A stretch of 64,000 nt of DNA, taken from assembly GCA_938743325.2 (NCBI GenBank), contig OW568863.1, forward strand, positions 1,178,001-1,242,000, in the 5' to 3' direction. Made by a program: the position numbers and the translations under genes. Positions 1-64,000 of the stretch are shown here, in pieces; position 1 is the first letter of the stretch, and every line of letters starts with the position of its first letter. This stretch comes from Pycnococcus provasolii (Eukaryota > Chlorophyta > Pseudoscourfieldiophyceae > Pseudoscourfieldiales > Pycnococcaceae). The notes under the pieces are model-generated. The model searched no databases, was not told the origin of the DNA, and saw nothing but the letters and a program-made list of their open reading frames with translations.

Positions 1-395
1 TCAACGCACCGACGGCGTGGGCAGCACCACCGACGAAAAATAATAACACAGCACAGGAGGCGGTGCAGCAGCAAATCCCGCGATTCGACCCGTACACAGG
101 AGAGGAAAAGCCGTGGCAATTTGATCCGTACACAGGCAAGCCGCTCGAAAAGAAACAAACCACCATAGAAAGCCTGCAGCAAAAAGCTGTGCCGCTTGAG
201 GTGCAGCCAACCAACAAGGCGGCGGTGGGGATCGTGTTCGCTGGTTCCGCCATCTCTCTCCTCTCCTCCGTCATTTGGGTCGAAAAGCAGGGATTCGACT
301 GGTTCGATTCCTTGTTTCCGTCCATCTCCATGGCAAACAAACAGCAACTCGAATACGAGAGGCAAGAGGAAAGCGAGGCTGAGGAAACCAGCTGA
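1..395 (+). CDS. 3' end of an unidentified single-helix membrane protein (partial)
   Basis: The frame is open from the left edge of the window to a TGA at 393-395, so the start lies outside. About 130 residues are visible. Two copies of a short motif, FDPYTGE/FDPYTGK, sit near the visible start. A hydrophobic stretch of about 20 residues beginning AAVGIVFAG follows, and then a Glu-rich hydrophilic tail. The GTG at 63 is just an internal valine. I do not recognise the family. The layout suits a small membrane protein with an acidic tail. A TACTGTA motif lies at 413-419, just after the stop. Confidence 0.6.
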   Translation, partial: NAPTAWAAPPTKNNNTAQEAVQQQIPRFDPYTGEEKPWQFDPYTGKPLEKKQTTIESLQQKAVPLEVQPTNKAAVGIVFAGSAISLLSSVIWVEKQGFDWFDSLFPSISMANKQQLEYERQEESEAEETS

Positions 396-788
396 CCCGA
401 CCGCAACAAAGGTACTGTAACTACAGCAAAAATGAAAGTCAACGAATGTTTATATTTACTTTCAAGAAAAAAACGGTCCACCCCATCCAAGCACACAATT
501 CATAACTGTTCTTTTTTTTTCTTCACCATCATCCGCATCACTTCCCAGCTTCGAACATCTTCGCGCGCTCAGCAGCAAACTTGGCACAACCAACCTCGCG
601 CACCAGCCGATTGCTTCCCCGACAGCCCGAACCACTCCTGGGTTAGGGTTAGGGTTAGGATTCCGGGTTCCTACGGGCTACGAGGACCTCTCGTTTCCTC
701 GGGCGTTTTTCCAATCCCTCGTCGCTCGTCGTCGTCTGCCAAATCATCCTGCTAGCTAGACTATCATTTCCTCGCAACATAAGGGAAG
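396..788. other. Intergenic spacer with telomere-like tract; transporter promoter side
   Basis: No convincing gene. The spacer holds a TACTGTA at 413-419, a T-rich run near 510-520 and a telomere-like tract at 641-660. An open frame at 432-755 spans low-complexity sequence and the telomere-like tract and has no recognisable protein character. Confidence 0.6.
641..660 (+). promoter_or_regulatory. Interstitial telomere-like TTAGGG tract upstream of transporter gene
   Basis: Three consecutive TTAGGG-type units lie about 130 bp upstream of the ATG at 789. Similar tracts recur in other gene spacers of this window, so a promoter role is plausible but inferred. Confidence 0.45.
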
Positions 789-2177
789 ATGGCGGCTTCT
801 TCATCTTCAAGCCACAATACCCACACGCGGATGCGCACACGAGCGTCGCTCGGTAGCGCATCCGTCAACCTCTCCATGGCCGTACTCGGTGTGGGACAAC
901 TCACTCTGCCGTACGCAGCGTCGCTTACGGGACTCGCCGAGTGCCTGCTGCTCCTGCTCGTACTCACCGCAGCAGCGCTCGTCAGCCTCGACAGCATAAG
1001 GGAAGGCGCAATCAGGCCGTCGAGACGTAGAGCGGAAACGCGAGCGGCCTCGTCGGACGGCGACGGCGAGGCTGCCCTCGCCACGCCTCTGCTCGTCGAC
1101 GACGATAGCATCGGGCAGATGGGCGAGCTTGCAGCGTCCGTCGAGTGCAAGTCGACGTACGCAGCTATTTTGGAGGAACACATGCCGTCCCACTACTATA
1201 AAAAACTCAGCGACGTTGCACTGCTGCTGTACGCGTGGGGAGGAAGCGTGAGCTTCCTGGTTGTGGTCAAACAGCAAGTGCACTACATCACGCAGTCCAT
1301 CAAGCTTTCCATGCACCTACCATCCTTCGCACCCATGCTCCTGCTGACGGCGGCTGTCACGCTGCCGCTCTCCATGCTCAGAAGCGTCAAGGCGCTCAGG
1401 TACAGCAGCGTCTTCGGTTCGCTCGCCGCGCTCTTCATCACCGCGGTGGTTGTGGTGCACAACCCAACGCTGAAGATGTGCGCGCTCGCGGCTGGCAGCG
1501 AGCCGCCCGCGCAGTGGGAGATCAACCCCACACCTATCGTCGCTGCGCTGCCTCTTCTGGCGTTCGCGCTGAATACGTCGTGGAGCTACGTTCCCGTCTT
1601 TTTCAGCATGTCCGACGACGCGCAGAAGGGAACGCGACGAGAGGCTGTTCGACTGCGTCGTAGCGGGACGTGGCTCGCCATGATCGTGCACAGCTTCGTG
1701 TATGTCAACTACAGCGTGATCACCGTCTATGGCATCGTGAGCTTCTGCGGCGATGTGAAGCAGAATGTTCTCGACGGGTACTCGATTCACAGTGGAAAGC
1801 ACGACGACTGGCGTGGGCACATGGTTCTCTTTGCGCGCTGCGCGCTCGCCGTGCAGCTGATTTTCGCGCTCCCGCTTCGCTTCCACGTCGCTCGCGACGT
1901 GCTCGTGGATGCGTACAACGACGACAGGATGAAGGTGCGGCTGGTGACGTTCGCTTTGGTCGCCTCCGCCGCCGCGGCCGCCGCCCCTCCCGTCCCTCTC
2001 CGCACGGCGATCGGTCTGACGAGCGCCGTTTGCGCGAGCGTCGTCATCTACATTATCCCCGCCCGGCTCTCGTTCGCGCTGTACGACAGCGCGTTAGCGC
2101 GCGTGACGGCGTGCGCGATGGCCGTTTTCGGCGTGCTCGTGATGGTTGGCGGCAGCTACGGAAGCGTGATGGGCTAA
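789..2177 (+). CDS. Amino acid/auxin permease (AAAP)-type membrane transporter
   Basis: A 462-residue polytopic membrane protein. An N-terminal hydrophobic segment at about residues 20-50 contains VLGVGQLTLPYAAS, which matches the first helix of AAAP (Aa_trans, SLC36/38-like) carriers, where a G-x-x-x-LPYA pattern is typical. A hydrophilic loop of about 70 residues follows. Then come roughly nine more hydrophobic segments, including one with LPLLAFALNTSW and one with MIVHSFVYVNYSVI, both in positions usual for this family. Length fits the family (400-500 aa). The ATG at 789 lies in a good context (AAGATGG). The likely role is proton- or sodium-coupled amino acid movement across the plasma or vacuolar membrane. 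Substrate cannot be predicted. Confidence 0.75.
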   Translation: MAASSSSSHNTHTRMRTRASLGSASVNLSMAVLGVGQLTLPYAASLTGLAECLLLLLVLTAAALVSLDSIREGAIRPSRRRAETRAASSDGDGEAALATPLLVDDDSIGQMGELAASVECKSTYAAILEEHMPSHYYKKLSDVALLLYAWGGSVSFLVVVKQQVHYITQSIKLSMHLPSFAPMLLLTAAVTLPLSMLRSVKALRYSSVFGSLAALFITAVVVVHNPTLKMCALAAGSEPPAQWEINPTPIVAALPLLAFALNTSWSYVPVFFSMSDDAQKGTRREAVRLRRSGTWLAMIVHSFVYVNYSVITVYGIVSFCGDVKQNVLDGYSIHSGKHDDWRGHMVLFARCALAVQLIFALPLRFHVARDVLVDAYNDDRMKVRLVTFALVASAAAAAAPPVPLRTAIGLTSAVCASVVIYIIPARLSFALYDSALARVTACAMAVFGVLVMVGGSYGSVMG

Positions 2178-2514
2178 CCTTACAGTACCTTTTTTCAATA
2201 CCAAATACATACATAAAAGCCGTTGTAATTTTTACTTACAGTACAGTAAGAGGAGGTCCTGCCCCAAACCACCACGTGATGAGGAGAAAGGCATTTTTTT
2301 TCATTTGTGTTGCGCTTGTAATCGAACTGTACCCGGTAGTTGAAGAGAGAGAGAGAAAAAAGAGATCGCAGTTTGAACCACCATTGCACGCCGTTGGCCT
2401 GGGGTCCACCCAACCATCTTTCTTGCGTGCACCCATCCTCCCACACTCATGATCATGATCGCTAGTCCTAGTCTATGATGCACGGCGGAGAGGAGGAAGA
2501 GTGGCTGTACATAA
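2178..2514. other. Intergenic spacer with TACAGTA and TACCCGGTA motifs
   Basis: No gene seen. TACAGTA occurs at 2181-2187, four bases after the transporter stop, and in two overlapping copies at 2237-2248. TACCCGGTA occurs at 2330-2338. A GA-rich run follows near 2345-2365. The in-frame stop that bounds the next gene's open frame is at 2512-2514. Confidence 0.6.
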
Positions 2515-2616
2515 AATAAAACCTCCCTTGGGCTTTCCCCTTGTGTCCATCGCTGGACACGGTCGCTCGCAAAGAAACAGCCACCTACAGGATCATCAGC
2601 AGTTTTTTTCACGAGC

Positions 2617-4080
2617 GTGTCTGTGGTGATTTCGAAGGGGCAAGCAAAGATTATACGTCACGCTGACGCCGCAGCCTTGCGCGCATCGCAGTATTATGCA
2701 AGAGATTCGCCGTCGTCATACAGAGTGGTGAGGCCAGCTTCTTCAGCAGACGTAAGACGCCGTTGGAGATGGCGCGCCTTTCAACACCCGAACCAACAAC
2801 AACTTCACGAACCGGCTCGTCTGCCAAACACAAGAGAATTGATTACACATACGATTAACAGAGCAGGGAGGTCGATCCATCCGGCCACACCAGCCGTGCA
2901 GATACCAGACAACACTTCGCAGCAAGTGAAATCGAGATGGAAACCTCTGTCGAGCTTTGCTGAACTTCGAAAAATTAGCGAACAGCTTGTCGCTTTTGAG
3001 AAACATCAGAAGGATGACATCAACAAACTGCGCGAGGCGATCGAACAAAGCACACGTCACGCACCCCTCTACACACGGCAACGGCGCGACATCGATCTTT
3101 CAATACAAATACAGTATGCAAACAATAGGTGCGATGCGGCACGCAGACGCGCTGCGCAAACGCATGAACCGCGCGTCGCGTTCGTGATAACAACATCGTT
3201 GGATGGACTCGACCTTGCGAAGGACCTGGTACCGCAGCTCATTTATCACGCGGAAGTTGGCGTCGGAGACACGTTCATCTTTTACGACGCACCAAAGACG
3301 CCGCGTTACCAATCAGCACGCGACCTGCTTCAGAGCCTGCACAGCTGCGTGCACTTCGTCGACACCGCATTCGAGGACCGGCGTGGCAAAAATGAGGGCC
3401 GCTGGGTCCCGATGGAGAGCTACGAGTGGCGTCGCCAGCGGCTGTGGAATCACCCCGACCTGCAGTGGTTCCGCACGGACGAGTACGGCGTGCGTTGGGA
3501 ACGCGTCGTGGGGCGTGCGCCGCACTCGCCCACAGGCTGGATTAGCAACATGACAATGTCCGCCTTCGCGGTGGCGTACCATTCGCCTCAGCCACGGTAT
3601 GGCAGTTTCAGAGTCATGATCAAGCAATGCTTCAACGCTCAAGAGGCGATAGCAATGGCGATCGAAAGAAACATATCCCTCATTGCGTTGCATGACAATG
3701 ACGAGCTGTACTATCCATCATGGCCTGGTGGCCTTGGCGGAGTGACGTCACCTCTGTCACGATGGAACGTTCAGCAGAGCATTGCGAGGGTGAAAATGTT
3801 CCTGCGGGCGAGCGAGGGGAGCGCGCCGCTTGGCGGGCGAGAGCCGCCACTTGCTGCGGATGTTCTACCCATGGGTTGGTCCAGCGAGCGTCGCGGGACG
3901 TTCTCTATCCCTCGCGCTTTGCAGGATGCGCTCGTCAAGCAGCCAAATGGCAAGCAGTGTATGAGCCACAAGGACAAACTTTTATGGAAACGCCGGTTCG
4001 TGCTCGCCCAGCTGGCGAACGCACCAAGCGCATACATCGCGCTCTCTTCTTGGGCGTCGTTGGCGGCGCCGGGAGGTTGA
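2617..4080 (+). CDS. Glycosyltransferase-like protein; start and 3' end uncertain
   Basis: The frame is open from 2515 but has no in-frame ATG before residue ~267 of the given span, so the true start is either an upstream spliced exon or the gene is broken. The given start is only a GTG. The core begins around residue 190 (RVAFVITTSLDGLDL). At about residue 365 it reads LIALHDNDELYY after a stretch of the form K-x2-C-x-N-x2-E-A-I. That resembles the D-x-D/E nucleotide-sugar and metal site of GT92/GT2-like transferases, with the preceding helix seen in that group. A proline-serine-rich, partly basic N-terminal region of about 150 residues precedes it. The stop lies 11 bp inside the large tandem array, so the native C-terminus may have been altered by the repeat expansion or spliced into it. 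Confidence 0.55.
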   Translation: MSVVISKGQAKIIRHADAAALRASQYYARDSPSSYRVVRPASSADVRRRWRWRAFQHPNQQQLHEPARLPNTRELITHTINRAGRSIHPATPAVQIPDNTSQQVKSRWKPLSSFAELRKISEQLVAFEKHQKDDINKLREAIEQSTRHAPLYTRQRRDIDLSIQIQYANNRCDAARRRAAQTHEPRVAFVITTSLDGLDLAKDLVPQLIYHAEVGVGDTFIFYDAPKTPRYQSARDLLQSLHSCVHFVDTAFEDRRGKNEGRWVPMESYEWRRQRLWNHPDLQWFRTDEYGVRWERVVGRAPHSPTGWISNMTMSAFAVAYHSPQPRYGSFRVMIKQCFNAQEAIAMAIERNISLIALHDNDELYYPSWPGGLGGVTSPLSRWNVQQSIARVKMFLRASEGSAPLGGREPPLAADVLPMGWSSERRGTFSIPRALQDALVKQPNGKQCMSHKDKLLWKRRFVLAQLANAPSAYIALSSWASLAAPGG

Positions 4081-7000
4081 ATTTTCACTACTACTTGATT
4101 ATTTTGGTGCCGTGAATTATCATTCAGATATCATCACAAAGAAGGAGAGCAGCCTAGGCGTGTGCATGCACGTGCGAAGCGCGATCGATTCGTCCGGCGG
4201 ATACCATGCGCCGGAAGAATACACGTCTTTCAAGCGCGTATCTACCCCGGGCGCACGCTTCAGTTGCACGCACGGGAGGTTGAATTTTCACTACTACTTG
4301 ATTATTTTGGTGCCGTGAATTATCATTCAGATATCAAGGAGAGCAGCCTAGGCGTGTGCATGCATGTGCGAAGCGCGATCGATTCGTCCGGCGGATACCA
4401 TGCGCCGGAAGAATACACGTCTATCTACCCCGGGCGCACGCTTCAGTTGCACGCACGGGAGGTTGAATTTTCACTACTACTTGATTATTTTGGTGCCGTG
4501 AATTATCATTCAGATATCATCACAAAGAAGGAGAGCAGCCTAGGCGTGTGCATGCATGTGCGAAGCGCGATCGATTCGTCCGGCGGATACCATGCGCCGG
4601 AAGAATACACGTCTATCTACCCCGGGCGCACGCTTCAGTTGCACGCACGGGAGGTTGAATTTTCACTACTACTTGATTATTTTGGTGCCGTGAATTATCA
4701 TTCAGATATCATCACAAAGAAGGAGAGCAGCCTAGGCGTGTGCATGCATGTGCGAAGCGCGATCGATTCGTCCGGCGGATACCATGCGCCGGAAGAATAC
4801 ACGTCTATCTACCCCGGGCGCACGCTTCAGTTGCACGCACGGGAGGTTGAATTTTCACTACTACTTGATTATTTTGGTGCCGTGAATTATCATTCAGATA
4901 TCATCACAAAGAAGGAGAGCAGCCTAGGCGTGTGCATGCATGTGCGAAGCGCGATCGATTCGTCCGGCGGATACCATGCGCCGGAAGAATACACGTCTAT
5001 CTACCCCGGGCGCACGCTTCAGTTGCACGCACGGGAGGTTGAATTTTCACTACTACTTGATTATTTTGGTGCCGTGAATTATCATTCAGATATCATCACA
5101 AAGAAGGAGAGCAGCCTAGGCGTGTGCATGCATGTGCGAAGCGCGATCGATTCGTCCGGCGGATACCATGCGCCGGAAGAATACACGTCTTGCAAGCGCG
5201 TATCTACCCCGGGCGCACGCTTCAGTTGCACGCACGGGAGGTTGAATTTTCACTACTACTTGATTATTTTGGTGCCGTGAATTATCATTCAGATATCATC
5301 ACAAAGAAGGAGAGCAGCCTAGGCGTGTGCATGCATGTGCGAAGCGCGATCGATTCGTCCGGCGGATACCATGCGCCGGAAGAATACACGTCTTGCAAGC
5401 GCGTATCTACCCCGGGCGCACGCTTCAGTTGCACGCACGGGAGGTTGAATTTTCACTACTACTTGATTATTTTGGTGCCGTGAATTATCATTCAGATATC
5501 AAGGAGAGCAGCCTAGGCGTGTGCATGCATGTGCGAAGCGCGATCGATTCGTCCGGCGGATACCATGCGCCGGAAGAATACACGTCTATCTACCCCGGGC
5601 GCACGCTTCAGTTGCACGCACGGGAGGTTGAATTTTCACTACTACTTGATTATTTTGGTGCCGTGAATTATCATTCAGATATCATCACAAAGAAGGAGAG
5701 CAGCCTAGGCGTGTGCATGCACGTGCGAAGCGCGATCGATTCGTCCGGCGGATACCATGCGCCGGAAGAATACACGTCTTGCAAGCGCGTATCTACCCCG
5801 GGCGCACGCTTCAGTTGCACGCACGGGAGGTTGAATTTTCACTACTACTTGATTATTTTGGTGCCGTGAATTATCATTCAGATATCAAGGAGAGCAGCCT
5901 AGGCGTGTGCATGCACGTGCGAAGCGCGATCGATTCGTCCGGCGGATACCATGCGCCGGAAGAATACACGTCTTGCAAGCGCGTATCTACCCCGGGCGCA
6001 CGCTTCAGTTGCACGCACGGGAGGTTGAATTTTCACTACTACTTGATTATTTTGGTGCCGTGAATTATCATTCAGATATCATCACAAAGAAGGAGAGCAG
6101 CCTAGGCGTGTGCATGCATGTGCGAAGCGCGATCGATTCGTCCGGCGGATACCATGCGCCGGAAGAATACACGTCTTGCAAGCGCGTATCTACCCCGGGC
6201 GCACGCTTCAGTTGCACGCACGGGAGGTTGAATTTTCACTACTATTTGATTATTTTGGTGCCGTGAATTATCATTCAGATATCATCACAAAGAAGGAGAG
6301 CAGCCTAGGCGTGTGCATGCATGTGCGAAGCGCGATCGATTCGTCCGGCGGATACCATGCGCCGGAAGAATACACGTCTTTCATGCGCGTATCTACCCCG
6401 GGCGCACGCTTCAGTTGCACGCACGGGAGGTTGAATTTTCACTACTACTTGATTATTTTGGTGCCGTGAATTATCATTCAGATATCAAGGAGAGCAGCCT
6501 AGGCGTGTGCATGCATGTGCGAAGCGCGATCGATTCGTCCGGCGGATACCATGCGCCGGAAGAATACACGTCTTGCAAGCGCGTATCTACCCCGGGCGCA
6601 CGCTTCAGTTGCACGCACGGGAGGTTGAATTTTCACTACTACTTGATTATTTTGGTGCCGTGAATTATCATTCAGATATCAAGGAGAGCAGCCTAGGCGT
6701 GTGCATGCATGTGCGAAGCGCGATCGATTCGTCCGGCGGATACCATGCGCCGGAAGAATACACGTCTATCTACCCCGGGCGCACGCTTCAGTTGCACGCA
6801 CGGGAGGTTGAATTTTCACTACTACTTGATTATTTTGGTGCCGTGAATTATCATTCAGATATCAAGGAGAGCAGCCTAGGCGTGTGCATGCATGTGCGAA
6901 GCGCGATCGATTCGTCCGGCGGATACCATGCGCCGGAAGAATACACGTCTTTCATGCGCGTATCTACCCCGGGCGCACGCTTCAGTTGCACGCACGGGAG

Positions 7001-10000
7001 GTTGAATTTTCACTACTACTTGATTATTTTGGTGCCGTGAATTATCATTCAGATATCATCACAAAGAAGGAGAGCAGCCTAGGCGTGTGCATGCACGTGC
7101 GAAGCGCGATCGATTCGTCCGGCGGATACCATGCGCCGGAAGAATACACGTCTATCTACCCCGGGCGCACGCTTCAGTTGCACGCACGGGAGGTTGAATT
7201 TTCACTACTACTTGATTATTTTGGTGCCGTGAATTATCATTCAGATATCATCACAAAGAAGGAGAGCAGCCTAGGCGTGTGCATGCACGTGCGAAGCGCG
7301 ATCGATTCGTCCGGCGGATACCATGCGCCGGAAGAATACACGTCTTGCAAGCGCGTATCTACCCCGGGCGCACGCTTCAGTTGCACGCACGGGAGGTTGA
7401 ATTTTCACTACTACTTGATTATTTTGGTGCCGTGAATTATCATTCAGATATCAAGGAGAGCAGCCTAGGCGTGTGCATGCACGTGCGAAGCGCGATCGAT
7501 TCGTCCGGCGGATACCATGCGCCGGAAGAATACACGTCTTGCAAGCGCGTATCTACCCCGGGCGCACGCTTCAGTTGCACGCACGGGAGGTTGAATTTTC
7601 ACTACTACTTGATTATTTTGGTGCCGTGAATTATCATTCAGATATCATCACAAAGAAGGAGAGCAGCCTAGGCGTGTGCATGCATGTGCGAAGCGCGATC
7701 GATTCGTCCGGCGGATACCATGCGCCGGAAGAATACACGTCTTGCAAGCGCGTATCTACCCCGGGCGCACGCTTCAGTTGCACGCACGGGAGGTTGAATT
7801 TTCACTACTATTTGATTATTTTGGTGCCGTGAATTATCATTCAGATATCATCACAAAGAAGGAGAGCAGCCTAGGCGTGTGCATGCATGTGCGAAGCGCG
7901 ATCGATTCGTCCGGCGGATACCATGCGCCGGAAGAATACACGTCTTTCATGCGCGTATCTACCCCGGGCGCACGCTTCAGTTGCACGCACGGGAGGTTGA
8001 ATTTTCACTACTACTTGATTATTTTGGTGCCGTGAATTATCATTCAGATATCATCACAAAGAAGGAGAGCAGCCTAGGCGTGTGCATGCATGTGCGAAGC
8101 GCGATCGATTCGTCCGGCGGATACCATGCGCCGGAAGAATACACGTCTTTCATGCGCGTATCTACCCCGGGCGCACGCTTCAGTTGCACGCACGGGAGGT
8201 TGAATTTTCACTACTATTTGATTATTTTGGTGCCGTGAATTATCATTCAGATATCATCACAAAGAAGGAGAGCAGCCTAGGCGTGTGCATGCATGTGCGA
8301 AGCGCGATCGATTCGTCCGGCGGATACCATGCGCCGGAAGAATACACGTCTATCTACCCCGGGCGCACGCTTCAGTTGCACGCACGGGAGGTTGAATTTT
8401 CACTACTACTTGATTATTTTGGTGCCGTGAATTATCATTCAGATATCATCACAAAGAAGGAGAGCAGCCTAGGCGTGTGCATGCACGTGCGAAGCGCGAT
8501 CGATTCGTCCGGCGGATACCATGCGCCGGAAGAATACACGTCTTGCAAGCGCGTATCTACCCCGGGCGCACGCTTCAGTTGCACGCACGGGAGGTTGAAT
8601 TTTCACTACTACTTGATTATTTTGGTGCCGTGAATTATCATTCAGATATCAAGGAGAGCAGCCTAGGCGTGTGCATGCACGTGCGAAGCGCGATCGATTC
8701 GTCCGGCGGATACCATGCGCCGGAAGAATACACGTCTATCTACCCCGGGCGCACGCTTCAGTTGCACGCACGGGAGGTTGAATTTTCACTACTACTTGAT
8801 TATTTTGGTGCCGTGAATTATCATTCAGATATCAAGGAGAGCAGCCTAGGCGTGTGCATGCATGTGCGAAGCGCGATCGATTCGTCCGGCGGATACCATG
8901 CGCCGGAAGAATACACGTCTTGCAAGCGCGTATCTACCCCGGGCGCACGCTTCAGTTGCACGCACGGGAGGTTGAATTTTCACTACTACTTGATTATTTT
9001 GGTGCCGTGAATTATCATTCAGATATCAAGGAGAGCAGCCTAGGCGTGTGCATGCATGTGCGAAGCGCGATCGATTCGTCCGGCGGATACCATGCGCCGG
9101 AAGAATACACGTCTATCTACCCCGGGCGCACGCTTCAGTTGCACGCACGGGAGGTTGAATTTTCACTACTACTTGATTATTTTGGTGCCGTGAATTATCA
9201 TTCAGATATCAAGGAGAGCAGCCTAGGCGTGTGCATGCATGTGCGAAGCGCGATCGATTCGTCCGGCGGATACCATGCGCCGGAAGAATACACGTCTTTC
9301 ATGCGCGTATCTACCCCGGGCGCACGCTTCAGTTGCACGCACGGGAGGTTGAATTTTCACTACTACTTGATTATTTTGGTGCCGTGAATTATCATTCAGA
9401 TATCATCACAAAGAAGGAGAGCAGCCTAGGCGTGTGCATGCACGTGCGAAGCGCGATCGATTCGTCCGGCGGATACCATGCGCCGGAAGAATACACGTCT
9501 ATCTACCCCGGGCGCACGCTTCAGTTGCACGCACGGGAGGTTGAATTTTCACTACTACTTGATTATTTTGGTGCCGTGAATTATCATTCAGATATCATCA
9601 CAAAGAAGGAGAGCAGCCTAGGCGTGTGCATGCATGTGCGAAGCGCGATCGATTCGTCCGGCGGATACCATGCGCCGGAAGAATACACGTCTTTCATGCG
9701 CGTATCTACCCCGGGCGCACGCTTCAGTTGCACGCACGGGAGGTTGAATTTTCACTACTATTTGATTATTTTGGTGCCGTGAATTATCATTCAGATATCA
9801 TCACAAAGAAGGAGAGCAGCCTAGGCGTGTGCATGCATGTGCGAAGCGCGATCGATTCGTCCGGCGGATACCATGCGCCGGAAGAATACACGTCTATCTA
9901 CCCCGGGCGCACGCTTCAGTTGCACGCACGGGAGGTTGAATTTTCACTACTACTTGATTATTTTGGTGCCGTGAATTATCATTCAGATATCATCACAAAG

Positions 10001-11947
10001 AAGGAGAGCAGCCTAGGCGTGTGCATGCACGTGCGAAGCGCGATCGATTCGTCCGGCGGATACCATGCGCCGGAAGAATACACGTCTTGCAAGCGCGTAT
10101 CTACCCCGGGCGCACGCTTCAGTTGCACGCACGGGAGGTTGAATTTTCACTACTACTTGATTATTTTGGTGCCGTGAATTATCATTCAGATATCAAGGAG
10201 AGCAGCCTAGGCGTGTGCATGCACGTGCGAAGCGCGATCGATTCGTCCGGCGGATACCATGCGCCGGAAGAATACACGTCTTGCAAGCGCGTATCTACCC
10301 CGGGCGCACGCTTCAGTTGCACGCACGGGAGGTTGAATTTTCACTACTACTTGATTATTTTGGTGCCGTGAATTATCATTCAGATATCATCACAAAGAAG
10401 GAGAGCAGCCTAGGCGTGTGCATGCATGTGCGAAGCGCGATCGATTCGTCCGGCGGATACCATGCGCCGGAAGAATACACGTCTTGCAAGCGCGTATCTA
10501 CCCCGGGCGCACGCTTCAGTTGCACGCACGGGAGGTTGAATTTTCACTACTATTTGATTATTTTGGTGCCGTGAATTATCATTCAGATATCATCACAAAG
10601 AAGGAGAGCAGCCTAGGCGTGTGCATGCATGTGCGAAGCGCGATCGATTCGTCCGGCGGATACCATGCGCCGGAAGAATACACGTCTTTCATGCGCGTAT
10701 CTACCCCGGGCGCACGCTTCAGTTGCACGCACGGGAGGTTGAATTTTCACTACTACTTGATTATTTTGGTGCCGTGAATTATCATTCAGATATCAAGGAG
10801 AGCAGCCTAGGCGTGTGCATGCATGTGCGAAGCGCGATCGATTCGTCCGGCGGATACCATGCGCCGGAAGAATACACGTCTTGCAAGCGCGTATCTACCC
10901 CGGGCGCACGCTTCAGTTGCACGCACGGGAGGTTGAATTTTCACTACTACTTGATTATTTTGGTGCCGTGAATTATCATTCAGATATCAAGGAGAGCAGC
11001 CTAGGCGTGTGCATGCATGTGCGAAGCGCGATCGATTCGTCCGGCGGATACCATGCGCCGGAAGAATACACGTCTATCTACCCCGGGCGCACGCTTCAGT
11101 TGCACGCACGGGAGGTTGAATTTTCACTACTATTTGATTATTTTGGTGCCGTGAATTATCATTCAGATATCATCACAAAGAAGGAGAGCAGCCTAGGCGT
11201 GTGCATGCATGTGCGAAGCGCGATCGATTCGTCCGGCGGATACCATGCGCCGGAAGAATACACGTCTTTCATGCGCGTATCTACCCCGGGCGCACGCTTC
11301 AGTTGCACGCACGGGAGGTTGAATTTTCACTACTATTTGATTATTTTGGTGCCGTGAATTATCATTCAGATATCATCACAAAGAAGGAGAGCAGCCTAGG
11401 CGTGTGCATGCATGTGCGAAGCGCGATCGATTCGTCCGGCGGATACCATGCGCCGGAAGAATACACGTCTTTCATGCGCGTATCTACCCCGGGCGCACGC
11501 TTCAGTTGCACGCACGGGAGGTTGAATTTTCACTACTACTTGATTATTTTGGTGCCGTGAATTATCATTCAGATATCAAGGAGAGCAGCCTAGGCGTGTG
11601 CATGCATGTGCGAAGCGCGATCGATTCGTCCGGCGGATACCATGCGCCGGAAGAATACACGTCTATCTACCCCGGGCGCACGCTTCAGTTGCACGCACGG
11701 GAGGTTGAATTTTCACTACTATTTGATTATTTTGGTGCCGTGAATTATCATTCAGATATCATCACAAAGAAGGAGAGCAGCCTAGGCGTGTGCATGCATG
11801 TGCGAAGCGCGATCGATTCGTCCGGCGGATACCATGCGCCGGAAGAATACACGTCTTTCATGCGCGTATCTACCCCGGGCGCACGCTTCAGTTGCACGCA
11901 CGGGAGGTTGAATTTTCACTACTACTTGATTATTTTGGTGCCGTGAA
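4070..11947 (+). repeat. Tandem minisatellite/satellite array, 40 full units of 183-203 bp plus one partial
   Basis: Units start at CGGGAGGTTGAATTTTC. I count 18 units of 203 bp, 8 of 194, 7 of 192 and 7 of 183, summing exactly to 4070-11900, with a partial unit at 11901-11947. Length differences come from two independent sites: presence or absence of 9 bp (after GATATCA) and of 11 bp (after ACACGTCT). Two single-base polymorphisms (CTACTTG/CTATTTG and GCACGTG/GCATGTG) also segregate. Outside these sites the units look identical. Without the 11-bp piece the unit is a multiple of 3 and reads through as a 61- or 64-residue repeat. With it, the frame is lost. The longest read-through is 4162-5280. 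I do not call it a gene. Confidence 0.97.
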
Positions 11948-11975
11948 AACCTTTCTCGAGAGGTTTTCCCTCCCT

Positions 11976-12146
11976 GGGAACCCCCTTGCCAATCCCGTCC
12001 TTTGGATTGTGTACAACTGTGCGACGACTTGAAAAGTAGTAACTGCAACGAGTCTTACACGAGATGTGTAATTACAGGTGGGGGCGCCCAACGACGAACG
12101 AATCGTTGGCAGGAGGTTGTCGTCGCGGTCGACTTCTCCATTTCCC
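11976..12146. repeat. Split direct repeat A, copy 1
   Basis: 171-bp segment beginning GGGAACCCCCTTGCC and ending CTCCATTTCCC, matched base for base as far as I can read at 13359-13529. It marks the outer left end of the retrotransposon. Confidence 0.9.
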
Positions 12147-12200
12147 CATGCCTGGCAGGAACGGCAAAGCCGAGCGTGCCAGACACAGAGAGGGAGAACC

Positions 12201-13133
12201 TCAAGGGGTATCTGCGGCTGCGTAGTAAGAGGGTGGGATGGGTGGGAGTTTCGCGGTTATGCGCGTCGCACCTAGTTCTCGCAGTATGGCGTAGTCTCCA
12301 GCCAGGGCAGGATCCTCCGGATCTCCTCTGCTCGGAATGTCAGCGATGTTTGCATCCGAGTCCAACCACTCGAACCAGACTTGTCTGTGCAAGTGGTCGA
12401 GGTGCAGTTGGTTCACAATGTCTGCGACGTGAAGCTGTGAGGCGTAGCCTTTGGCTACCCATGCGAAAGCCACCTGCGAGTCGATGAAGTGGACGATGAC
12501 GCGGTCAGGCGGCAGCAGATGCGCGAACGTATAGTACGCTGCTGCCGCAGCAAGCAGTTCGAGTACTTCGATCCGTAAGTGCAGCAGCTCCGGTACTGCC
12601 AGCGAAAAGTACCATGTCAGCTCCCCAACAAGCAGCACGCCTCCGACGCCGTAAGACGTCGACGCGTCAGCGTAGATCCGTACGACGCGAGCCTCTCCAT
12701 CGTTTCCGACGAAGACGTGCGCCTTCGGCGGCAGCGCCGGCAGCAGTTCTTGCAGGTAGCGAAGGCTGACGTCCAGCGCTTCAGTGTAGCGACACTCACC
12801 AGAAGATATAGCAGCCCGGAGTGGCGACAGCGGCGCACGCCCGAGGCGTCCGTGCGTTGCCTCAAGCAGGAATCTGGTTTTGCCTTCGAGGACTTGAATG
12901 TCCATCACTGTGATGGTTCGTCGTGCGCGTATTGCGGCGATGATATCGAGCGTAGCCTCGAGTCGTCCAGGTGTTGCGGAGAAAGTCACTCCCTCGGGAG
13001 GCGCAGAACGCGGGATCATGCACGATGCCCTGCAAGTTTTCGCACGAGGAGGAAAAGCTGAAGGCGTTGCGTTGAGCGGTGGCAGAGCGAGCAGAGCATT
13101 ACGGAATAAACGCCACGTGTTGCGACGTTGCAT
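12201..13133 (-). CDS. RT connection/RNase H region of the DIRS-like retrotransposon
   Basis: A 310-residue frame. The C-terminal half carries an RNase H fold signature: an acidic first strand (RIYADASTSYG), a glutamate helix (IEVLELLAAAAAYY), an aspartate strand (VHFIDSQVAFAWV) and a late aspartate segment (SDANIADIPSRGD). The last is a pattern typical of RNase H domains following DIRS and related reverse transcriptases. The N-terminal part corresponds to the region joining RT and RNase H. A complete polymerase palm is not visible here. Its product would act in reverse transcription of the element. Confidence 0.7.
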   Translation of the reverse strand: MQRRNTWRLFRNALLALPPLNATPSAFPPRAKTCRASCMIPRSAPPEGVTFSATPGRLEATLDIIAAIRARRTITVMDIQVLEGKTRFLLEATHGRLGRAPLSPLRAAISSGECRYTEALDVSLRYLQELLPALPPKAHVFVGNDGEARVVRIYADASTSYGVGGVLLVGELTWYFSLAVPELLHLRIEVLELLAAAAAYYTFAHLLPPDRVIVHFIDSQVAFAWVAKGYASQLHVADIVNQLHLDHLHRQVWFEWLDSDANIADIPSRGDPEDPALAGDYAILRELGATRITAKLPPIPPSYYAAADTP

Positions 13134-13203
13134 GAAAACGGCGGACTGAAAACGATGTAACGGAACGAAACAGAAAACACATTAAGGGTGGGCAAAATGG
13201 GTG

Positions 13204-13359
13204 GGTGTTTTCAGGTCGTAGCGTGTCGTCACGCAGTTGGTGACTAGCTTCAACGTCAAGAATGACTCCGGGACTGGCTGCGTGTAGGGTTCGTATCAAT
13301 CCAATCCTTGGGGTTCCCAATTGTACTTATGCCGAGCCCATCCAAACCGTCGACAAGCG
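13204..13359. repeat. Split direct repeat B, copy 1
   Basis: 156-bp segment from GGTGTTTTCAGG to GTCGACAAGCG, identical as read to 15319-15474. On the minus strand each copy supplies the same ATG and about 39 codons (starting MGTPRIGLIRTL) to the frame that follows. Confidence 0.9.
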
Positions 13360-13529
13360 GGAACCCCCTTGCCAATCCCGTCCTTTGGATTGTGTACAAC
13401 TGTGCGACGACTTGAAAAGTAGTAACTGCAACGAGTCTTACACGAGATGTGTAATTACAGGTGGGGGCGCCCAACGACGAACGAATCGTTGGCAGGAGGT
13501 TGTCGTCGCGGTCGACTTCTCCATTTCCC
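13359..13529. repeat. Split direct repeat A, copy 2
   Basis: Second copy of the 171-bp A repeat, directly abutting B1. The B1-A2 junction in the interior is the hallmark of split-direct-repeat retrotransposons. Confidence 0.9.
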
Positions 13530-13621
13530 ACAGGTTACCTAACGGTGTAGATGTAGACATCGTTGATCAAACTGCGATCTCGCGGAACGAACGGCGGACG
13601 GCGTAGGAGCGTGTTGCGGCT

Positions 13622-13771
13622 GTGCGACGTTCAGGTCAATATTGATCCTACTTGTCTAACGAACTGCGGCGGTGCGACGTTCAGATCAATATTGATCCTA
13701 CTTGTCTAACGTACTGCGGCGGTGCGACGTTCGGATCAGTATTGATCCTACTTGTCTAACGAACTGCGGTT
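13622..13771. repeat. Three 50-bp tandem repeats with a palindromic core
   Basis: Three adjacent 50-bp units beginning GTGCGACGTTC, with a few substitutions between them. The second contains the perfect 14-bp palindrome GATCAATATTGATC; the other two carry near versions. They lie inside the retrotransposon, between A2 and the recombinase frame's 3' end, where a recombinase- or regulator-binding role would be reasonable but is unproven. Confidence 0.85.
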
Positions 13772-13818
13772 GGACGAGCATGTGGCAGGACGAGCATCGC
13801 TGAAATGAGGCGCACGCA

Positions 13819-15435
13819 TCATCCATCAGCCCCAAGGGTCTCAAAAAGATCCCAGCCGCCATGAAACGGGAGCGCAGGAACACCAAGACGCGTGACGACG
13901 GCGGCACACGCGGCGATGGCCTGTTGCAAAATCGGCAAAACGATCTGTTCTGCATGCGCACGGCTGTAGAGATCGGGCATACGAGCGAGAGACTCAGCAG
14001 CGGACGTAGCAGCGGGCGGTGAGTCGGGGAGGGCTGCAGAGAGACTGCCACACCACCGCCCAAGTTCGACGCGAAGGTCAGCGGACATGCCGCAAAATCT
14101 GGATACGGTGGGGAGGAATCGACGGCAGCACGCAGGCGAGTAAAAAGCAGCCTCGTCAGGCGGCATGCCGATGCAGCGGAGGACATGTTGGAGGCTGAGC
14201 GACGCCCGATGCGGCGACAGCGGCGCGTTAACGAAGGCCGTAGCGTTGCGCAGCGGATCTGCGAACGGTGCATTGGTATCCCGGAAGATGAAGCTGGGGT
14301 TCGTAATGTCAGAGAAGGTATGGCGGAGGATAGAGTCGAGATCAACACCAGTGATGCCGCGAACAGGTATCCAGAACGCACGGCGCGAGCGGGAGACTTT
14401 GTCAGTGAGAGCATCTTGAGCATGAAACGAAGGTGAGGAAGAGCATGACGGTGGCGCGGGCGACACAGCAGGAACGTTGATGGGAGAAGCAGGGTCCGAG
14501 CGATGCTGAATTTGCGTGAAGCGCGAAACTGAAAGGATCTGGGAAGCCCAAGCAGCGGCATGAGAGCGCTCGAAGACAGTGCCAGTAGACGAGGCAGCAA
14601 AGCGCTCCAACCTCGCCAGAATACCGAGGCTCATGACGCACGGCGCCGAAGACGACGGGCGTTGCGTAGGGCGAAGGTTGTGCAGTAACGAACAATCAAG
14701 CGGAAAGTCGAACCCACCATGCGTGGTGAGCCAGGTCAGGCCACGCTGGAGGGTGAGCAGCGACGTAGCGCGCGTTACGCCACGCTGACGCCGATCAAAG
14801 AGCGCACGCGTAGCGAGCCCGCTCAGAGATGGCGAGATGCGCGTGTGCGAAGCAGCAGCAGCGTCATGCAGATCACGCAGAGTAGTAGCGACAGGTCCGA
14901 GCGTAGACGGGCCGAAGCGGACAAGAATCTGGAGGACGAGGTAGGTGACGTGAGCAGGATCAGCACGAAAGCATTCAGCGAGGGAAGAGCCCAGCATGCG
15001 CGCGATGGCTTCATCAGGAAGCAGCGGAAGCAAGCGCGCCGCATCACGGAGGCGATCACGGCATTGAAGATCGGCAAGAGTAAGAATCGACGATGCAGTA
15101 GGAACAGGGGAAAGACGAGCAACAGCAGAAGGAACGAAGGAAGCCCAGGAGTTGGACGGGTAACGGGCGGACGACGAGGCAGGAGGAGGAAGATATAGGG
15201 AAGAGTTGAGCGGCGCGACGGGTGGTGGAGCGACTGGAATGGAAGGGAAGACAGCGGCGCGTGGAGGTGGTGCATCGTCAATGGCACGAGCAGCATCCGT
15301 CGCGGCATGCAAAAGCATGGTGTTTTCAGGTCGTAGCGTGTCGTCACGCAGTTGGTGACTAGCTTCAACGTCAAGAATGACTCCGGGACTGGCTGCGTGT
15401 AGGGTTCGTATCAATCCAATCCTTGGGGTTCCCAA
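13819..15435 (-). CDS. Tyrosine recombinase of the DIRS-like retrotransposon
   Basis: A 538-residue frame whose ATG lies in repeat B2. The C-terminal half has tyrosine-recombinase character: a helix with SRFTQIQHRSD (candidate first catalytic Arg region), a segment reading CCRRFLPTVSRFCG followed by LGRWCGS (the R-x-x-R/GRW region of DIRS recombinases), and LARMPDLYSR, where MPxxYS matches the nucleophilic tyrosine context. The N-terminal ~130 residues are Pro/Ala-rich. Such enzymes insert circular DIRS-type DNA without target duplications. Assignment rests on motif order, not on a search. Confidence 0.65.
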   Translation of the reverse strand: MGTPRIGLIRTLHAASPGVILDVEASHQLRDDTLRPENTMLLHAATDAARAIDDAPPPRAAVFPSIPVAPPPVAPLNSSLYLPPPASSSARYPSNSWASFVPSAVARLSPVPTASSILTLADLQCRDRLRDAARLLPLLPDEAIARMLGSSLAECFRADPAHVTYLVLQILVRFGPSTLGPVATTLRDLHDAAAASHTRISPSLSGLATRALFDRRQRGVTRATSLLTLQRGLTWLTTHGGFDFPLDCSLLHNLRPTQRPSSSAPCVMSLGILARLERFAASSTGTVFERSHAAAWASQILSVSRFTQIQHRSDPASPINVPAVSPAPPSCSSSPSFHAQDALTDKVSRSRRAFWIPVRGITGVDLDSILRHTFSDITNPSFIFRDTNAPFADPLRNATAFVNAPLSPHRASLSLQHVLRCIGMPPDEAAFYSPACCRRFLPTVSRFCGMSADLRVELGRWCGSLSAALPDSPPAATSAAESLARMPDLYSRAHAEQIVLPILQQAIAACAAVVTRLGVPALPFHGGWDLFETLGADG

Positions 15436-15474
15436 TTGTACTTATGCCGAGCCCATCCAAACCGTCGACAAGCG
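15319..15474. repeat. Split direct repeat B, copy 2
   Basis: Outer right end of the retrotransposon. It contains the start of the recombinase frame on the minus strand. Confidence 0.9.
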
Positions 15475-15655
15475 TAAACTTTACCTGTAGGCTTCCAACC
15501 GGCAGACCGGGTAGTTGAATCTTCGTTCCTCCGATTGACAGACCAAACCGTTTTGGAAAAAAACGTCTTGAACTGAACGGAACGTTACACCACAGAACCA
15601 CTGTAGTCCTCTACTTATCCATTCTGCACTTCCATTTCTGCACTTCATACTTCAT

Positions 15656-16699
15656 ATGGCTTCCTCTTCCTCCTCTTCGCAGCACGAGTCGCTTCTCGCG
15701 CGCTCGTGTTCGAGCCTGCCTTCCATCGACGCTCTCGTCGCGCAGCTTGTCGCACTCCACCGCGCACAAGAGGGTGACATTGACGACAACAACAACCTCG
15801 AAGGCGGGGCTGCAGGAGCAGGATACACGCTCACGGCGAAAAAGAAAGTAGCCGACAACTACTGCCGATGGCTGAGGTACGCTGTCACGGAATCTTCACC
15901 GGGCGCAATCAAGAGCCTTCTGCGACTGCTTCCTTACCCGCCGGAAGAAGAAGCAACACAAGCCGCTGAAGACGACGAAGCGCGCAAGGTGGTCAAGCTT
16001 TTGCTCGCAAACAAGCTCATGTCCATCCTAACGGACGCTTTCGACGCGATGGTGAACACGCTTCCCCAAAGCGAGGAGGACCTTTATCTGTGGCGGCATG
16101 AACACCGAGACGTCGAGCTCACGCCTTCGCCAGCAATCGTGCTCGAAAATATACTCGGCTCGCTCGACGAGCTTTGTCTCATCCACCCCACAGGAGTCAA
16201 CGTCGCACCTTTCCTGACCCGCTGCGTAAAACTGCTCGTGACCTGCCGAAACGGTGACAACTGCGACGACGACGACGAGGAGGACGACGACGACACAAAA
16301 CGTCACACGCCCACGACACTGCACCTTCGCCGGTGCATCGTCGGAACGCTCGTACGCCTTCTGCAGGTAAAGGGAGGACCCAAACGTGCAAGCGTGCTAC
16401 GTGGCGCATCCCCATCAGTCTGGCAGACTTCGCGCTGTGCATCGCGCTCGACGAAGAAGGGTGGCAACAATGCACGTGCCCGAGAGAGCTGGGTCTGTGC
16501 TGCAGACAACGGAGTTCTGGGAGCGGTTGATCTGGGTATCGAGCAGGATGCAAATAGTCTGCCAAGCATCGAGAATGGTCGTGCGCTTCTGAACAGGGGT
16601 CTCAGCCTCGGTTTCGACGCCGCGCGTGAGTTGTTGCTTGACGAGGTTGGCGAGGACGTCGTGGTGAAGGTGGAGGACACTGTGTTTCTTCTTTTGTAA
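15656..16699 (+). CDS. Unidentified helical protein; 3' part may include an intron
   Basis: The ATG at 15656 opens a frame of 347 residues. The first ~240 look like a real protein: a Ser-rich start, amphipathic helices reminiscent of ARM/HEAT-like packing (IKSLLRLLPYPPEEE, LENILGSLDELCLIHP) and an Asp/Glu-rich loop. At 16366 the sequence reads CTGCAGGTAAAGG, a very good splice donor. Beyond it the composition of this frame changes and other frames look at least as protein-like (for example SLADFALCIALDEEGW). The C-terminal 110 residues here may therefore be intronic or misframed. I see no family match. A motif ACCGGGTA lies about 150 bp upstream. Confidence 0.5.
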   Translation: MASSSSSSQHESLLARSCSSLPSIDALVAQLVALHRAQEGDIDDNNNLEGGAAGAGYTLTAKKKVADNYCRWLRYAVTESSPGAIKSLLRLLPYPPEEEATQAAEDDEARKVVKLLLANKLMSILTDAFDAMVNTLPQSEEDLYLWRHEHRDVELTPSPAIVLENILGSLDELCLIHPTGVNVAPFLTRCVKLLVTCRNGDNCDDDDEEDDDDTKRHTPTTLHLRRCIVGTLVRLLQVKGGPKRASVLRGASPSVWQTSRCASRSTKKGGNNARARESWVCAADNGVLGAVDLGIEQDANSLPSIENGRALLNRGLSLGFDAARELLLDEVGEDVVVKVEDTVFLLL

Positions 16700-16793
16700 A
16701 AAATATTAATACTTTATTATTACAACATAAAATTTTACCTGTAGGGTACCCGGTAGTAGTCGCAACAACCCACACTCTGGAGGTCTTGGAGAT

Positions 16794-18281
16794 CTAAAAA
16801 AGCCTCCACGTTCCGCGTTCGCAGGTCGTACCGTGAGGTACGAACACTTGGTGCAAGGTCCGCCACTTGCGTTTATTGGCGATGTACCCATCGCCTGCAT
16901 TGAGCACAATCATCGGGTCACCGTCAAATTTCAAAGAGAGAGAGCCAGAAACCACTACCATGATTTGCCCACGCGCCTTCAGATTCCGTTCCGCTTCGAA
17001 TTTGTCGATGTGATTGGGACAGCTCGCGAGCAACTTGCCGATGTTGTTCGGCGGTGCGACGGTGCGGCGATACTCCTTAACCTTAACGTCTAAGGTTAGG
17101 TTCAAGCCGCTTCGAGTTCGAGTCAAGCCTTCCATACATGCCGTCCGCACCGCCTCCTGACGATCGTAGTATGTATATTTCTTTGTTTTTCTGTTGTGTT
17201 GTATTTTCTTGCCCCTCCGCACGCGGAAGGTGTGCGGATGTGCTTGTCCAATGGTCGCACCAAGACGGCATTCGTTGCTGGCGATGATCGTGTGGAGCTC
17301 TTGAGTGGTCACGAGCCCACGTATCACTTGAGCTTGCACCTGCTCCTCCTCCTCCTCCTGCTCCTTCACCACCTGCTCCTCCTCCTCCTGCTCCTCCTCC
17401 TCCTCCTCGTCCTCCTCCTCGTCCTCGTCCTCCTCCTCGTCCTCATCTTCAAAGCACGCGATCCAGTGCTCATCTGCTGTTTGCTTTTTCTCAGCAGTGG
17501 GAAAGAAAGGGTCGATAAGCATCTGCTTCAGCCTTTTTTTTGGAGGCGCATCCGGCTCCTCCTCCGGCTCCTCCTCCTCGTCCTGCGCCTTGGCCTCGGC
17601 GGCGGCAGCAGCCTCAGCCTCGGCCGGAGCCTGACGACGAGCATCCTCCTCCTCCAATTGCGCCTTGTCGTCCTCGTCCTCGTCGTCCTCGTGCTCAACC
17701 TCGTGCTGCTGCTCGCCCTCAGATGCTTTTTTTGCACGCAGGCAAGAAAGGCTTTCACAGCAGGCAAGAAGGAACTTTTTTTTGACCTCCGGCACCTCCT
17801 CCTCCTCCTCCTCCTCCTCCTCCTCCTCGATGCGTTGCGCCTCGACCTCGGCGGCGGCATCGGCGGCGGCGGCGGCGAAAGCAGCAGCGGCAGCCTCGGC
17901 CTCAGCCTGCAGAGGAGCTTCCTCCTCCTCCACCACTACGTCAGCCTCCTCCATTGCGTGGCCATCATCTTCGCCGGATAGGGGAACATCCTCCTCCTCC
18001 ACCACTGCGTCAGCCGGTGGAGATTCACTGGCTGCTGCGGATGCCGGCGGCCGCGAAGGTGGTGGAGGTGGCTGTAAAAGTGCTTGAGCACGTTGTAAAG
18101 CACTCGCGTGCTTTTTAGAGATTAAATGCTCAAGCAAGTGTCTCATCATCACGTCTGTCCCACACGCATTGCACGTGCATTGCCCTTCTGTGACCACCCC
18201 TCCTTCTGTGACCACCCCTCCTTCTGTGACCACACCTTCGTGGATAGCGGCGGTGATACGCGCATCTCGCGGCTTAGGCAT
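16794..18281 (-). CDS. Acidic, low-complexity protein with a C2H2-like zinc finger
   Basis: 495 residues from the ATG at 18281 (the codons just upstream lack an ATG). Near the N-terminus, three copies of VVTEGG (an 18-bp DNA repeat near 18182-18235) precede CNACGTDVMMRHLLEHLISKKH trimmed here to its key pairs: C-x2-C and H-x3-H/H-x-x-K-K-H. This looks like a C2H2 or U1-like finger. The centre (about residues 90-330) is dominated by Glu/Ala/Asp runs with one basic patch (PPKKRLKQM). The last ~150 residues are ordered, ending in a beta-rich stretch (SGSLSLKFDGDPM ... GTWRLF) that faintly recalls the tail of AlkB/2OG-oxygenase folds. A nuclear protein seems likely; function unknown. Confidence 0.6.
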   Translation of the reverse strand: MPKPRDARITAAIHEGVVTEGGVVTEGGVVTEGQCTCNACGTDVMMRHLLEHLISKKHASALQRAQALLQPPPPPSRPPASAAASESPPADAVVEEEDVPLSGEDDGHAMEEADVVVEEEEAPLQAEAEAAAAAFAAAAADAAAEVEAQRIEEEEEEEEEEEVPEVKKKFLLACCESLSCLRAKKASEGEQQHEVEHEDDEDEDDKAQLEEEDARRQAPAEAEAAAAAEAKAQDEEEEPEEEPDAPPKKRLKQMLIDPFFPTAEKKQTADEHWIACFEDEDEEEDEDEEEDEEEEEEQEEEEQVVKEQEEEEEQVQAQVIRGLVTTQELHTIIASNECRLGATIGQAHPHTFRVRRGKKIQHNRKTKKYTYYDRQEAVRTACMEGLTRTRSGLNLTLDVKVKEYRRTVAPPNNIGKLLASCPNHIDKFEAERNLKARGQIMVVVSGSLSLKFDGDPMIVLNAGDGYIANKRKWRTLHQVFVPHGTTCERGTWRLF

Positions 18282-18549
18282 GGCCAAGAGTGCGCGTAGA
18301 CGAGGAGGGCGAAGGTGGAGAGAAGAGAGAAGAGAGAAGGAAGAAGGCGTTTGTTACGATAGAAAAAAAAACGTCTTACATAAGCCAACTTTTAGCTTGG
18401 CTTTAGCTTGGCCTTTAACAGCTTGGTTTAGCTAGCTTTAGCTTGGAAGAGACCTTTAGACCTTTAGCTGGTCTGTAACAACGTATTTCGAACGTGGAAA
18501 AAACCTATCTCAAAAAAGAAACATCTTAAGACTTGAAGAAGAACCCGTC
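18282..18549. other. Spacer with purine tracts and TTTAGCTTGG-type repeats
   Basis: A GA-rich run at about 18315-18345 precedes the start of the minus-strand gene. From 18380 to 18470 the sequence is built of irregular copies of TTTAGCTTGG. No gene seen. Confidence 0.55.
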
Positions 18550-19660
18550 AACTTATTGGAAGGGGCACCTGTCAAACGGTTTTCGAATATCTCCGAGCGC
18601 GAGAATCGTTGTGAATTCGAAGCTGTACGAAGCTGCACCACCACAAGCTGCGGGTAAGAAATCGGCGCGTCTTTAAGGCTGGTGACGCCCTGACGGTACG
18701 ACAACTCCACACCAACATACCTCTGGTACATACCTCTGGTACATACCTCTCGTACATACCTCTGGTACTGGTACTTGAAGATGACGTAAGGGGAGCCATC
18801 GCCATTCGCGTTCAGCGTGTACACCACGGAGGTTGCCTCACCAATGCCGACGGGCGTCGAGGTGACTTGCGTGACCTTCTTGTCCGCCGAAGTGTAGGCG
18901 TAGCGATCCTCCGTCGTCAGCGCGTAGTTGTCGACGTGAGTCGAAACGAGCTGGTTGTCGATACCCCAAAGCGTTGGTTGACGCGTCTCCCATCAGCCCG
19001 GTGCTTATCTTCACCTTCGTCGTCCCTCTCGTGTATGGAAAGTTGAACGTAAGCTCGTAGTGTGGCAAGCCGAGCAGGTAGTTTGGCATCAGTGTCGTGG
19101 ACACCGGAGGCATGATACCAAGTGCCACCGCCGACGAGCAGAACGTCCATGGACACGGTGACGGTCGCATCCGCCGCGGGCACTCCGTCGAGCTCGAGTG
19201 TGACCGTCTCGCCAAGGCCAATATTGCCGAGGTCCTTTTCGCCCTTCGACGACGAGGCGATGGAGACGTTCGACGCGGTCAAAAACCGGCGGCTGCGCCC
19301 ATGGCCTCTCACCGCAGACAAGCCTACGAGCGTGTCGAACGACTCGACGTACTCCGTCACAGGTGCGTGGGCCAACTCTCCCTTGTAGAAGTCGTAGAAC
19401 TCATCCTCGGGCGTGCAAGCACCGTTAGAGTAGAAAGCAAGGCGAACAGCCTTCGTAGAAGGCGTCGTAGAAAACCACACCCGATGCCGTCGCTCGTTTG
19501 GCCAACGCCGTGTGCGCGTCGACTTGCAGATCCCACAGCTTGCGGTCCCTCCGACGCGTCGTTCAGGCTCTCGGCAAACTCGAGCAGGTTACGCAAGTGC
19601 GGCGGCACGACAGCCTCGTTTGCCGGCGCGGACGCGGGAGCCTCTGCGCTGCGCACGCAA
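18550..19660 (-). pseudogene. Decayed coding region of unknown origin
   Basis: On the minus strand, protein-like stretches occur in succession in different frames, each with ordered composition (for example AFYSNGACTPEDEFYDFY, NYLLGLPHYELTFNFPY and LVSTHVDNYALTTEDRYA). No single frame spans the region; it is interrupted several times. The pattern suggests one former gene of at least 350 codons, most likely a pseudogene, although base-level assembly errors could give the same picture. The family is not recognised. Confidence 0.5.
18715..18766. repeat. Four 13-bp tandem repeats (ACATACCTCTGGT)
   Basis: Four consecutive units, one with a single substitution. The period is not a multiple of three. 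The repeat lies within the decayed minus-strand coding region. Confidence 0.9.
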
Positions 19661-19727
19661 GACGAAGAGGCGACTTTCCCAAGGGCATATTAAGGGACCT
19701 TGGCAAGTGTTCCCACCCCCTGCCGAA

Positions 19728-19804
19728 GGACAAGGATTAAAATAGAAAAGGAGGAAGGATAAAATAGGACATGGACCTAGCGGTGGTTGTGCGTGGGCGG
19801 TCGA
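19728..19804 (+). repeat. 77-bp direct repeat, left copy
   Basis: Begins GGACAAGGATTAAAATAG and ends GGGCGGTCGA. Matches 20445-20521 exactly as read. Together the copies flank about 640 bp without a gene. Confidence 0.9.
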
Positions 19805-20444
19805 ATAAATGTCCGAATCCATTTGGCGAATTTGGATTCATTTTGGGACATTCAGGATGAGAACCATGACATATCCCTCCCCCGTCGACTTGAATATCAA
19901 TAGTACACGTGGTATTTCCACTCCGATTTCTCCAAACCTCCCCGTCACGTGATTAGACCTCCCCGTCACGCGATTAGACCTCCCCGTCACGCGATCACGC
20001 CCCCCAACCTACTACGTCGTAACTGACTAGGTGCACGTTTTTGCACGTGTTTCAAAAAAAATGGTCTCCCCAACACCTCATGCTGCGCCGCTACGCGCGC
20101 CACCACCGCCTGCGATGACGCCATGGCGCCACAAGCCGTACCACCTTCCTGGTGTAGACAAAGTATCGAGACAGGGGCCAACCGTACAACCGTACAACCT
20201 GAAGGTACAACCAACAAGAGTTGCGACGCTGGACCGTGGCCTCCTAGCGTGGGGACGCTGGAGAGGGTCGGAGAGGGTTCCTCGACCAAAAGTTCCTGTT
20301 TGAGTTCCAAAAGTTCCTCCAGAGTTCCTCCAGAGTTCCTCCAAAGTTTAGTTCAACGGCACCCACTGAGTTCGAAAAGTGGGACAAACTGAGAACAAAT
20401 CACTGTACCTTAGTGTACACACTTGCAACGAAACACACCTCGTG
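19805..20444. other. Gene-free segment flanked by 77-bp direct repeats
   Basis: No gene seen. It contains a partial inverted stretch near 19811-19850 (GAATCCA ... TGGATTC), a 21-bp tandem repeat at 19937-19993 and three copies of an AGTTCCTCCAG-like unit near 20308-20345. It could be a small non-autonomous insertion or a segment between two solo repeats. Confidence 0.5.
19937..19993. repeat. 21-bp tandem repeat, about 2.7 copies
   Basis: Unit CCTCCCCGTCACGCGATTAGA with one T/C difference in the first copy (CACGTG instead of CACGCG). Confidence 0.85.
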
Positions 20445-20521
20445 GGACAAGGATTAAAATAGAAAAGGAGGAAGGATAAAATAGGACATGGACCTAGCGG
20501 TGGTTGTGCGTGGGCGGTCGA
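20445..20521 (+). repeat. 77-bp direct repeat, right copy
   Basis: Second copy of the 19728-19804 repeat. The bases outside the repeat differ on both sides. Confidence 0.9.
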
Positions 20522-21010
20522 GGTGGCCGGTTGTAAGGCATGGACCAAGCGGTGGAGCTCGCCACTGTACAGGGCCGTTGTGCATCTGCAAGCTCGGATC
20601 GCGACCTGTAGACTCGCTTCAGCCGTCCCCGTTGAGCCGCCCAGTTATCGAGCGCCAGGCGCCGACCTTTGAATCCTCCCAAGACAGGCAGTACGCCCTG
20701 GTTTCCCACCACTACGCCCCGTCTCTTCTCCAAGTCTCATTCCCAATAGTATTTTTCCAATGCGGCGTGCAACGAACTCGCGCACCAGCTTGTCATGTCG
20801 CGGCCGCGGTGGGCAAGGCGGCTTAACACATGTTAAAGGTCGGATGTAAATCGGATGGCAAATCTTTTCTTGGAGGGCAAGCACAAATGCAATGGCGTAC
20901 AGCGAAAGTGTGCGTACCTCTTCAAGTGAAGGATTGTCAGGGTTAGGGATGAGCAGTAGGGGGAATAAGTAATTCGAATTACCATTGTAATTAATTACAA
21001 TTAATTACAA
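20522..21010. other. Gene-poor spacer
   Basis: No confident gene. Short minus-strand frames here are protein-like in places but carry no recognisable motif. A single GGTTAGGGA occurs at 20941-20949, and an AT-rich run of TTACAATTAA units at about 20980-21016. Confidence 0.4.
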
Positions 21011-21590
21011 TTAATAGTACCGGCGGAGGCAAGAAGTCCACAGCCACCAGCTGGAAGCTCGCGTCACAGCGCTCGGCATGCACGCCGCGCGCCGTCCAGG
21101 TGTCGCGCTTGCCGATCTTGGATCGGCAGCATTGGCAGACATGCCAGTACTTGCCTTGTGCCAAGTCTCTAATGCGTCAGACCAGAGTGAACCCATGGCA
21201 GCCGATGCTGTCCTGCGGCGAAGAAGGCGAGCTGCCCACTCAGCTGAGGTGCCCTCTTCTTGTCGCACCTCAACATCGAGAGCTGCCCAAATCTCGCCAT
21301 CTTCCGATAGCCATGGCGTTAACGTGCTGAGCACGGCGCGCGAATATTGCATGTGGCATCCGAGGCTGCGGCTGACGCCGCCGTAGCAAGCTTCGCCATT
21401 ATTTCAGTCTCACCAGGAACCTTGGTTGGCATGATCGATCGCGGCAGGGTGAGTGTGCTGTCCGCAAGCGGCTTCCATGCCGTAAAGACACTTCGCCAAA
21501 GCGTGTCGTCCAAGTCGAGCATCGACCAACGAGCGGTCGGGCGTGCCACGACCGCCTCGGCGAGCATCGACGTGCCACTCGCAGCACATC
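21011..21590 (-). pseudogene. Possible gene remnant of unknown family
   Basis: Two adjoining minus-strand stretches in different frames have ordered composition (LDLDDTLWRSVFTAWKPL, then LTPWLSEDGEIWAALDVEV) and together look like the C-terminal part of a former protein. No motif is recognised. Evidence is weak: composition only. Confidence 0.25.
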
Positions 21591-21860
21591 GCGTACGTCG
21601 ATCCCGCGAACTGAAGGAGGGTGGAACGAACCCCGAACTAACTCCTGGGATCCGGCGCCGAATTCTTCTGCCGAATTCAGCAGTTGAATTCAGCCTCCTC
21701 CATTCAGGTTTCCGCCTCCGCATTTGAACGATTTGAAAGTTGCCCCCGGGGAGCCCACCCACCCAGAGACAGCTCTTCCCATCCCACTGACTGCTCTTCC
21801 CTCCCCCTCCCTCTTCTCCTCGGGCTCGGGGGCCTTCACTCCGAGCTCTCCTCATACGCC

Positions 21861-24800
21861 ATGGCGGGTGCCTCTGCTCACCCTCGCGGTACTGGTCTCG
21901 CGCACGCCGTGTCCGCCCCACCAGCAGTACTCTCCTCTGTCTCCTCATCCTTGCTGAACACGCGCAGCACTCTTGTGGGCCTTGAAGCAGCACCACAAGC
22001 AGCAGAGAAGAAGAAGAAGCAGAAGCCAAGTGAAGAAGTGGGCAGCAAGAGTAATGGAAACCTCGGGACGGCGGCCGATAAGTCCAAAGGAACGGCGCTA
22101 ACTGGCAGCAAGCAAACGACTGCTGCAGACGGAGACAAGGAGACGACGACAACGAACCAAGAACTTGACTCGCAAAAGCAGCTTGCTCAGGCAAGACGCA
22201 GAGGGGAGAAGGAACTCGAGGCGCTCAGGAGAGATGTTAGCAGAGCAGCAGCCTTGGCACGCGAAAGCAGGCAGTTCAAAAACAAGGCGTTGCACGCGTG
22301 GGCGCAGGAAGACTCCGCGCAGGCGGCGGAAGCCAGTCACGCAGACCTGAAAGAAAGCGGCGACGATAAAACCAGCACCGGCGACAGCAAGATCTGGGCG
22401 CTCGAGATCGAGGTGGCGCGTGCCAAGGCGGTGGATGCGGAGGCGAGGGCGACGCGCGCGGAGAACGACGCCAAGGCGGCGGCCAAACAGGCAGCTGAAG
22501 CGATACGCGCGAAAGACCAGGCTGACGCCGCAAGAGAGGCGGCCGAGGCCAGAAGGCAGGCGGCGGCTGACATGGCCGCAAAGGAGGCCACCGCCGCGGC
22601 CGAGGCACGCATTGAGCACGCGGAGAAGGCAAAGGCGTCGGCAACCTCGCGCGCTGCGGCCGCTGAAGCGGCGGCGAGCCGATACGCCAAGGAAATCGAG
22701 TCGCTCGCAGAGCAGCTTGGGGCGCGCACGACGGAACTTGGAAACATCACGTCGGAGAACCAGCGAAGTGCTACCGCCGCTACCGCCGCGGCAACGGCTC
22801 GAGCTAAGGCGGAGGCAAAACTAAAGAAGGTCAGCGCGGAGGCGGAGGCTGCACGAGAGGCTGCCAACGTCGCCGAACGTCAGCTCGCGAAGCAGACGAG
22901 CGCGAACCAGCAACTCGACGCGCGAATCGTTCAGGCGACCAAGGCGCGGGCACGCGCCGAGAAGGAGGCGAAGCTCGCCAGTGATCGCGCCGACGCGGCG
23001 GAGACGGACGCGCGCGCGCGCACGGCGGAGGTGGAACGGGCTAAAGCGGATGCGAAGGAGGGAGCGAAGCGAGAGAGATCACGTGCCCAGGCTGCTGAAC
23101 GCGAGCTTGCAGGCGCGCGTGCTGCCGTTGCCGGCAAGCAGGCGGAGCTCGATGCATTGCTCGCTCGTGTCAATGCACGCGACGAGAAGGAGACGGAGCT
23201 TGCTGACGCGAGTCGGCGAGCTGCGGCAACGGTGGAGGCTCTTGAGCGCGCTGCCGCACCAGCCCTCCGCTCGCTCGTCGCCTCGCTCGCGGAGGCTGCA
23301 TACGGCAACGATGAAGCAGCTGAAAGATTGCTGCCGTGCAGCGGAGACGCTCTTGCGCTCGCAGAGCTAGCCGTGCACGCCGAGGAGCTGTGGACGTCAG
23401 TAAAGAGATCGCTCACAACAGAAGTCGATGAGGCGAACGCACGTGCAGCGGAGGCGGAGGCGGAGGCGGCCAGGACCGCGGGCGCTCTCGCCGCCACCGA
23501 GGCGGGCGCGGAGGAGCAGCGAGTCGCGATTAACAATCTTGCCAAGTCCGAGGAGGCTGCGCGTCGCGAGGCTGGTGCAGCTGTCGAGCGACTCGCCGAG
23601 ATGGAAGGTCGTGTGAAGCGCCGCGAATCGCGCATTGTGGAACTGCAGGCGATCGCCACGGCAAGCGAGGCACGCGCGGAGGATGCCGCAGCGACAGCCG
23701 CCGCGTCGTCCGCGTCCGCGGCATCTGCGGCGGAGGCGGCGGCAGCAAAGAATAATCAGCTTTCAATGGATCTGCGCGCCGCACACGAGGAGGCGATGGC
23801 GGCTGACGCTCGTGCCAAAATCGCGCAAGGGCGTGCAGATGCACTCGACGAGGCGCTGGCGAAGATGAGGAAGGAATCGGAGGTGAAGGAAACGCGCGTG
23901 GGCGAGCTCCGGCAGGCGCTTGCAACAAAGACGGAGAACAGCTCGGAGGCGATTCGAAGGCTTGCCTCGGAGCTTGAGAGAATGAAGGCTCGCTATGATG
24001 AGGCGGCGACGGCGCTCGCGGAGGTGCCCGAACCCGTCGAGACGATCTGCGCGGAGGTGCAAACGGAGTCGGTGCAGGACAGCGACGGTGACAGCGCCGA
24101 GGCAACTCCAGAAGCGCTCCTCGATCAGTACTGCGCTCGCGAGGCGGTGGCACAAGAGCTGCACATCGCGCGTGGTGAGGCGCATGCACAACGTCAGCGA
24201 GCCGACGACGCCGAGGCGCACCTTGCAAAGGAGCGGGCAGCGCTTGCAGCCGCCGATAGTATGCGTGCCGCAGCCGCGGCTGACGCCGATGATCAGCGTC
24301 GGCTGACGGCGGATGCAAGCGAGCGAGCAGCGGAGGCGGAGACTGCAAAGGAACAGGCTGAGACCGCCATGGAGTCCGCAAAGTCGGCTGCTGCGGAGGC
24401 TGCCGGCGCGCGCGATGCCGCGGAGGCTCGCGCAAGAAAGGCGGAGGAGCGACTCGAGGAAATTAGCAGCCTCATTGCACGTCTCGAGGCTAGCGTTCTC
24501 GCTCAGACAAAGGCGACGGAGGATGCGCTCGCGGTAAAGGCGGAAGAGCAAAGGGCTCGCGCAGCGGCGGAGTCTGATGCCGTGACAGCGCGCGCTGAGG
24601 CGGCAACCGCTCGTAAGCAGGCTGATGAGGCGGCAGCCGCAGCCGCGGCAGCGGAAAAGCGACGCGCATCCGCCGTGCAGAGCCTGGAGCCTCTGCGCTC
24701 GAACTGCCGCGCTCTCAAGGCGGCCATGCTGCAGGCTGGTGCCCGCATCTCAGACGCGGAGAAGGTGGCAGAAAAGGCGAAAGAGGCTGCTTCTGCGGCT

Positions 24801-27800
24801 GAACGAACGGCGGCAGCTTCTCGTCTGAGAGCTTCGAACGCAGAGAAGCGCATGGCGGCTGTCAAACCATTCGAGGCGAACGCTCTCGCACCGAAGTCGA
24901 CTGCTTCCGTGCAATGTTCGCTTGCGCCCCCCGCCGCCGAGCTTGCTCGCTCCAGGCGAAGTGCCGAAACACTGCGACGGGTCATTCGGCGCACTCGCGC
25001 CAAGTATGCCGCAGAGCAAAGGCAGACGCGCGCGCAGTTGAAGGCTGCGGGTGTGGCGGTGGCAAAGCGGTACGAAGCGATGAAATCCGAAACCGCTCGA
25101 TTGACGAAGCGTGCGCTGGCTGCGGAGCAAGCTCAGCAAAAACTGCAACGTGCCATTGAGGCTTCTGAACAGGCTCAACAGGCTTCCGCTACCGCGTCAG
25201 CTACCACGTTGGCTAGCGAGCGCGCTACGAATAGGAAGCTTAAGGAACGAGCGAGCGAAGAGGCACGACTTCGGACTGCTGCGGAGGCTAAGTTGGGCGA
25301 GCTTGCAAGCGTTGCCGAGGGCGTTCGCGATCGCGCCGACGCGGCATCGGCGGAGGCGCGCGCGGCAGAAGCGGAATGCAAGAGCGCTATTTTGGCGCGT
25401 GACGCTGCCAACTCGGAAGTGAAGCGTGCTAAAGCTGCCGCAAAGACTGCCGAGGAGAGGTGTGCCACCCTTGAGGAGGAGCTGAAGCGACTCACCTGCG
25501 AAATGAACGCAACACAGCAAGTTGCCGCTTCGGTGGAGGAAACGGAATCGCCGAGCAGCACATTAGAACCCTCCATCATTGTCGCGAGCCTGGAGTCTCA
25601 GCTCTCCGAGGCGGTTTCGGCCCGCGATGAAGCCGTATCCATGGCCGAGGCTGCCGCAAAGCGCGCGACAGAACTTGAGAAAGCGCTTGTTGAGGCTGAG
25701 ACTTCACGCGACGCGGCCACATCCGCGCGCCACGAAGCACTCCAGAAGGTTGAGGAGGCGACGTCCGCGCTAGAGAGCTTGCGAAAGGAGCACGATACGC
25801 TTGTGATGGCGAAGGAAAGTAGGCTTGAGGAGCTGCGCGCTGCGGCATCTGATGCGTTGCTGCAGGCTTCCGCCGCGGAGGCGCGCGAGAAGGAGGCTGA
25901 ACAGGCTCTTGCCGCGGAGCGTGCGGAGAGTGAGACGAAGCTCGCGGAGGCTGTCGCGAAGGCGGAGACACAGGCGCTCGCCGCGAGTGCCGCATGCGAA
26001 GAGGCCAAGGCTGAGGCAGCCTCGACTGCCGCTGAGCTCGACAGGCTGAGGGCCGTCGCTTCATCAGCGTCCGCGGATGCGCAGGAGCAGATCAAGGCGG
26101 CGGAAGATGCCCGTGCTTCCCTCCGTGCAGCTCTTGATGCGAAAGATGTGGAGCTGGCGGAACTTCGTGAAGCGGTGGCAGAAGCCCACAAGCGTGCAGA
26201 TGCGGCAAATTCACGCTTGATCGCCTTCGAGACTGCAGCTAAAGAGCACGACGAAGCTCAGCCCGCTGCTGCGCAGCAAGTGCAAGGTGTAGGGCATCAC
26301 CCAAGTCCCGGGAATGTGCAGAACGAAATGGCATCATCGTCGATGCCTTCGGAGGACGACCTTCGTTCTCCTCTCGTCTCAGCTGCACGCGAGGCTGCGG
26401 TGCGCGAGTACAATATGCGCGTGCGGCTCGAGGCGGATCTTTCGCGCGTCACGGCTGAACGCGACGAACTCGCAAATGCTCTGGCCTCGACAGAGGCGAA
26501 AGCCGTGCAGATGAAGATTCGTGTTGATGGCGAAGGCAGCGAATCGCATTCCCAAGAGGTGGTGCACGTCGTTCCAGAGCTTAGCCCCGCAAGCCGAGAA
26601 AGCCTAGCTACACGCGTTGCGGATGCAGAAGCGGCGGAGGCTGCGACTCGCGAGGAGCTGCACGCTGCCACGCTGAAGGTGGCTGAGCTCGAAGAACGTC
26701 TTGCGTCAGCGGAGCATGCCGAGGCGGATGTGCGCATGCGCTACGACGCTGCCGCGGCTAAGGTGGCAGAGGCTGCGCATGCGGCGGCACTGGGCGAGGC
26801 TGAGATGCTCTCCAAACTTGCGGCGGCGACGACGCGCGCTGATGAGGCAGAGTCTAGGCTTGCTGAGGTCTTGGGTGGACGTGACATTGATGAGCATGCC
26901 GCGCAGAGTGCCGCATTGGCGCGCACTGCGACCGATGTGGCGGTCGAGGAGACTCGCGAGGAGGCTAAAAGGCTTGCGGAGGAGCTCAGGATTGTGAACG
27001 CGGAGGCTGATACTCTCCGCGGGCGATTGGCAGCGGCGGAGGCGGATTTGGCAGGTTTAGCTGAGATGCGAGAGCGTGTGAGAGCGGCCGAATCTGCCGC
27101 AGCTTCGGCGAATGATGACGCGGTTGCCGCACTTGCTGCCCGCGAACAGCTTACTCGTGCGCAGGAGACGGTGTCTGAGCTCCAGCATCTGCTCACGTCC
27201 GCGGAGGACTCGAACAAGGTGACGCAGCGGGCACTTGACGATGCGCTTGGCGAGCTTGCGCGGCTGCAAGACGAACGCTCGCATGCGCTTTCAGCTCGTG
27301 AAGAAGCGGACGCCGAGGTGCATCGCCTTAAAATTGCCTTAGCGAACGCCGAGGAGACTGGTATGAATGCCCAGAATGCGCTAGCGGAGATGACTGTGCG
27401 GATCCAGGAGCGCGAGGAACAAGCGGAGGCTGCCCGCGTGCGTGTGCTGGAGCTCGAAGATGCGTGCGTTCGTCTCAAGGATGTCATGGAAAAATCCGAA
27501 GAAAAGCTTCGCGAGGAGGTTGCCAAGGAGGCGCGACTTCGCGCGGAGGCTGATAAGCGTGCCGAACAGATCTCCTTCGAAGCGGCGGAGGGTGCACGCT
27601 GGGCAGCTGAGCGCGTTCAAATGAGCGAGACGGCGGCTGCTGCCTATCAGCAGGAGAGTCGCGAGGCAGCAGTGGCAGCGGCAGCCGCCACGGGCAGGAT
27701 TGCCGTGCTCGATGCCGAAAGGGAGCGCCTCGAGCATGAGGTTGAGACACTTCGCACTCCCTACAAGGCTTCGCCGGCACACTCGGATGGTGCGGGGTCG

Positions 27801-30206
27801 CTCGCGGTGTCCAGCCCGAGTGAGATGCGGCAGCTTCACACCGACTGCACACCAGGGCAGACGAGCCCGGCAATGTCTGATGGAGCAGCTAGCTCTCAGC
27901 TCGTGGGTGATGCTGAGGCAATTCGTGGTCTTGAGGAGAAGCTTGCGACATCGAGGGTGGCGGAGGAGTCGACGGCGAAGCGACTTGCCGAGTCGGAGAT
28001 GTTGCGTGCAAAGCTTGCCGAAGAATGTCGGACGGCTGGCGAGGAGATGGAGGTGCTGCGCGAGCGTCTGCAGGCGGCGGAATCGCACGTGCAGGAGCTT
28101 GAGTCGAAGGTGAGGCTCCTCGCAGAGTCGGATGCGCGGCGTGAGCAGCTTGCCGAGGAGTGCCGTGCGAGTGGAGTGGAAATGGAGGCGCTGCGCGAGC
28201 GTCTGCAGGCGGCGGAATCGCAGGCCAAGGAACTCGCCAGCTCAGAGGCTGCGGTAAGTGCGCGCCTAGCAGAAGAAAGCAGCTCGGCACACGAGGAGAC
28301 GGAAAGTCTTCGCGTTCGCCTCCAGGCGGCGGAGTCGGAGCGCGACGCCGCGCGCGCACGCGAGCGTGCTGGCAACCCTTTGTCGTCGGACGGCGTGGAT
28401 ACAGCCATGGCATCACGCCTTCTTGAGAATCTCCACGCGACGGAGAGCCGCCTCGCGCTTGCGGAGAGCGAGCGATCAAGTCTTGAATCTCGCCTCGAGA
28501 CGGTCGAGCGCATGCGCATGGCGGAATCCCTGGAGTTTGAAACGGCACGCATCGAGCATACCGGCGCTTCGGAGCGCGCGGAGCGTGCGGAGGCGGCTCT
28601 GCTGGAAGCGCGGCGTCGGCTTGAGGAGACTGCGGCTGCAGCGAACAACTCGGCACGTGAGGCGGTGGCGGCGTTGGATGCTGGCGACGCGCCCGCGCTT
28701 GCTGACGTGGCTATCGCGTGGAGAAGCGCACTTGCCTCGCGCGACGCGGAGATCGCATCGTTGCAGAGTGCACTACGTAACGCGCAGGACGCTGCAGGTG
28801 CTGCGCACGAGTCGGCTTCGGGTGCCGCGGCGGCGGCGGAGGAGGATGCTCGCAGGCTCGGCGAGGCTCTGTCGATAGCGGAGTCGCAGGCTCAGGCTGC
28901 GTTTGAGCGTCTCGTCGCCGCGCTGCAGCAGCACGGAGGAGGCACGACAGGTGCGGCGCGAACACTCGACGAAGCGTCCATCTCCGCGGCGGAGGCACTT
29001 GCCGAAGCGTGCCGTGCGAGGGATCAGGCTCGCAGCGAGATGAAGGACCTGGCAACGGAAGCGACGATGCTTCGCGACCACGTCGCCGCTGTGCAGGAGG
29101 CATCGGCAACGGACAGCGAGGCGGCGTGGAGGCGCGCGGCTGATCTCGAGGATGCGCTGCGCAAGTCGAACGATGACATCGCGATGCTTCGCGACCGTGC
29201 AGCCGCGGCGGAGTCTGCGGCGGCGGAGTGCGAGGCTGCGTCGAGGCGCGCCGCAGAGCTCGAGGAGCAGGTGCGTTCGGCGCAGGCGGCGGCGGCGTCC
29301 GAGTCTGCGCGCGTCGCTAGCGCAGAGCAAGCGCTTCGCGCCCGAGGGGACGACCACGCACAGGTCACCGCGCTGGCGCACGCCGCCGAGAAGCGGCTTC
29401 GCGCGGCGATCGACGAGCGTGACGAGGTGGCGCGTCGCACGGAATCTCTCGTGACGGAGCTGTCGGTGTGCAGGCAGGAGCGCGAGCGGCTTTCGCTTCA
29501 GCTGGAACAGTCGCAGGAGAGGCTAGCGAAGGCGGAGGAGGACGAGCGCGCCGCTTCTAGAGAGGCGAGAGAGGCAACTGCGGAGCTCGAGCGCGCGCGC
29601 GCCAAGGTGGAAAGCTTCGACGATCGTGAGGCGGCGTTCCGCGAGCGCTGCCGTTCTCTTGAGGAGCGCATTGAGTCTGCGGGATCCGCGGCGGTATCTG
29701 CTGCTGAGCAGGAGTTCCACGGCCGCACGCGCGTGGTTGAGCGCGAGCTGCTCGAGGCGAAGCAGGAGCTGTTGCAGAAGCGCCGCGAGTGCGCGGAGCT
29801 TGGCCGCATGCTCAAGGCTTGGGACTCGATGCGTGCGGCGAAGGATGCTCACATCGCCCAGCTGACTGAGCGCGAGAGGCAGATGTCGGAGGAGCTCGAG
29901 GAGAAGAGCCGCACTGTCGCGAACCTGCGCCACCGTTTGATTTCGCGCAAGGGTGGCGGCGGCGTGGGTTCCCCCATCAGCCCCGCGGGGACTCGCGTGG
30001 CTGCTGACTGGGGCGTGCCGACGCCATCAGCGCCTCGCACGTCGTCTCGCACGGTGGACGCCGGCACCGCGGATGACAAACCTCTTTCGCCTCCTCCCCC
30101 CGCGTACCGCTCTTCGCCGACGCCCTCTTCGTTGGCGGGATCTAATTTCGGCCGACCTCCCGCGAGCCCTCGTGCGATGAATGTTGGCACTCATCAGAGA
30201 CGTTAA
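21861..30206 (+). CDS. Giant alanine/glutamate-rich coiled-coil protein, 2,781 aa
   Basis: One uninterrupted frame. I chose the ATG at 21861 because its context is CGCCATGG; the frame is open upstream but without an ATG. After a short low-complexity head with a basic EKKKKQKP patch, nearly the whole protein (about residues 90-2680) is heptad-like Ala/Glu/Arg/Lys/Leu sequence with few prolines, meaning very long coiled coils. Internal repeats are visible around residues 2050-2180, built on AEE-x-R...ERLQAAES. The tail is Pro/Ser-rich (LSPPPPAYRSSPTP) and basic at the end. Such proteins usually build scaffolds, for example at centrosomes, basal bodies or Golgi tethers. No head domain betrays which. 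Confidence 0.8.
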   Translation: MAGASAHPRGTGLAHAVSAPPAVLSSVSSSLLNTRSTLVGLEAAPQAAEKKKKQKPSEEVGSKSNGNLGTAADKSKGTALTGSKQTTAADGDKETTTTNQELDSQKQLAQARRRGEKELEALRRDVSRAAALARESRQFKNKALHAWAQEDSAQAAEASHADLKESGDDKTSTGDSKIWALEIEVARAKAVDAEARATRAENDAKAAAKQAAEAIRAKDQADAAREAAEARRQAAADMAAKEATAAAEARIEHAEKAKASATSRAAAAEAAASRYAKEIESLAEQLGARTTELGNITSENQRSATAATAAATARAKAEAKLKKVSAEAEAAREAANVAERQLAKQTSANQQLDARIVQATKARARAEKEAKLASDRADAAETDARARTAEVERAKADAKEGAKRERSRAQAAERELAGARAAVAGKQAELDALLARVNARDEKETELADASRRAAATVEALERAAAPALRSLVASLAEAAYGNDEAAERLLPCSGDALALAELAVHAEELWTSVKRSLTTEVDEANARAAEAEAEAARTAGALAATEAGAEEQRVAINNLAKSEEAARREAGAAVERLAEMEGRVKRRESRIVELQAIATASEARAEDAAATAAASSASAASAAEAAAAKNNQLSMDLRAAHEEAMAADARAKIAQGRADALDEALAKMRKESEVKETRVGELRQALATKTENSSEAIRRLASELERMKARYDEAATALAEVPEPVETICAEVQTESVQDSDGDSAEATPEALLDQYCAREAVAQELHIARGEAHAQRQRADDAEAHLAKERAALAAADSMRAAAAADADDQRRLTADASERAAEAETAKEQAETAMESAKSAAAEAAGARDAAEARARKAEERLEEISSLIARLEASVLAQTKATEDALAVKAEEQRARAAAESDAVTARAEAATARKQADEAAAAAAAAEKRRASAVQSLEPLRSNCRALKAAMLQAGARISDAEKVAEKAKEAASAAERTAAASRLRASNAEKRMAAVKPFEANALAPKSTASVQCSLAPPAAELARSRRSAETLRRVIRRTRAKYAAEQRQTRAQLKAAGVAVAKRYEAMKSETARLTKRALAAEQAQQKLQRAIEASEQAQQASATASATTLASERATNRKLKERASEEARLRTAAEAKLGELASVAEGVRDRADAASAEARAAEAECKSAILARDAANSEVKRAKAAAKTAEERCATLEEELKRLTCEMNATQQVAASVEETESPSSTLEPSIIVASLESQLSEAVSARDEAVSMAEAAAKRATELEKALVEAETSRDAATSARHEALQKVEEATSALESLRKEHDTLVMAKESRLEELRAAASDALLQASAAEAREKEAEQALAAERAESETKLAEAVAKAETQALAASAACEEAKAEAASTAAELDRLRAVASSASADAQEQIKAAEDARASLRAALDAKDVELAELREAVAEAHKRADAANSRLIAFETAAKEHDEAQPAAAQQVQGVGHHPSPGNVQNEMASSSMPSEDDLRSPLVSAAREAAVREYNMRVRLEADLSRVTAERDELANALASTEAKAVQMKIRVDGEGSESHSQEVVHVVPELSPASRESLATRVADAEAAEAATREELHAATLKVAELEERLASAEHAEADVRMRYDAAAAKVAEAAHAAALGEAEMLSKLAAATTRADEAESRLAEVLGGRDIDEHAAQSAALARTATDVAVEETREEAKRLAEELRIVNAEADTLRGRLAAAEADLAGLAEMRERVRAAESAAASANDDAVAALAAREQLTRAQETVSELQHLLTSAEDSNKVTQRALDDALGELARLQDERSHALSAREEADAEVHRLKIALANAEETGMNAQNALAEMTVRIQEREEQAEAARVRVLELEDACVRLKDVMEKSEEKLREEVAKEARLRAEADKRAEQISFEAAEGARWAAERVQMSETAAAAYQQESREAAVAAAAATGRIAVLDAERERLEHEVETLRTPYKASPAHSDGAGSLAVSSPSEMRQLHTDCTPGQTSPAMSDGAASSQLVGDAEAIRGLEEKLATSRVAEESTAKRLAESEMLRAKLAEECRTAGEEMEVLRERLQAAESHVQELESKVRLLAESDARREQLAEECRASGVEMEALRERLQAAESQAKELASSEAAVSARLAEESSSAHEETESLRVRLQAAESERDAARARERAGNPLSSDGVDTAMASRLLENLHATESRLALAESERSSLESRLETVERMRMAESLEFETARIEHTGASERAERAEAALLEARRRLEETAAAANNSAREAVAALDAGDAPALADVAIAWRSALASRDAEIASLQSALRNAQDAAGAAHESASGAAAAAEEDARRLGEALSIAESQAQAAFERLVAALQQHGGGTTGAARTLDEASISAAEALAEACRARDQARSEMKDLATEATMLRDHVAAVQEASATDSEAAWRRAADLEDALRKSNDDIAMLRDRAAAAESAAAECEAASRRAAELEEQVRSAQAAAASESARVASAEQALRARGDDHAQVTALAHAAEKRLRAAIDERDEVARRTESLVTELSVCRQERERLSLQLEQSQERLAKAEEDERAASREAREATAELERARAKVESFDDREAAFRERCRSLEERIESAGSAAVSAAEQEFHGRTRVVERELLEAKQELLQKRRECAELGRMLKAWDSMRAAKDAHIAQLTERERQMSEELEEKSRTVANLRHRLISRKGGGGVGSPISPAGTRVAADWGVPTPSAPRTSSRTVDAGTADDKPLSPPPPAYRSSPTPSSLAGSNFGRPPASPRAMNVGTHQRR

Positions 30207-30473
30207 TCTAACAATACAGTAAGTCATACATAAGTTGAATAGTTTCCATATAAGTTTCCCCTTGTGCGTGCTTTGGCTCGGACTTCGGAGGAGCAAAGCA
30301 GGCAGCAAAGCAGGCATCTTTTTCCCCAGGGGGACCCCCGCCCCCGGGCCCGGGGGTTCTCCTCCCCCCTCTTCTCCCGCCCTCCTCCACCTGTCAGTCA
30401 TTTCTCACAAACTAAGTACGTCACCTTCCTTTGCCAAGATGCTTTGATGTTGTTTTGCTAAACAAATAAATAA
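30207..30473. other. Spacer with GC-rich palindromic element
   Basis: TACAGTA at 30215-30221 lies nine bases after the upstream stop. At about 30321-30352 runs of G and C alternate (AGGGGGACCCCCG followed by CCCCGGGCCCGGGGG) and could form a strong hairpin. A possible terminator or DNA-structure role is inference. Confidence 0.5.
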
Positions 30474-30973
30474 ATGCCCGTCCCTGTTCCGCCCTTCTTC
30501 TTCGCGCGCCCGTCCGTCGCTGCGCTTCTAGTGGACCTGGAGCTCGATCACCGCACAAGGGTGGGGTTAATAGGTGCTCTTGTTGCTGCTCCCCTTCGTG
30601 CTGCCCCTGTTTCTTTTTTGGTTGGCGATGATCTGCTCGAGAGTGATTTTCTCGCTTGCGTTCCATGTGCGCTGCCGACACCAAAACCACAACAACCGAC
30701 ACTTCCACAACCACAACCACAACAACCGCTTCCACATCCACAAAAGCAAAAGCAAAAGCAACCAACAACGACGACGACGACGACGACGACGCACCGCAAT
30801 CTCCAGCAGCAGCAGGGGCAGGGGCAGCAGCCGCAGCTAGGGAGAAACGTCGCCGTTGAAGGTAGGAAAGTCAAGGCACCAACATCACGAACCGCGCAGC
30901 TGAGGAAGCGTCAGCAACAGCAGCAGCAACCACCTCCTGGCGCGTCGTCGGCTTCACCAATGGTGGTGGTGAT

Positions 30974-31016
<43 letters not shown>

Positions 31017-32447
31017 TTTGAGTTCGTTGCCGCGCCCGCACCGCCAAGAGCGTTTGCACCCGCACCCGCACGAGCGCAGCTGCCATCTCAGGATTTGTTT
31101 GACGTGTTTCGCCGACCGTCGCGGCGACGAGAACGTCCTTCTAACGCCACCGCTGGCAATAATCAAAGGCCGCTGAAGACGCTTCGCGTCGTTCTGCCCA
31201 ACGGAGCAAATGCCGCCACAACATCGGCTAGTGCGCTGAAGAGCGACGACCCGAATATGAACATGCGCTTGACGAAGCATCAGCGTAAAGCCGAAATCGC
31301 CGCCGCGAGGGCTGGCGCAAATAGCGTTCCGTCCAACCATATCGCTGCGCGCAACAAGCGTGCGTGGATTTCCATCACCATACCAAAGGACCGCGAAAAT
31401 GCCAGTATCTGGACGTGCTCTGTCGCGCCGTACGATCGCACGCGTCGCAGTCGTGCCATCGCACTCGCCAACTCCGCCGCTGCTGCCAAGGCGGACAGCT
31501 TACTGCTCAGCCAAGCGGCGGCCGGGGCCAACGCGCCTACTGCTCCCGGCAACATCGTTGGCCCGCGTGCTCGTCTGCCCGATCGCCCGCTGGTCGTTGC
31601 CAGCATCGTCGAGGCGTGCGCGAGCGCGCGCGAAATGAGTGGCGCCCGCACGATGGATAGCATGGCGGGACCATCGCAGATGATGCGCGCGAGCCAAGTG
31701 ATCATGTCATCGCAGCTCGTGGGATCGCAGGCGGCGGCAGCAGGGCTGGTCAGCGACGAGAGGCTTGCGCTGCGCGCATTTCGCCGAACGTTCGATGCTA
31801 TTCTTTTGCACCCTAGCTGGGAGCTGGCAGCAGCGGGAGATCCCGCGCGCCTGCTGCAGGAGCTGCGTCTGCTGACAATCTGCCCTCGAGGCTTTGTCGT
31901 CGCATTCGTCTCCAAATGCTCAATCGGCACTGTGTTTTCGGAGATGCCTCGCCTCGGATACGCGTACGTCGAGAATTTGACGTGGTGTTTGCTGACTGGC
32001 GACGCGAAGCTCGCCGCATTGGACAGCCGCATGGGCCGGCGTCCGCAGGATGCATTGTGCGCCGTGTGCGGCAAGAATCACCCGATCCGATGCAGCCACT
32101 TTACAGCCGTGCTGTTCCGCCGCGAGCACAAGGCGACAAAAAAGCTCGAACTGAAACACCAGCGCAATGCGGACGTCATCTTTGCACACGTGCGCCACTC
32201 GCACCACGGCGCACCGTCCACGGTGGTTTCCGCGCCGTGCGTCGGCGACATTGTGCATCCGAGCCTTGAGATCCCGGAGGACGTTTACCACGCGCTGAAC
32301 ACGCTGCTTCCATCCGCAAAAGGACGATTTCTCGAGCTGTATGCCAATCCGTGGCAATCGCCACCAACCGCACGCTCGAACGGCTGGACTCGTGTCTCCG
32401 AGCATGGGGGCACGGAGACAGCAGAGGAGCCGGAGTGGAGGTGGTGA
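30474..32447 (+). CDS. MT-A70-like (METTL3/14/4 family) protein with degenerate catalytic motif
   Basis: 657 residues. The N-terminal half is low complexity: poly-Gln, nine Thr, and fifteen or so consecutive Asp, with a basic region later. The C-terminal ~220 residues follow the MT-A70 order: a motif in the DPPW place reading HPSW (residues 446-449, DNA 31809-31820), then GFVVAFVSKCS, GYAYVENLTWCLL, a Cys/His-bearing insertion (CAVCGKNH), HVRHSHHGAPS and finally FLELYANPWQ followed by NGWTRVSE. The last corresponds to the family's ELFAR...GW segment. With Asp and the second Pro lost from DPPW, catalysis is unlikely. METTL14 is a known catalytically silent partner. A regulatory subunit of an N6-adenine methyltransferase complex is my best guess. 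Confidence 0.65.
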
Positions 32448-33076
32448 ATTGTATGAAAACTATGAATCAAATATGTAATTGTTGCTATTATCCCTACAAT
32501 CCTATTTGAAGTGTTGTTCGGTGCCATCACACGCGGCCGCGGAAGCGCAAACGTTTGGTGGAGCCGTTGCCTTTTCTTGTCGTCCGTCTCGAGAAAGTTG
32601 TATCGTAGTGGCGTCATGCATGAGGCCTCAGACAAACGCAACGCAGTCAAGTCACACAGCAGGAGGTCAATTCGAGGGGGCCATGATGTCACAAATTAAG
32701 GTCGTTTAGCCCGTAACCCTAACCCGTAGCCCTAACCCGTAGCCCCCAAACCCCCGGGCGAGGAGTGACGGCTGTCCCATGCAAGGGCCTCGACAACCCC
32801 AACGGGGTTGCCATGCACAAACGCGCCGCGCTGTGCGTGGCGCCGTGGAGTGGGCTGGGTGGTGCGTGGGAGTGGTGCGACAAAAAAAGGATGATCTGTG
32901 GCCGACGTGGTGGTTACTTCAAGGTTCCAAGCCTCCAAGGAGGCGAGCGTGCACCTGCGCCCCCTTCTTCCCTCGGCCTCTTTCCAGTCAGCCAGTACTT
33001 GTTCATGAGTGTTTATTTATTTTGTTTTTGTTGTTGTCGTGTAAGTCATCGCTTGCGCAAGCCCAAAGTCGCGTGC
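32448..33076. other. Spacer with CCCTAA-type tract
   Basis: No gene seen. Degenerate CCCTAA repeats (CCGTAACCCTAACCCGTAG and variants) lie at 32711-32745. A small perfect hairpin CAACCCC-AAC-GGGGTTG lies near 32796-32812. Confidence 0.55.
32711..32745 (-). promoter_or_regulatory. Degenerate telomere-like CCCTAA tract
   Basis: Alternating TAACCC and GTAGCCC units between two genes. Same class as the TTAGGG tracts elsewhere in the window, here in the opposite orientation. Confidence 0.4.
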
Positions 33077-33304
33077 TTACACCTCGAGGAGGTTAAGGTG
33101 CGACTCGAGAACGCGAATGCGCGCAGCCATTTTGCACGAGACGGCGATGAGGATACCGAGCGTAAGCGAGAGCACGGCGAATCCGATGCAGAGGCCGGCG
33201 ACTTCCTCGGGCTGGAACCTGTTTGTGGATTCTTGCTTGGCCTGCGCGCCGACGGCTGAGAGTGCGACGAGAAGGACTGTGAGGAGGAGCGAGTTGGCGG
33301 ACAT
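33077..33304 (-). CDS. Small secretory-pathway membrane protein, 75 aa
   Basis: From the ATG at 33304 the product starts MSANSLLLTVLLVALSAVG, a textbook signal peptide with probable cleavage after AQA. A luminal stretch of about 17 residues follows, then a hydrophobic helix (LCIGFAVLSLTLGILIAVS) and a short tail of about 20 residues with basic and amphipathic character. An alternative ATG five codons upstream adds MCVVA. The layout (signal, short ectodomain, single helix) makes chance unlikely despite the size. No family recognised. Confidence 0.55.
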   Translation of the reverse strand: MSANSLLLTVLLVALSAVGAQAKQESTNRFQPEEVAGLCIGFAVLSLTLGILIAVSCKMAARIRVLESHLNLLEV

Positions 33305-34095
33305 GGCGACGACGCACAAGTACTACGAATACAGGAGTGCAAGGGTTGTGCAAGGCAGCAAGGGAAGGGGAAGGGAGACAACTCAAGAAAGCCACCTCAA
33401 TAATACCCTCGAGGCTCAAAGCCCTACCGGGTAGAGGTGGGGGAGGCGTGTGTCGCTCGAAGAAGCCTAAGGTTAGGGTACTTCCTAGGGCACAACCAGG
33501 TTCGGGTGCCGTGCGTTGTTCTTTGTTCTTTGTTCTGTTCTCTTGCTGTGGGAGTGTGGACTGTGGGGCAGCCGAAGGAAGACCTCAGCCGAAGTCGAAG
33601 TCGAAGTCGAAGTCGAAGGGGAAGGAGAACTGAAGAACTGAAGAACTGAAGAGGAAGGCCTCACCGACGCACCTCACACAAACGAACGAGCACGTCTTCA
33701 AGCACGTCTCCGGTACCCGTAGTCCCGTGGGCGTGGGTGGGCGAGGTAGGATACCCCTGGGGTGCCAGGAGGCATCATTATTAGTCTATCGTAGTCTAGC
33801 TACGGTAGTACTGTACTGTACTTAGGGACGTGTGCACACGGTAGTAGACACGGTAATTTACATTTTACTGTGCAGCACGTCGTCCTCCTCGAGTGGACTG
33901 GCAAATGGAGGAGGCGAGTGGGCAGATAGATGGCTGGCTGGCTGACTGGGATCCATCCTTGAATTAAATATGCTAATATCCCACCAAAAATTTCCTACTT
34001 TTTAGTTTAGGGGTTTGTTTTGCCTTCACGGGGCGGACCTCAACACGGACCACTCTTTCATAATTCGTTCCGTCTACGTCTCGAGAGTACTTGCC
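33305..34095. other. Long spacer with simple repeats and regulatory-looking motifs
   Basis: No gene seen. TACCGGGTA at 33425-33433, GGTTAGGGTA at 33471-33480, a GAAGTC hexamer run at about 33591-33618, three GAACTGAA units at about 33627-33650, and overlapping TACTGTA copies at 33809-33820. Confidence 0.55.
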
Positions 34096-34698
34096 ATGGC
34101 TCGGCCCGCAGAAAGAACAAGCACTCCTCCTCAAGCGGACAACTCTGCGCCTGCCGCCATTTCTGCACCCGCGTCAGCCGCAGCGGGTGACGCAGACGCG
34201 AGCGGCGTCTCCGCGGACGACGTCGCGCTTCTCGCGAACCACTCCGTACTGTCGTCGTCGTCGTCTCAAAAGCGGATAACGCCGCGCGCGCACGTCCGCC
34301 GTCTCTCAACCGTCACGTTCCCCGTTGCCGCCTTCTTCTGGCTTTGGGCGGCGACAAACTGCGTCACCAAGCGTGTACCAGACCTCGGCGTCGTCTCGTT
34401 TGCCACCGTCATGCTTGCAGCGGCATATGCACTCAAGATGACGAGTGGCCACACGTCGGACATTCCAAAACGCGACGAAATGGTCGCGGCGCGACGCGCT
34501 TGCTTCTGGTCGTGCGCGGTTGTGGCAGTCAACTACCTGCTCGGCATCGTCCTCGTGCCCGACGTTGGTTTTCGCGTTTATTGCACGATAGCAGGCGTGG
34601 CTTTCTTCATGTGGGGCGTCATGTGGAGCCGCGCCGTCGACAACTTCACGTTGACGACGCACGGGCGCCTTACAGGGGAGGGGGCCCGTGAACCATAG
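34096..34698 (+). CDS. Four-helix membrane protein of unknown family
   Basis: 200 residues from the ATG at 34096 (GCCATGG context; the frame is open further upstream but without ATG). An N-terminal Ser/Ala-rich region of about 70 residues and a short basic stretch (RAHVRRL) precede four hydrophobic segments (VAAFFWLWAATNCV, VVSFATVMLAAAYAL, CAVVAVNYLLGIVLV, IAGVAFFMWGVMW). It ends in a hydrophilic tail. It may sit in an internal membrane. I do not recognise it. Confidence 0.6.
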   Translation: MARPAERTSTPPQADNSAPAAISAPASAAAGDADASGVSADDVALLANHSVLSSSSSQKRITPRAHVRRLSTVTFPVAAFFWLWAATNCVTKRVPDLGVVSFATVMLAAAYALKMTSGHTSDIPKRDEMVAARRACFWSCAVVAVNYLLGIVLVPDVGFRVYCTIAGVAFFMWGVMWSRAVDNFTLTTHGRLTGEGAREP

Positions 34699-35062
34699 AT
34701 ACGCCACACCAACCAAACTCAGTAACGAAGTGTACTTTACTCAGCCCATTGTTCATTCCCCGGTGCGCCATTCATTCCCTGAGCCCTGGCAACATTATTA
34801 GCCTCCAAGTTCCAGTCCCCTCCTCCGCCCACAAGAAGAGAGAACCATGCCTTAAAACTCTTTTTAAAAAGGGAGATGGGGATCCGCTCTTGCACAGAGG
34901 AAATGAAATGGAAATGTGCAGGGTCCACTGCTCCCCCTCAGGTTCGGCCCGGATTCATTTTGTCGTCCCGTCCCGTGCTGTTCCGACGCGCCCCTCTTTC
35001 CCCTCCCCTTTCGCCTTCCCTCCAGATCATCTCCGCCTTTCCTTTCTTGCAAGTCGCCCTCC
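34699..35062. other. Promoter-side spacer of the GT8 gene
   Basis: No gene seen. Pyrimidine-rich sequence (about 34990-35045) directly precedes the ATG at 35063, as is common for intron-poor protist promoters. Confidence 0.45.
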
Positions 35063-37156
35063 ATGGCGCCCGTACCGACGCCCGGCTCATCGTCCACGGC
35101 GTCCATGGCGTCCGCGGAGCCGGGCAAGCCGAGCCACCTCAAGCGACGCGAGGAACCGCTCATGGACAAACTCATGGCGGACAAGAGGCTCGTCTACGGC
35201 GGCCTCGCGTTCCTCGTCGTCCTTCTCGTCGGCTTTCTCGCCTCGGAGCACGCGGCGCTCCAAAAAGAGCGCGCGGCGATCGAGGTCGAGGTGACGGCCG
35301 GCAAGAACAAGGCGGACGACGAGGCGGTGGGAATCAACATCAACGACAGCCGCGACGACGAAGACTTCGCCGCGAAGGACACGAAGGCTTCAGGCGAGGT
35401 GACCATCGCAGGAGCGGGGGCGTCGCCGGAGGTGGCGGACGAATCCACGGCGGTCGACGGACCGAGCGCTTGCCGTGACAAGGATGACGAGTGCGCGGAG
35501 TGGGCCAAGGCGGGGGAGTGTGTTGCCAACCCGGGATACATGGTTGGCGACGAGCAGAACGAGGGTGTGTGCCGCCTTGCATGCGGCGTGTGCAAGCCCG
35601 ACGGCGCGGGGGCCGCGGGTGAGCCGGGAAAGCCGAGCGTGCCCGACGATGGCGGTGTTGGCGCGGGCAGCGACTCCGGCGCTGACGTGGAGGCGGCGGC
35701 GACCGACGGCCTCGGCGCCGCCGCGGCGCAGGCTGACGACGCATCGTCCAAGGGTGTCAAGGCAGCGGCGGAGTGCCGCGACCTCTCGCCCAACTGCGAG
35801 AGGTGGGCTCGCGCGGGCGAGTGCGCGAAGAATAATGACTACATGGTTGGCGGCGAAGGATACGAGGGTCAGTGCGTGCTAAGTTGCGGCGCATGCCCCG
35901 GCGCGGAGGGCCCCAAGGCTGTGTCCGAGGAGCCGGACCGCCCGCCGCGCATCGCGGACCACACGCTCAAGTGGCCGGCGAAACGAACGGATCAGGGCCA
36001 CATCTGCGTCGGGCTGACGACGTCCGCGTGCGTGCGCGGGCTGTTCAAGCCGGAGGTGCAGCGCCTAAAGGCAAACGACAGGTCAGTCGCAAGTGGCGCG
36101 GGCGGACCCACGGGGTGCAACGAGGCTTACGCGACGCTGCTAACGCGAGACGACCAGCTTCCCGGCGCGCTGGTGCTCATTTATTCCATCCGCAAGTTTG
36201 CCACCGTCGACCGTGACATCGTTGTGTTCGTCTCAATGGGCATCACGCAGTCGATCATCGCGCAGCTGCAGACAGCGTGCGTTGTCGTCAAGCGAGTGAC
36301 GGAGCCGTTCGATCCCACGACACATGTGGGATTCACAAAGCTAAGCATGTGGCTCGCGGTTGACTACGCAAAGCTCGTCTTCTTCGACCCCGACGCTTGG
36401 GTTCGCAAGGATCCCGGCGACATGTTCACGTTCGAGGCGCCTGCCGCAGTGAAGGCTCCGCCGCACCCGCGCGTTATCAACGAGGTTTACAACAGCGCCG
36501 CCATGGTTGTCGAGCCGTCGAGAAAGACCTTCTTCGACATGCTCGCAAAGGTGGGCATCATCGACAGCGTGGAGAGGATTGGCAACGCCACGGTGAACAC
36601 CGACAGACTATTCCTCACGGGCTACTTCGACCAGTGGACAACGATGAGCAGCGACTATATGGAGGTGCTCGGGGACACCGTCACAAAAATTGTGCCTGAG
36701 CTCACGAATCTGCGAATCCGCCACGTCATCAAGTCCATGCCCCCCTACACGCCGAACACCGTGCTCGACTTTGCCGTGTTGAACGCCGGTGGCGTTCACG
36801 TGGACACTTCCGTCAAGCCGTGGAGCCCAGGCTGGCGTATCCCGTGCAGTTGGGAGTGTCGATATCGCAAATACCAAAGCTTGTACGAGGCGGTGGTTGA
36901 GGAATGGTGGCTGCTCTACTACGACATGTGCAATGTGCCGCAGCCAACAGATCGAGGCATGTACAGCCTACTCGAGGTGCACGACCCCTTCGGGATGTTC
37001 AACAAAAAAGAATACGAATTCTGTCTCGATTACGACTGCACCGCCACGGGAGCCATTTCCACCGTTGGCGCTGGAGCGGCAGAGCTCGTCGAAAGGGCGA
37101 TGCCCAACACGCGCAAGGCGAAGAAGGCCAAGGGCCTGAGAAAGCTCGTGCTTTGA
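35063..37156 (+). CDS. GT8-family glycosyltransferase with two ShK domains, type II membrane protein
   Basis: 697 residues from an ATG in a CTCCATGG context. A short cytoplasmic, partly basic N-terminus is followed by a membrane anchor at about residues 43-61 (LVYGGLAFLVVLLVGFL). Then come two six-cysteine ShK modules, at about 137-177 and 238-278, each C...C-x2-W/R-x2-A/R-GEC...YMVG...C-x3-CG-x-C. From about 350 the GT8 catalytic domain starts with EAYATLLTRDDQLPGALVL, as in glycogenin/GUX-like enzymes. The D-x-D metal site is FFDPDAW at about residue 440, and NTDRLFLTGYF and FAVLNAGG follow as acceptor-side motifs. The architecture suggests a Golgi or endomembrane enzyme transferring sugar from a nucleotide-sugar donor. 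The donor is not predictable. Confidence 0.85.
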   Translation: MAPVPTPGSSSTASMASAEPGKPSHLKRREEPLMDKLMADKRLVYGGLAFLVVLLVGFLASEHAALQKERAAIEVEVTAGKNKADDEAVGININDSRDDEDFAAKDTKASGEVTIAGAGASPEVADESTAVDGPSACRDKDDECAEWAKAGECVANPGYMVGDEQNEGVCRLACGVCKPDGAGAAGEPGKPSVPDDGGVGAGSDSGADVEAAATDGLGAAAAQADDASSKGVKAAAECRDLSPNCERWARAGECAKNNDYMVGGEGYEGQCVLSCGACPGAEGPKAVSEEPDRPPRIADHTLKWPAKRTDQGHICVGLTTSACVRGLFKPEVQRLKANDRSVASGAGGPTGCNEAYATLLTRDDQLPGALVLIYSIRKFATVDRDIVVFVSMGITQSIIAQLQTACVVVKRVTEPFDPTTHVGFTKLSMWLAVDYAKLVFFDPDAWVRKDPGDMFTFEAPAAVKAPPHPRVINEVYNSAAMVVEPSRKTFFDMLAKVGIIDSVERIGNATVNTDRLFLTGYFDQWTTMSSDYMEVLGDTVTKIVPELTNLRIRHVIKSMPPYTPNTVLDFAVLNAGGVHVDTSVKPWSPGWRIPCSWECRYRKYQSLYEAVVEEWWLLYYDMCNVPQPTDRGMYSLLEVHDPFGMFNKKEYEFCLDYDCTATGAISTVGAGAAELVERAMPNTRKAKKAKGLRKLVL

Positions 37157-37414
37157 TTTTTTGATAACCAGAAGTGGCTTGATGGGCGATGAGCGCGGCG
37201 AAATTGCACGAAAACAAGCTAAGATCGCTCATTCAGTAATGGAACTTAAGTCACTTTGTCCAGCGGTCGTCCATTCACACCATTCACATTCCACCGTCCA
37301 GGAAAGATTTGTGATTCTTGAAAAAATTACTCACTTTTACATTTTACAGACGTCCTGTTCACAAGGGTGAAAGGTAGTAGTAGGTTGCATACTGTAGAGT
37401 TGCGGTTGTCGCCA

Positions 37415-40400
37415 TCATTTATTTCCACGCCGGCTCCTCTCAAGCCATTCATGCACTTCGCTTGCATGACGCTGGCTCATCCATGCATCCGTGCGAAGAG
37501 CGCGGAGAGAGCTGATGCTGGCGTAGAGGCACACATCTGCATGGTTGTCGCCATTGCTGCGTGCACTCGACGCCGCGACAACCAGAGCTGTGAGCGCGCT
37601 TTCAGCACCCAATTCTCCAATCACGAGAAGGAGAGCATCAGCACCAGTCATGTCGTCCGCCAAGAATCGAGACGCGTCATCTAGTGCGTCGGCCACTGAT
37701 CCGCCATCATCGCCATCGCCGCTAAGTGCAAGCGTGTATGCACGCGCGCCTGGAGCCGTGCATCTCCGCGTAATGTCTGCCACAAAGGTGTCGTCGGCAC
37801 AGCCACCTGACGCATCTACGATCAAAATCGCGCCGAATCGCACACAGTTGTCCACATAGCCACGTTGCGAGGCATTGGCGGAATATGTGATGCGACTTGC
37901 CCAAACGCCTGCACTCACACGATTGACCACGATCGAACTCCCCGACGCATCACTGCTGTCAGCTTGAGGCATAAGTGCAGGAATTGACGGCATGGTAGGT
38001 CGAGCGAGCGTCTCGCCTTTAATGCTTTGCGCGCTTGCAGCACTGAGCCAAACCTCACCGGCATCCGAATCCGTGCCGTACTCGGCACGAGCCACAGGAG
38101 CTGCGTGCGGAACGTCCGAGGCAATGCTTGCCGCAACCTCCGCGAGGATCCGAGCTGCATCATGCGGCAGTGGACGACGCTCTGCATCGCGCTCCAACAG
38201 GCGAAGTAGCGCTCGCTCGACTCTCGGGCGAATGGAATCCGGACATCGGCCGATCTGTTCAGCCGCATCGGGTGGAAGCAGGTCGACGCCCTCAGTCGTA
38301 ATGCGCCCGAAGAAAGCCGTGTAGTCCGCATCGGAAAATAAGTACAGACCAGTGAGCACCTCGTACACGAGACAACCTAGTGCCCAGACGTCCGCCTTGG
38401 GTCCTGCACCCACACGGCGTCTGCGATCGAATGTTGACGTAAGCTTGCGACGCAGAATCGCATTGTTTCCAATCGCAGTCGTCAGCATCTCTGGAGGGCG
38501 CACCACTTCCGTGCCGCGTGCGCGCATCGTAAGATACGTCGACTGCTCAAGGCTCGTGCCTCGCAGACCCTGCATCTGTGCTCCTGCTTGGCGCAAGACC
38601 TTCGCGTCGCCAAAATCCGTGAGAACGCAGTGAAACGGCAGGCGTGACTGGCCGTCCAGATGCGCTGCCGCTGGATGCCACAGCTCAGCATTTGACACGC
38701 CAGGCAGAGGTTCAATGAGCACATTATCCGACTTGAGATCGAAGTGCACGACGCCTTGCGCATGAACTGCCGCAACAGCCGCAGCGACAGAGGCTGCAGC
38801 CTCGAGGTACATAGGCAGAGGTGAATCTGTTGCATGAGAAGGAACGCCAAGCACGTGTGCTCGTCGCCACTGGCGTAGAGATGCGGGGTACGCCTTGAAG
38901 GCGAAGAAAAACCCTCCCTCGAGGCCAAAACCATAATCAAGCAGCTCGCACGTCACACGTCGACCCGAATCATCTCGGCAGTCGGCGAGCACGCTCAGCG
39001 CACAGAGCTCGGCATGAACCTCTGCTAGAGATGCCTCAGTGGTCTTCACCACCGTCGCTTCGCCAAACTTCGTGGGCAGTGCACCACGCAGCAGGATCGA
39101 ACGAGCACCGCGCGCGAGACGCAGCAGCGGCACTCCGAACGCGCCCGCGCCAACGACAGGTGCTTTTAAATCCTGCGCGCTCGACGGATGGCAGATAGTG
39201 GCAGTGATGCCACATGCATGACACAGTCGAAGCAGTCTCTCACCCGCCGAGCGAAGGGCGGCAGGCCAGTCCTGTACAAGGCTTTGGACGTCGCGCAGCA
39301 GCCGTAATCCAGCAGGGTCCCTGCGAAGACTTGCGGTGAGCACACGCGACACTTCTTCAAGTTCCAACTCTGCGCCATGAAGCATTTGCCATCCACTATG
39401 TTCGTCGAGCAACAACAGCAGGGTCAGCTCAACCAACGTAGCGCGCAATGCAGGGGTCGTGACTACAGTGTCGCCCTTCAAGACGCCGTTCACAGGTGCG
39501 AAGAATCCCTCGGGAAAGATATTGGCGGCATCTGCGATGGGACTTCGCACTTCACTCTGCGGTTGCGAATATACCGTGAATCGCGCGCTCGGCGTGTCCA
39601 TGATCCCATCTTTGGTCGCATCAAGTCCAAGCAAAAGCTTGGGAACCATTCCCACGGTGTTCGCAGGCGTGTGTGGCGTCGCCCAGCTCACAGGCGTTTT
39701 CGAGCGAGCTCGGTCGAGCGGAGTTGCTTCAACTGCGATTTCTTTCGAAGCGTCCACATCCTCAACCTCCGAATCAGCCGAGTCGTATTTCGGCGCCAGC
39801 TCGCTCTGCTCTTGAAGATTCCGATAATTGGCCACTTTTTCCTCCAATTCATCGGAACCCATGCTTTCTAAGCTTTCTAAGTGAAGCATGCCCTTCTTCT
39901 GCTTCGCCTCCTCCTCTGCCGCCTCGAGCGCCTCGAGCGCCTCCACGTCATCCTCGAGATCGCCCGTGAACTCGTACGCGCCGGGTGGACTCTTCTTCTG
40001 CTTCGCCTCCTCCTCTGCCGCCTCGAGAGCCTCGAGCGCCTCCACGTCATCCTCGAGATCGCCCGTGAACTCGTACGCGCCGGGTGGACTCTTCTTCTGC
40101 TTCGCCTCCTCCTCTGCCGCCTCGAGAGCCTCGAGCGCCTCCACGTCATCCTCGAGATCGCCCGTGAACTCGTACGCGCCGGGTGGACTCTTCTTCTGCT
40201 TCGCCTCCTCCTCTGCCGCCTCGAGAGCCTCGAGCGCCTCCACGTCATCCTCGAGATCGCCCGTAAATTCGATGACCCCCTTTGACACCGGAGCCGCGGA
40301 TGTGTCTTCAGCTGCCGATGGCTTCCCTTGCGATGGCAATATCGGCAGAGGGGGCGCTGTGGCACCCTGGTATGGAATTGGCGCCACTTCAAAGTAGTCC

Positions 40401-43400
40401 TGCGAATTGTACATCATCGCACCCGCGCTGACCGAGCTCAAGTCCAGGCCAAGTCCAAGGCCCTTCGCCTTACCAATGGGCGGTATCGTCTTACCAGCAT
40501 TAGCATTTCCCTTGGGTTTCGGCAAATCGGCAGGTGACGCCCTTGCTTTGACCTGCTTTTGCGACGTCTGTACTTTTTCCGAATGAGATTTGCTGTCGAT
40601 TGCATTCAGGAACAGACGTATTGCCTGAATTTGCCTCAAACGCTGTAGGGCGGAGCGCGATCGGCTGAGAAGAACATGTCTCAGTGCACTAAGGATGCGC
40701 TGGCATGTTTCAACGCGTTGTGCTCCGCTTCGCGCGAGTTCTCGTACAAATGCAACGAAAAGTGCCTGGACTGTATCACCGCCAATCGCGTCGACGAGAG
40801 ACGTCGCGGTCGCGTGCGCGAAGATGGCCTTAGCCAAGGACTCCGCGGCATTCTGGCACGTGGAAGGCACGGAATCTCCCGACGCAATGATAAGTCTCAT
40901 AACGATGCCGCCAGCTGGCTCTATGATCCCAAGGACACGCCGAATCGCCAATCGCAAAGCGCCAACCAATTCCGAGTCTCCACGCGCCGATGCAACCGAT
41001 CGGCTACTGGAGTTGCCCGGAAGCGGTGGGCGGCGACGTGATGGAAGCGCATACTCGTAGAATGCAACCACCGGCTGGGCTCGTGCAATCAGGGCAATGG
41101 ATGACTGAAGGTACGCCATGCATGCCGAAAGCAGCTCGGCGTCAGCTTCAGTGAGAGGCGCGCCTCGGCTCATAGGTCGGCCCTTTGCCTGATTCGCGTC
41201 CAGTGACAGCGCGGTTCCAGCGAGTGTTACCAATTTACGATGCACGAAGCGAAGCACTATGAAAGTGCGGCCACTCTTCGTTGCATTGAGGGGTCCAAGC
41301 ACCGCAGTAAGAAGAGATTTCAGCTCCGCTGCGCCAGCCGTCGCATTCGCATTTTCGTAGCTTGCAACAGCCGAAGCGGCACGAATCCAGGCAATAAGAG
41401 CTGCATGTCCTAATGGCGCCATGCGCGCTTGTCCACCGTTCTTTCGCGACGGCAAGCCCGTCGCAGCATGCTGCGACTTTGTGAGTGCACGCACAACACT
41501 AGGCATCCAGTCGTTGTGCGTGGCGGCTGCAAAATCGAGGCTGGCAATGTGTTCGATCCACGCAAGCAGCCCCGCAGCCTCTTGCGGGGCGTGTCCTGAC
41601 TTTCCCTGCTCGCGCGCAGCCATCACGGCTTCTAGGCATCTGGCGCTTACACGAAGGGCTGTGGCAGCCGCGGTTCCGGAGGCCTCGCCAATGGCGAGGT
41701 CTGCGCACTGCAGGAGAAGCTCGCTCTCCTCATTGTCAACGGTGGCTCGCGTAAAGCGCGCACAGTCCTTTGTACCAATCATTTGGGCGATGAGTGCCGC
41801 TCCTGGGCCCTCTGCGGAGGACGAGTGCCTCGGAGTCGCACCAACACGCCTGCCACGCGAGAGGATCGCAAGCATGAGATTCAGCACATCACGCCTTGTT
41901 GCAGACTGATCACGCTCAGCTTCACTTCTCCTCGCTGCGCCGGTGTCGAACACATTAGAGTTGGATGAACGCAGTGGAGGAATTGGTGGGATTGCATGGG
42001 CTAGTGCAGGGCCACCTGACCCCTGCTTTGCTCCAGTAGAGGATGACGCCGAGACCAGTGCCAAGTTGCGGTACGCGTCCGCGGGGATAACAGCAGGGAG
42101 TGAATGACTCATACTCGCTAGCCCGACGACGTCCGCCGCGATGAGATCGACGCCCAACCCACCGCAGATTGTCTCAAGGCTAAAGCGCTCAGACTCGCGC
42201 GACACGATTTGGCGACCAGAATGCGCACTCTTGAAGATTTCTGATCGATTCGTCGTGCGCGCCGTGTATTCTGACTCCATCGAGCGACGGCTGCATCGCG
42301 TTAGACCGCGCATCGTTGTAGAAAGAGCACCTGTTGCGCCGTCCCGCGTACGCGCAGAAGGCAGGCGAAGTCGCGGCACCGCTGGCATGCCTGAACCTGA
42401 TCGGCTCGATGCTTCCTGACTGTCCTCAGCAGGGGACATTGCCCTGAAGCTGCCTCGAAGCGGTGGCACGAGTGCGCGCATCGCCATTGGGGCCGGGATC
42501 GGCCGCTCGGGAGAGCTCATCTGACTCGAAATATCGGATCGTGCTGTATCGAAACGCGACGGGCTTGCGGTGACGGACGGAGCTTGATTGCTCGAATCAG
42601 CCTTCGGCGGGGCGGGCTGCTCAAGCTCCGCACCCTCAGGGATGGGGTCGATTCCACCCGAGTTTCTCTGAGAGGGCTGCTGGCCATCTGCACCGGCACT
42701 TTGCTGTGCACTCTGTTGACCGAGCATGTTCGTAGGGATGCCAAGCACTCCGTCGACAGCCTTGACATTGCCATCCGTGGTCCCGCCCGCTGGGCGTCCC
42801 GCAACGACGCCGCGCTTAATTGGCGTAACGTAGCTGTCCTCTGCCAGTGTTGTCGCATCGGGAGATGGCCCACCAACGAGAGCTACACTGCGGCTGAGCA
42901 AACTCGCGTACGCCAGAGCTAGCGCATCGGCACCCGCACGAACCTCGAGAGCGTCAAGACATGCCATGTCGCCCGCCAGAGCTTCGACGAGACGCACACG
43001 CGCAGCGAGGGGCGCACCCGCCGTGACGGCGGCGCGAAGTCCGTCTATAGCATAGGAGGCGGCGGAAACGGAGAGAACGGTCGGTGCAGCGGCAGCAGCG
43101 GCAGCCACGATGGCCCGTGCACGCGATACCAAATCATCGGGGACGCCTCGTTCGCCACTTGCCAGCGCCAGCAGCGACTGGAACACGCCGCGGGCGAGCC
43201 ATTCTGTCGCTATCGTGTCAGGCAGCTTCGGCAATTCCGCCTCCACGCCGCTGAGTGCGCGCGTAAGGCCCGCAGCTGCTGCGCCGGAGCGCAGTCCACG
43301 GGCAAGCTGGCGCACATTCTCGCGATCTTCGCGCGTCAGTGGCGCACCGAAACCACCAGCCGCGGCTACCGCCGCGTTGGCATTGGGACTGGATGATCCC

Positions 43401-44563
43401 CGCAGGATAGCGCACGCCTCAGCAAGCGTCTCAACTCGAGTGCTCTCCAGATTTCGGCTGGGCACGCCGCGCATCTCGAGGCGCATCTGCGTGCCAACCC
43501 AGTCGAGGTGCACAAAGCCAGCCTCCCCCGCGGCGGCGGGTGCGCTGTTGTCCTTGGAGACGACGATCACCACGGAACTCAGCCTTGCCATCGTGCAGAC
43601 AGCCACGCCACGCACATCCTCGGCGGCAGCGTACTTGCGTAGCGTGGACTCCGCGTCGTTGACGTCCACAGCGCCGCACGCATCTTTGAGGAATCCCTGA
43701 TGCCTTTCGACGTCGTGAAGGAGCTGCGCGACGCTGGGCACAAAGGTGCGAACAAGCGTGGAGGTCCACTCCATGTGTCTTTTTGACACGTGAATAGTCC
43801 ACTTAGGATCCACCGCGAGGTCATCCCACATGGAGTCGTCGTCGAGCAGACCGCGAGACGTGTCAACCTGTAGCGGCGGCGTGTGCAGTCGCGCCTTGGC
43901 CATGTGCGGTGCAAGGCTGACTGCGGCCGCGACGTCCCCGCACCTTGCAGCGACGTACAGTCGTCCCGCCCTACTCGCTCCGACTTTTTCGCAGCACAGC
44001 ATGGCAGGTGCGCGTGCGAGTGCAGCGTTCTGCAAGGCGGCGAGTGCGTTGGCAGGTGCGATGACTCCCACCACAGGCTCTCTTGCCGCATCGTCGTACT
44101 CGTCTCCGTCCGGCGTCGGCGCGTACGACTGCGCCGAGGATGCCGGCTGCCTGACGTTGGGCGCGAAGCACGCGCAGAACGCGTGCTCAAGTTTCGCGTG
44201 TACAATTCGCGCAAGGCGCCCGTCGTGTGCGAGTAGCACGCGCAGGTAGACGCCTCGTCGCACGACAGGCGTTGCCGCGACTCTCGCCGATTCCGCCTTG
44301 AGCGGCCCCCCGTCCAAGTCCACGGACGCCGGCGTGGCTAGAAGCACGCTCTTGCTGTAATTGGTTTGACCTGAACCCCTCACCATCGCGTTTGAGGTTT
44401 TGTTATCATGAACAGCATCCAGCACTGAAGGGCCATTGACATCAACTGAGCTGTACTCATCCTTGTACCTTGAGACGGAGACGGAGACGTTGGATGCGTC
44501 TTTACCGTTGCTGGCTGACAAACCACCAACATTCCCCACATTCAGGGGCAGCACGCGCGGCAT
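37415..44563 (-). CDS. Giant protein kinase, 2,382 aa, with internal acidic repeats and extra C-terminal domain
   Basis: A single open frame from the ATG at 44563. The N-terminal ~1,350 residues are Ala/Ser-rich with long helical stretches but no family I can name. A block of four near-identical 33-residue acidic repeats follows (DNA 39893-40270). The kinase domain occupies about residues 1840-2150: invariant-lysine candidate ATVVK, catalytic loop HFDLKSDN near 1938, DFGDAK near 1981, activation-end RPPE, and DVWALGCLVYEVLTG. All catalytic residues are present, so it should be active. HFDLKSDN resembles TKL/plant-type Ser/Thr kinases. After the kinase come ~170 residues with a Rossmann-like pattern (FGAILIVDASGG ... 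ALLLVIGELG), recalling a vWA-type fold. Confidence 0.8.
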   Translation of the reverse strand: MPRVLPLNVGNVGGLSASNGKDASNVSVSVSRYKDEYSSVDVNGPSVLDAVHDNKTSNAMVRGSGQTNYSKSVLLATPASVDLDGGPLKAESARVAATPVVRRGVYLRVLLAHDGRLARIVHAKLEHAFCACFAPNVRQPASSAQSYAPTPDGDEYDDAAREPVVGVIAPANALAALQNAALARAPAMLCCEKVGASRAGRLYVAARCGDVAAAVSLAPHMAKARLHTPPLQVDTSRGLLDDDSMWDDLAVDPKWTIHVSKRHMEWTSTLVRTFVPSVAQLLHDVERHQGFLKDACGAVDVNDAESTLRKYAAAEDVRGVAVCTMARLSSVVIVVSKDNSAPAAAGEAGFVHLDWVGTQMRLEMRGVPSRNLESTRVETLAEACAILRGSSSPNANAAVAAAGGFGAPLTREDRENVRQLARGLRSGAAAAGLTRALSGVEAELPKLPDTIATEWLARGVFQSLLALASGERGVPDDLVSRARAIVAAAAAAAPTVLSVSAASYAIDGLRAAVTAGAPLAARVRLVEALAGDMACLDALEVRAGADALALAYASLLSRSVALVGGPSPDATTLAEDSYVTPIKRGVVAGRPAGGTTDGNVKAVDGVLGIPTNMLGQQSAQQSAGADGQQPSQRNSGGIDPIPEGAELEQPAPPKADSSNQAPSVTASPSRFDTARSDISSQMSSPERPIPAPMAMRALVPPLRGSFRAMSPAEDSQEASSRSGSGMPAVPRLRLPSARTRDGATGALSTTMRGLTRCSRRSMESEYTARTTNRSEIFKSAHSGRQIVSRESERFSLETICGGLGVDLIAADVVGLASMSHSLPAVIPADAYRNLALVSASSSTGAKQGSGGPALAHAIPPIPPLRSSNSNVFDTGAARRSEAERDQSATRRDVLNLMLAILSRGRRVGATPRHSSSAEGPGAALIAQMIGTKDCARFTRATVDNEESELLLQCADLAIGEASGTAAATALRVSARCLEAVMAAREQGKSGHAPQEAAGLLAWIEHIASLDFAAATHNDWMPSVVRALTKSQHAATGLPSRKNGGQARMAPLGHAALIAWIRAASAVASYENANATAGAAELKSLLTAVLGPLNATKSGRTFIVLRFVHRKLVTLAGTALSLDANQAKGRPMSRGAPLTEADAELLSACMAYLQSSIALIARAQPVVAFYEYALPSRRRPPLPGNSSSRSVASARGDSELVGALRLAIRRVLGIIEPAGGIVMRLIIASGDSVPSTCQNAAESLAKAIFAHATATSLVDAIGGDTVQALFVAFVRELARSGAQRVETCQRILSALRHVLLSRSRSALQRLRQIQAIRLFLNAIDSKSHSEKVQTSQKQVKARASPADLPKPKGNANAGKTIPPIGKAKGLGLGLDLSSVSAGAMMYNSQDYFEVAPIPYQGATAPPLPILPSQGKPSAAEDTSAAPVSKGVIEFTGDLEDDVEALEALEAAEEEAKQKKSPPGAYEFTGDLEDDVEALEALEAAEEEAKQKKSPPGAYEFTGDLEDDVEALEALEAAEEEAKQKKSPPGAYEFTGDLEDDVEALEALEAAEEEAKQKKGMLHLESLESMGSDELEEKVANYRNLQEQSELAPKYDSADSEVEDVDASKEIAVEATPLDRARSKTPVSWATPHTPANTVGMVPKLLLGLDATKDGIMDTPSARFTVYSQPQSEVRSPIADAANIFPEGFFAPVNGVLKGDTVVTTPALRATLVELTLLLLLDEHSGWQMLHGAELELEEVSRVLTASLRRDPAGLRLLRDVQSLVQDWPAALRSAGERLLRLCHACGITATICHPSSAQDLKAPVVGAGAFGVPLLRLARGARSILLRGALPTKFGEATVVKTTEASLAEVHAELCALSVLADCRDDSGRRVTCELLDYGFGLEGGFFFAFKAYPASLRQWRRAHVLGVPSHATDSPLPMYLEAAASVAAAVAAVHAQGVVHFDLKSDNVLIEPLPGVSNAELWHPAAAHLDGQSRLPFHCVLTDFGDAKVLRQAGAQMQGLRGTSLEQSTYLTMRARGTEVVRPPEMLTTAIGNNAILRRKLTSTFDRRRRVGAGPKADVWALGCLVYEVLTGLYLFSDADYTAFFGRITTEGVDLLPPDAAEQIGRCPDSIRPRVERALLRLLERDAERRPLPHDAARILAEVAASIASDVPHAAPVARAEYGTDSDAGEVWLSAASAQSIKGETLARPTMPSIPALMPQADSSDASGSSIVVNRVSAGVWASRITYSANASQRGYVDNCVRFGAILIVDASGGCADDTFVADITRRCTAPGARAYTLALSGDGDDGGSVADALDDASRFLADDMTGADALLLVIGELGAESALTALVVAASSARSNGDNHADVCLYASISSLRALRTDAWMSQRHASEVHEWLERSRRGNK
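39893..40270 (-). repeat. Four 99-bp tandem repeats inside the kinase gene
   Basis: Period exactly 99 bp, encoding 33-residue units that contain EFTGDLEDDVEALEALEA and end KQKKSPPG. The units are almost identical at DNA level, with one G/C change (GAGCG versus GAGAG) and an altered edge at each end. In-frame expansion points to recent copy-number change. Confidence 0.95.
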
Positions 44564-44996
44564 TGACCGGGTGTGACTTGAAGGTGGATTTCAAAGCAAA
44601 GCAAAGCAAAAGCATGGGGGGGAGGGGATGTCGTCAAAGCAAAGCAGGCCTTCGGAATAAAAGGCTTTCCCCAAATGGGGGCAGGGGGGCCGAAAACCGG
44701 GGAGGAAGAACAGAGGCTGAAAAGGCCCACCAAATTAAAGGTTTTTAAGGGATTTCTTTGCAACGGATCTATAGACTACTTTTTAGTTTTTCCCAAATAG
44801 GTTCACCAAATAGTACTACTGTAGGATGGTAATCAAATAAGGAGGAAGGTTGGGTTAAAAACCTTTAAAGGTAGGCGCGGCCTGGCCTGCTTCTTCCCAC
44901 CTCCTCCGCGCGTTTTGATTCGCGCTCGCCCTTCACTCTAAGGTTAGTCTCGTCTCGCGATCCAACCCGTTCCGTTCGCCACTGTCAACGCCGGCC
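44564..44996. other. Divergent promoter spacer, kinase and PLA2-like genes
   Basis: No gene seen. AAGCA-type repeats near 44592-44612, A/T-rich blocks, TACTGTA at 44817-44823 and AAGGTTAG at 44940-44947. It lies between the two ATGs of head-to-head genes and probably contains both promoters. Confidence 0.55.
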
Positions 44997-45692
44997 ATGG
45001 GCATGGGTATGTTTGGATTAGGCCTCCTCCTCCTCCTCTATTTGTATGGCCTCGTCGCGATCCACGCCACGACTCCGTGCGCTGTCACTTGCATCGCGAG
45101 GCACTGCGAAGACTTCACGAAACTCGCGTACGGAAGGTGGTGTGGACCCACGCACGCCACCTGCGACGACGAAGAGACGGTGCCGTGCGACGGTCTCGAC
45201 GAGTTGTGCAGATTTCACGCAATATGCAAGCGCAACGCGGGAGGGGGCGTGGACGACCGGGAGGCGTGCGCGGACGCCTTTGTGAAGAACATCACCAGCT
45301 ACGTCCGAAGAGGCGGCTCAGGATTCCTCGTCGACCTCGCCAAGAACCTGCCCGACGACATGAAGCCAAACAAGGCGTGCTATCCGGCAGCCGTCGTCGA
45401 AACGCTCAGCGCAGGTGTGCAGCGCGAGCGTACACTCGCCGCCTTTGGAAATTCCGCCAAGAGAAAGGCGAGCGCATCCGCCAACTCGGCAGGACGAAGG
45501 CGGGCGGCGGAGGCCAAAGCGAAAGCGGAGGAACAGGCGAAGGCGGAGGCACAGGCAAAGGCGGCGGAGGAGTCGACGACTTTTCCCGCGGACCCGCCGA
45601 CTCGCGCGAGCTCGGACATTCCAACGCCCAAGCCTCCGCCGGACGCTGCGCCGAGGCGAAGGGGTATCACCATCAGCCACGACGAACTGTAA
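44997..45692 (+). CDS. Phospholipase A2-like ER-luminal protein ending in HDEL
   Basis: 231 residues. A strongly hydrophobic start (MFGLGLLLLLYLYGLVA) is a signal peptide. A cysteine-rich domain follows: YGRWCGP at about 44-50 matches the calcium loop of secreted PLA2 (Y-G-x-x-C-G). CDGLDELCRFHAIC at 65-78 lines up with the active-site helix, with His-74 kept. In active enzymes this reads D-x-C-C-x-x-H-D-x-x-C; here the Asp after His is Ala and the first Cys of the pair is Leu, so calcium binding and catalysis are doubtful. After about residue 150 comes an Ala/Lys/Glu linker, then a Pro-rich tail ending ISHDEL. HDEL at the exact C-terminus is an ER-retrieval signal. Confidence 0.7.
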   Translation: MGMGMFGLGLLLLLYLYGLVAIHATTPCAVTCIARHCEDFTKLAYGRWCGPTHATCDDEETVPCDGLDELCRFHAICKRNAGGGVDDREACADAFVKNITSYVRRGGSGFLVDLAKNLPDDMKPNKACYPAAVVETLSAGVQRERTLAAFGNSAKRKASASANSAGRRRAAEAKAKAEEQAKAEAQAKAAEESTTFPADPPTRASSDIPTPKPPPDAAPRRRGITISHDEL

Positions 45693-45740
45693 TCTTGCGC
45701 ACGCATAATCATTGTGCTTTTACTTTTTTTGTTGTTAATT

Positions 45741-47567
45741 TTACTTTGCCAGCCCGTGAATTTCAACCTCCGACAAGATACCGGAGAGGCAGCCGACGAC
45801 GACGTCTCTGATCTCCGTCGAAGGCGGCACTTCCTCGAGTGTCGTGAATGTGCCGTCACGCCCAAGGCTCGGGTAGGGGAACACCACGCAGCTCGGGCTG
45901 TTGACCATGTGCTCGAGCAGCTTTTCGAGACCGTCCTTCACCTCGGGCTCGATGTTGCCGCCGCTGAGCTCCTCCGCGCTCACGAACGTTACCAACGCGT
46001 CAGCCGTATCCTCCAGGTACTTTATTATTTTGTCGTGGTTGCGCGCGCGGTAAAACACCACTTCACACACCCAGCCGAGATCGTTGCGAATCCGCTCGAC
46101 GGCCGCCAGAGTGTTTGGCAGGTACCCGTCGTCGCCCTTCGACGGCCCACCTGGAATTTCCATGATGGCCACCTTTTTCTTCAACGTCGTCTTCTCCATC
46201 ACCATGCTAATAACCTCGTGCGCGACGACTTCCGTCACGTTCGGCATGCCAACGATGCTCACGCAGCCGCAGCTCGTCTGGATGATCTCGTAACTATCCT
46301 TGCCATCGGCATCGGCGGCGCCCTTGAGTATGTCGATGGACCAGAGCAGCGGCATGCTCTCGAGAGGGTGTAACGTAGCCTGCAGCAACGAAAGCTCGCT
46401 CTGCACGGCGTCGACGAGATCCGGAAATTCAGACGGCTCGTGGAGCGTCACCTTGGCGCCCGCGTCAGCCTCGCTGCACAGTTCACTGGACTCCGACGGC
46501 ACCTTTACGGAGATCGCGACGCATTTTCGGTGGCTCATGATGAGTCGAAACTCACCCTCGGCGATGCGATCATGGAACGGCTGGTCGACGATCACGCCTC
46601 CGCTCGATGTGTTGTAACGCGGCGTACTCGACGTTTCCTTCTGGCTTTCGATGAACTCGCCCAAAGTGCACTCCTTCATCTCGAGCGTTTCTGCAGAGAG
46701 CACGCGCACCGCCGCCTCGGTTGGAACGCTCTCCGTGCCTTCCTCAGCCGGCTCGACAAGGCTCACCTTGAACGTGCCAACGCCCTTGCTGCTGATGGCG
46801 CGCTTTATGATGCGCGTCGAGTGCGTCGCGAGGCTTTTGGGGAACTCGTCTGCAAAGTTTTCCCAGTTGACGTATGCGCGGAACGTGTCTTCGACGAGCT
46901 TGGACGCGCCAACGAGCTTCGAGAAGCTGGACTTGTCTGCGTACGCCAGAACCGTGTCTGGGTGCGTGAGCAGCGTGATGTGCTTGCCTAGCTCTGATAG
47001 CAAGCTTAAGTAGTCGTCGACGTCATCGATAGCCGAAAGCATCACGCGGTTTATCACTGCATCAGCTCCTTCCGTTATGTGCTTGATGATGCTGTCGCGT
47101 TTTTTGGGATCGTAGAATACAATCTCCGCGGTCCATCCAAGCTTCGCGAGGCTTTCCATGATTGGCTTGCTGTCGAGTCGGAACCCGTCTTCATCCTTCT
47201 CCGGTCCTTCCTTCGCTTCGATAATTGCGAGGTGCTGGCGCAGCATCTTCTCCTCTCCGTTGACGCTCTTGTGCGATAGAGTCCTCAACTTCATGCGTGG
47301 CTCGGTCGGGTCCGGCAGGTCCGGGTCTTGCTCGGGCGCGGGAGCCGGCGCAGCGGGCGCTTCCTCCTTGGGCGCAAACGGCGTCGCCGGCGCGGACATG
47401 GGCGTTGTTGGCATAGGCATAATCCCGTCATCATCATCTTTCGTCGTCGTCGCGTCTTTCTTCGACGCTTGTTTCTGCGAGTACTTGGCCGCGGAGAAGG
47501 ACTTCGCGGGCGGCGTAGGCAAATCGGCCGCTGCTACTGAGCGAGAGCTACTTGGTGAGCACCCCAT
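45741..47567 (-). CDS. Probably lipid-anchored ATP-grasp-like protein (Cj0069/DUF6815-like)
   Basis: 608 residues from the first ATG at 47567. The product begins MGCSPSSS, a strong N-myristoylation/palmitoylation signature (Gly-2, Cys-3, Ser-6); the upstream open codons lack ATG. After a Pro/Ala-rich linker, residues ~110-330 run through IIEAKEGPE, IVFYDPKKRDSIIKHI, ADAVINRVM, LLTHPDTVLAYADKSSF and ISSKGVGTFKVSL. That order recalls the bacterial Cj0069-type proteins related to ATP-grasp enzymes. The C-terminal ~130 residues partly repeat the theme (AIMEIPGGPSKGDDGYLPN, VVFYRARNHDKIIKYL), suggesting a duplicated or two-domain arrangement. A TACAGTA at 47568-47574 directly abuts the ATG. Substrate unknown. 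Confidence 0.55.
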   Translation of the reverse strand: MGCSPSSSRSVAAADLPTPPAKSFSAAKYSQKQASKKDATTTKDDDDGIMPMPTTPMSAPATPFAPKEEAPAAPAPAPEQDPDLPDPTEPRMKLRTLSHKSVNGEEKMLRQHLAIIEAKEGPEKDEDGFRLDSKPIMESLAKLGWTAEIVFYDPKKRDSIIKHITEGADAVINRVMLSAIDDVDDYLSLLSELGKHITLLTHPDTVLAYADKSSFSKLVGASKLVEDTFRAYVNWENFADEFPKSLATHSTRIIKRAISSKGVGTFKVSLVEPAEEGTESVPTEAAVRVLSAETLEMKECTLGEFIESQKETSSTPRYNTSSGGVIVDQPFHDRIAEGEFRLIMSHRKCVAISVKVPSESSELCSEADAGAKVTLHEPSEFPDLVDAVQSELSLLQATLHPLESMPLLWSIDILKGAADADGKDSYEIIQTSCGCVSIVGMPNVTEVVAHEVISMVMEKTTLKKKVAIMEIPGGPSKGDDGYLPNTLAAVERIRNDLGWVCEVVFYRARNHDKIIKYLEDTADALVTFVSAEELSGGNIEPEVKDGLEKLLEHMVNSPSCVVFPYPSLGRDGTFTTLEEVPPSTEIRDVVVGCLSGILSEVEIHGLAK

Positions 47568-48255
47568 TACAGTACGACAATATCGAAGGATTGACACGTA
47601 AGAACGAAGTTTAAGGGAAGGGAAGGGCGCTATCGTAAAGTACCCTTAAACCCTAAAGCGAACAGGAAATAAATGGGCCGGGAGCATTGGGAGCAGTTCT
47701 CGAGGGAAGGGAAGGGAAGTTTACCAAATACTGTAATTCTAAATAAAGTTTAAGGTTAAGTCTCTCCCTCTCTCTTCGAGCAAGACGTTGCAGTTCTGTT
47801 CTTACCCCTCCGACTGTTCTTGCCCTTGCTTGCTTCCCGAGAATTGTCGTCGGTTCCCTCACTCTATTCTGGGGAACAGCTGACCAGTGCATCGGACTGG
47901 GAAAGGTTTAGGTCCAAGGTAGGTCCCTCAGGTGGCTTGAGGGGTGGCTTGCTTGTTAGCGGCCATGCTTGACCACCTTTCTCCACGGCACGCTACTACG
48001 GCCAATCTTTCATTTTATGGCAACACCTTAACATACTTACCACTTGTGAGTGGTAAAAATGCTGTAGGGAAAGGTTTCCTCGGCATCTCGCATCGGTCGG
48101 CGCAAGCAGATTCTTAGTAGTACTAAGTTAGTCTACTTTGCTGTCGTCGTGTGACACCTGTCACACCGACAACAACGCATAGGATGCATCACATGTGGGG
48201 ATGATACGATGAAACAAGAACGAAATAATTTACACAAGTCTTTATCATTATGTTT
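47568..48255. other. Spacer between same-strand genes
   Basis: No gene seen. CCCTTAAACCCTAAAG at 47641-47656, GGGAA runs near 47700-47720 and TACTGTA at 47729-47735. A short minus-strand frame at 47653-47892 has no protein character and no support. Confidence 0.5.
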
Positions 48256-50250
48256 TTACACCAGATAGTCAACATCATCGAACGAGTCGTCGGGGCCGAC
48301 GTCGAGCCAGAACCCGCTGCCAGCCTCTAGCTCTGCCGCGCCAGATCGAGCAGGAGCCGCGCCTGGGTCGCACGAGCGAGAAGACGCCACATCGCCTATC
48401 GAAATCACGGAGTGAGGATCCAGCTCGCCATCCGCACCAACGCCGCAGTTCCGCGCTACCACGCCGCGCATCAGCAGCGAACCTGGAGAAAGCGAGGGCG
48501 CAACAGACAGGGCTGAAGACGCGTCGGAGAGCATGCTTGCGCTGATTCCAGGAGCAAGCAGGCCCGCGCCACCGCCGCAGTCTACCACCACCTCGTCGCG
48601 CCTTGCACTTCGCGCCACCACCTCCACAACGCGCCCTCGTGGATCAAGGTACGTGTTCGCCGGACCGGAGTAAATTCCGTTGTGAACAACGACTCGATCG
48701 GCGTTCACCCACTCGCCCGGTTGACTCGGCGCTTGCACGCCATCTCCATTGTCGTAGTGAGGGAGGCGGCGACGCGGATTGCGCAGGCTGGCGTCGATCG
48801 CACGCTGTATGGAGCGAAACGGCGCATCTGGTGTACCTATCCCGTCAACATCATCGCCGGACGGGTCGACGTGCACGTCACAGTACAGAACGAAGGAAGA
48901 TGGGGATACGCGGCTAAAGCGCACGCCGTTGTTGCTCACAGTCACCTCGGATGCGACGCACGGTGCAGGCGGCAGGCCGTCGAACATGTTGCTCCTTGCA
49001 ACGTGCACCTCCGGCCGCGGTGGTGTCAGGCATCTCACCTGATTTGGCCCATCAAAGATCGCGGGAACGACCGATGCTCTGGTCGATGCATCGGAGAAGC
49101 GACAGCTCAGCCGTGGGCTCGGTAGGAAGCCGACTCCGCGGATGGTGAGCTCAGCGCCACCGTGCATGGGGCTGCGCGCCGCAAATCCGCCAACGTCCCT
49201 CTGTGGGGCTGCGGCGCCGGCTCCCGCGTCCACGAATACGTCGGTGATAGATGGAGGACGACGCGCGTACGTGAAGCTGACGTGAGCCGCATTTGCAAGC
49301 ATCTGCCCCGTTTCTGGATCTTCCACGTCGTCGAATGTTCCGCCGCCATTCGTTACGGTAATCGTGCACGACAGCTCGCCGTCTCGCACATCACCCTCCG
49401 CGTCGGCGAATGACTCGTCGATCGCGGGCGACACACACCGTATGCGATTGTAGTCTATCCAAAATGCCTCGGATGCTCGGCTCGGCGCAATGGGCAATCC
49501 GTAGAAGCTTCCGTATCCATACATCCCGTAGAACGGCACGGCGGGAGCTCGGCACGTGAAGAGGCACTGCAGGTTTCGCCCGGGGTAGAAGGTTCCCGTC
49601 GGAAGCGGCTGTCCACGCGACGGATAAACGCTCGTGGCGCCAGGGCCGCCGGTGGGCTGCGTTGCCTCGAGGAAGTGTTCGTGGTTGCCGGTGTACCGAC
49701 GCGCGTGTATCAGCACGTCCGTTCCTCCCGTGTAAGGTCCTCGCGGCGCACCTCCACCGACGCTAGCCTCCCAGTGCTCGCGAACGCGCTCCGCCACGGG
49801 CGTATCAGCCTGCTTGCCCGTGTTCGCGTCGCGGCAGCCCGGGCACCCTGGGTCCGACGCGTCGAATACGAACTGCAGGAAGCTTCCCGAGTGCGGCACG
49901 AACACGAGCGGAGCCCCGCTGTAGCGCTCTCCATCGTTGCTCGCGGTGACGTGGCTTGTGCAAGCTCCACGCACACTCGGCGTGGTGACTACGACAGTCG
50001 TCGGCGAGACGTACGAGGCGTCGACGTCCTGTATATCGTTGTTGCACGCGAACCGCACGCGTATTCTGGCGGACCTGACGAACGGCGCACCTGTGATGGT
50101 GACAGCGGTTCCTCCGGAAACGTGCCCGAGCGGCGGGAAGAGGCGCGTGATGTGCGGTACGGGAACTTGCGTGTATGCGTATGCGTGCTGCGAGAGTAAG
50201 CACACAAAGCAGACGAGAGGCAGGAGCGGCGCGTGAGGCAAGGGTGTCAT
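48256..50250 (-). CDS. Secreted/cell-surface protein with IPT/TIG domains and a C-terminal beta-helix-like start
   Basis: 664 residues from the ATG at 50250. This start gives a clear signal peptide (HAPLLPLVCFVCLLSQHAYA); the frame continues upstream without an ATG. An IPT/TIG domain follows: ITRLFPPLGHVSGGTAVTITG with FACNND...DASYVSPTTVVVTTP. A second is marked by ITDVFVD...HGGAELTIRGVGFLPSP...VRCLTPP. A cysteine-bearing insert lies between them. At about residue 490, GIGTPDAPFRSIQRAIDAS is the entry motif of pectin-lyase-like right-handed beta-helices. The end is acidic (DDSFDDVDYLV). Such proteins act in adhesion or cell-surface recognition. No membrane anchor is visible. Confidence 0.75.
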   Translation of the reverse strand: MTPLPHAPLLPLVCFVCLLSQHAYAYTQVPVPHITRLFPPLGHVSGGTAVTITGAPFVRSARIRVRFACNNDIQDVDASYVSPTTVVVTTPSVRGACTSHVTASNDGERYSGAPLVFVPHSGSFLQFVFDASDPGCPGCRDANTGKQADTPVAERVREHWEASVGGGAPRGPYTGGTDVLIHARRYTGNHEHFLEATQPTGGPGATSVYPSRGQPLPTGTFYPGRNLQCLFTCRAPAVPFYGMYGYGSFYGLPIAPSRASEAFWIDYNRIRCVSPAIDESFADAEGDVRDGELSCTITVTNGGGTFDDVEDPETGQMLANAAHVSFTYARRPPSITDVFVDAGAGAAAPQRDVGGFAARSPMHGGAELTIRGVGFLPSPRLSCRFSDASTRASVVPAIFDGPNQVRCLTPPRPEVHVARSNMFDGLPPAPCVASEVTVSNNGVRFSRVSPSSFVLYCDVHVDPSGDDVDGIGTPDAPFRSIQRAIDASLRNPRRRLPHYDNGDGVQAPSQPGEWVNADRVVVHNGIYSGPANTYLDPRGRVVEVVARSARRDEVVVDCGGGAGLLAPGISASMLSDASSALSVAPSLSPGSLLMRGVVARNCGVGADGELDPHSVISIGDVASSRSCDPGAAPARSGAAELEAGSGFWLDVGPDDSFDDVDYLV

Positions 50251-50492
50251 GAAGTAAGCCAGGCCACGTCCATGGGCCGTTCGTTCAGTGTAAGAGGCGT
50301 GCGTGGCACACACGACGGAACCTGCGCCGCACTGCACTTCCGCGTTTGAAGGAAGAAATGGAAATGGCGGTCAACCTTGCGTCCAGGCTTAGGGTAGAGT
50401 GATTAGGGTTAGGGTTACCGGAAATCTTGCCCCGAATCCTTTTCGTTATCTTTTCTTATCTCAACCACTCCGCCCGTTTCGATCCCGTTGCG
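50251..50492. promoter_or_regulatory. Shared divergent promoter with TTAGGG tract
   Basis: 242 bp between the ATGs of divergent genes. TTAGGGTTAGGGTTA at 50403-50417 runs directly into TTACCGG at 50415-50421. The position suits a bidirectional promoter element, though function is inferred. Confidence 0.5.
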
Positions 50493-51626
50493 ATGCCCGT
50501 CGCCGTCCGCGCACACGCTCCCTCGGGAGGCAGTGTAGTCGCCACCGCGCCCGTCGCGCCACCCGCCGCCTACGTGGACATGCCATATCCGAAAAGAAAG
50601 TCGCCGCTCGACGACAGACCGACGCTCGTCAAAGCGATGACCGCTGTGACGGAGAAGGTGCTCGCTTTACCTCCTGTCTTCTCCGCGGCGGCGGCAGACG
50701 CCAGGTCAACCATGTTCGAGAGAGGTGCGCAAATTGGTTCGCCTTGGCCGGACGCCGTCGACGAGTACAAAAGACAAAAGGACATGACGCAGTGGGAGGC
50801 TGCTCTAAGGGACGTGACAAATATTCCCAGCGAAGATCTGCCGACGTACTTTACACTACCTTTCCACGCGTACGAGGCGGGAAATATTGGATGGGCTCCC
50901 GCGTTCGAGGCGGATTCTGCTGCAGTCACAGTTCATGCTCCCATATTCGACGCTGACGCGAAGGAAATGAAACCTGAAGGCGATGAACAAATGAGAATGA
51001 GCTTTTTGGACGCAGCCAAGCAGCTTGCAAAAGCCATGGGCAGTAACGTCCACGACGGAAGCGGTGCCGTAGATGCTGTGGACGTGGGATGCAGCACAGG
51101 TCGCTCGGCAGCCATGCTGCGAGCATCACTTGGGAGTGGAGCATTCGTAAGGGGTGTGGACTTGAGCGCGCACTTTCTAGCTGTGGCGTGCTCAAATCAA
51201 GAGAGTGGAAAGGGGTTGTTCCAAAAGGCGAATGTGGCAACGGGCAGCTCGCGAATCGAGTTCGTTCATGCCGCAGGCGAGAGCATGCCTTTCGACGACG
51301 AGAGCCAGGATGTCGTTTGCGTGAGCTTAACGTTCCACGAGCTCCCTGGTGGCGTGTCGCTCCAGATCATCGAAGAAGCATACAGGGTGTTGAGACCTGG
51401 CGGCTTCATTCAAATTATGGAAATGGATCCGTCTAGCGCCTTTTTTCAGCGCATCGCGAGTATCCCACCAGCGTGGGCAGCCTTCAGGGCGACGGAACCG
51501 TGGCTCGCATCTTACGCGTGCCTTGACGTGACTGAAGCAATCAAGGTGGCTGGATTCGCGGACGTTCGCGATGCGACTTGCACGCCGCGACACCGCGCGT
51601 GGGTTGGTATCAAAAAGTATCTGTAA
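50493..51626 (+). CDS. Class I SAM-dependent methyltransferase (Methyltransf_11-like)
   Basis: 377 residues from the ATG at 50493; upstream codons lack ATG. Motif I is VDVGCSTGRSAAML (about 212-225), the acidic adenosyl-binding strand end is FVRGVDLSAHFL, and the adenine-side motif is AAGESMPFDDESQDVVCV. The post-II strand is EEAYRVLRPGGFIQIMEMD. These match UbiE/Methyltransf_11-type enzymes that act on small molecules. The N-terminal ~150 residues are an extension with PWPDAVDEYKRQKDMTQWE, as in some plastid-targeted algal methyltransferases. The first 40 residues are Ala/Pro/Val-rich and could be a transit peptide. The substrate is not predictable. Confidence 0.8.
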   Translation: MPVAVRAHAPSGGSVVATAPVAPPAAYVDMPYPKRKSPLDDRPTLVKAMTAVTEKVLALPPVFSAAAADARSTMFERGAQIGSPWPDAVDEYKRQKDMTQWEAALRDVTNIPSEDLPTYFTLPFHAYEAGNIGWAPAFEADSAAVTVHAPIFDADAKEMKPEGDEQMRMSFLDAAKQLAKAMGSNVHDGSGAVDAVDVGCSTGRSAAMLRASLGSGAFVRGVDLSAHFLAVACSNQESGKGLFQKANVATGSSRIEFVHAAGESMPFDDESQDVVCVSLTFHELPGGVSLQIIEEAYRVLRPGGFIQIMEMDPSSAFFQRIASIPPAWAAFRATEPWLASYACLDVTEAIKVAGFADVRDATCTPRHRAWVGIKKYL

Positions 51627-52013
51627 ATAGCGTACTTAGGTTTGGTTTGGTCGTAAGATTTGATCGGTTTACAATTTCCTCGGAACCGTATTTGCAATTT
51701 TCCGAGAAAATAAATAGGTCGAGGAAAAAAAAAGGTGCCTCTGGGATCCCGCTCTGTCACTTAACTTTTTAAGTCGGCGCCATTTTTATGTTTCACTTCA
51801 CTATTGGTCAACCCAAAACGTCATTATTTTTATAACGGAAAAAAAAATTGAAGGTTGCAAAATGATGCGCATGTCGTGCCCGTCATTTTCAGACAATTTG
51901 TTTCGACTTGCGGTGGGTGGAAGGGTTTTAAAATGGACGATTTGGGTTTGTAAGGGTTGGTGTTGCAAAAAGTGACAGTAAAACAGATTCTTTCGATTTG
52001 TCATTTCACGTGG
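51627..52013. other. AT-rich convergent 3' spacer
   Basis: Lies between two convergent stop codons. AT-rich with A and T runs (for example near 51725-51735 and 51836-51848), consistent with 3' untranslated regions. No gene seen. Confidence 0.6.
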
Positions 52014-53312
52014 TCACGCGCCCGCCGCGTCATTCACGAGCCACGAGAGGTCACCCTCTAATGCCTCGCGCGCAGCAACGAGCTCATTGTCTTTCTCTTC
52101 GAGCTGCGCGAATGCCGCGCTCAGCTCTTTGCGCAGGCGATCTAACTCACGCGAGTTGTTGTCATTCGCTGCCGATGGCGGTGGCGTGCGAGGATTGGGA
52201 ACGGGAGTTTTTGTCACCGTCGGCGCTGCTACCGCCGGATTTGCATCAGTGTCATACTCCAGGTGGCGCTGCTTTGCCGACGACGGCGACGGCGCGTTGT
52301 GATCCCGTGCTGTCTTGATCATCTCTTGAAGCACGCTCACCTCACGTTCTTTTATGGCAAGGTCATCCTGCGTTGACCTCAGCCGATCTTTGAAGAAGCG
52401 CACGCGCGCCTCGCGTTCCTCGAGCCTCTCGAGCGCCGTTGCGAGTCGAAGACGCAGGTCGTCCGCCTCCGCCTCGAGCCCTCTTGCCTCAGATGCGGCA
52501 GCCGCGGCGGCTGCCACGTCTGGTGGCTGCATCGCCATGTCGACGGGAGGAGGTGGTGGTGGCCTGAGCGCGGCGACGGACGCCGCGGGTGCCCACTCAG
52601 GCTGCACCGTGGCGCACCACACCCACGGCGCGTTTCCCGCCTCACCCGTCGTCAGCCTCCTTCTCATTTCGTTCGTGCTGACGGGTCCCACCTCCACTCC
52701 GCCGGGCGCTAGGTAGTACCACTCGCTGTCGTCGTTTCCGAGGTCGGCTGCCCACTGTCTTGCGGCTGTTGCGGGTGGCCTGTTGGCGGTGGCTGTGCCC
52801 CAGCTTGCGGCCGCGGCGTTCCGGAACGCCGCCGGCGTCGTCGCAGCTGCCGGAGTCGTCTGCCACTGCGGCGTTGCGGCGTTCATCGCCTGAGCGGTCG
52901 TCGGCACGAACGCCTTCCCTCCTCTGAGCCTGTGCGGCCCAACGCCCGTGGCGATGGCGGGCGCGAAGCTTGGCGTGATGTGGTCGGACGTTTGCATGCG
53001 GTGGAATTCGTCGGTGAACTTGGCGAGTGCCTCAGCGGTATGTTTTCCAGGAAGTTCCATGGATCGCGTCGACGTTGTGTTGAGGCACCTGTGGAAGACG
53101 GCGACTTCCCTGGCTGGCATCCAGTCGTGCTGACCTTCCTTCCAGACCATGGTATCTCCGTTGAGTATACCGAGACGCAGGTGCGCCCTCACGACCCTGA
53201 AGTTGAACGGCCCCCGTTCCGCGCCCATGTTATCGATGAAAAACCACCGCTCGTGTTCGTCCCCCATGGACATGGACGAGGAAGTGCCCGCTGACGCGTA
53301 CGCGGCGTACAT
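52014..53312 (-). CDS. Protein with two GYF-type domains and coiled coils
   Basis: 432 residues from the ATG at 53312 (the open frame upstream lacks ATG). Domain one, about residues 20-70, reads WFFIDNMGAERGPFNFRVV...LRLGILNGDTMVWKEGQHDWMP with the GPF and W-x-x-x-x-x-W spacing of GYF_2 domains. Domain two, about 200-255, reads WYYLAPGGVEVGPVSTNEM...APWVWCATVQPEWAP. A Pro-rich spacer and two coiled-coil segments follow (about 275-350 and 390-425). GYF domains bind proline-rich partners, often in mRNA handling or trafficking. It shares a short head-to-head promoter with the potassium channel gene. Confidence 0.7.
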   Translation of the reverse strand: MYAAYASAGTSSSMSMGDEHERWFFIDNMGAERGPFNFRVVRAHLRLGILNGDTMVWKEGQHDWMPAREVAVFHRCLNTTSTRSMELPGKHTAEALAKFTDEFHRMQTSDHITPSFAPAIATGVGPHRLRGGKAFVPTTAQAMNAATPQWQTTPAAATTPAAFRNAAAASWGTATANRPPATAARQWAADLGNDDSEWYYLAPGGVEVGPVSTNEMRRRLTTGEAGNAPWVWCATVQPEWAPAASVAALRPPPPPPVDMAMQPPDVAAAAAAASEARGLEAEADDLRLRLATALERLEEREARVRFFKDRLRSTQDDLAIKEREVSVLQEMIKTARDHNAPSPSSAKQRHLEYDTDANPAVAAPTVTKTPVPNPRTPPPSAANDNNSRELDRLRKELSAAFAQLEEKDNELVAAREALEGDLSWLVNDAAGA

Positions 53313-53535
53313 GATAATAGACAACCTCGTATTGCGATGTGAACGCGCGATGGGAAGATGCGAGGCGACAAAGACGAGACCAGACAACGTTGGCCTTGCA
53401 AGTTGCCAAAGGAAAAGCTGGGTTAGGGGTTACCGGGTGCATGGTTCGGGGTTTCTTTTCCTGGGTGCCCCCTTTCCCTTCCCTTCCCTTCCCTTCCCTT
53501 CCCACACCACACGTCACTATCGTAGGCGCATCCAC
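53313..53535. promoter_or_regulatory. Head-to-head promoter spacer with TTAGGGG and CCCTT repeats
   Basis: 223 bp if the channel starts at 53536. Contains GGTTAGGGGTTACCGGG at 53421-53437, the same composite of TTAGGG and TTACCGG seen at 50403-50421, then a CCCTT pentamer run at about 53473-53503. Confidence 0.5.
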
Positions 53536-56427
53536 ATGGCCGCCTGCATGTTTAAGGTTAAGCCTTCGTCGTGTAAGCCATGGTGTGGTGGGAATACGCG
53601 TCCGTCACGAACATACCCGCCTGCATACCCTGCTTGGTATGGTGGTCGCTTGAGGAGTAGTCGGCGCCTTACGCACGCACGCACCTCGCCAAACGGCTCA
53701 TCAAAGGCTTCCAACGACGAAGGGAATGCGCCACCGTCGAAACCGAAGAGGAGCGACGCAACGGGCGAACGGTCGCGCGAATCGGAAGTGAGCAGGAGGC
53801 TTCGCTCTTTTCAAACGAAACGACTCAGAAAGGAACGCAAGTATTCGACATACAAAATGAGAAGAGGGGAAGGACGCGCGCCGCTGTGGGCGGCAATGCT
53901 CAACTTTGTCGGAAGCACGTACCTCGCATTCGCGTTCGCTTTCGAAACGTCCAACGAGTCGCTCAAACTCGAACTCGCCGTCTGCGCAGCTTTCGCCGCT
54001 TCGTTCGTTGTGCGACTAGCACAGACTCCACCGTCTCAGAGAGCGTCGTTCCTCACGTCGCCCATCAATATCGCCGACGCTCTCTCCGTCTTCCCGGGAC
54101 TCTTCATTCTCCTTGCCGACAGCCTCAGATTAATCGACGTCACACTCGTCTCGAACTATCTGTATTTGGAAATTCTCTCCGTCTTCCGCGTTCTCAGAGT
54201 GCTTCGAATCATAACCGTGCTTCCGTACGCCTACTCGCTATTACCTGGTGGAGAACGCATCGACGACCCGAAGGATGGCGTCTCAGACGTCAACTCAGCC
54301 GTGTTCGCGCGACTCGCGGGACTCGGGAGCACCGTCCTGCTGCTGCTCGCCTTCACAACGAGCGTCATTCAGCAGGTGGAGAAGCTGAGCTGGGTTGACT
54401 CGTTCTACTTCGTCCTCACGACCATCTCCACAGTCGGATTCGGAGATGTCACGGCGCAGACGGTGCTCGGTCGGCTCACGGTAATTGCTCTCATCATTAT
54501 CGCCATCGTCACGGTGCCCGTGCAGGTGGGACAGCTGAATTCGCTACTCTCCTCGAGGCGCGTGAAGCTCGGCGACATCCCTTGGGAAGATGGCTTCGTG
54601 CTCGTCCTATGCGAGCTGGGTGGCGTTCAAGCGCTGCGCGCACTGTTCACCGATCTATATAAATCCACGCCACCGGGAACGCGCATCGTCATCCTAACCG
54701 AAGATGTTCCCGATTACGAGTATCAAGCTTTTCAGGAGGTGCGCAACGAGGCGCTAACGATCGTGCAGGGAAGTGCGCTGTCCGACAGCGACCTTCTCTA
54801 CGTGCGAGCTCAGCACGCGAGCTCGTGGGTGCTGCTCACTGGTGACAAACCGGAATTGGACCGCCGCTCGGTCCTCAAGTGCATTGCGCTGAAACGGCAC
54901 GCGCCAGTGCCTCTCTTCGTGCAAGTGTGCAAGGCGGAGTCGATGCTGCGTGCGGAGACATTCTTGAACCCTGCCACGGACAACGCCATTTCGACGGAGC
55001 AGCTTCGCATGCAGCTCGCTTCGCTGAATGTCATTACGCCCGGTGCTGCGCCATTCCTCGCAAACCTGTTGCGATCGGTAAATCCATCAGAGCAGGAGCG
55101 GGCATTCTCCTCCGCAGACGAGGGTGATTATAAGTGGATGCTCGAGTACGCGTACGGCGTGGAGTTCGAATTTTACTACTCCACAGCCCTCACACTGCCG
55201 CCGTGCTTCATGGACGTGCCATTTCGCACTGCTGCAAAGCTGATCTACGACGTGGTTGAGGGCGACTGCTTTCTCATCGGTATCTACGATAAGACGAGGG
55301 ATAACGCCTTCGACACCAATAACGGTGTGATGCTCAATCCAGACCACCTCACTCTACGTGGCGGCGAGGTTCCCATCTTGCTCGCGAAAGACGAGGCGAG
55401 TGCCGCCCTAGCTGTCACACGCGCCGCGGAGGTGCTCGAGCCTACCAATGACGACGATCCGCCGCCGCCGATACCGCCGCCGCCGACTGCTTCACTCTCC
55501 GTCGACGACGCTGATTTGCCGGAGGTGAATGGGACACCCGCTCCACCGGTACTCGTGTACGGGAACCTGCCTCGCGAGGCGGCGAGGTTCACGCGTAGCA
55601 TGCAGAAGAGCGCGGGCAAAAACGTTGACATTACGTGGATCACCAGCCTGCCCGCCACGGAGGTGGAGATTGCTACAGAGAGCATGCCGTCGGTGCGCAC
55701 TAAGCGAGTGCTCGAGCCGATGATTGACGAGGCGGAAAAGCTCGTCGCGGAGCCTGACGGGCCAAAACGTTTCGTCAGTCTCACGACAACGGGGTCTGAC
55801 TCTGACGACAGCGAGGCAATCCTATGCCTGTATGGAGTGGGAACCACTCCTGGCGTGGATCCGACGGTGATGATCAGCAAGCAGGAGAGCGTGCGATTTC
55901 TCACGGGCGTCGGCAACGCCATCTATCGCTCTGGCGACAGTGAAAGCTTTAAGATCCGTTCGCAACTCAAAGAGGAGAATGTGCCGTTTTGGCAGAGCAA
56001 TGCATGGTTCGCCGCGGGATGCGTTCTGCCAAGCGCCGTCTTTGACACGTTCGCCGCGCAGTGCAGTGTTGGTCGAAAGAATCCGCGCATTCTTGAGGAG
56101 GTGATCAATCAGATGTCATGGGGCAATGGCAGAGGAGCTATGCTTCGGACTACGTCGGTTCCGACGGAGTGGATTGGAGCACCCTTCAAGGAGGTATTGA
56201 CGACGATGATTGCAGAGTACGGCTCGTTGCCTTTGGCATTGTTTCGTCGTCATCCTGGACCTGCCAAGACCCCTGAGCGATACCTGGTAAGCTGCCCATC
56301 AGAGAGCTGTATTGTGACTCGCGATGACGTGATCATTTACCTTGAGGGAAATCACTGGATCTCGCCCATGACCTTCACCTGGACGTCTTCCTTCGAGGAA
56401 GAAACCAGACGGCCGTTGTCGTCATAA
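53536..56427 (+). CDS. BK/Slo-type potassium channel with RCK domains
   Basis: 963 residues if the ATG at 53536 is used. An ATG at 53857 would remove 107 residues of basic N-terminus and still keep all helices. Voltage-sensor-like helices follow, with an S4 of FRVLRVLRIITVLPYAY (Arg every third position). The pore helix and filter are FYFVLTTISTVGFGD (TVGFGD at 299-304), the selectivity signature of K+ channels. After the last helix, FVLVLCELGGVQALRALF and RIVILTEDVPDYEYQAFQ are the first RCK domain. A second RCK-like half (PPVLVYGNLPREAARF...) follows a Pro-rich linker. The order matches BK/Slo channels gated by cytosolic ligands, often Ca2+. I see no unambiguous calcium bowl, though acidic runs (SDSDDSEA) exist. 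Plasma or internal membrane. Confidence 0.85.
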   Translation: MAACMFKVKPSSCKPWCGGNTRPSRTYPPAYPAWYGGRLRSSRRLTHARTSPNGSSKASNDEGNAPPSKPKRSDATGERSRESEVSRRLRSFQTKRLRKERKYSTYKMRRGEGRAPLWAAMLNFVGSTYLAFAFAFETSNESLKLELAVCAAFAASFVVRLAQTPPSQRASFLTSPINIADALSVFPGLFILLADSLRLIDVTLVSNYLYLEILSVFRVLRVLRIITVLPYAYSLLPGGERIDDPKDGVSDVNSAVFARLAGLGSTVLLLLAFTTSVIQQVEKLSWVDSFYFVLTTISTVGFGDVTAQTVLGRLTVIALIIIAIVTVPVQVGQLNSLLSSRRVKLGDIPWEDGFVLVLCELGGVQALRALFTDLYKSTPPGTRIVILTEDVPDYEYQAFQEVRNEALTIVQGSALSDSDLLYVRAQHASSWVLLTGDKPELDRRSVLKCIALKRHAPVPLFVQVCKAESMLRAETFLNPATDNAISTEQLRMQLASLNVITPGAAPFLANLLRSVNPSEQERAFSSADEGDYKWMLEYAYGVEFEFYYSTALTLPPCFMDVPFRTAAKLIYDVVEGDCFLIGIYDKTRDNAFDTNNGVMLNPDHLTLRGGEVPILLAKDEASAALAVTRAAEVLEPTNDDDPPPPIPPPPTASLSVDDADLPEVNGTPAPPVLVYGNLPREAARFTRSMQKSAGKNVDITWITSLPATEVEIATESMPSVRTKRVLEPMIDEAEKLVAEPDGPKRFVSLTTTGSDSDDSEAILCLYGVGTTPGVDPTVMISKQESVRFLTGVGNAIYRSGDSESFKIRSQLKEENVPFWQSNAWFAAGCVLPSAVFDTFAAQCSVGRKNPRILEEVINQMSWGNGRGAMLRTTSVPTEWIGAPFKEVLTTMIAEYGSLPLALFRRHPGPAKTPERYLVSCPSESCIVTRDDVIIYLEGNHWISPMTFTWTSSFEEETRRPLSS

Positions 56428-56478
56428 AACATTCGTCAATATGTTACTACTGTACTTAATATTCTTTCAATTCGGCCT

Positions 56479-57693
56479 TCATTCGGCGGAACGTCGTCCT
56501 GTACACGTTAGAATGCCCATCGTGTCGATACCATCGGCTCTATGGAATGTGAAGGATGTTCCAAGCTGCTCTTCGAGAAGCTGAAGGGACGTCACCGCGT
56601 GAGGTGTTAAGGGCGCGCGTATCGCAACGCGAGAATTGCCTGCAGCGCACGCCAAGTACGGCAAAATTTGATCTGTCATAGGTCGATCGAGACACGCATT
56701 CGATGCAGCATCTTTCTCGGCAATCTGTACGAGGTTCGTGAATGCTTGCGTGATTTTGTCGTCTGTGTCGCCCTTTGCGAAGAGCGTGTTGTATCCGAGC
56801 AGTGCGCCGCATGATGTTTCAAGCGTCACCAGCAACGAGCCGACTCCCCCGCGAGATCCTCCGCCAATCTTACAGCCCTGAGCTGACTCGACGAGTACCT
56901 CACCGTACGTAACGCCTTGGGCGAACGACGGCGAGCTTCGCATGACGGTGATGAACTGTTCTCCAAGCTCGCTCGCTCGTTTCGTGCTGACGTGAACGAC
57001 GCGCACGGTGACATTTTTCGTTTCTCCGCGCATTTCAAGGTTAAGTGGCGCCGGCGGATGTCCGCTTCTATTGTTCAAGCTGAGCTGGATTTTTCCACCT
57101 CCTATTGGGTAGAAGCCACGACGCTGTACGTCAAGCTGCGCGTCGAGACTTTGAAACATTCGGCGTATTGTAGGCAGGAAGACGTGCTTGGTATAGTCAA
57201 CTGTTGGCGCGAATGACGCATCAGTTCCTCCCGTGATGCTCAGCCGCACGCGATCGGCGACAGGCGGTTTGTGAGGCATGAGCAGCGGAGGCAGGCATGC
57301 TTGTATGACAAGCGTGGTCGCGCCTGCTGTATTTATTTGCACGTTGTGTATCTCAACACCGTCCGCATCCGTCTGCGGCACGTGGTTGTCGTCGTCGTCC
57401 CACTCTATTCGCAACGTCGACGACCCGACCTCGCATCCGAAAAGCTTGCCGCCCCCCGCGATGGCGACGACCGCTTTCACACAGGCGGCGTGTTGTTCCT
57501 GCAGTCCCGGCTTTGGTCTTTTCGCGCGTATATGTGTCACATCCGCATTTTTTCTTGTCATGGCTGAGTTTGACGCCGTGACTCTGATGACTTGCCCCCC
57601 TCCCTCTCCGAGCGAGCCGTCCACCGGAGGCAAGACACCAAGGCTAGTACTACTATCCGTGTGACGCCGCTTCTTGTTGTTGTTCACGGGCAT
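56479..57693 (-). CDS. rtcA: RNA 3'-terminal phosphate cyclase
   Basis: 404 residues from the ATG at 57693 (codons upstream lack ATG). It converts RNA 3'-phosphate to 2',3'-cyclic phosphate using ATP. Motifs in order: DGSLGEGGGQVIR near 37, RAKRPKPGLQEQH near 68, SITGGTDASFAPTVDY near 163, RGFYPIGGGKIQL near 205, GSRGGVGSLLV near 300, then DQILPYLACAAG. The candidate nucleotidylated histidine is in LTPHAVTSLQLLEEQLG near the C-terminus. Length is somewhat above the bacterial ~340, from an N-terminal extension and small inserts. A basic NNNKKRRH patch near the start could be a nuclear signal. It is convergent with the potassium channel, stops 51 bp apart. Confidence 0.85.
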   Translation of the reverse strand: MPVNNNKKRRHTDSSTSLGVLPPVDGSLGEGGGQVIRVTASNSAMTRKNADVTHIRAKRPKPGLQEQHAACVKAVVAIAGGGKLFGCEVGSSTLRIEWDDDDNHVPQTDADGVEIHNVQINTAGATTLVIQACLPPLLMPHKPPVADRVRLSITGGTDASFAPTVDYTKHVFLPTIRRMFQSLDAQLDVQRRGFYPIGGGKIQLSLNNRSGHPPAPLNLEMRGETKNVTVRVVHVSTKRASELGEQFITVMRSSPSFAQGVTYGEVLVESAQGCKIGGGSRGGVGSLLVTLETSCGALLGYNTLFAKGDTDDKITQAFTNLVQIAEKDAASNACLDRPMTDQILPYLACAAGNSRVAIRAPLTPHAVTSLQLLEEQLGTSFTFHRADGIDTMGILTCTGRRSAE

Positions 57694-58036
57694 GGCGAGT
57701 CGAAAGAAAACGGCACGAGGAGCCAAGGAGGAGGGAGGGGAGGGGAGGGGAGCCGGTTAGGGTTAGGGTTATGGGTTAGGGCTTTAGGGGGGGCCAGTAT
57801 TGCCAATGAAGGTCATCTTCACACAAACCGAAATTAAAACCAAAAGTAGGTCTCCTGCTGCTCCCCAAAACCAACAATAGTCAACAGGGAGGGAGGGTGG
57901 GAGGTTGTTTGCGAAGCAAGCAACCAACAGCAAGAGTGGTTACGCGCGAGCAGCCTTAAGGGAGAGGCCGCCCGGGAGCCATCAAATCAGCATCTTTTTA
58001 ATATTTCATTCTTGAATTTTGTTACATGCGTTGTTC
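57694..58036. promoter_or_regulatory. Spacer with G-rich runs and TTAGGG tract upstream of rtcA
   Basis: GGGAGGGGAGGGGAGGGG at about 57733-57750 could form a G-quadruplex. It is followed by GGTTAGGGTTAGGGTTATGG from 57755, about 70-90 bp upstream of the rtcA ATG. The rest, to the stop of the next gene, has no gene. Confidence 0.5.
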
Positions 58037-61000
58037 TCATCGCGCATTCTGGAGGAATTTTGATGGATCATTTATCTTATGCGTCGGTAGCTTCGGCATT
58101 AGCTTCGGCAGCGATATTCGCCCTTGGCGACGTTGAGCCCTCTGAATCAGCACGAGCTCCACCGAGTTCTCCACCTGTTCCTTCGTTCGAGGAACCTGCT
58201 CGCTCCTCTTTTGGCCCTTCTTATTCAGTTCAGGACTTGCGATGCGCATCCTGTTCTCGTCGTCGAGTGTCCGGACGTTGAAAGCCTCGATGGCGCTCGT
58301 TAGCTGACTCGCGTCGGGAATTTCCGAAAGATCCCATCCAGCACCCGCGTTGAACGTTCCGATGTACGCACCCTCAGGTCTGTACAGGCGCGCTTCACCG
58401 TTTTTCGAGACGCAGATGAGGACGTTAAATTTAGCGACGAAGCAAACTGCCACGAGCGAAGCATCCTGCGCCTGCCACGGACTGGAGGTGCGCGACGCGT
58501 CCAAGCTAAGCAAAGGCTTGTGCAGGGTTCCGTTTTGGCTCACACGATCGGAGCGCGAGGCTGCGTTAAACTTCACGCCGGCTAGCGATATTTGCGTCAC
58601 CGCTCCATGATTGTCTCCTATATACAGCATGAGCGAATTGACGTCCACGTCGAGACTTGTGGGCTCCGCACTGCTTCTCAGCGATCCAAACACGTCGACC
58701 TCTAGCAGGAGAGATCCGTCGGTCGTTCTCCAGACGCGCAGGCGATTGTCGATGTGCAGGACGGCGAGCGCGCTGTTCGCGCCGCTCGTGCGACCCTGCT
58801 TGCTCTTTGTCCCTCCGGACAGACTGCGCATCTCCAGAGCCTGACGGCTGTCGGAGTCTGTGGTCGATAGGCTTGCGGCTCGCATCTCGTGCTTAACCGA
58901 ACAGTCAAGCCCCCACACGAAGACAACACCATCGTAGCCACCGCTAGCCACAACCGTCGACGCCGTGTTGGTGCAAACTGCCATGCAAGTGACATCTTCG
59001 GCGTGCTTCGTGAAGCTGCGGATCGGCGCCGTCTGCAGAAACGTAACGTTGTCCGACCACAAGCAAACGCGGTGGTTCCACCCTCCCGCGAGTATGAAGC
59101 GGTTGGGCCCCTCGACCATGTACGCCAGACATGTCACCTCCTCCTCGCCAAATCCCTCGAATTCGCCGAGTTGCTGCCCATTGTTGAAGTTCCAAGTGCG
59201 CACCTGGCCCTCCATGCTGCCAGTGATGAGCCGACGTCCAGTTTGGTCGAAAGCAATGGCGGTGATGGTAGTCGAACCGTGCACATTTTCGAACGAGAAC
59301 ACCGCGTCGCCGTTGTCGACCGCCCACACCTTGACCATCGAGTCGACAGTTCCGGCGACAAGCTGGCGGAAGTTTGAGTTGTAAAGGGCGGTAGACACGG
59401 CGCGCTGCACCTTGGCTCCCCTCGCTTGGCGCTTGTACGTGACGAGCTTGTTCGACGCAACAACAATCTTCTTGTGCAACTTGTTGTAGATCATGGCAAA
59501 GTATCGGTTCTCCGGGATCAGGTTCTCCTTGTCCACGATCGTCTGGATGCACCGATTCATGCGAATATCCCACACCTTGATCGACTTATCAGCGCACAGG
59601 GAGAAGAGCAGCGTTTCCCTCTCGTTGAGGCAAATGTCAAGCACGCTCGCGGTGTGCCCCGTGAGAATTCCCGATCGCCTACCGGTGAACGGGTTCCAAA
59701 GCATCACCTCGCGCTCCGTGCCGCAGCTGGCGATGAAGTTGAAAGCTCGGCAGTGCAGAAAGCTGTTGACGCCGCCGGAGTGCGCACGCGTGCTCCACTT
59801 CACGGTGCGCTTGGAGAAGTCGCTCACGTTGATCGTGCCGTCCAGCGACGACGATATGAGCGTGTCATTGTGCTCGATGAACAGCACGCGCGTTACCCAG
59901 TTGGAGTGCACATCTTTGAACATCTTTTTCAAGGTCATTCCCGTGAGCTTCTTCATGCCCTCCTCCATGCCGGTCTTCTCGTCGAGTTCTTTCGTCTCCA
60001 CCTCGCCCCACGCATCGTTCAGCGCGTACACGTGCACGCGCCCTCGATCGTCTCCGTACAGCAGCATGTCGCACTCCTTGTGCGCGGCCCAGTGCAACGA
60101 GACTGGTATGGACGTCAGCGCGAAGATGCGAGCGAGAATGTCGAGGCTAGGTCGATTGGCGTCGAAGAACGTGATGCTTCGGTCCATGCACGCCACGGCG
60201 AGCGGCTGCGTGCCCATGTGCGCCATTGACGTGATCCATGCGCTGAGCTTCTTGGCGACTTTCAGTGGCTTGAGCTTATAACTCCACGTCCGCACGTGTC
60301 CGTCGCGCCCTCCCGTCACGTAGCAGTTGTTGCCTGGCAGGTGACATATGCACGTGATGGCTTCCAGCTTGCTCAAATCCACGTCGTTCCCATCCGTCGA
60401 AGATGCGACGCTTGAGGCGGCGGAGTGTATCGACGGGAGCTGCGTGGGAGCAGAGCGCGGGACCACCTTTTCGTACGAAACCTTGCTATCGTCCCCCGCG
60501 TCGAACTCGAGTTTGCGCTCCTGCTCGAGCATGAGGTGGTTGGTGAACTCGTCCCAGTCGACGGTTCCGTCTGAGTTGGCGTCAATCTTCATGAACAGGT
60601 GCTGCAGAGCCTCGGAGTTGACCCACTTGGCGAGCGCTGGCACGGACAGGAACGCCTCGACAAACTCCTCCTCGTCGAGTGCCCCCGAGCCGTCGGTGTC
60701 CGCCTCCTCGAAGGCGTTCTTCAGTTCGACGAGAGCGTCGATGGTGAGCGAGTCCCCCGCTCCTGACAGCGAGACCCTGCCCGGCCCGCCTTTATTTTTC
60801 CGCACGTCCCCTCTGCTGAGCAGTTGCTGCCTGAGTTCTTCGAGGCTGCTGAGAACGATTTCCGGTTTGATGAGAGCCATGCTTCTTGCGTGTCCTCTGA
60901 GGTCGTCGAGTCTATTCCTGGGGTTCTTTTGCCTGTTGCTGTCCCACTCGTTTCCGTTTAGTTCGAGCGACGGCCTTCTCTTTTTAACTAAGAGCTGCCT

Positions 61001-61240
61001 GGAAAGTCGCGTGTTTCGCGCGAGAGAGCGCAGCGACTTCATGCGCAGGCGTGCTAAAGGGCTCGCGGCAGCGGGTGAGGCGGCGGAGGAGGAGGCCGCA
61101 TCACCGTCATTGGCAATGGAGTCGCCAACAACGAGGCCGTTGTCGTTGTCTTGACCCGTCACCACCACAGACGCAGACGAGGCGGCCTTCTTCTCACGAG
61201 GTGGGTTAACGTGAACGATGGAGCCGTACAACGACGCCAT
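58037..61240 (-). CDS. EF-hand and WD40-repeat protein (WDR49/EFCAB8-like)
   Basis: 1,067 residues from an ATG in a GCCATGG-like context. After a basic, low-complexity N-terminus, two canonical calcium-binding EF-hand loops sit at 181-192 (DTDGSGALDEEE) and 220-231 (DANSDGTVDWDE). From about 285 at least ten WD40 repeats follow, with strands such as CYVTGGRDGHVRTWSY, LISSSLDGTINVSDFS, LLFSLCADKSIKVWD and RLITGSMEGQVRTWNF, enough for two propellers. The EF-hand pair plus double propeller is the architecture of WDR49/WDR64/EFCAB8 proteins, whose Chlamydomonas relative (FAP337) is axonemal. A flagellar role is therefore plausible for this organism. Both EF loops keep the acidic positions, so calcium binding is expected. 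Confidence 0.85.
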   Translation of the reverse strand: MASLYGSIVHVNPPREKKAASSASVVVTGQDNDNGLVVGDSIANDGDAASSSAASPAAASPLARLRMKSLRSLARNTRLSRQLLVKKRRPSLELNGNEWDSNRQKNPRNRLDDLRGHARSMALIKPEIVLSSLEELRQQLLSRGDVRKNKGGPGRVSLSGAGDSLTIDALVELKNAFEEADTDGSGALDEEEFVEAFLSVPALAKWVNSEALQHLFMKIDANSDGTVDWDEFTNHLMLEQERKLEFDAGDDSKVSYEKVVPRSAPTQLPSIHSAASSVASSTDGNDVDLSKLEAITCICHLPGNNCYVTGGRDGHVRTWSYKLKPLKVAKKLSAWITSMAHMGTQPLAVACMDRSITFFDANRPSLDILARIFALTSIPVSLHWAAHKECDMLLYGDDRGRVHVYALNDAWGEVETKELDEKTGMEEGMKKLTGMTLKKMFKDVHSNWVTRVLFIEHNDTLISSSLDGTINVSDFSKRTVKWSTRAHSGGVNSFLHCRAFNFIASCGTEREVMLWNPFTGRRSGILTGHTASVLDICLNERETLLFSLCADKSIKVWDIRMNRCIQTIVDKENLIPENRYFAMIYNKLHKKIVVASNKLVTYKRQARGAKVQRAVSTALYNSNFRQLVAGTVDSMVKVWAVDNGDAVFSFENVHGSTTITAIAFDQTGRRLITGSMEGQVRTWNFNNGQQLGEFEGFGEEEVTCLAYMVEGPNRFILAGGWNHRVCLWSDNVTFLQTAPIRSFTKHAEDVTCMAVCTNTASTVVASGGYDGVVFVWGLDCSVKHEMRAASLSTTDSDSRQALEMRSLSGGTKSKQGRTSGANSALAVLHIDNRLRVWRTTDGSLLLEVDVFGSLRSSAEPTSLDVDVNSLMLYIGDNHGAVTQISLAGVKFNAASRSDRVSQNGTLHKPLLSLDASRTSSPWQAQDASLVAVCFVAKFNVLICVSKNGEARLYRPEGAYIGTFNAGAGWDLSEIPDASQLTSAIEAFNVRTLDDENRMRIASPELNKKGQKRSEQVPRTKEQVENSVELVLIQRAQRRQGRISLPKLMPKLPTHKINDPSKFLQNAR

Positions 61241-61883
61241 GGATACCCCACCTTAAGACAACTATGTACTATGTACGAAAGGGGCAGAGGTGACAGGGCC
61301 GGGAAGGGCCAAAGGGAATCAGGGAGCTAATAATCGGGTTGGTTCGACTAGTCCTATTGGGTTGGGTCGGGTCCACGGTGCGGACTGCGGAGGACATCAG
61401 CACAAGGCGTACTGTAAGAACTATCCCCTACCACTACAGTACCTACCTGGTATGTAGGAAGCCTACGATCTAGTTCTACTGTGGGTGAGGACAACAAGAC
61501 CGATCAATCAGCCGAACAGGTCAGCCTGTTCGAACGGCTCAAGGGGCAAAGGGATGGGAGGTTAAGGTTAGTTGGTACTTAGGGCGCTGTTAGGGTTTAG
61601 GGTTTAGGGTTAGCTGTATTGGGTAGCTTAGGAGGTTAGCTTAGGGCGAGCTGTATCAACTCTTCAAACGTCGACACGAACATGTCTATGCTCTTAACGG
61701 TGTCATAAGGAACAGGTCATAAGGAAATTGTTACTACAGTATGTCCAAATTTTTGGAGTAGTAAAATGTCCAATTATCTGAACCCAAGTACCCAACAAGT
61801 CGAGGCAATTTTGATCGCCACCACCAAAACCAAAACCAAAACCAAAACCAAAACCAAACTTCCTTAATTTGCTGCTAAACCTT
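61241..61883. other. Spacer rich in TACWGTA and TTAGGG motifs
   Basis: No gene seen. TAC(A/T)GTA occurs at 61410-61416, 61435-61441 and 61735-61741. GTTAGGGTTTAGGGTTTAGG lies at about 61589-61612. A hexameric ACCAAA run is at 61823-61858, just before the stop of the next gene. Confidence 0.55.
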
Positions 61884-64000
61884 TTAAACCGTCTCCAAAT
61901 CATACACCTTCATGTAAGGCTTCTTTTGATATTTGATCCACCCCACGGTCCCCTTGTGATATTCGCGGCTTGAGGCAATCAGTCCCTTATCGGATACCAC
62001 CAGGTTTGTTCCAAAGCCATCACCCTTGATGGTCGGATTTTTGCAATTGATATTGCGCTTCGCTAGCTCCGTAGCATCGCAATTTCCCTCTCCGGTGACG
62101 CGAATGTGAGTGAATGGATCCCAGTAGTCTTCTTTATCACCCACCAACTTGCCCCCGGTATCACGGCCGACGAAGGACCACTCACCTCCTATGTCCATGT
62201 AGCAGAACACAGCGCCGGCATTATTTGCAAACCTCGGGGCGGAAACGCACATATATTTGCCATCTTTTGACAGAGAAACCTTCTCAAGGACGTTTTGATT
62301 GTACCACGCGTCACCGGCGCCTCCATCAACACCCTCGGGCCTCGGGGGATCTTCCATCGCAACCCAAGTGGTATCATCCACGAGACTATACACCTTCACG
62401 CGGTTGCAGTCATTACTGCATTCCGCAGTTCCGCCACAGTGTCCGGCCGTCGCATTGTTGCCGTGGTGCGCATAGCATGGCGCGCTCACAGCCAGCTTCA
62501 AAGAGGATTTCATACCTGGCACGCTTTGCGAGATGTCCAGATACGCACCGAACGCCTGACCGCTCGTAGTGCCCATCAAAGGGTTCCCAATCTGCGTCCA
62601 CGAAGAGCCTCCTTTGTACTCGTACACGCGCGCCACTCCAACGTTGTACACGTGATAACGTTTGTCATTGGTAGGGCTGTTGATGTCCTTTGGGCGGTCT
62701 GTGCCACCCACCGCAAGAACCGATCCATCGAACGTCAGCTTGGGAGATTTGCACAGCCCATCGGACCATGCAAACTGGGAAGTCCCGACCTCACCGTTCA
62801 CTTTTCCAATCTTTGCCCAGGAGCCACCACTTTCCTCATACACCGACACTTGCCCACCGTGCTCGTTGCAGGTATCCATCATCGCCAAGCGCTTACCATC
62901 TCCGCTAAGGTGGAAGTGCTCGGACTTAATGTCGCAATTAGACCATTGAAGATTGCTGCACTGCCACTGAGTCGCAATGGTAGATCCCACTTGGTTCCAA
63001 GTTGCCTGCGCAGCCCCTGCTGCAGCCACCAAGCTCTTCGTAGGCTCGTAGTACTTCAGCATGCCACGAACAGTCGGGTCGAAATCACTCTGGTCTTCAG
63101 CCTCGACGAACTCGTACGGATATTGGCAATCCCCAACGGCACTCATTGTAGCTCCTTGCGAAGAGGGGCAACCGCCTTCGTGATCTCCAATAAAGTTGTC
63201 CCTGATTTCTTTGGCGGCTGGAATCCAGTTTGTATATCTCGTGTTATCGCAACGGTTCCCGCGTCCGTTGTCTTGGCAGTAGAAGCATTCAGAATATGGG
63301 CCCGTATACGGCTTTGATTGGCCGTTGATGGTGATTCCTTTTATTACGGATTTGAGGAGAGCAGTGTCGATAGTTAAATTATAGCAGGGCATCGGGTCAC
63401 ATGTGACCTCGGAGGCCACATAGTTTTCGCAAGCCAGATAATAATAGTCCTTCTTCTTCTCGCCATTCTTATCCAAAAGATCCGCAGCTTTGACTGTCTT
63501 TCGTGTATACGTTCCTCGCTTCGATACTCCAACGCTGGGGTCCTTCTGCAAAGGTCCCATCTTCACTTCGGCGACGCCTGCGGCCCCCGCGTATTCGAAG
63601 ACAAGTATTTCGTTCTTCTTGTTGTTGACGAAGGGACCCAACCCTAGATCATACCGATTGTAAACTGTTGCCTCGAAATCGGACGAGCCAGATCGAGAAA
63701 CGGCAACTCGGCTTCCGTCATCAGACATCCAGAGTCCCGTTCCGAGCTTGAATCCCTCAAATGGACCGACGATGTTGGGAAGCTCTTTCCATCCACCCTT
63801 GCCATCGTCCTCGAAGACACGGACCCTGCCGGCAGACCACCTCAGATCCCGGTCACCCACGTATGGGTCGCACTTGCACGAGTTATCACAAGGATAAATG
63901 TGATGATCTTTCTCCTTGACGAAATCCTGGTAAATGCCAAAGCTGTCGCCACACTTTTCCGCATATTTTGCATTGTATCTCGGGTAAATGCCAGCATAGC
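61884..64000 (-). CDS. FG-GAP/integrin-like beta-propeller surface protein (5' end outside window)
   Basis: The frame stays open to the right edge, giving at least 705 residues; the GTG at 63860 is internal. The sequence is built of repeated blade-like units of the form G-x-x-W-x-x-[IV]-G...L-S-x-D-G-x-x-[LVM]-A-[VM] (MSDDGSRVAVSRSG, LSGDGKRLAMMDTC, FDGSVLAVGGTD, LSKDGKYMCVSAP), often preceded by V-x-V-Y/F-E. This is the FG-GAP/integrin-alpha N-propeller pattern common in secreted or surface proteins of marine protists. Cysteine-rich loops (YSECFYCQDNGRGNRC; CDNSCKCDPY near the edge) suggest an extracellular location. Neither signal peptide nor anchor is visible in the present part. Confidence 0.7.
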   Translation of the reverse strand, partial: YAGIYPRYNAKYAEKCGDSFGIYQDFVKEKDHHIYPCDNSCKCDPYVGDRDLRWSAGRVRVFEDDGKGGWKELPNIVGPFEGFKLGTGLWMSDDGSRVAVSRSGSSDFEATVYNRYDLGLGPFVNNKKNEILVFEYAGAAGVAEVKMGPLQKDPSVGVSKRGTYTRKTVKAADLLDKNGEKKKDYYYLACENYVASEVTCDPMPCYNLTIDTALLKSVIKGITINGQSKPYTGPYSECFYCQDNGRGNRCDNTRYTNWIPAAKEIRDNFIGDHEGGCPSSQGATMSAVGDCQYPYEFVEAEDQSDFDPTVRGMLKYYEPTKSLVAAAGAAQATWNQVGSTIATQWQCSNLQWSNCDIKSEHFHLSGDGKRLAMMDTCNEHGGQVSVYEESGGSWAKIGKVNGEVGTSQFAWSDGLCKSPKLTFDGSVLAVGGTDRPKDINSPTNDKRYHVYNVGVARVYEYKGGSSWTQIGNPLMGTTSGQAFGAYLDISQSVPGMKSSLKLAVSAPCYAHHGNNATAGHCGGTAECSNDCNRVKVYSLVDDTTWVAMEDPPRPEGVDGGAGDAWYNQNVLEKVSLSKDGKYMCVSAPRFANNAGAVFCYMDIGGEWSFVGRDTGGKLVGDKEDYWDPFTHIRVTGEGNCDATELAKRNINCKNPTIKGDGFGTNLVVSDKGLIASSREYHKGTVGWIKYQKKPYMKVYDLETV

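Follow-up and report, generated by a model that had tools for sequence, protein, structure and literature searches.

What kind of sequence is the tandem array that lies between ORFs on one contig of Pycnococcus provasolii, and how did it come to be there? An earlier note, made from the sequence alone, described it as a modular satellite and named both a centromeric or other chromosome-level role and simple VNTR drift as explanations. We analyzed the array within a window of 64,000 nucleotides, the whole stretch under study (C3:1,178,001-1,242,000), and across the assembly (32,333,900 bases, 46 contigs). We consider it very probable that this is a single-locus, non-coding array that carries a variant-repeat (minisatellite-type) internal map and whose recent growth involved duplication of blocks together with conversion-like exchange.

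Structure of the array

Tandem Repeats Finder reported a tandem array at 4070-11947 (period 203, 40.2 copies), and its score of 12,825 is far beyond chance. No other tandem array in the window is as long; the runner-up spans 379 bp. Unit boundaries were set by splitting at a constant 24-base start, which gave the following parts:

4070..11900, + strand (the reading orientation): 40 full tandem units of 13 types
11901..11947, + strand: truncated 41st unit of 47 bp

Splitting reproduced the coordinates, the head-to-tail layout, and the 40 full units given previously, together with the length counts (18 units of 203 bp, 8 of 194 bp, 7 of 192 bp, and 7 of 183 bp). The claim that these lengths sum exactly to the array did not hold: full units account for 7,831 of its 7,878 bp, and the remainder is the 47-bp partial unit. 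Unit length is determined, as had been proposed, by two indels of 9 and 11 bp that are independent of each other.

Differences among the 40 units were confined to six sites, namely, the two indels and four bases. Two of the variable bases lie outside the indels (C/T in CTACTA[C/T]TTG and T/C in CATGCA[T/C]GTG), and the other two sit within the 11-bp segment, which occurs as three alleles, TGCAAGCGCGT, TTCATGCGCGT, and TTCAAGCGCGT. The last of these was found once only, in the leftmost unit of the array (unit 1), and is the sole allele private to one unit. The six sites define 13 unit types, compared with 10 for the four switches originally proposed; the count of two base switches was too low. 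The rest of the unit had been called invariant; apart from the six sites it is indeed identical in 40/40 units, once the two additional variable bases are taken into account. On the whole, the earlier description was largely good and is confirmed in part.

The 9-bp and 11-bp indels occur in all four combinations (18, 8, 7, and 7 units), and all four likewise occur when the 9-bp indel is paired with the T/C site, while the C/T site at CTACTA forms only three combinations with either. The presence of four combinations for the first two pairs implies either exchange within units or repeated mutation.

Order of the units

Written with one letter for each unit type, the array reads LBGGGCCBDFCAEBKIDFCAHJDMEBKIHJDFCAEBAABA. 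This order is non-random, and its block structure was absent from the earlier description. Exact repeats of at least three units contained 27 of the 40 units, compared with a mean of 1.6 and a maximum of 18 in shuffled orders (0/5,000 as high), and the longest unit-level exact repeat, of six units, was equalled in none of the 5,000 shuffles. The longest exact repeats at the level of bases were 1,324 bp (offset 4,308), 957 bp (2,742), 957 bp (1,566), 898 bp (2,347), and 782 bp (1,544), including the following:

5501..6824, + strand: 1,324-bp block, copy 1 of the longest exact internal repeat
9809..11132, + strand: 1,324-bp block, copy 2, at an offset of 4,308 bp
6390..7287, + strand: 898-bp block with an exact copy at 8737-9634, at an offset of 2,347 bp

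Unit-type identity exceeded that of shuffles at lags of 8, 12, and 14 units (P = 0.008, 0.016, and 0.038, uncorrected for 20 lags). The blocks DFCA, EBKI, and HJ reappear in varying combinations; parsed by eye, the array is fairly described as a higher-order repeat that spans some 8-10 units and has suffered losses.

Near-identical repeats are hard to assemble, and copies could have been collapsed or invented in the assembly. We regard such an artefact as exceedingly improbable, given that the unit order is aperiodic and that the contig, at 1.34 Mb, has telomere-like repeats at both ends.

Genomic distribution and the centromere question

Contig C3 (1,343,435 bp) has CTAACC-type repeats at its start and TTAGGG at its end; with TTAGGG-type repeats on both sides, it resembles a whole chromosome. 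At these ends (L033 1-638; L032 9688-10000), the TTAGGG-type repeats adjoin a 12-bp variant of the CAATTAGGGTTA type. TTTAGGG telomeres were rejected for C3, since that motif had 20 assembly matches, mostly away from contig ends, and the C3 ends are TTAGGG. The array starts at C3 position 1,182,070, 88% of the way along the contig, and ends 153 kb from its right end. An amino-acid-transporter-like ORF lies 1.9 kb before it and a 347-aa ORF 3.7 kb after it. Farther along the window are a 2,840-aa ORF (21684-30206) with no Pfam match at 0.001 and a 2,382-aa ORF (37415-44563) with a protein kinase domain.

The unit gave at least 41 matches in the assembly, whether the threshold was E <= 0.001 or E <= 10, and among the matches listed all fell within the array; at E <= 10, none of those listed lay elsewhere, the other 45 contigs included. 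In a separate observation on the assembly, there were 51 light-harvesting protein matches, with two clusters on C31 (133072-142609 and 360395-368369) in which many scores were identical; the best PDB relatives of one such protein were LHCI and Lhca1 chains. The light-harvesting matches and these relatives indicate an alga of the green lineage.

The earlier note had held that one array per chromosome would favor a centromere-like role, and within the reach of the search the idea fails this test. Among the matches listed, the unit was seen on C3 alone rather than on each of the chromosomes, and the single locus is just 7.9 kb long and lies between ORFs. Many centromeric satellites have units of a length comparable to the 183-203 bp seen here, the array is far longer than any other in the window, and no further array of more than 1 kb was present in 58,403 other genome bases (a non-random sample). 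Even so, it is very unlikely that the array is a satellite specific to C3 with a centromeric or other chromosome-level role. The unit length had also been described as near nucleosome spacing; the length itself stands, but steps of AA/TT/TA/AT showed no 10-bp period stronger than background (they rank at the 0.45 quantile among 276 segments), and nucleosome phasing was rejected on this basis. Furthermore, green-algal centromeres are described as rich in transposable elements, and for two Chlorella species a tandem satellite is not reported in the cited passages (PMC11005252).

A centromere role of the array is thus unsupported. A more specific proposal sees in the array a young satellite peculiar to C3, its founder variants still segregating, that serves as the functional centromere of this chromosome or as the seed of one. 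This is extremely doubtful; if it were true, the C3 centromere satellite would have arisen in a lineage from which centromeres made of transposable elements have been described.

Tests for RNA and coding content

The size and homogeneity of the units would also be compatible with repeats of a small-RNA gene, and each unit contains a 33-bp inverted repeat with 13/16 pairs (40 copies), matched in quality in only 1 of 2,000 unit shuffles and by 4 of 56,030 background windows of 33 bp. That the units are copies of a small non-coding RNA gene is nevertheless highly improbable, and this reading was rejected. The window had no Rfam match at gathering scores, and positions 4000-5000 had none even to E = 5; no tRNA was found, and RNA folds of one unit were no better than those of shuffles (z = -0.69 and -0.13); as DNA, a 192-nt stretch folded mildly better than shuffles (z = -1.87; 8/200 shuffles). 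We speculate that the unit hairpin might promote breakage and exchange.

Alternatively, the array could be the remnant of an amplified coding repeat, with an open unit of 61 or 64 residues in which the 9-bp indel keeps the frame and the 11-bp segment breaks it. Units of 183 and 192 bp are open in forward frame 0 alone, and the longest ORF, of 372 aa, runs across units lacking the 11-bp segment. However, 25% of shuffled units likewise had an open frame, and the frame-breaking segment is carried by 26/40 units. The codon score was 0.039-0.054. Gene segments read in frame span -0.035 to 0.414 (5-95%), which includes this score, but the out-of-frame range (up to 0.099) includes it as well. The open-frame protein had at least 36 genome matches at E <= 1, all in the array, with no relative beyond it in the genome at this threshold; a PDB search to E <= 5 gave none either, and the best Pfam match for two units reached only E = 0.033. 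The 372-aa ORF narrowly passed the Pfam cut-offs for PF00117 (24.4 versus 22.8 bits) and PF09228 (25.4 versus 22.2 bits); we rejected both, reading them as scores summed over identical copies and hence as noise. A coding origin of the array is possible but weak, and we consider the coding-repeat remnant very unlikely.

Sequences flanking the array

The left flank is related to a locus on contig C10:

2595..4074, + strand: rearranged copy of the C10 locus (L018), ~1.1 kb shorter than in C10

Window positions 2595-3952 matched L018 (C10:554,000-563,500, minus strand) with 94.1% identity over 1,364 columns, and positions 3948-4074 matched it with 98.4% identity over 127 columns; the ~1.1 kb that lies between the two matching pieces in C10 is absent from C3. 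The internal junction shares 5 bp, TGGCA (3948-3952), and so does the junction with the array, CGGGA (4070-4074). On the strength of these 5-bp junctions in one comparison, we infer that the flank was joined at microhomology. The C10 counterpart has two ORFs, one of 709 aa without a Pfam match and one of 344 aa with a methyltransferase domain, and the 487-aa ORF of C3 (window 2617-4080; L018 3676-7038, minus strand) consists of part of the 709-aa ORF fused to the start of the methyltransferase ORF. All four indels relative to C10 are multiples of three, suggesting that the C3 copy may have remained coding for some period. In the coding part of the flank, 30 of 1,293 aligned bases differ from the C10 source (dN 0.018, dS 0.041; NG86). 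The sequence immediately upstream, 2178-2625, was rejected as a portion of a repeat, being single copy in the assembly.

On the right, the array is followed closely by two further features:

11945..11968, unstranded: perfect inverted repeat GAAAACCT-TTCTCGAG-AGGTTTTC spanning the right end of the array
11976..15483, unstranded: ~3.5-kb interspersed repeat element (split direct repeats), neighbor of the array

The inverted repeat had one assembly match when up to 3 mismatches were allowed. A single match leaves a Helitron family unsupported, and we rejected the hairpin as a Helitron-like end. The element begins 28 bp beyond the end of the partial unit, and its first 2 kb, taken in pieces, matched the assembly at 48 or more places or part-places. 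Its split direct repeats are of 171 bp (11976-12146 and 13359-13529) and 156 bp (13204-13359 and 15319-15474). This arrangement (A1, B1A2, B2) resembles that of tyrosine-recombinase retroelements (Ngaro/DIRS) in layout only; two element ORFs had no Pfam domain at E <= 1, which makes the name Ngaro/DIRS a lead only. The element also contains a 50-bp repeat present three times (window 13615-13769), and its copy on C33 (L020) has the same repeat.

We considered whether the array is carried inside this element and rejected the idea, as the element's other places in the assembly were without a unit match. The element adjoins the array and forms no part of it. Satellites can grow from short tandem arrays within retrotransposons, according to the cited passages of PMC7004042. 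The locus resembles the cases described there in having a repeated element 28 bp away and differs from them in that the examined copies of that element are without the array unit.

Growth of the array

Units that differ only at six sites beside a diverged flank point to either recent growth or continuing homogenization. With an equal divergence time and no homogenization, many private changes would be expected among the units. Of the two, we prefer recent growth, as inferred from the sequence comparison. The earlier note had proposed strong homogenization with switches that stay polymorphic; the uniformity is real, but it is better described as recent expansion from few founders with exchange within units.

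We asked what kinds of exchange produce such an array in a toy simulation seeded with four founder types. When unequal exchange acted alone (four settings, 295-300 runs each), arrays collapsed to a median of 1-2 unit types; diversity was too low, and pure unequal exchange was rejected. In a second toy simulation, with duplication bias and conversion varied over 30 settings of up to 250 runs each, strong duplication bias with conversion came nearest to the observed summary (up to 18% of runs in the best setting), compared with 0.4% of runs for unbiased exchange without conversion. In each of the 30 settings, the 13 observed types equalled or exceeded the 95th percentile, and one setting reached them; observed diversity thus exceeds what the toy simulation prefers, and the simulation is not a fit. 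It supports the kind of process, under the model's own assumptions, and not its rates. The diversity seen may require exchange between distinct array alleles, a process outside the toy simulation.

We hypothesize the following course of events. A rearrangement at microhomology would have set the C10-derived segment next to a founder sequence, which was not found. A few founder units bearing the six differences would then have multiplied through duplications that copied as many as several units at a time, by unequal exchange or replication slippage, and short conversion-like exchanges would have reshuffled the switches inside units. Array growth would be more recent than the flanking duplication. 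The length switches themselves may be small deletions or insertions, polymorphic by chance, for which a function is unnecessary.

Relation to known systems and significance

Satellite DNA with higher-order repeats commonly forms long arrays on many chromosomes. Our array is like such DNA in its monomer of ~200 bp, its homogeneous units, and its repeated multi-unit blocks, which exceed chance (27/40 units; 0/5,000 shuffles). It is unlike such DNA in occupying one 7.9-kb locus, with no long arrays on several chromosomes among the matches listed, and in having blocks that are partial and irregular. It also resembles the hypervariable minisatellites studied by MVR mapping, such as human MSY1, as portrayed in the cited passages of PMC2599865 and PMC2674676, in having variant units at a single locus and block duplications; in those passages, isometric exchanges in such minisatellites are ascribed to gene conversion. 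It shares with them interspersed variant units (13 types in mosaic order), whereas its units of 183-203 bp exceed the 7-100 bp motif given for minisatellites (PMC2674676, cited passage). VNTR drift, one of the explanations offered previously, fits as regards the variant-repeat map at one locus and not as regards unit length, and the earlier interpretation overall is partly supported. Most likely, the array evolves like a variant-repeat minisatellite whose units are unusually long.

By itself the array settles no open question. If this reading is true, it would be a handy strain marker, and a probable early variant would persist at its edge. The locus would then be a small, fully resolved case of a satellite-sized array starting at one locus, in which a shared-base junction, few founders, block duplication, and within-unit exchange are visible together.
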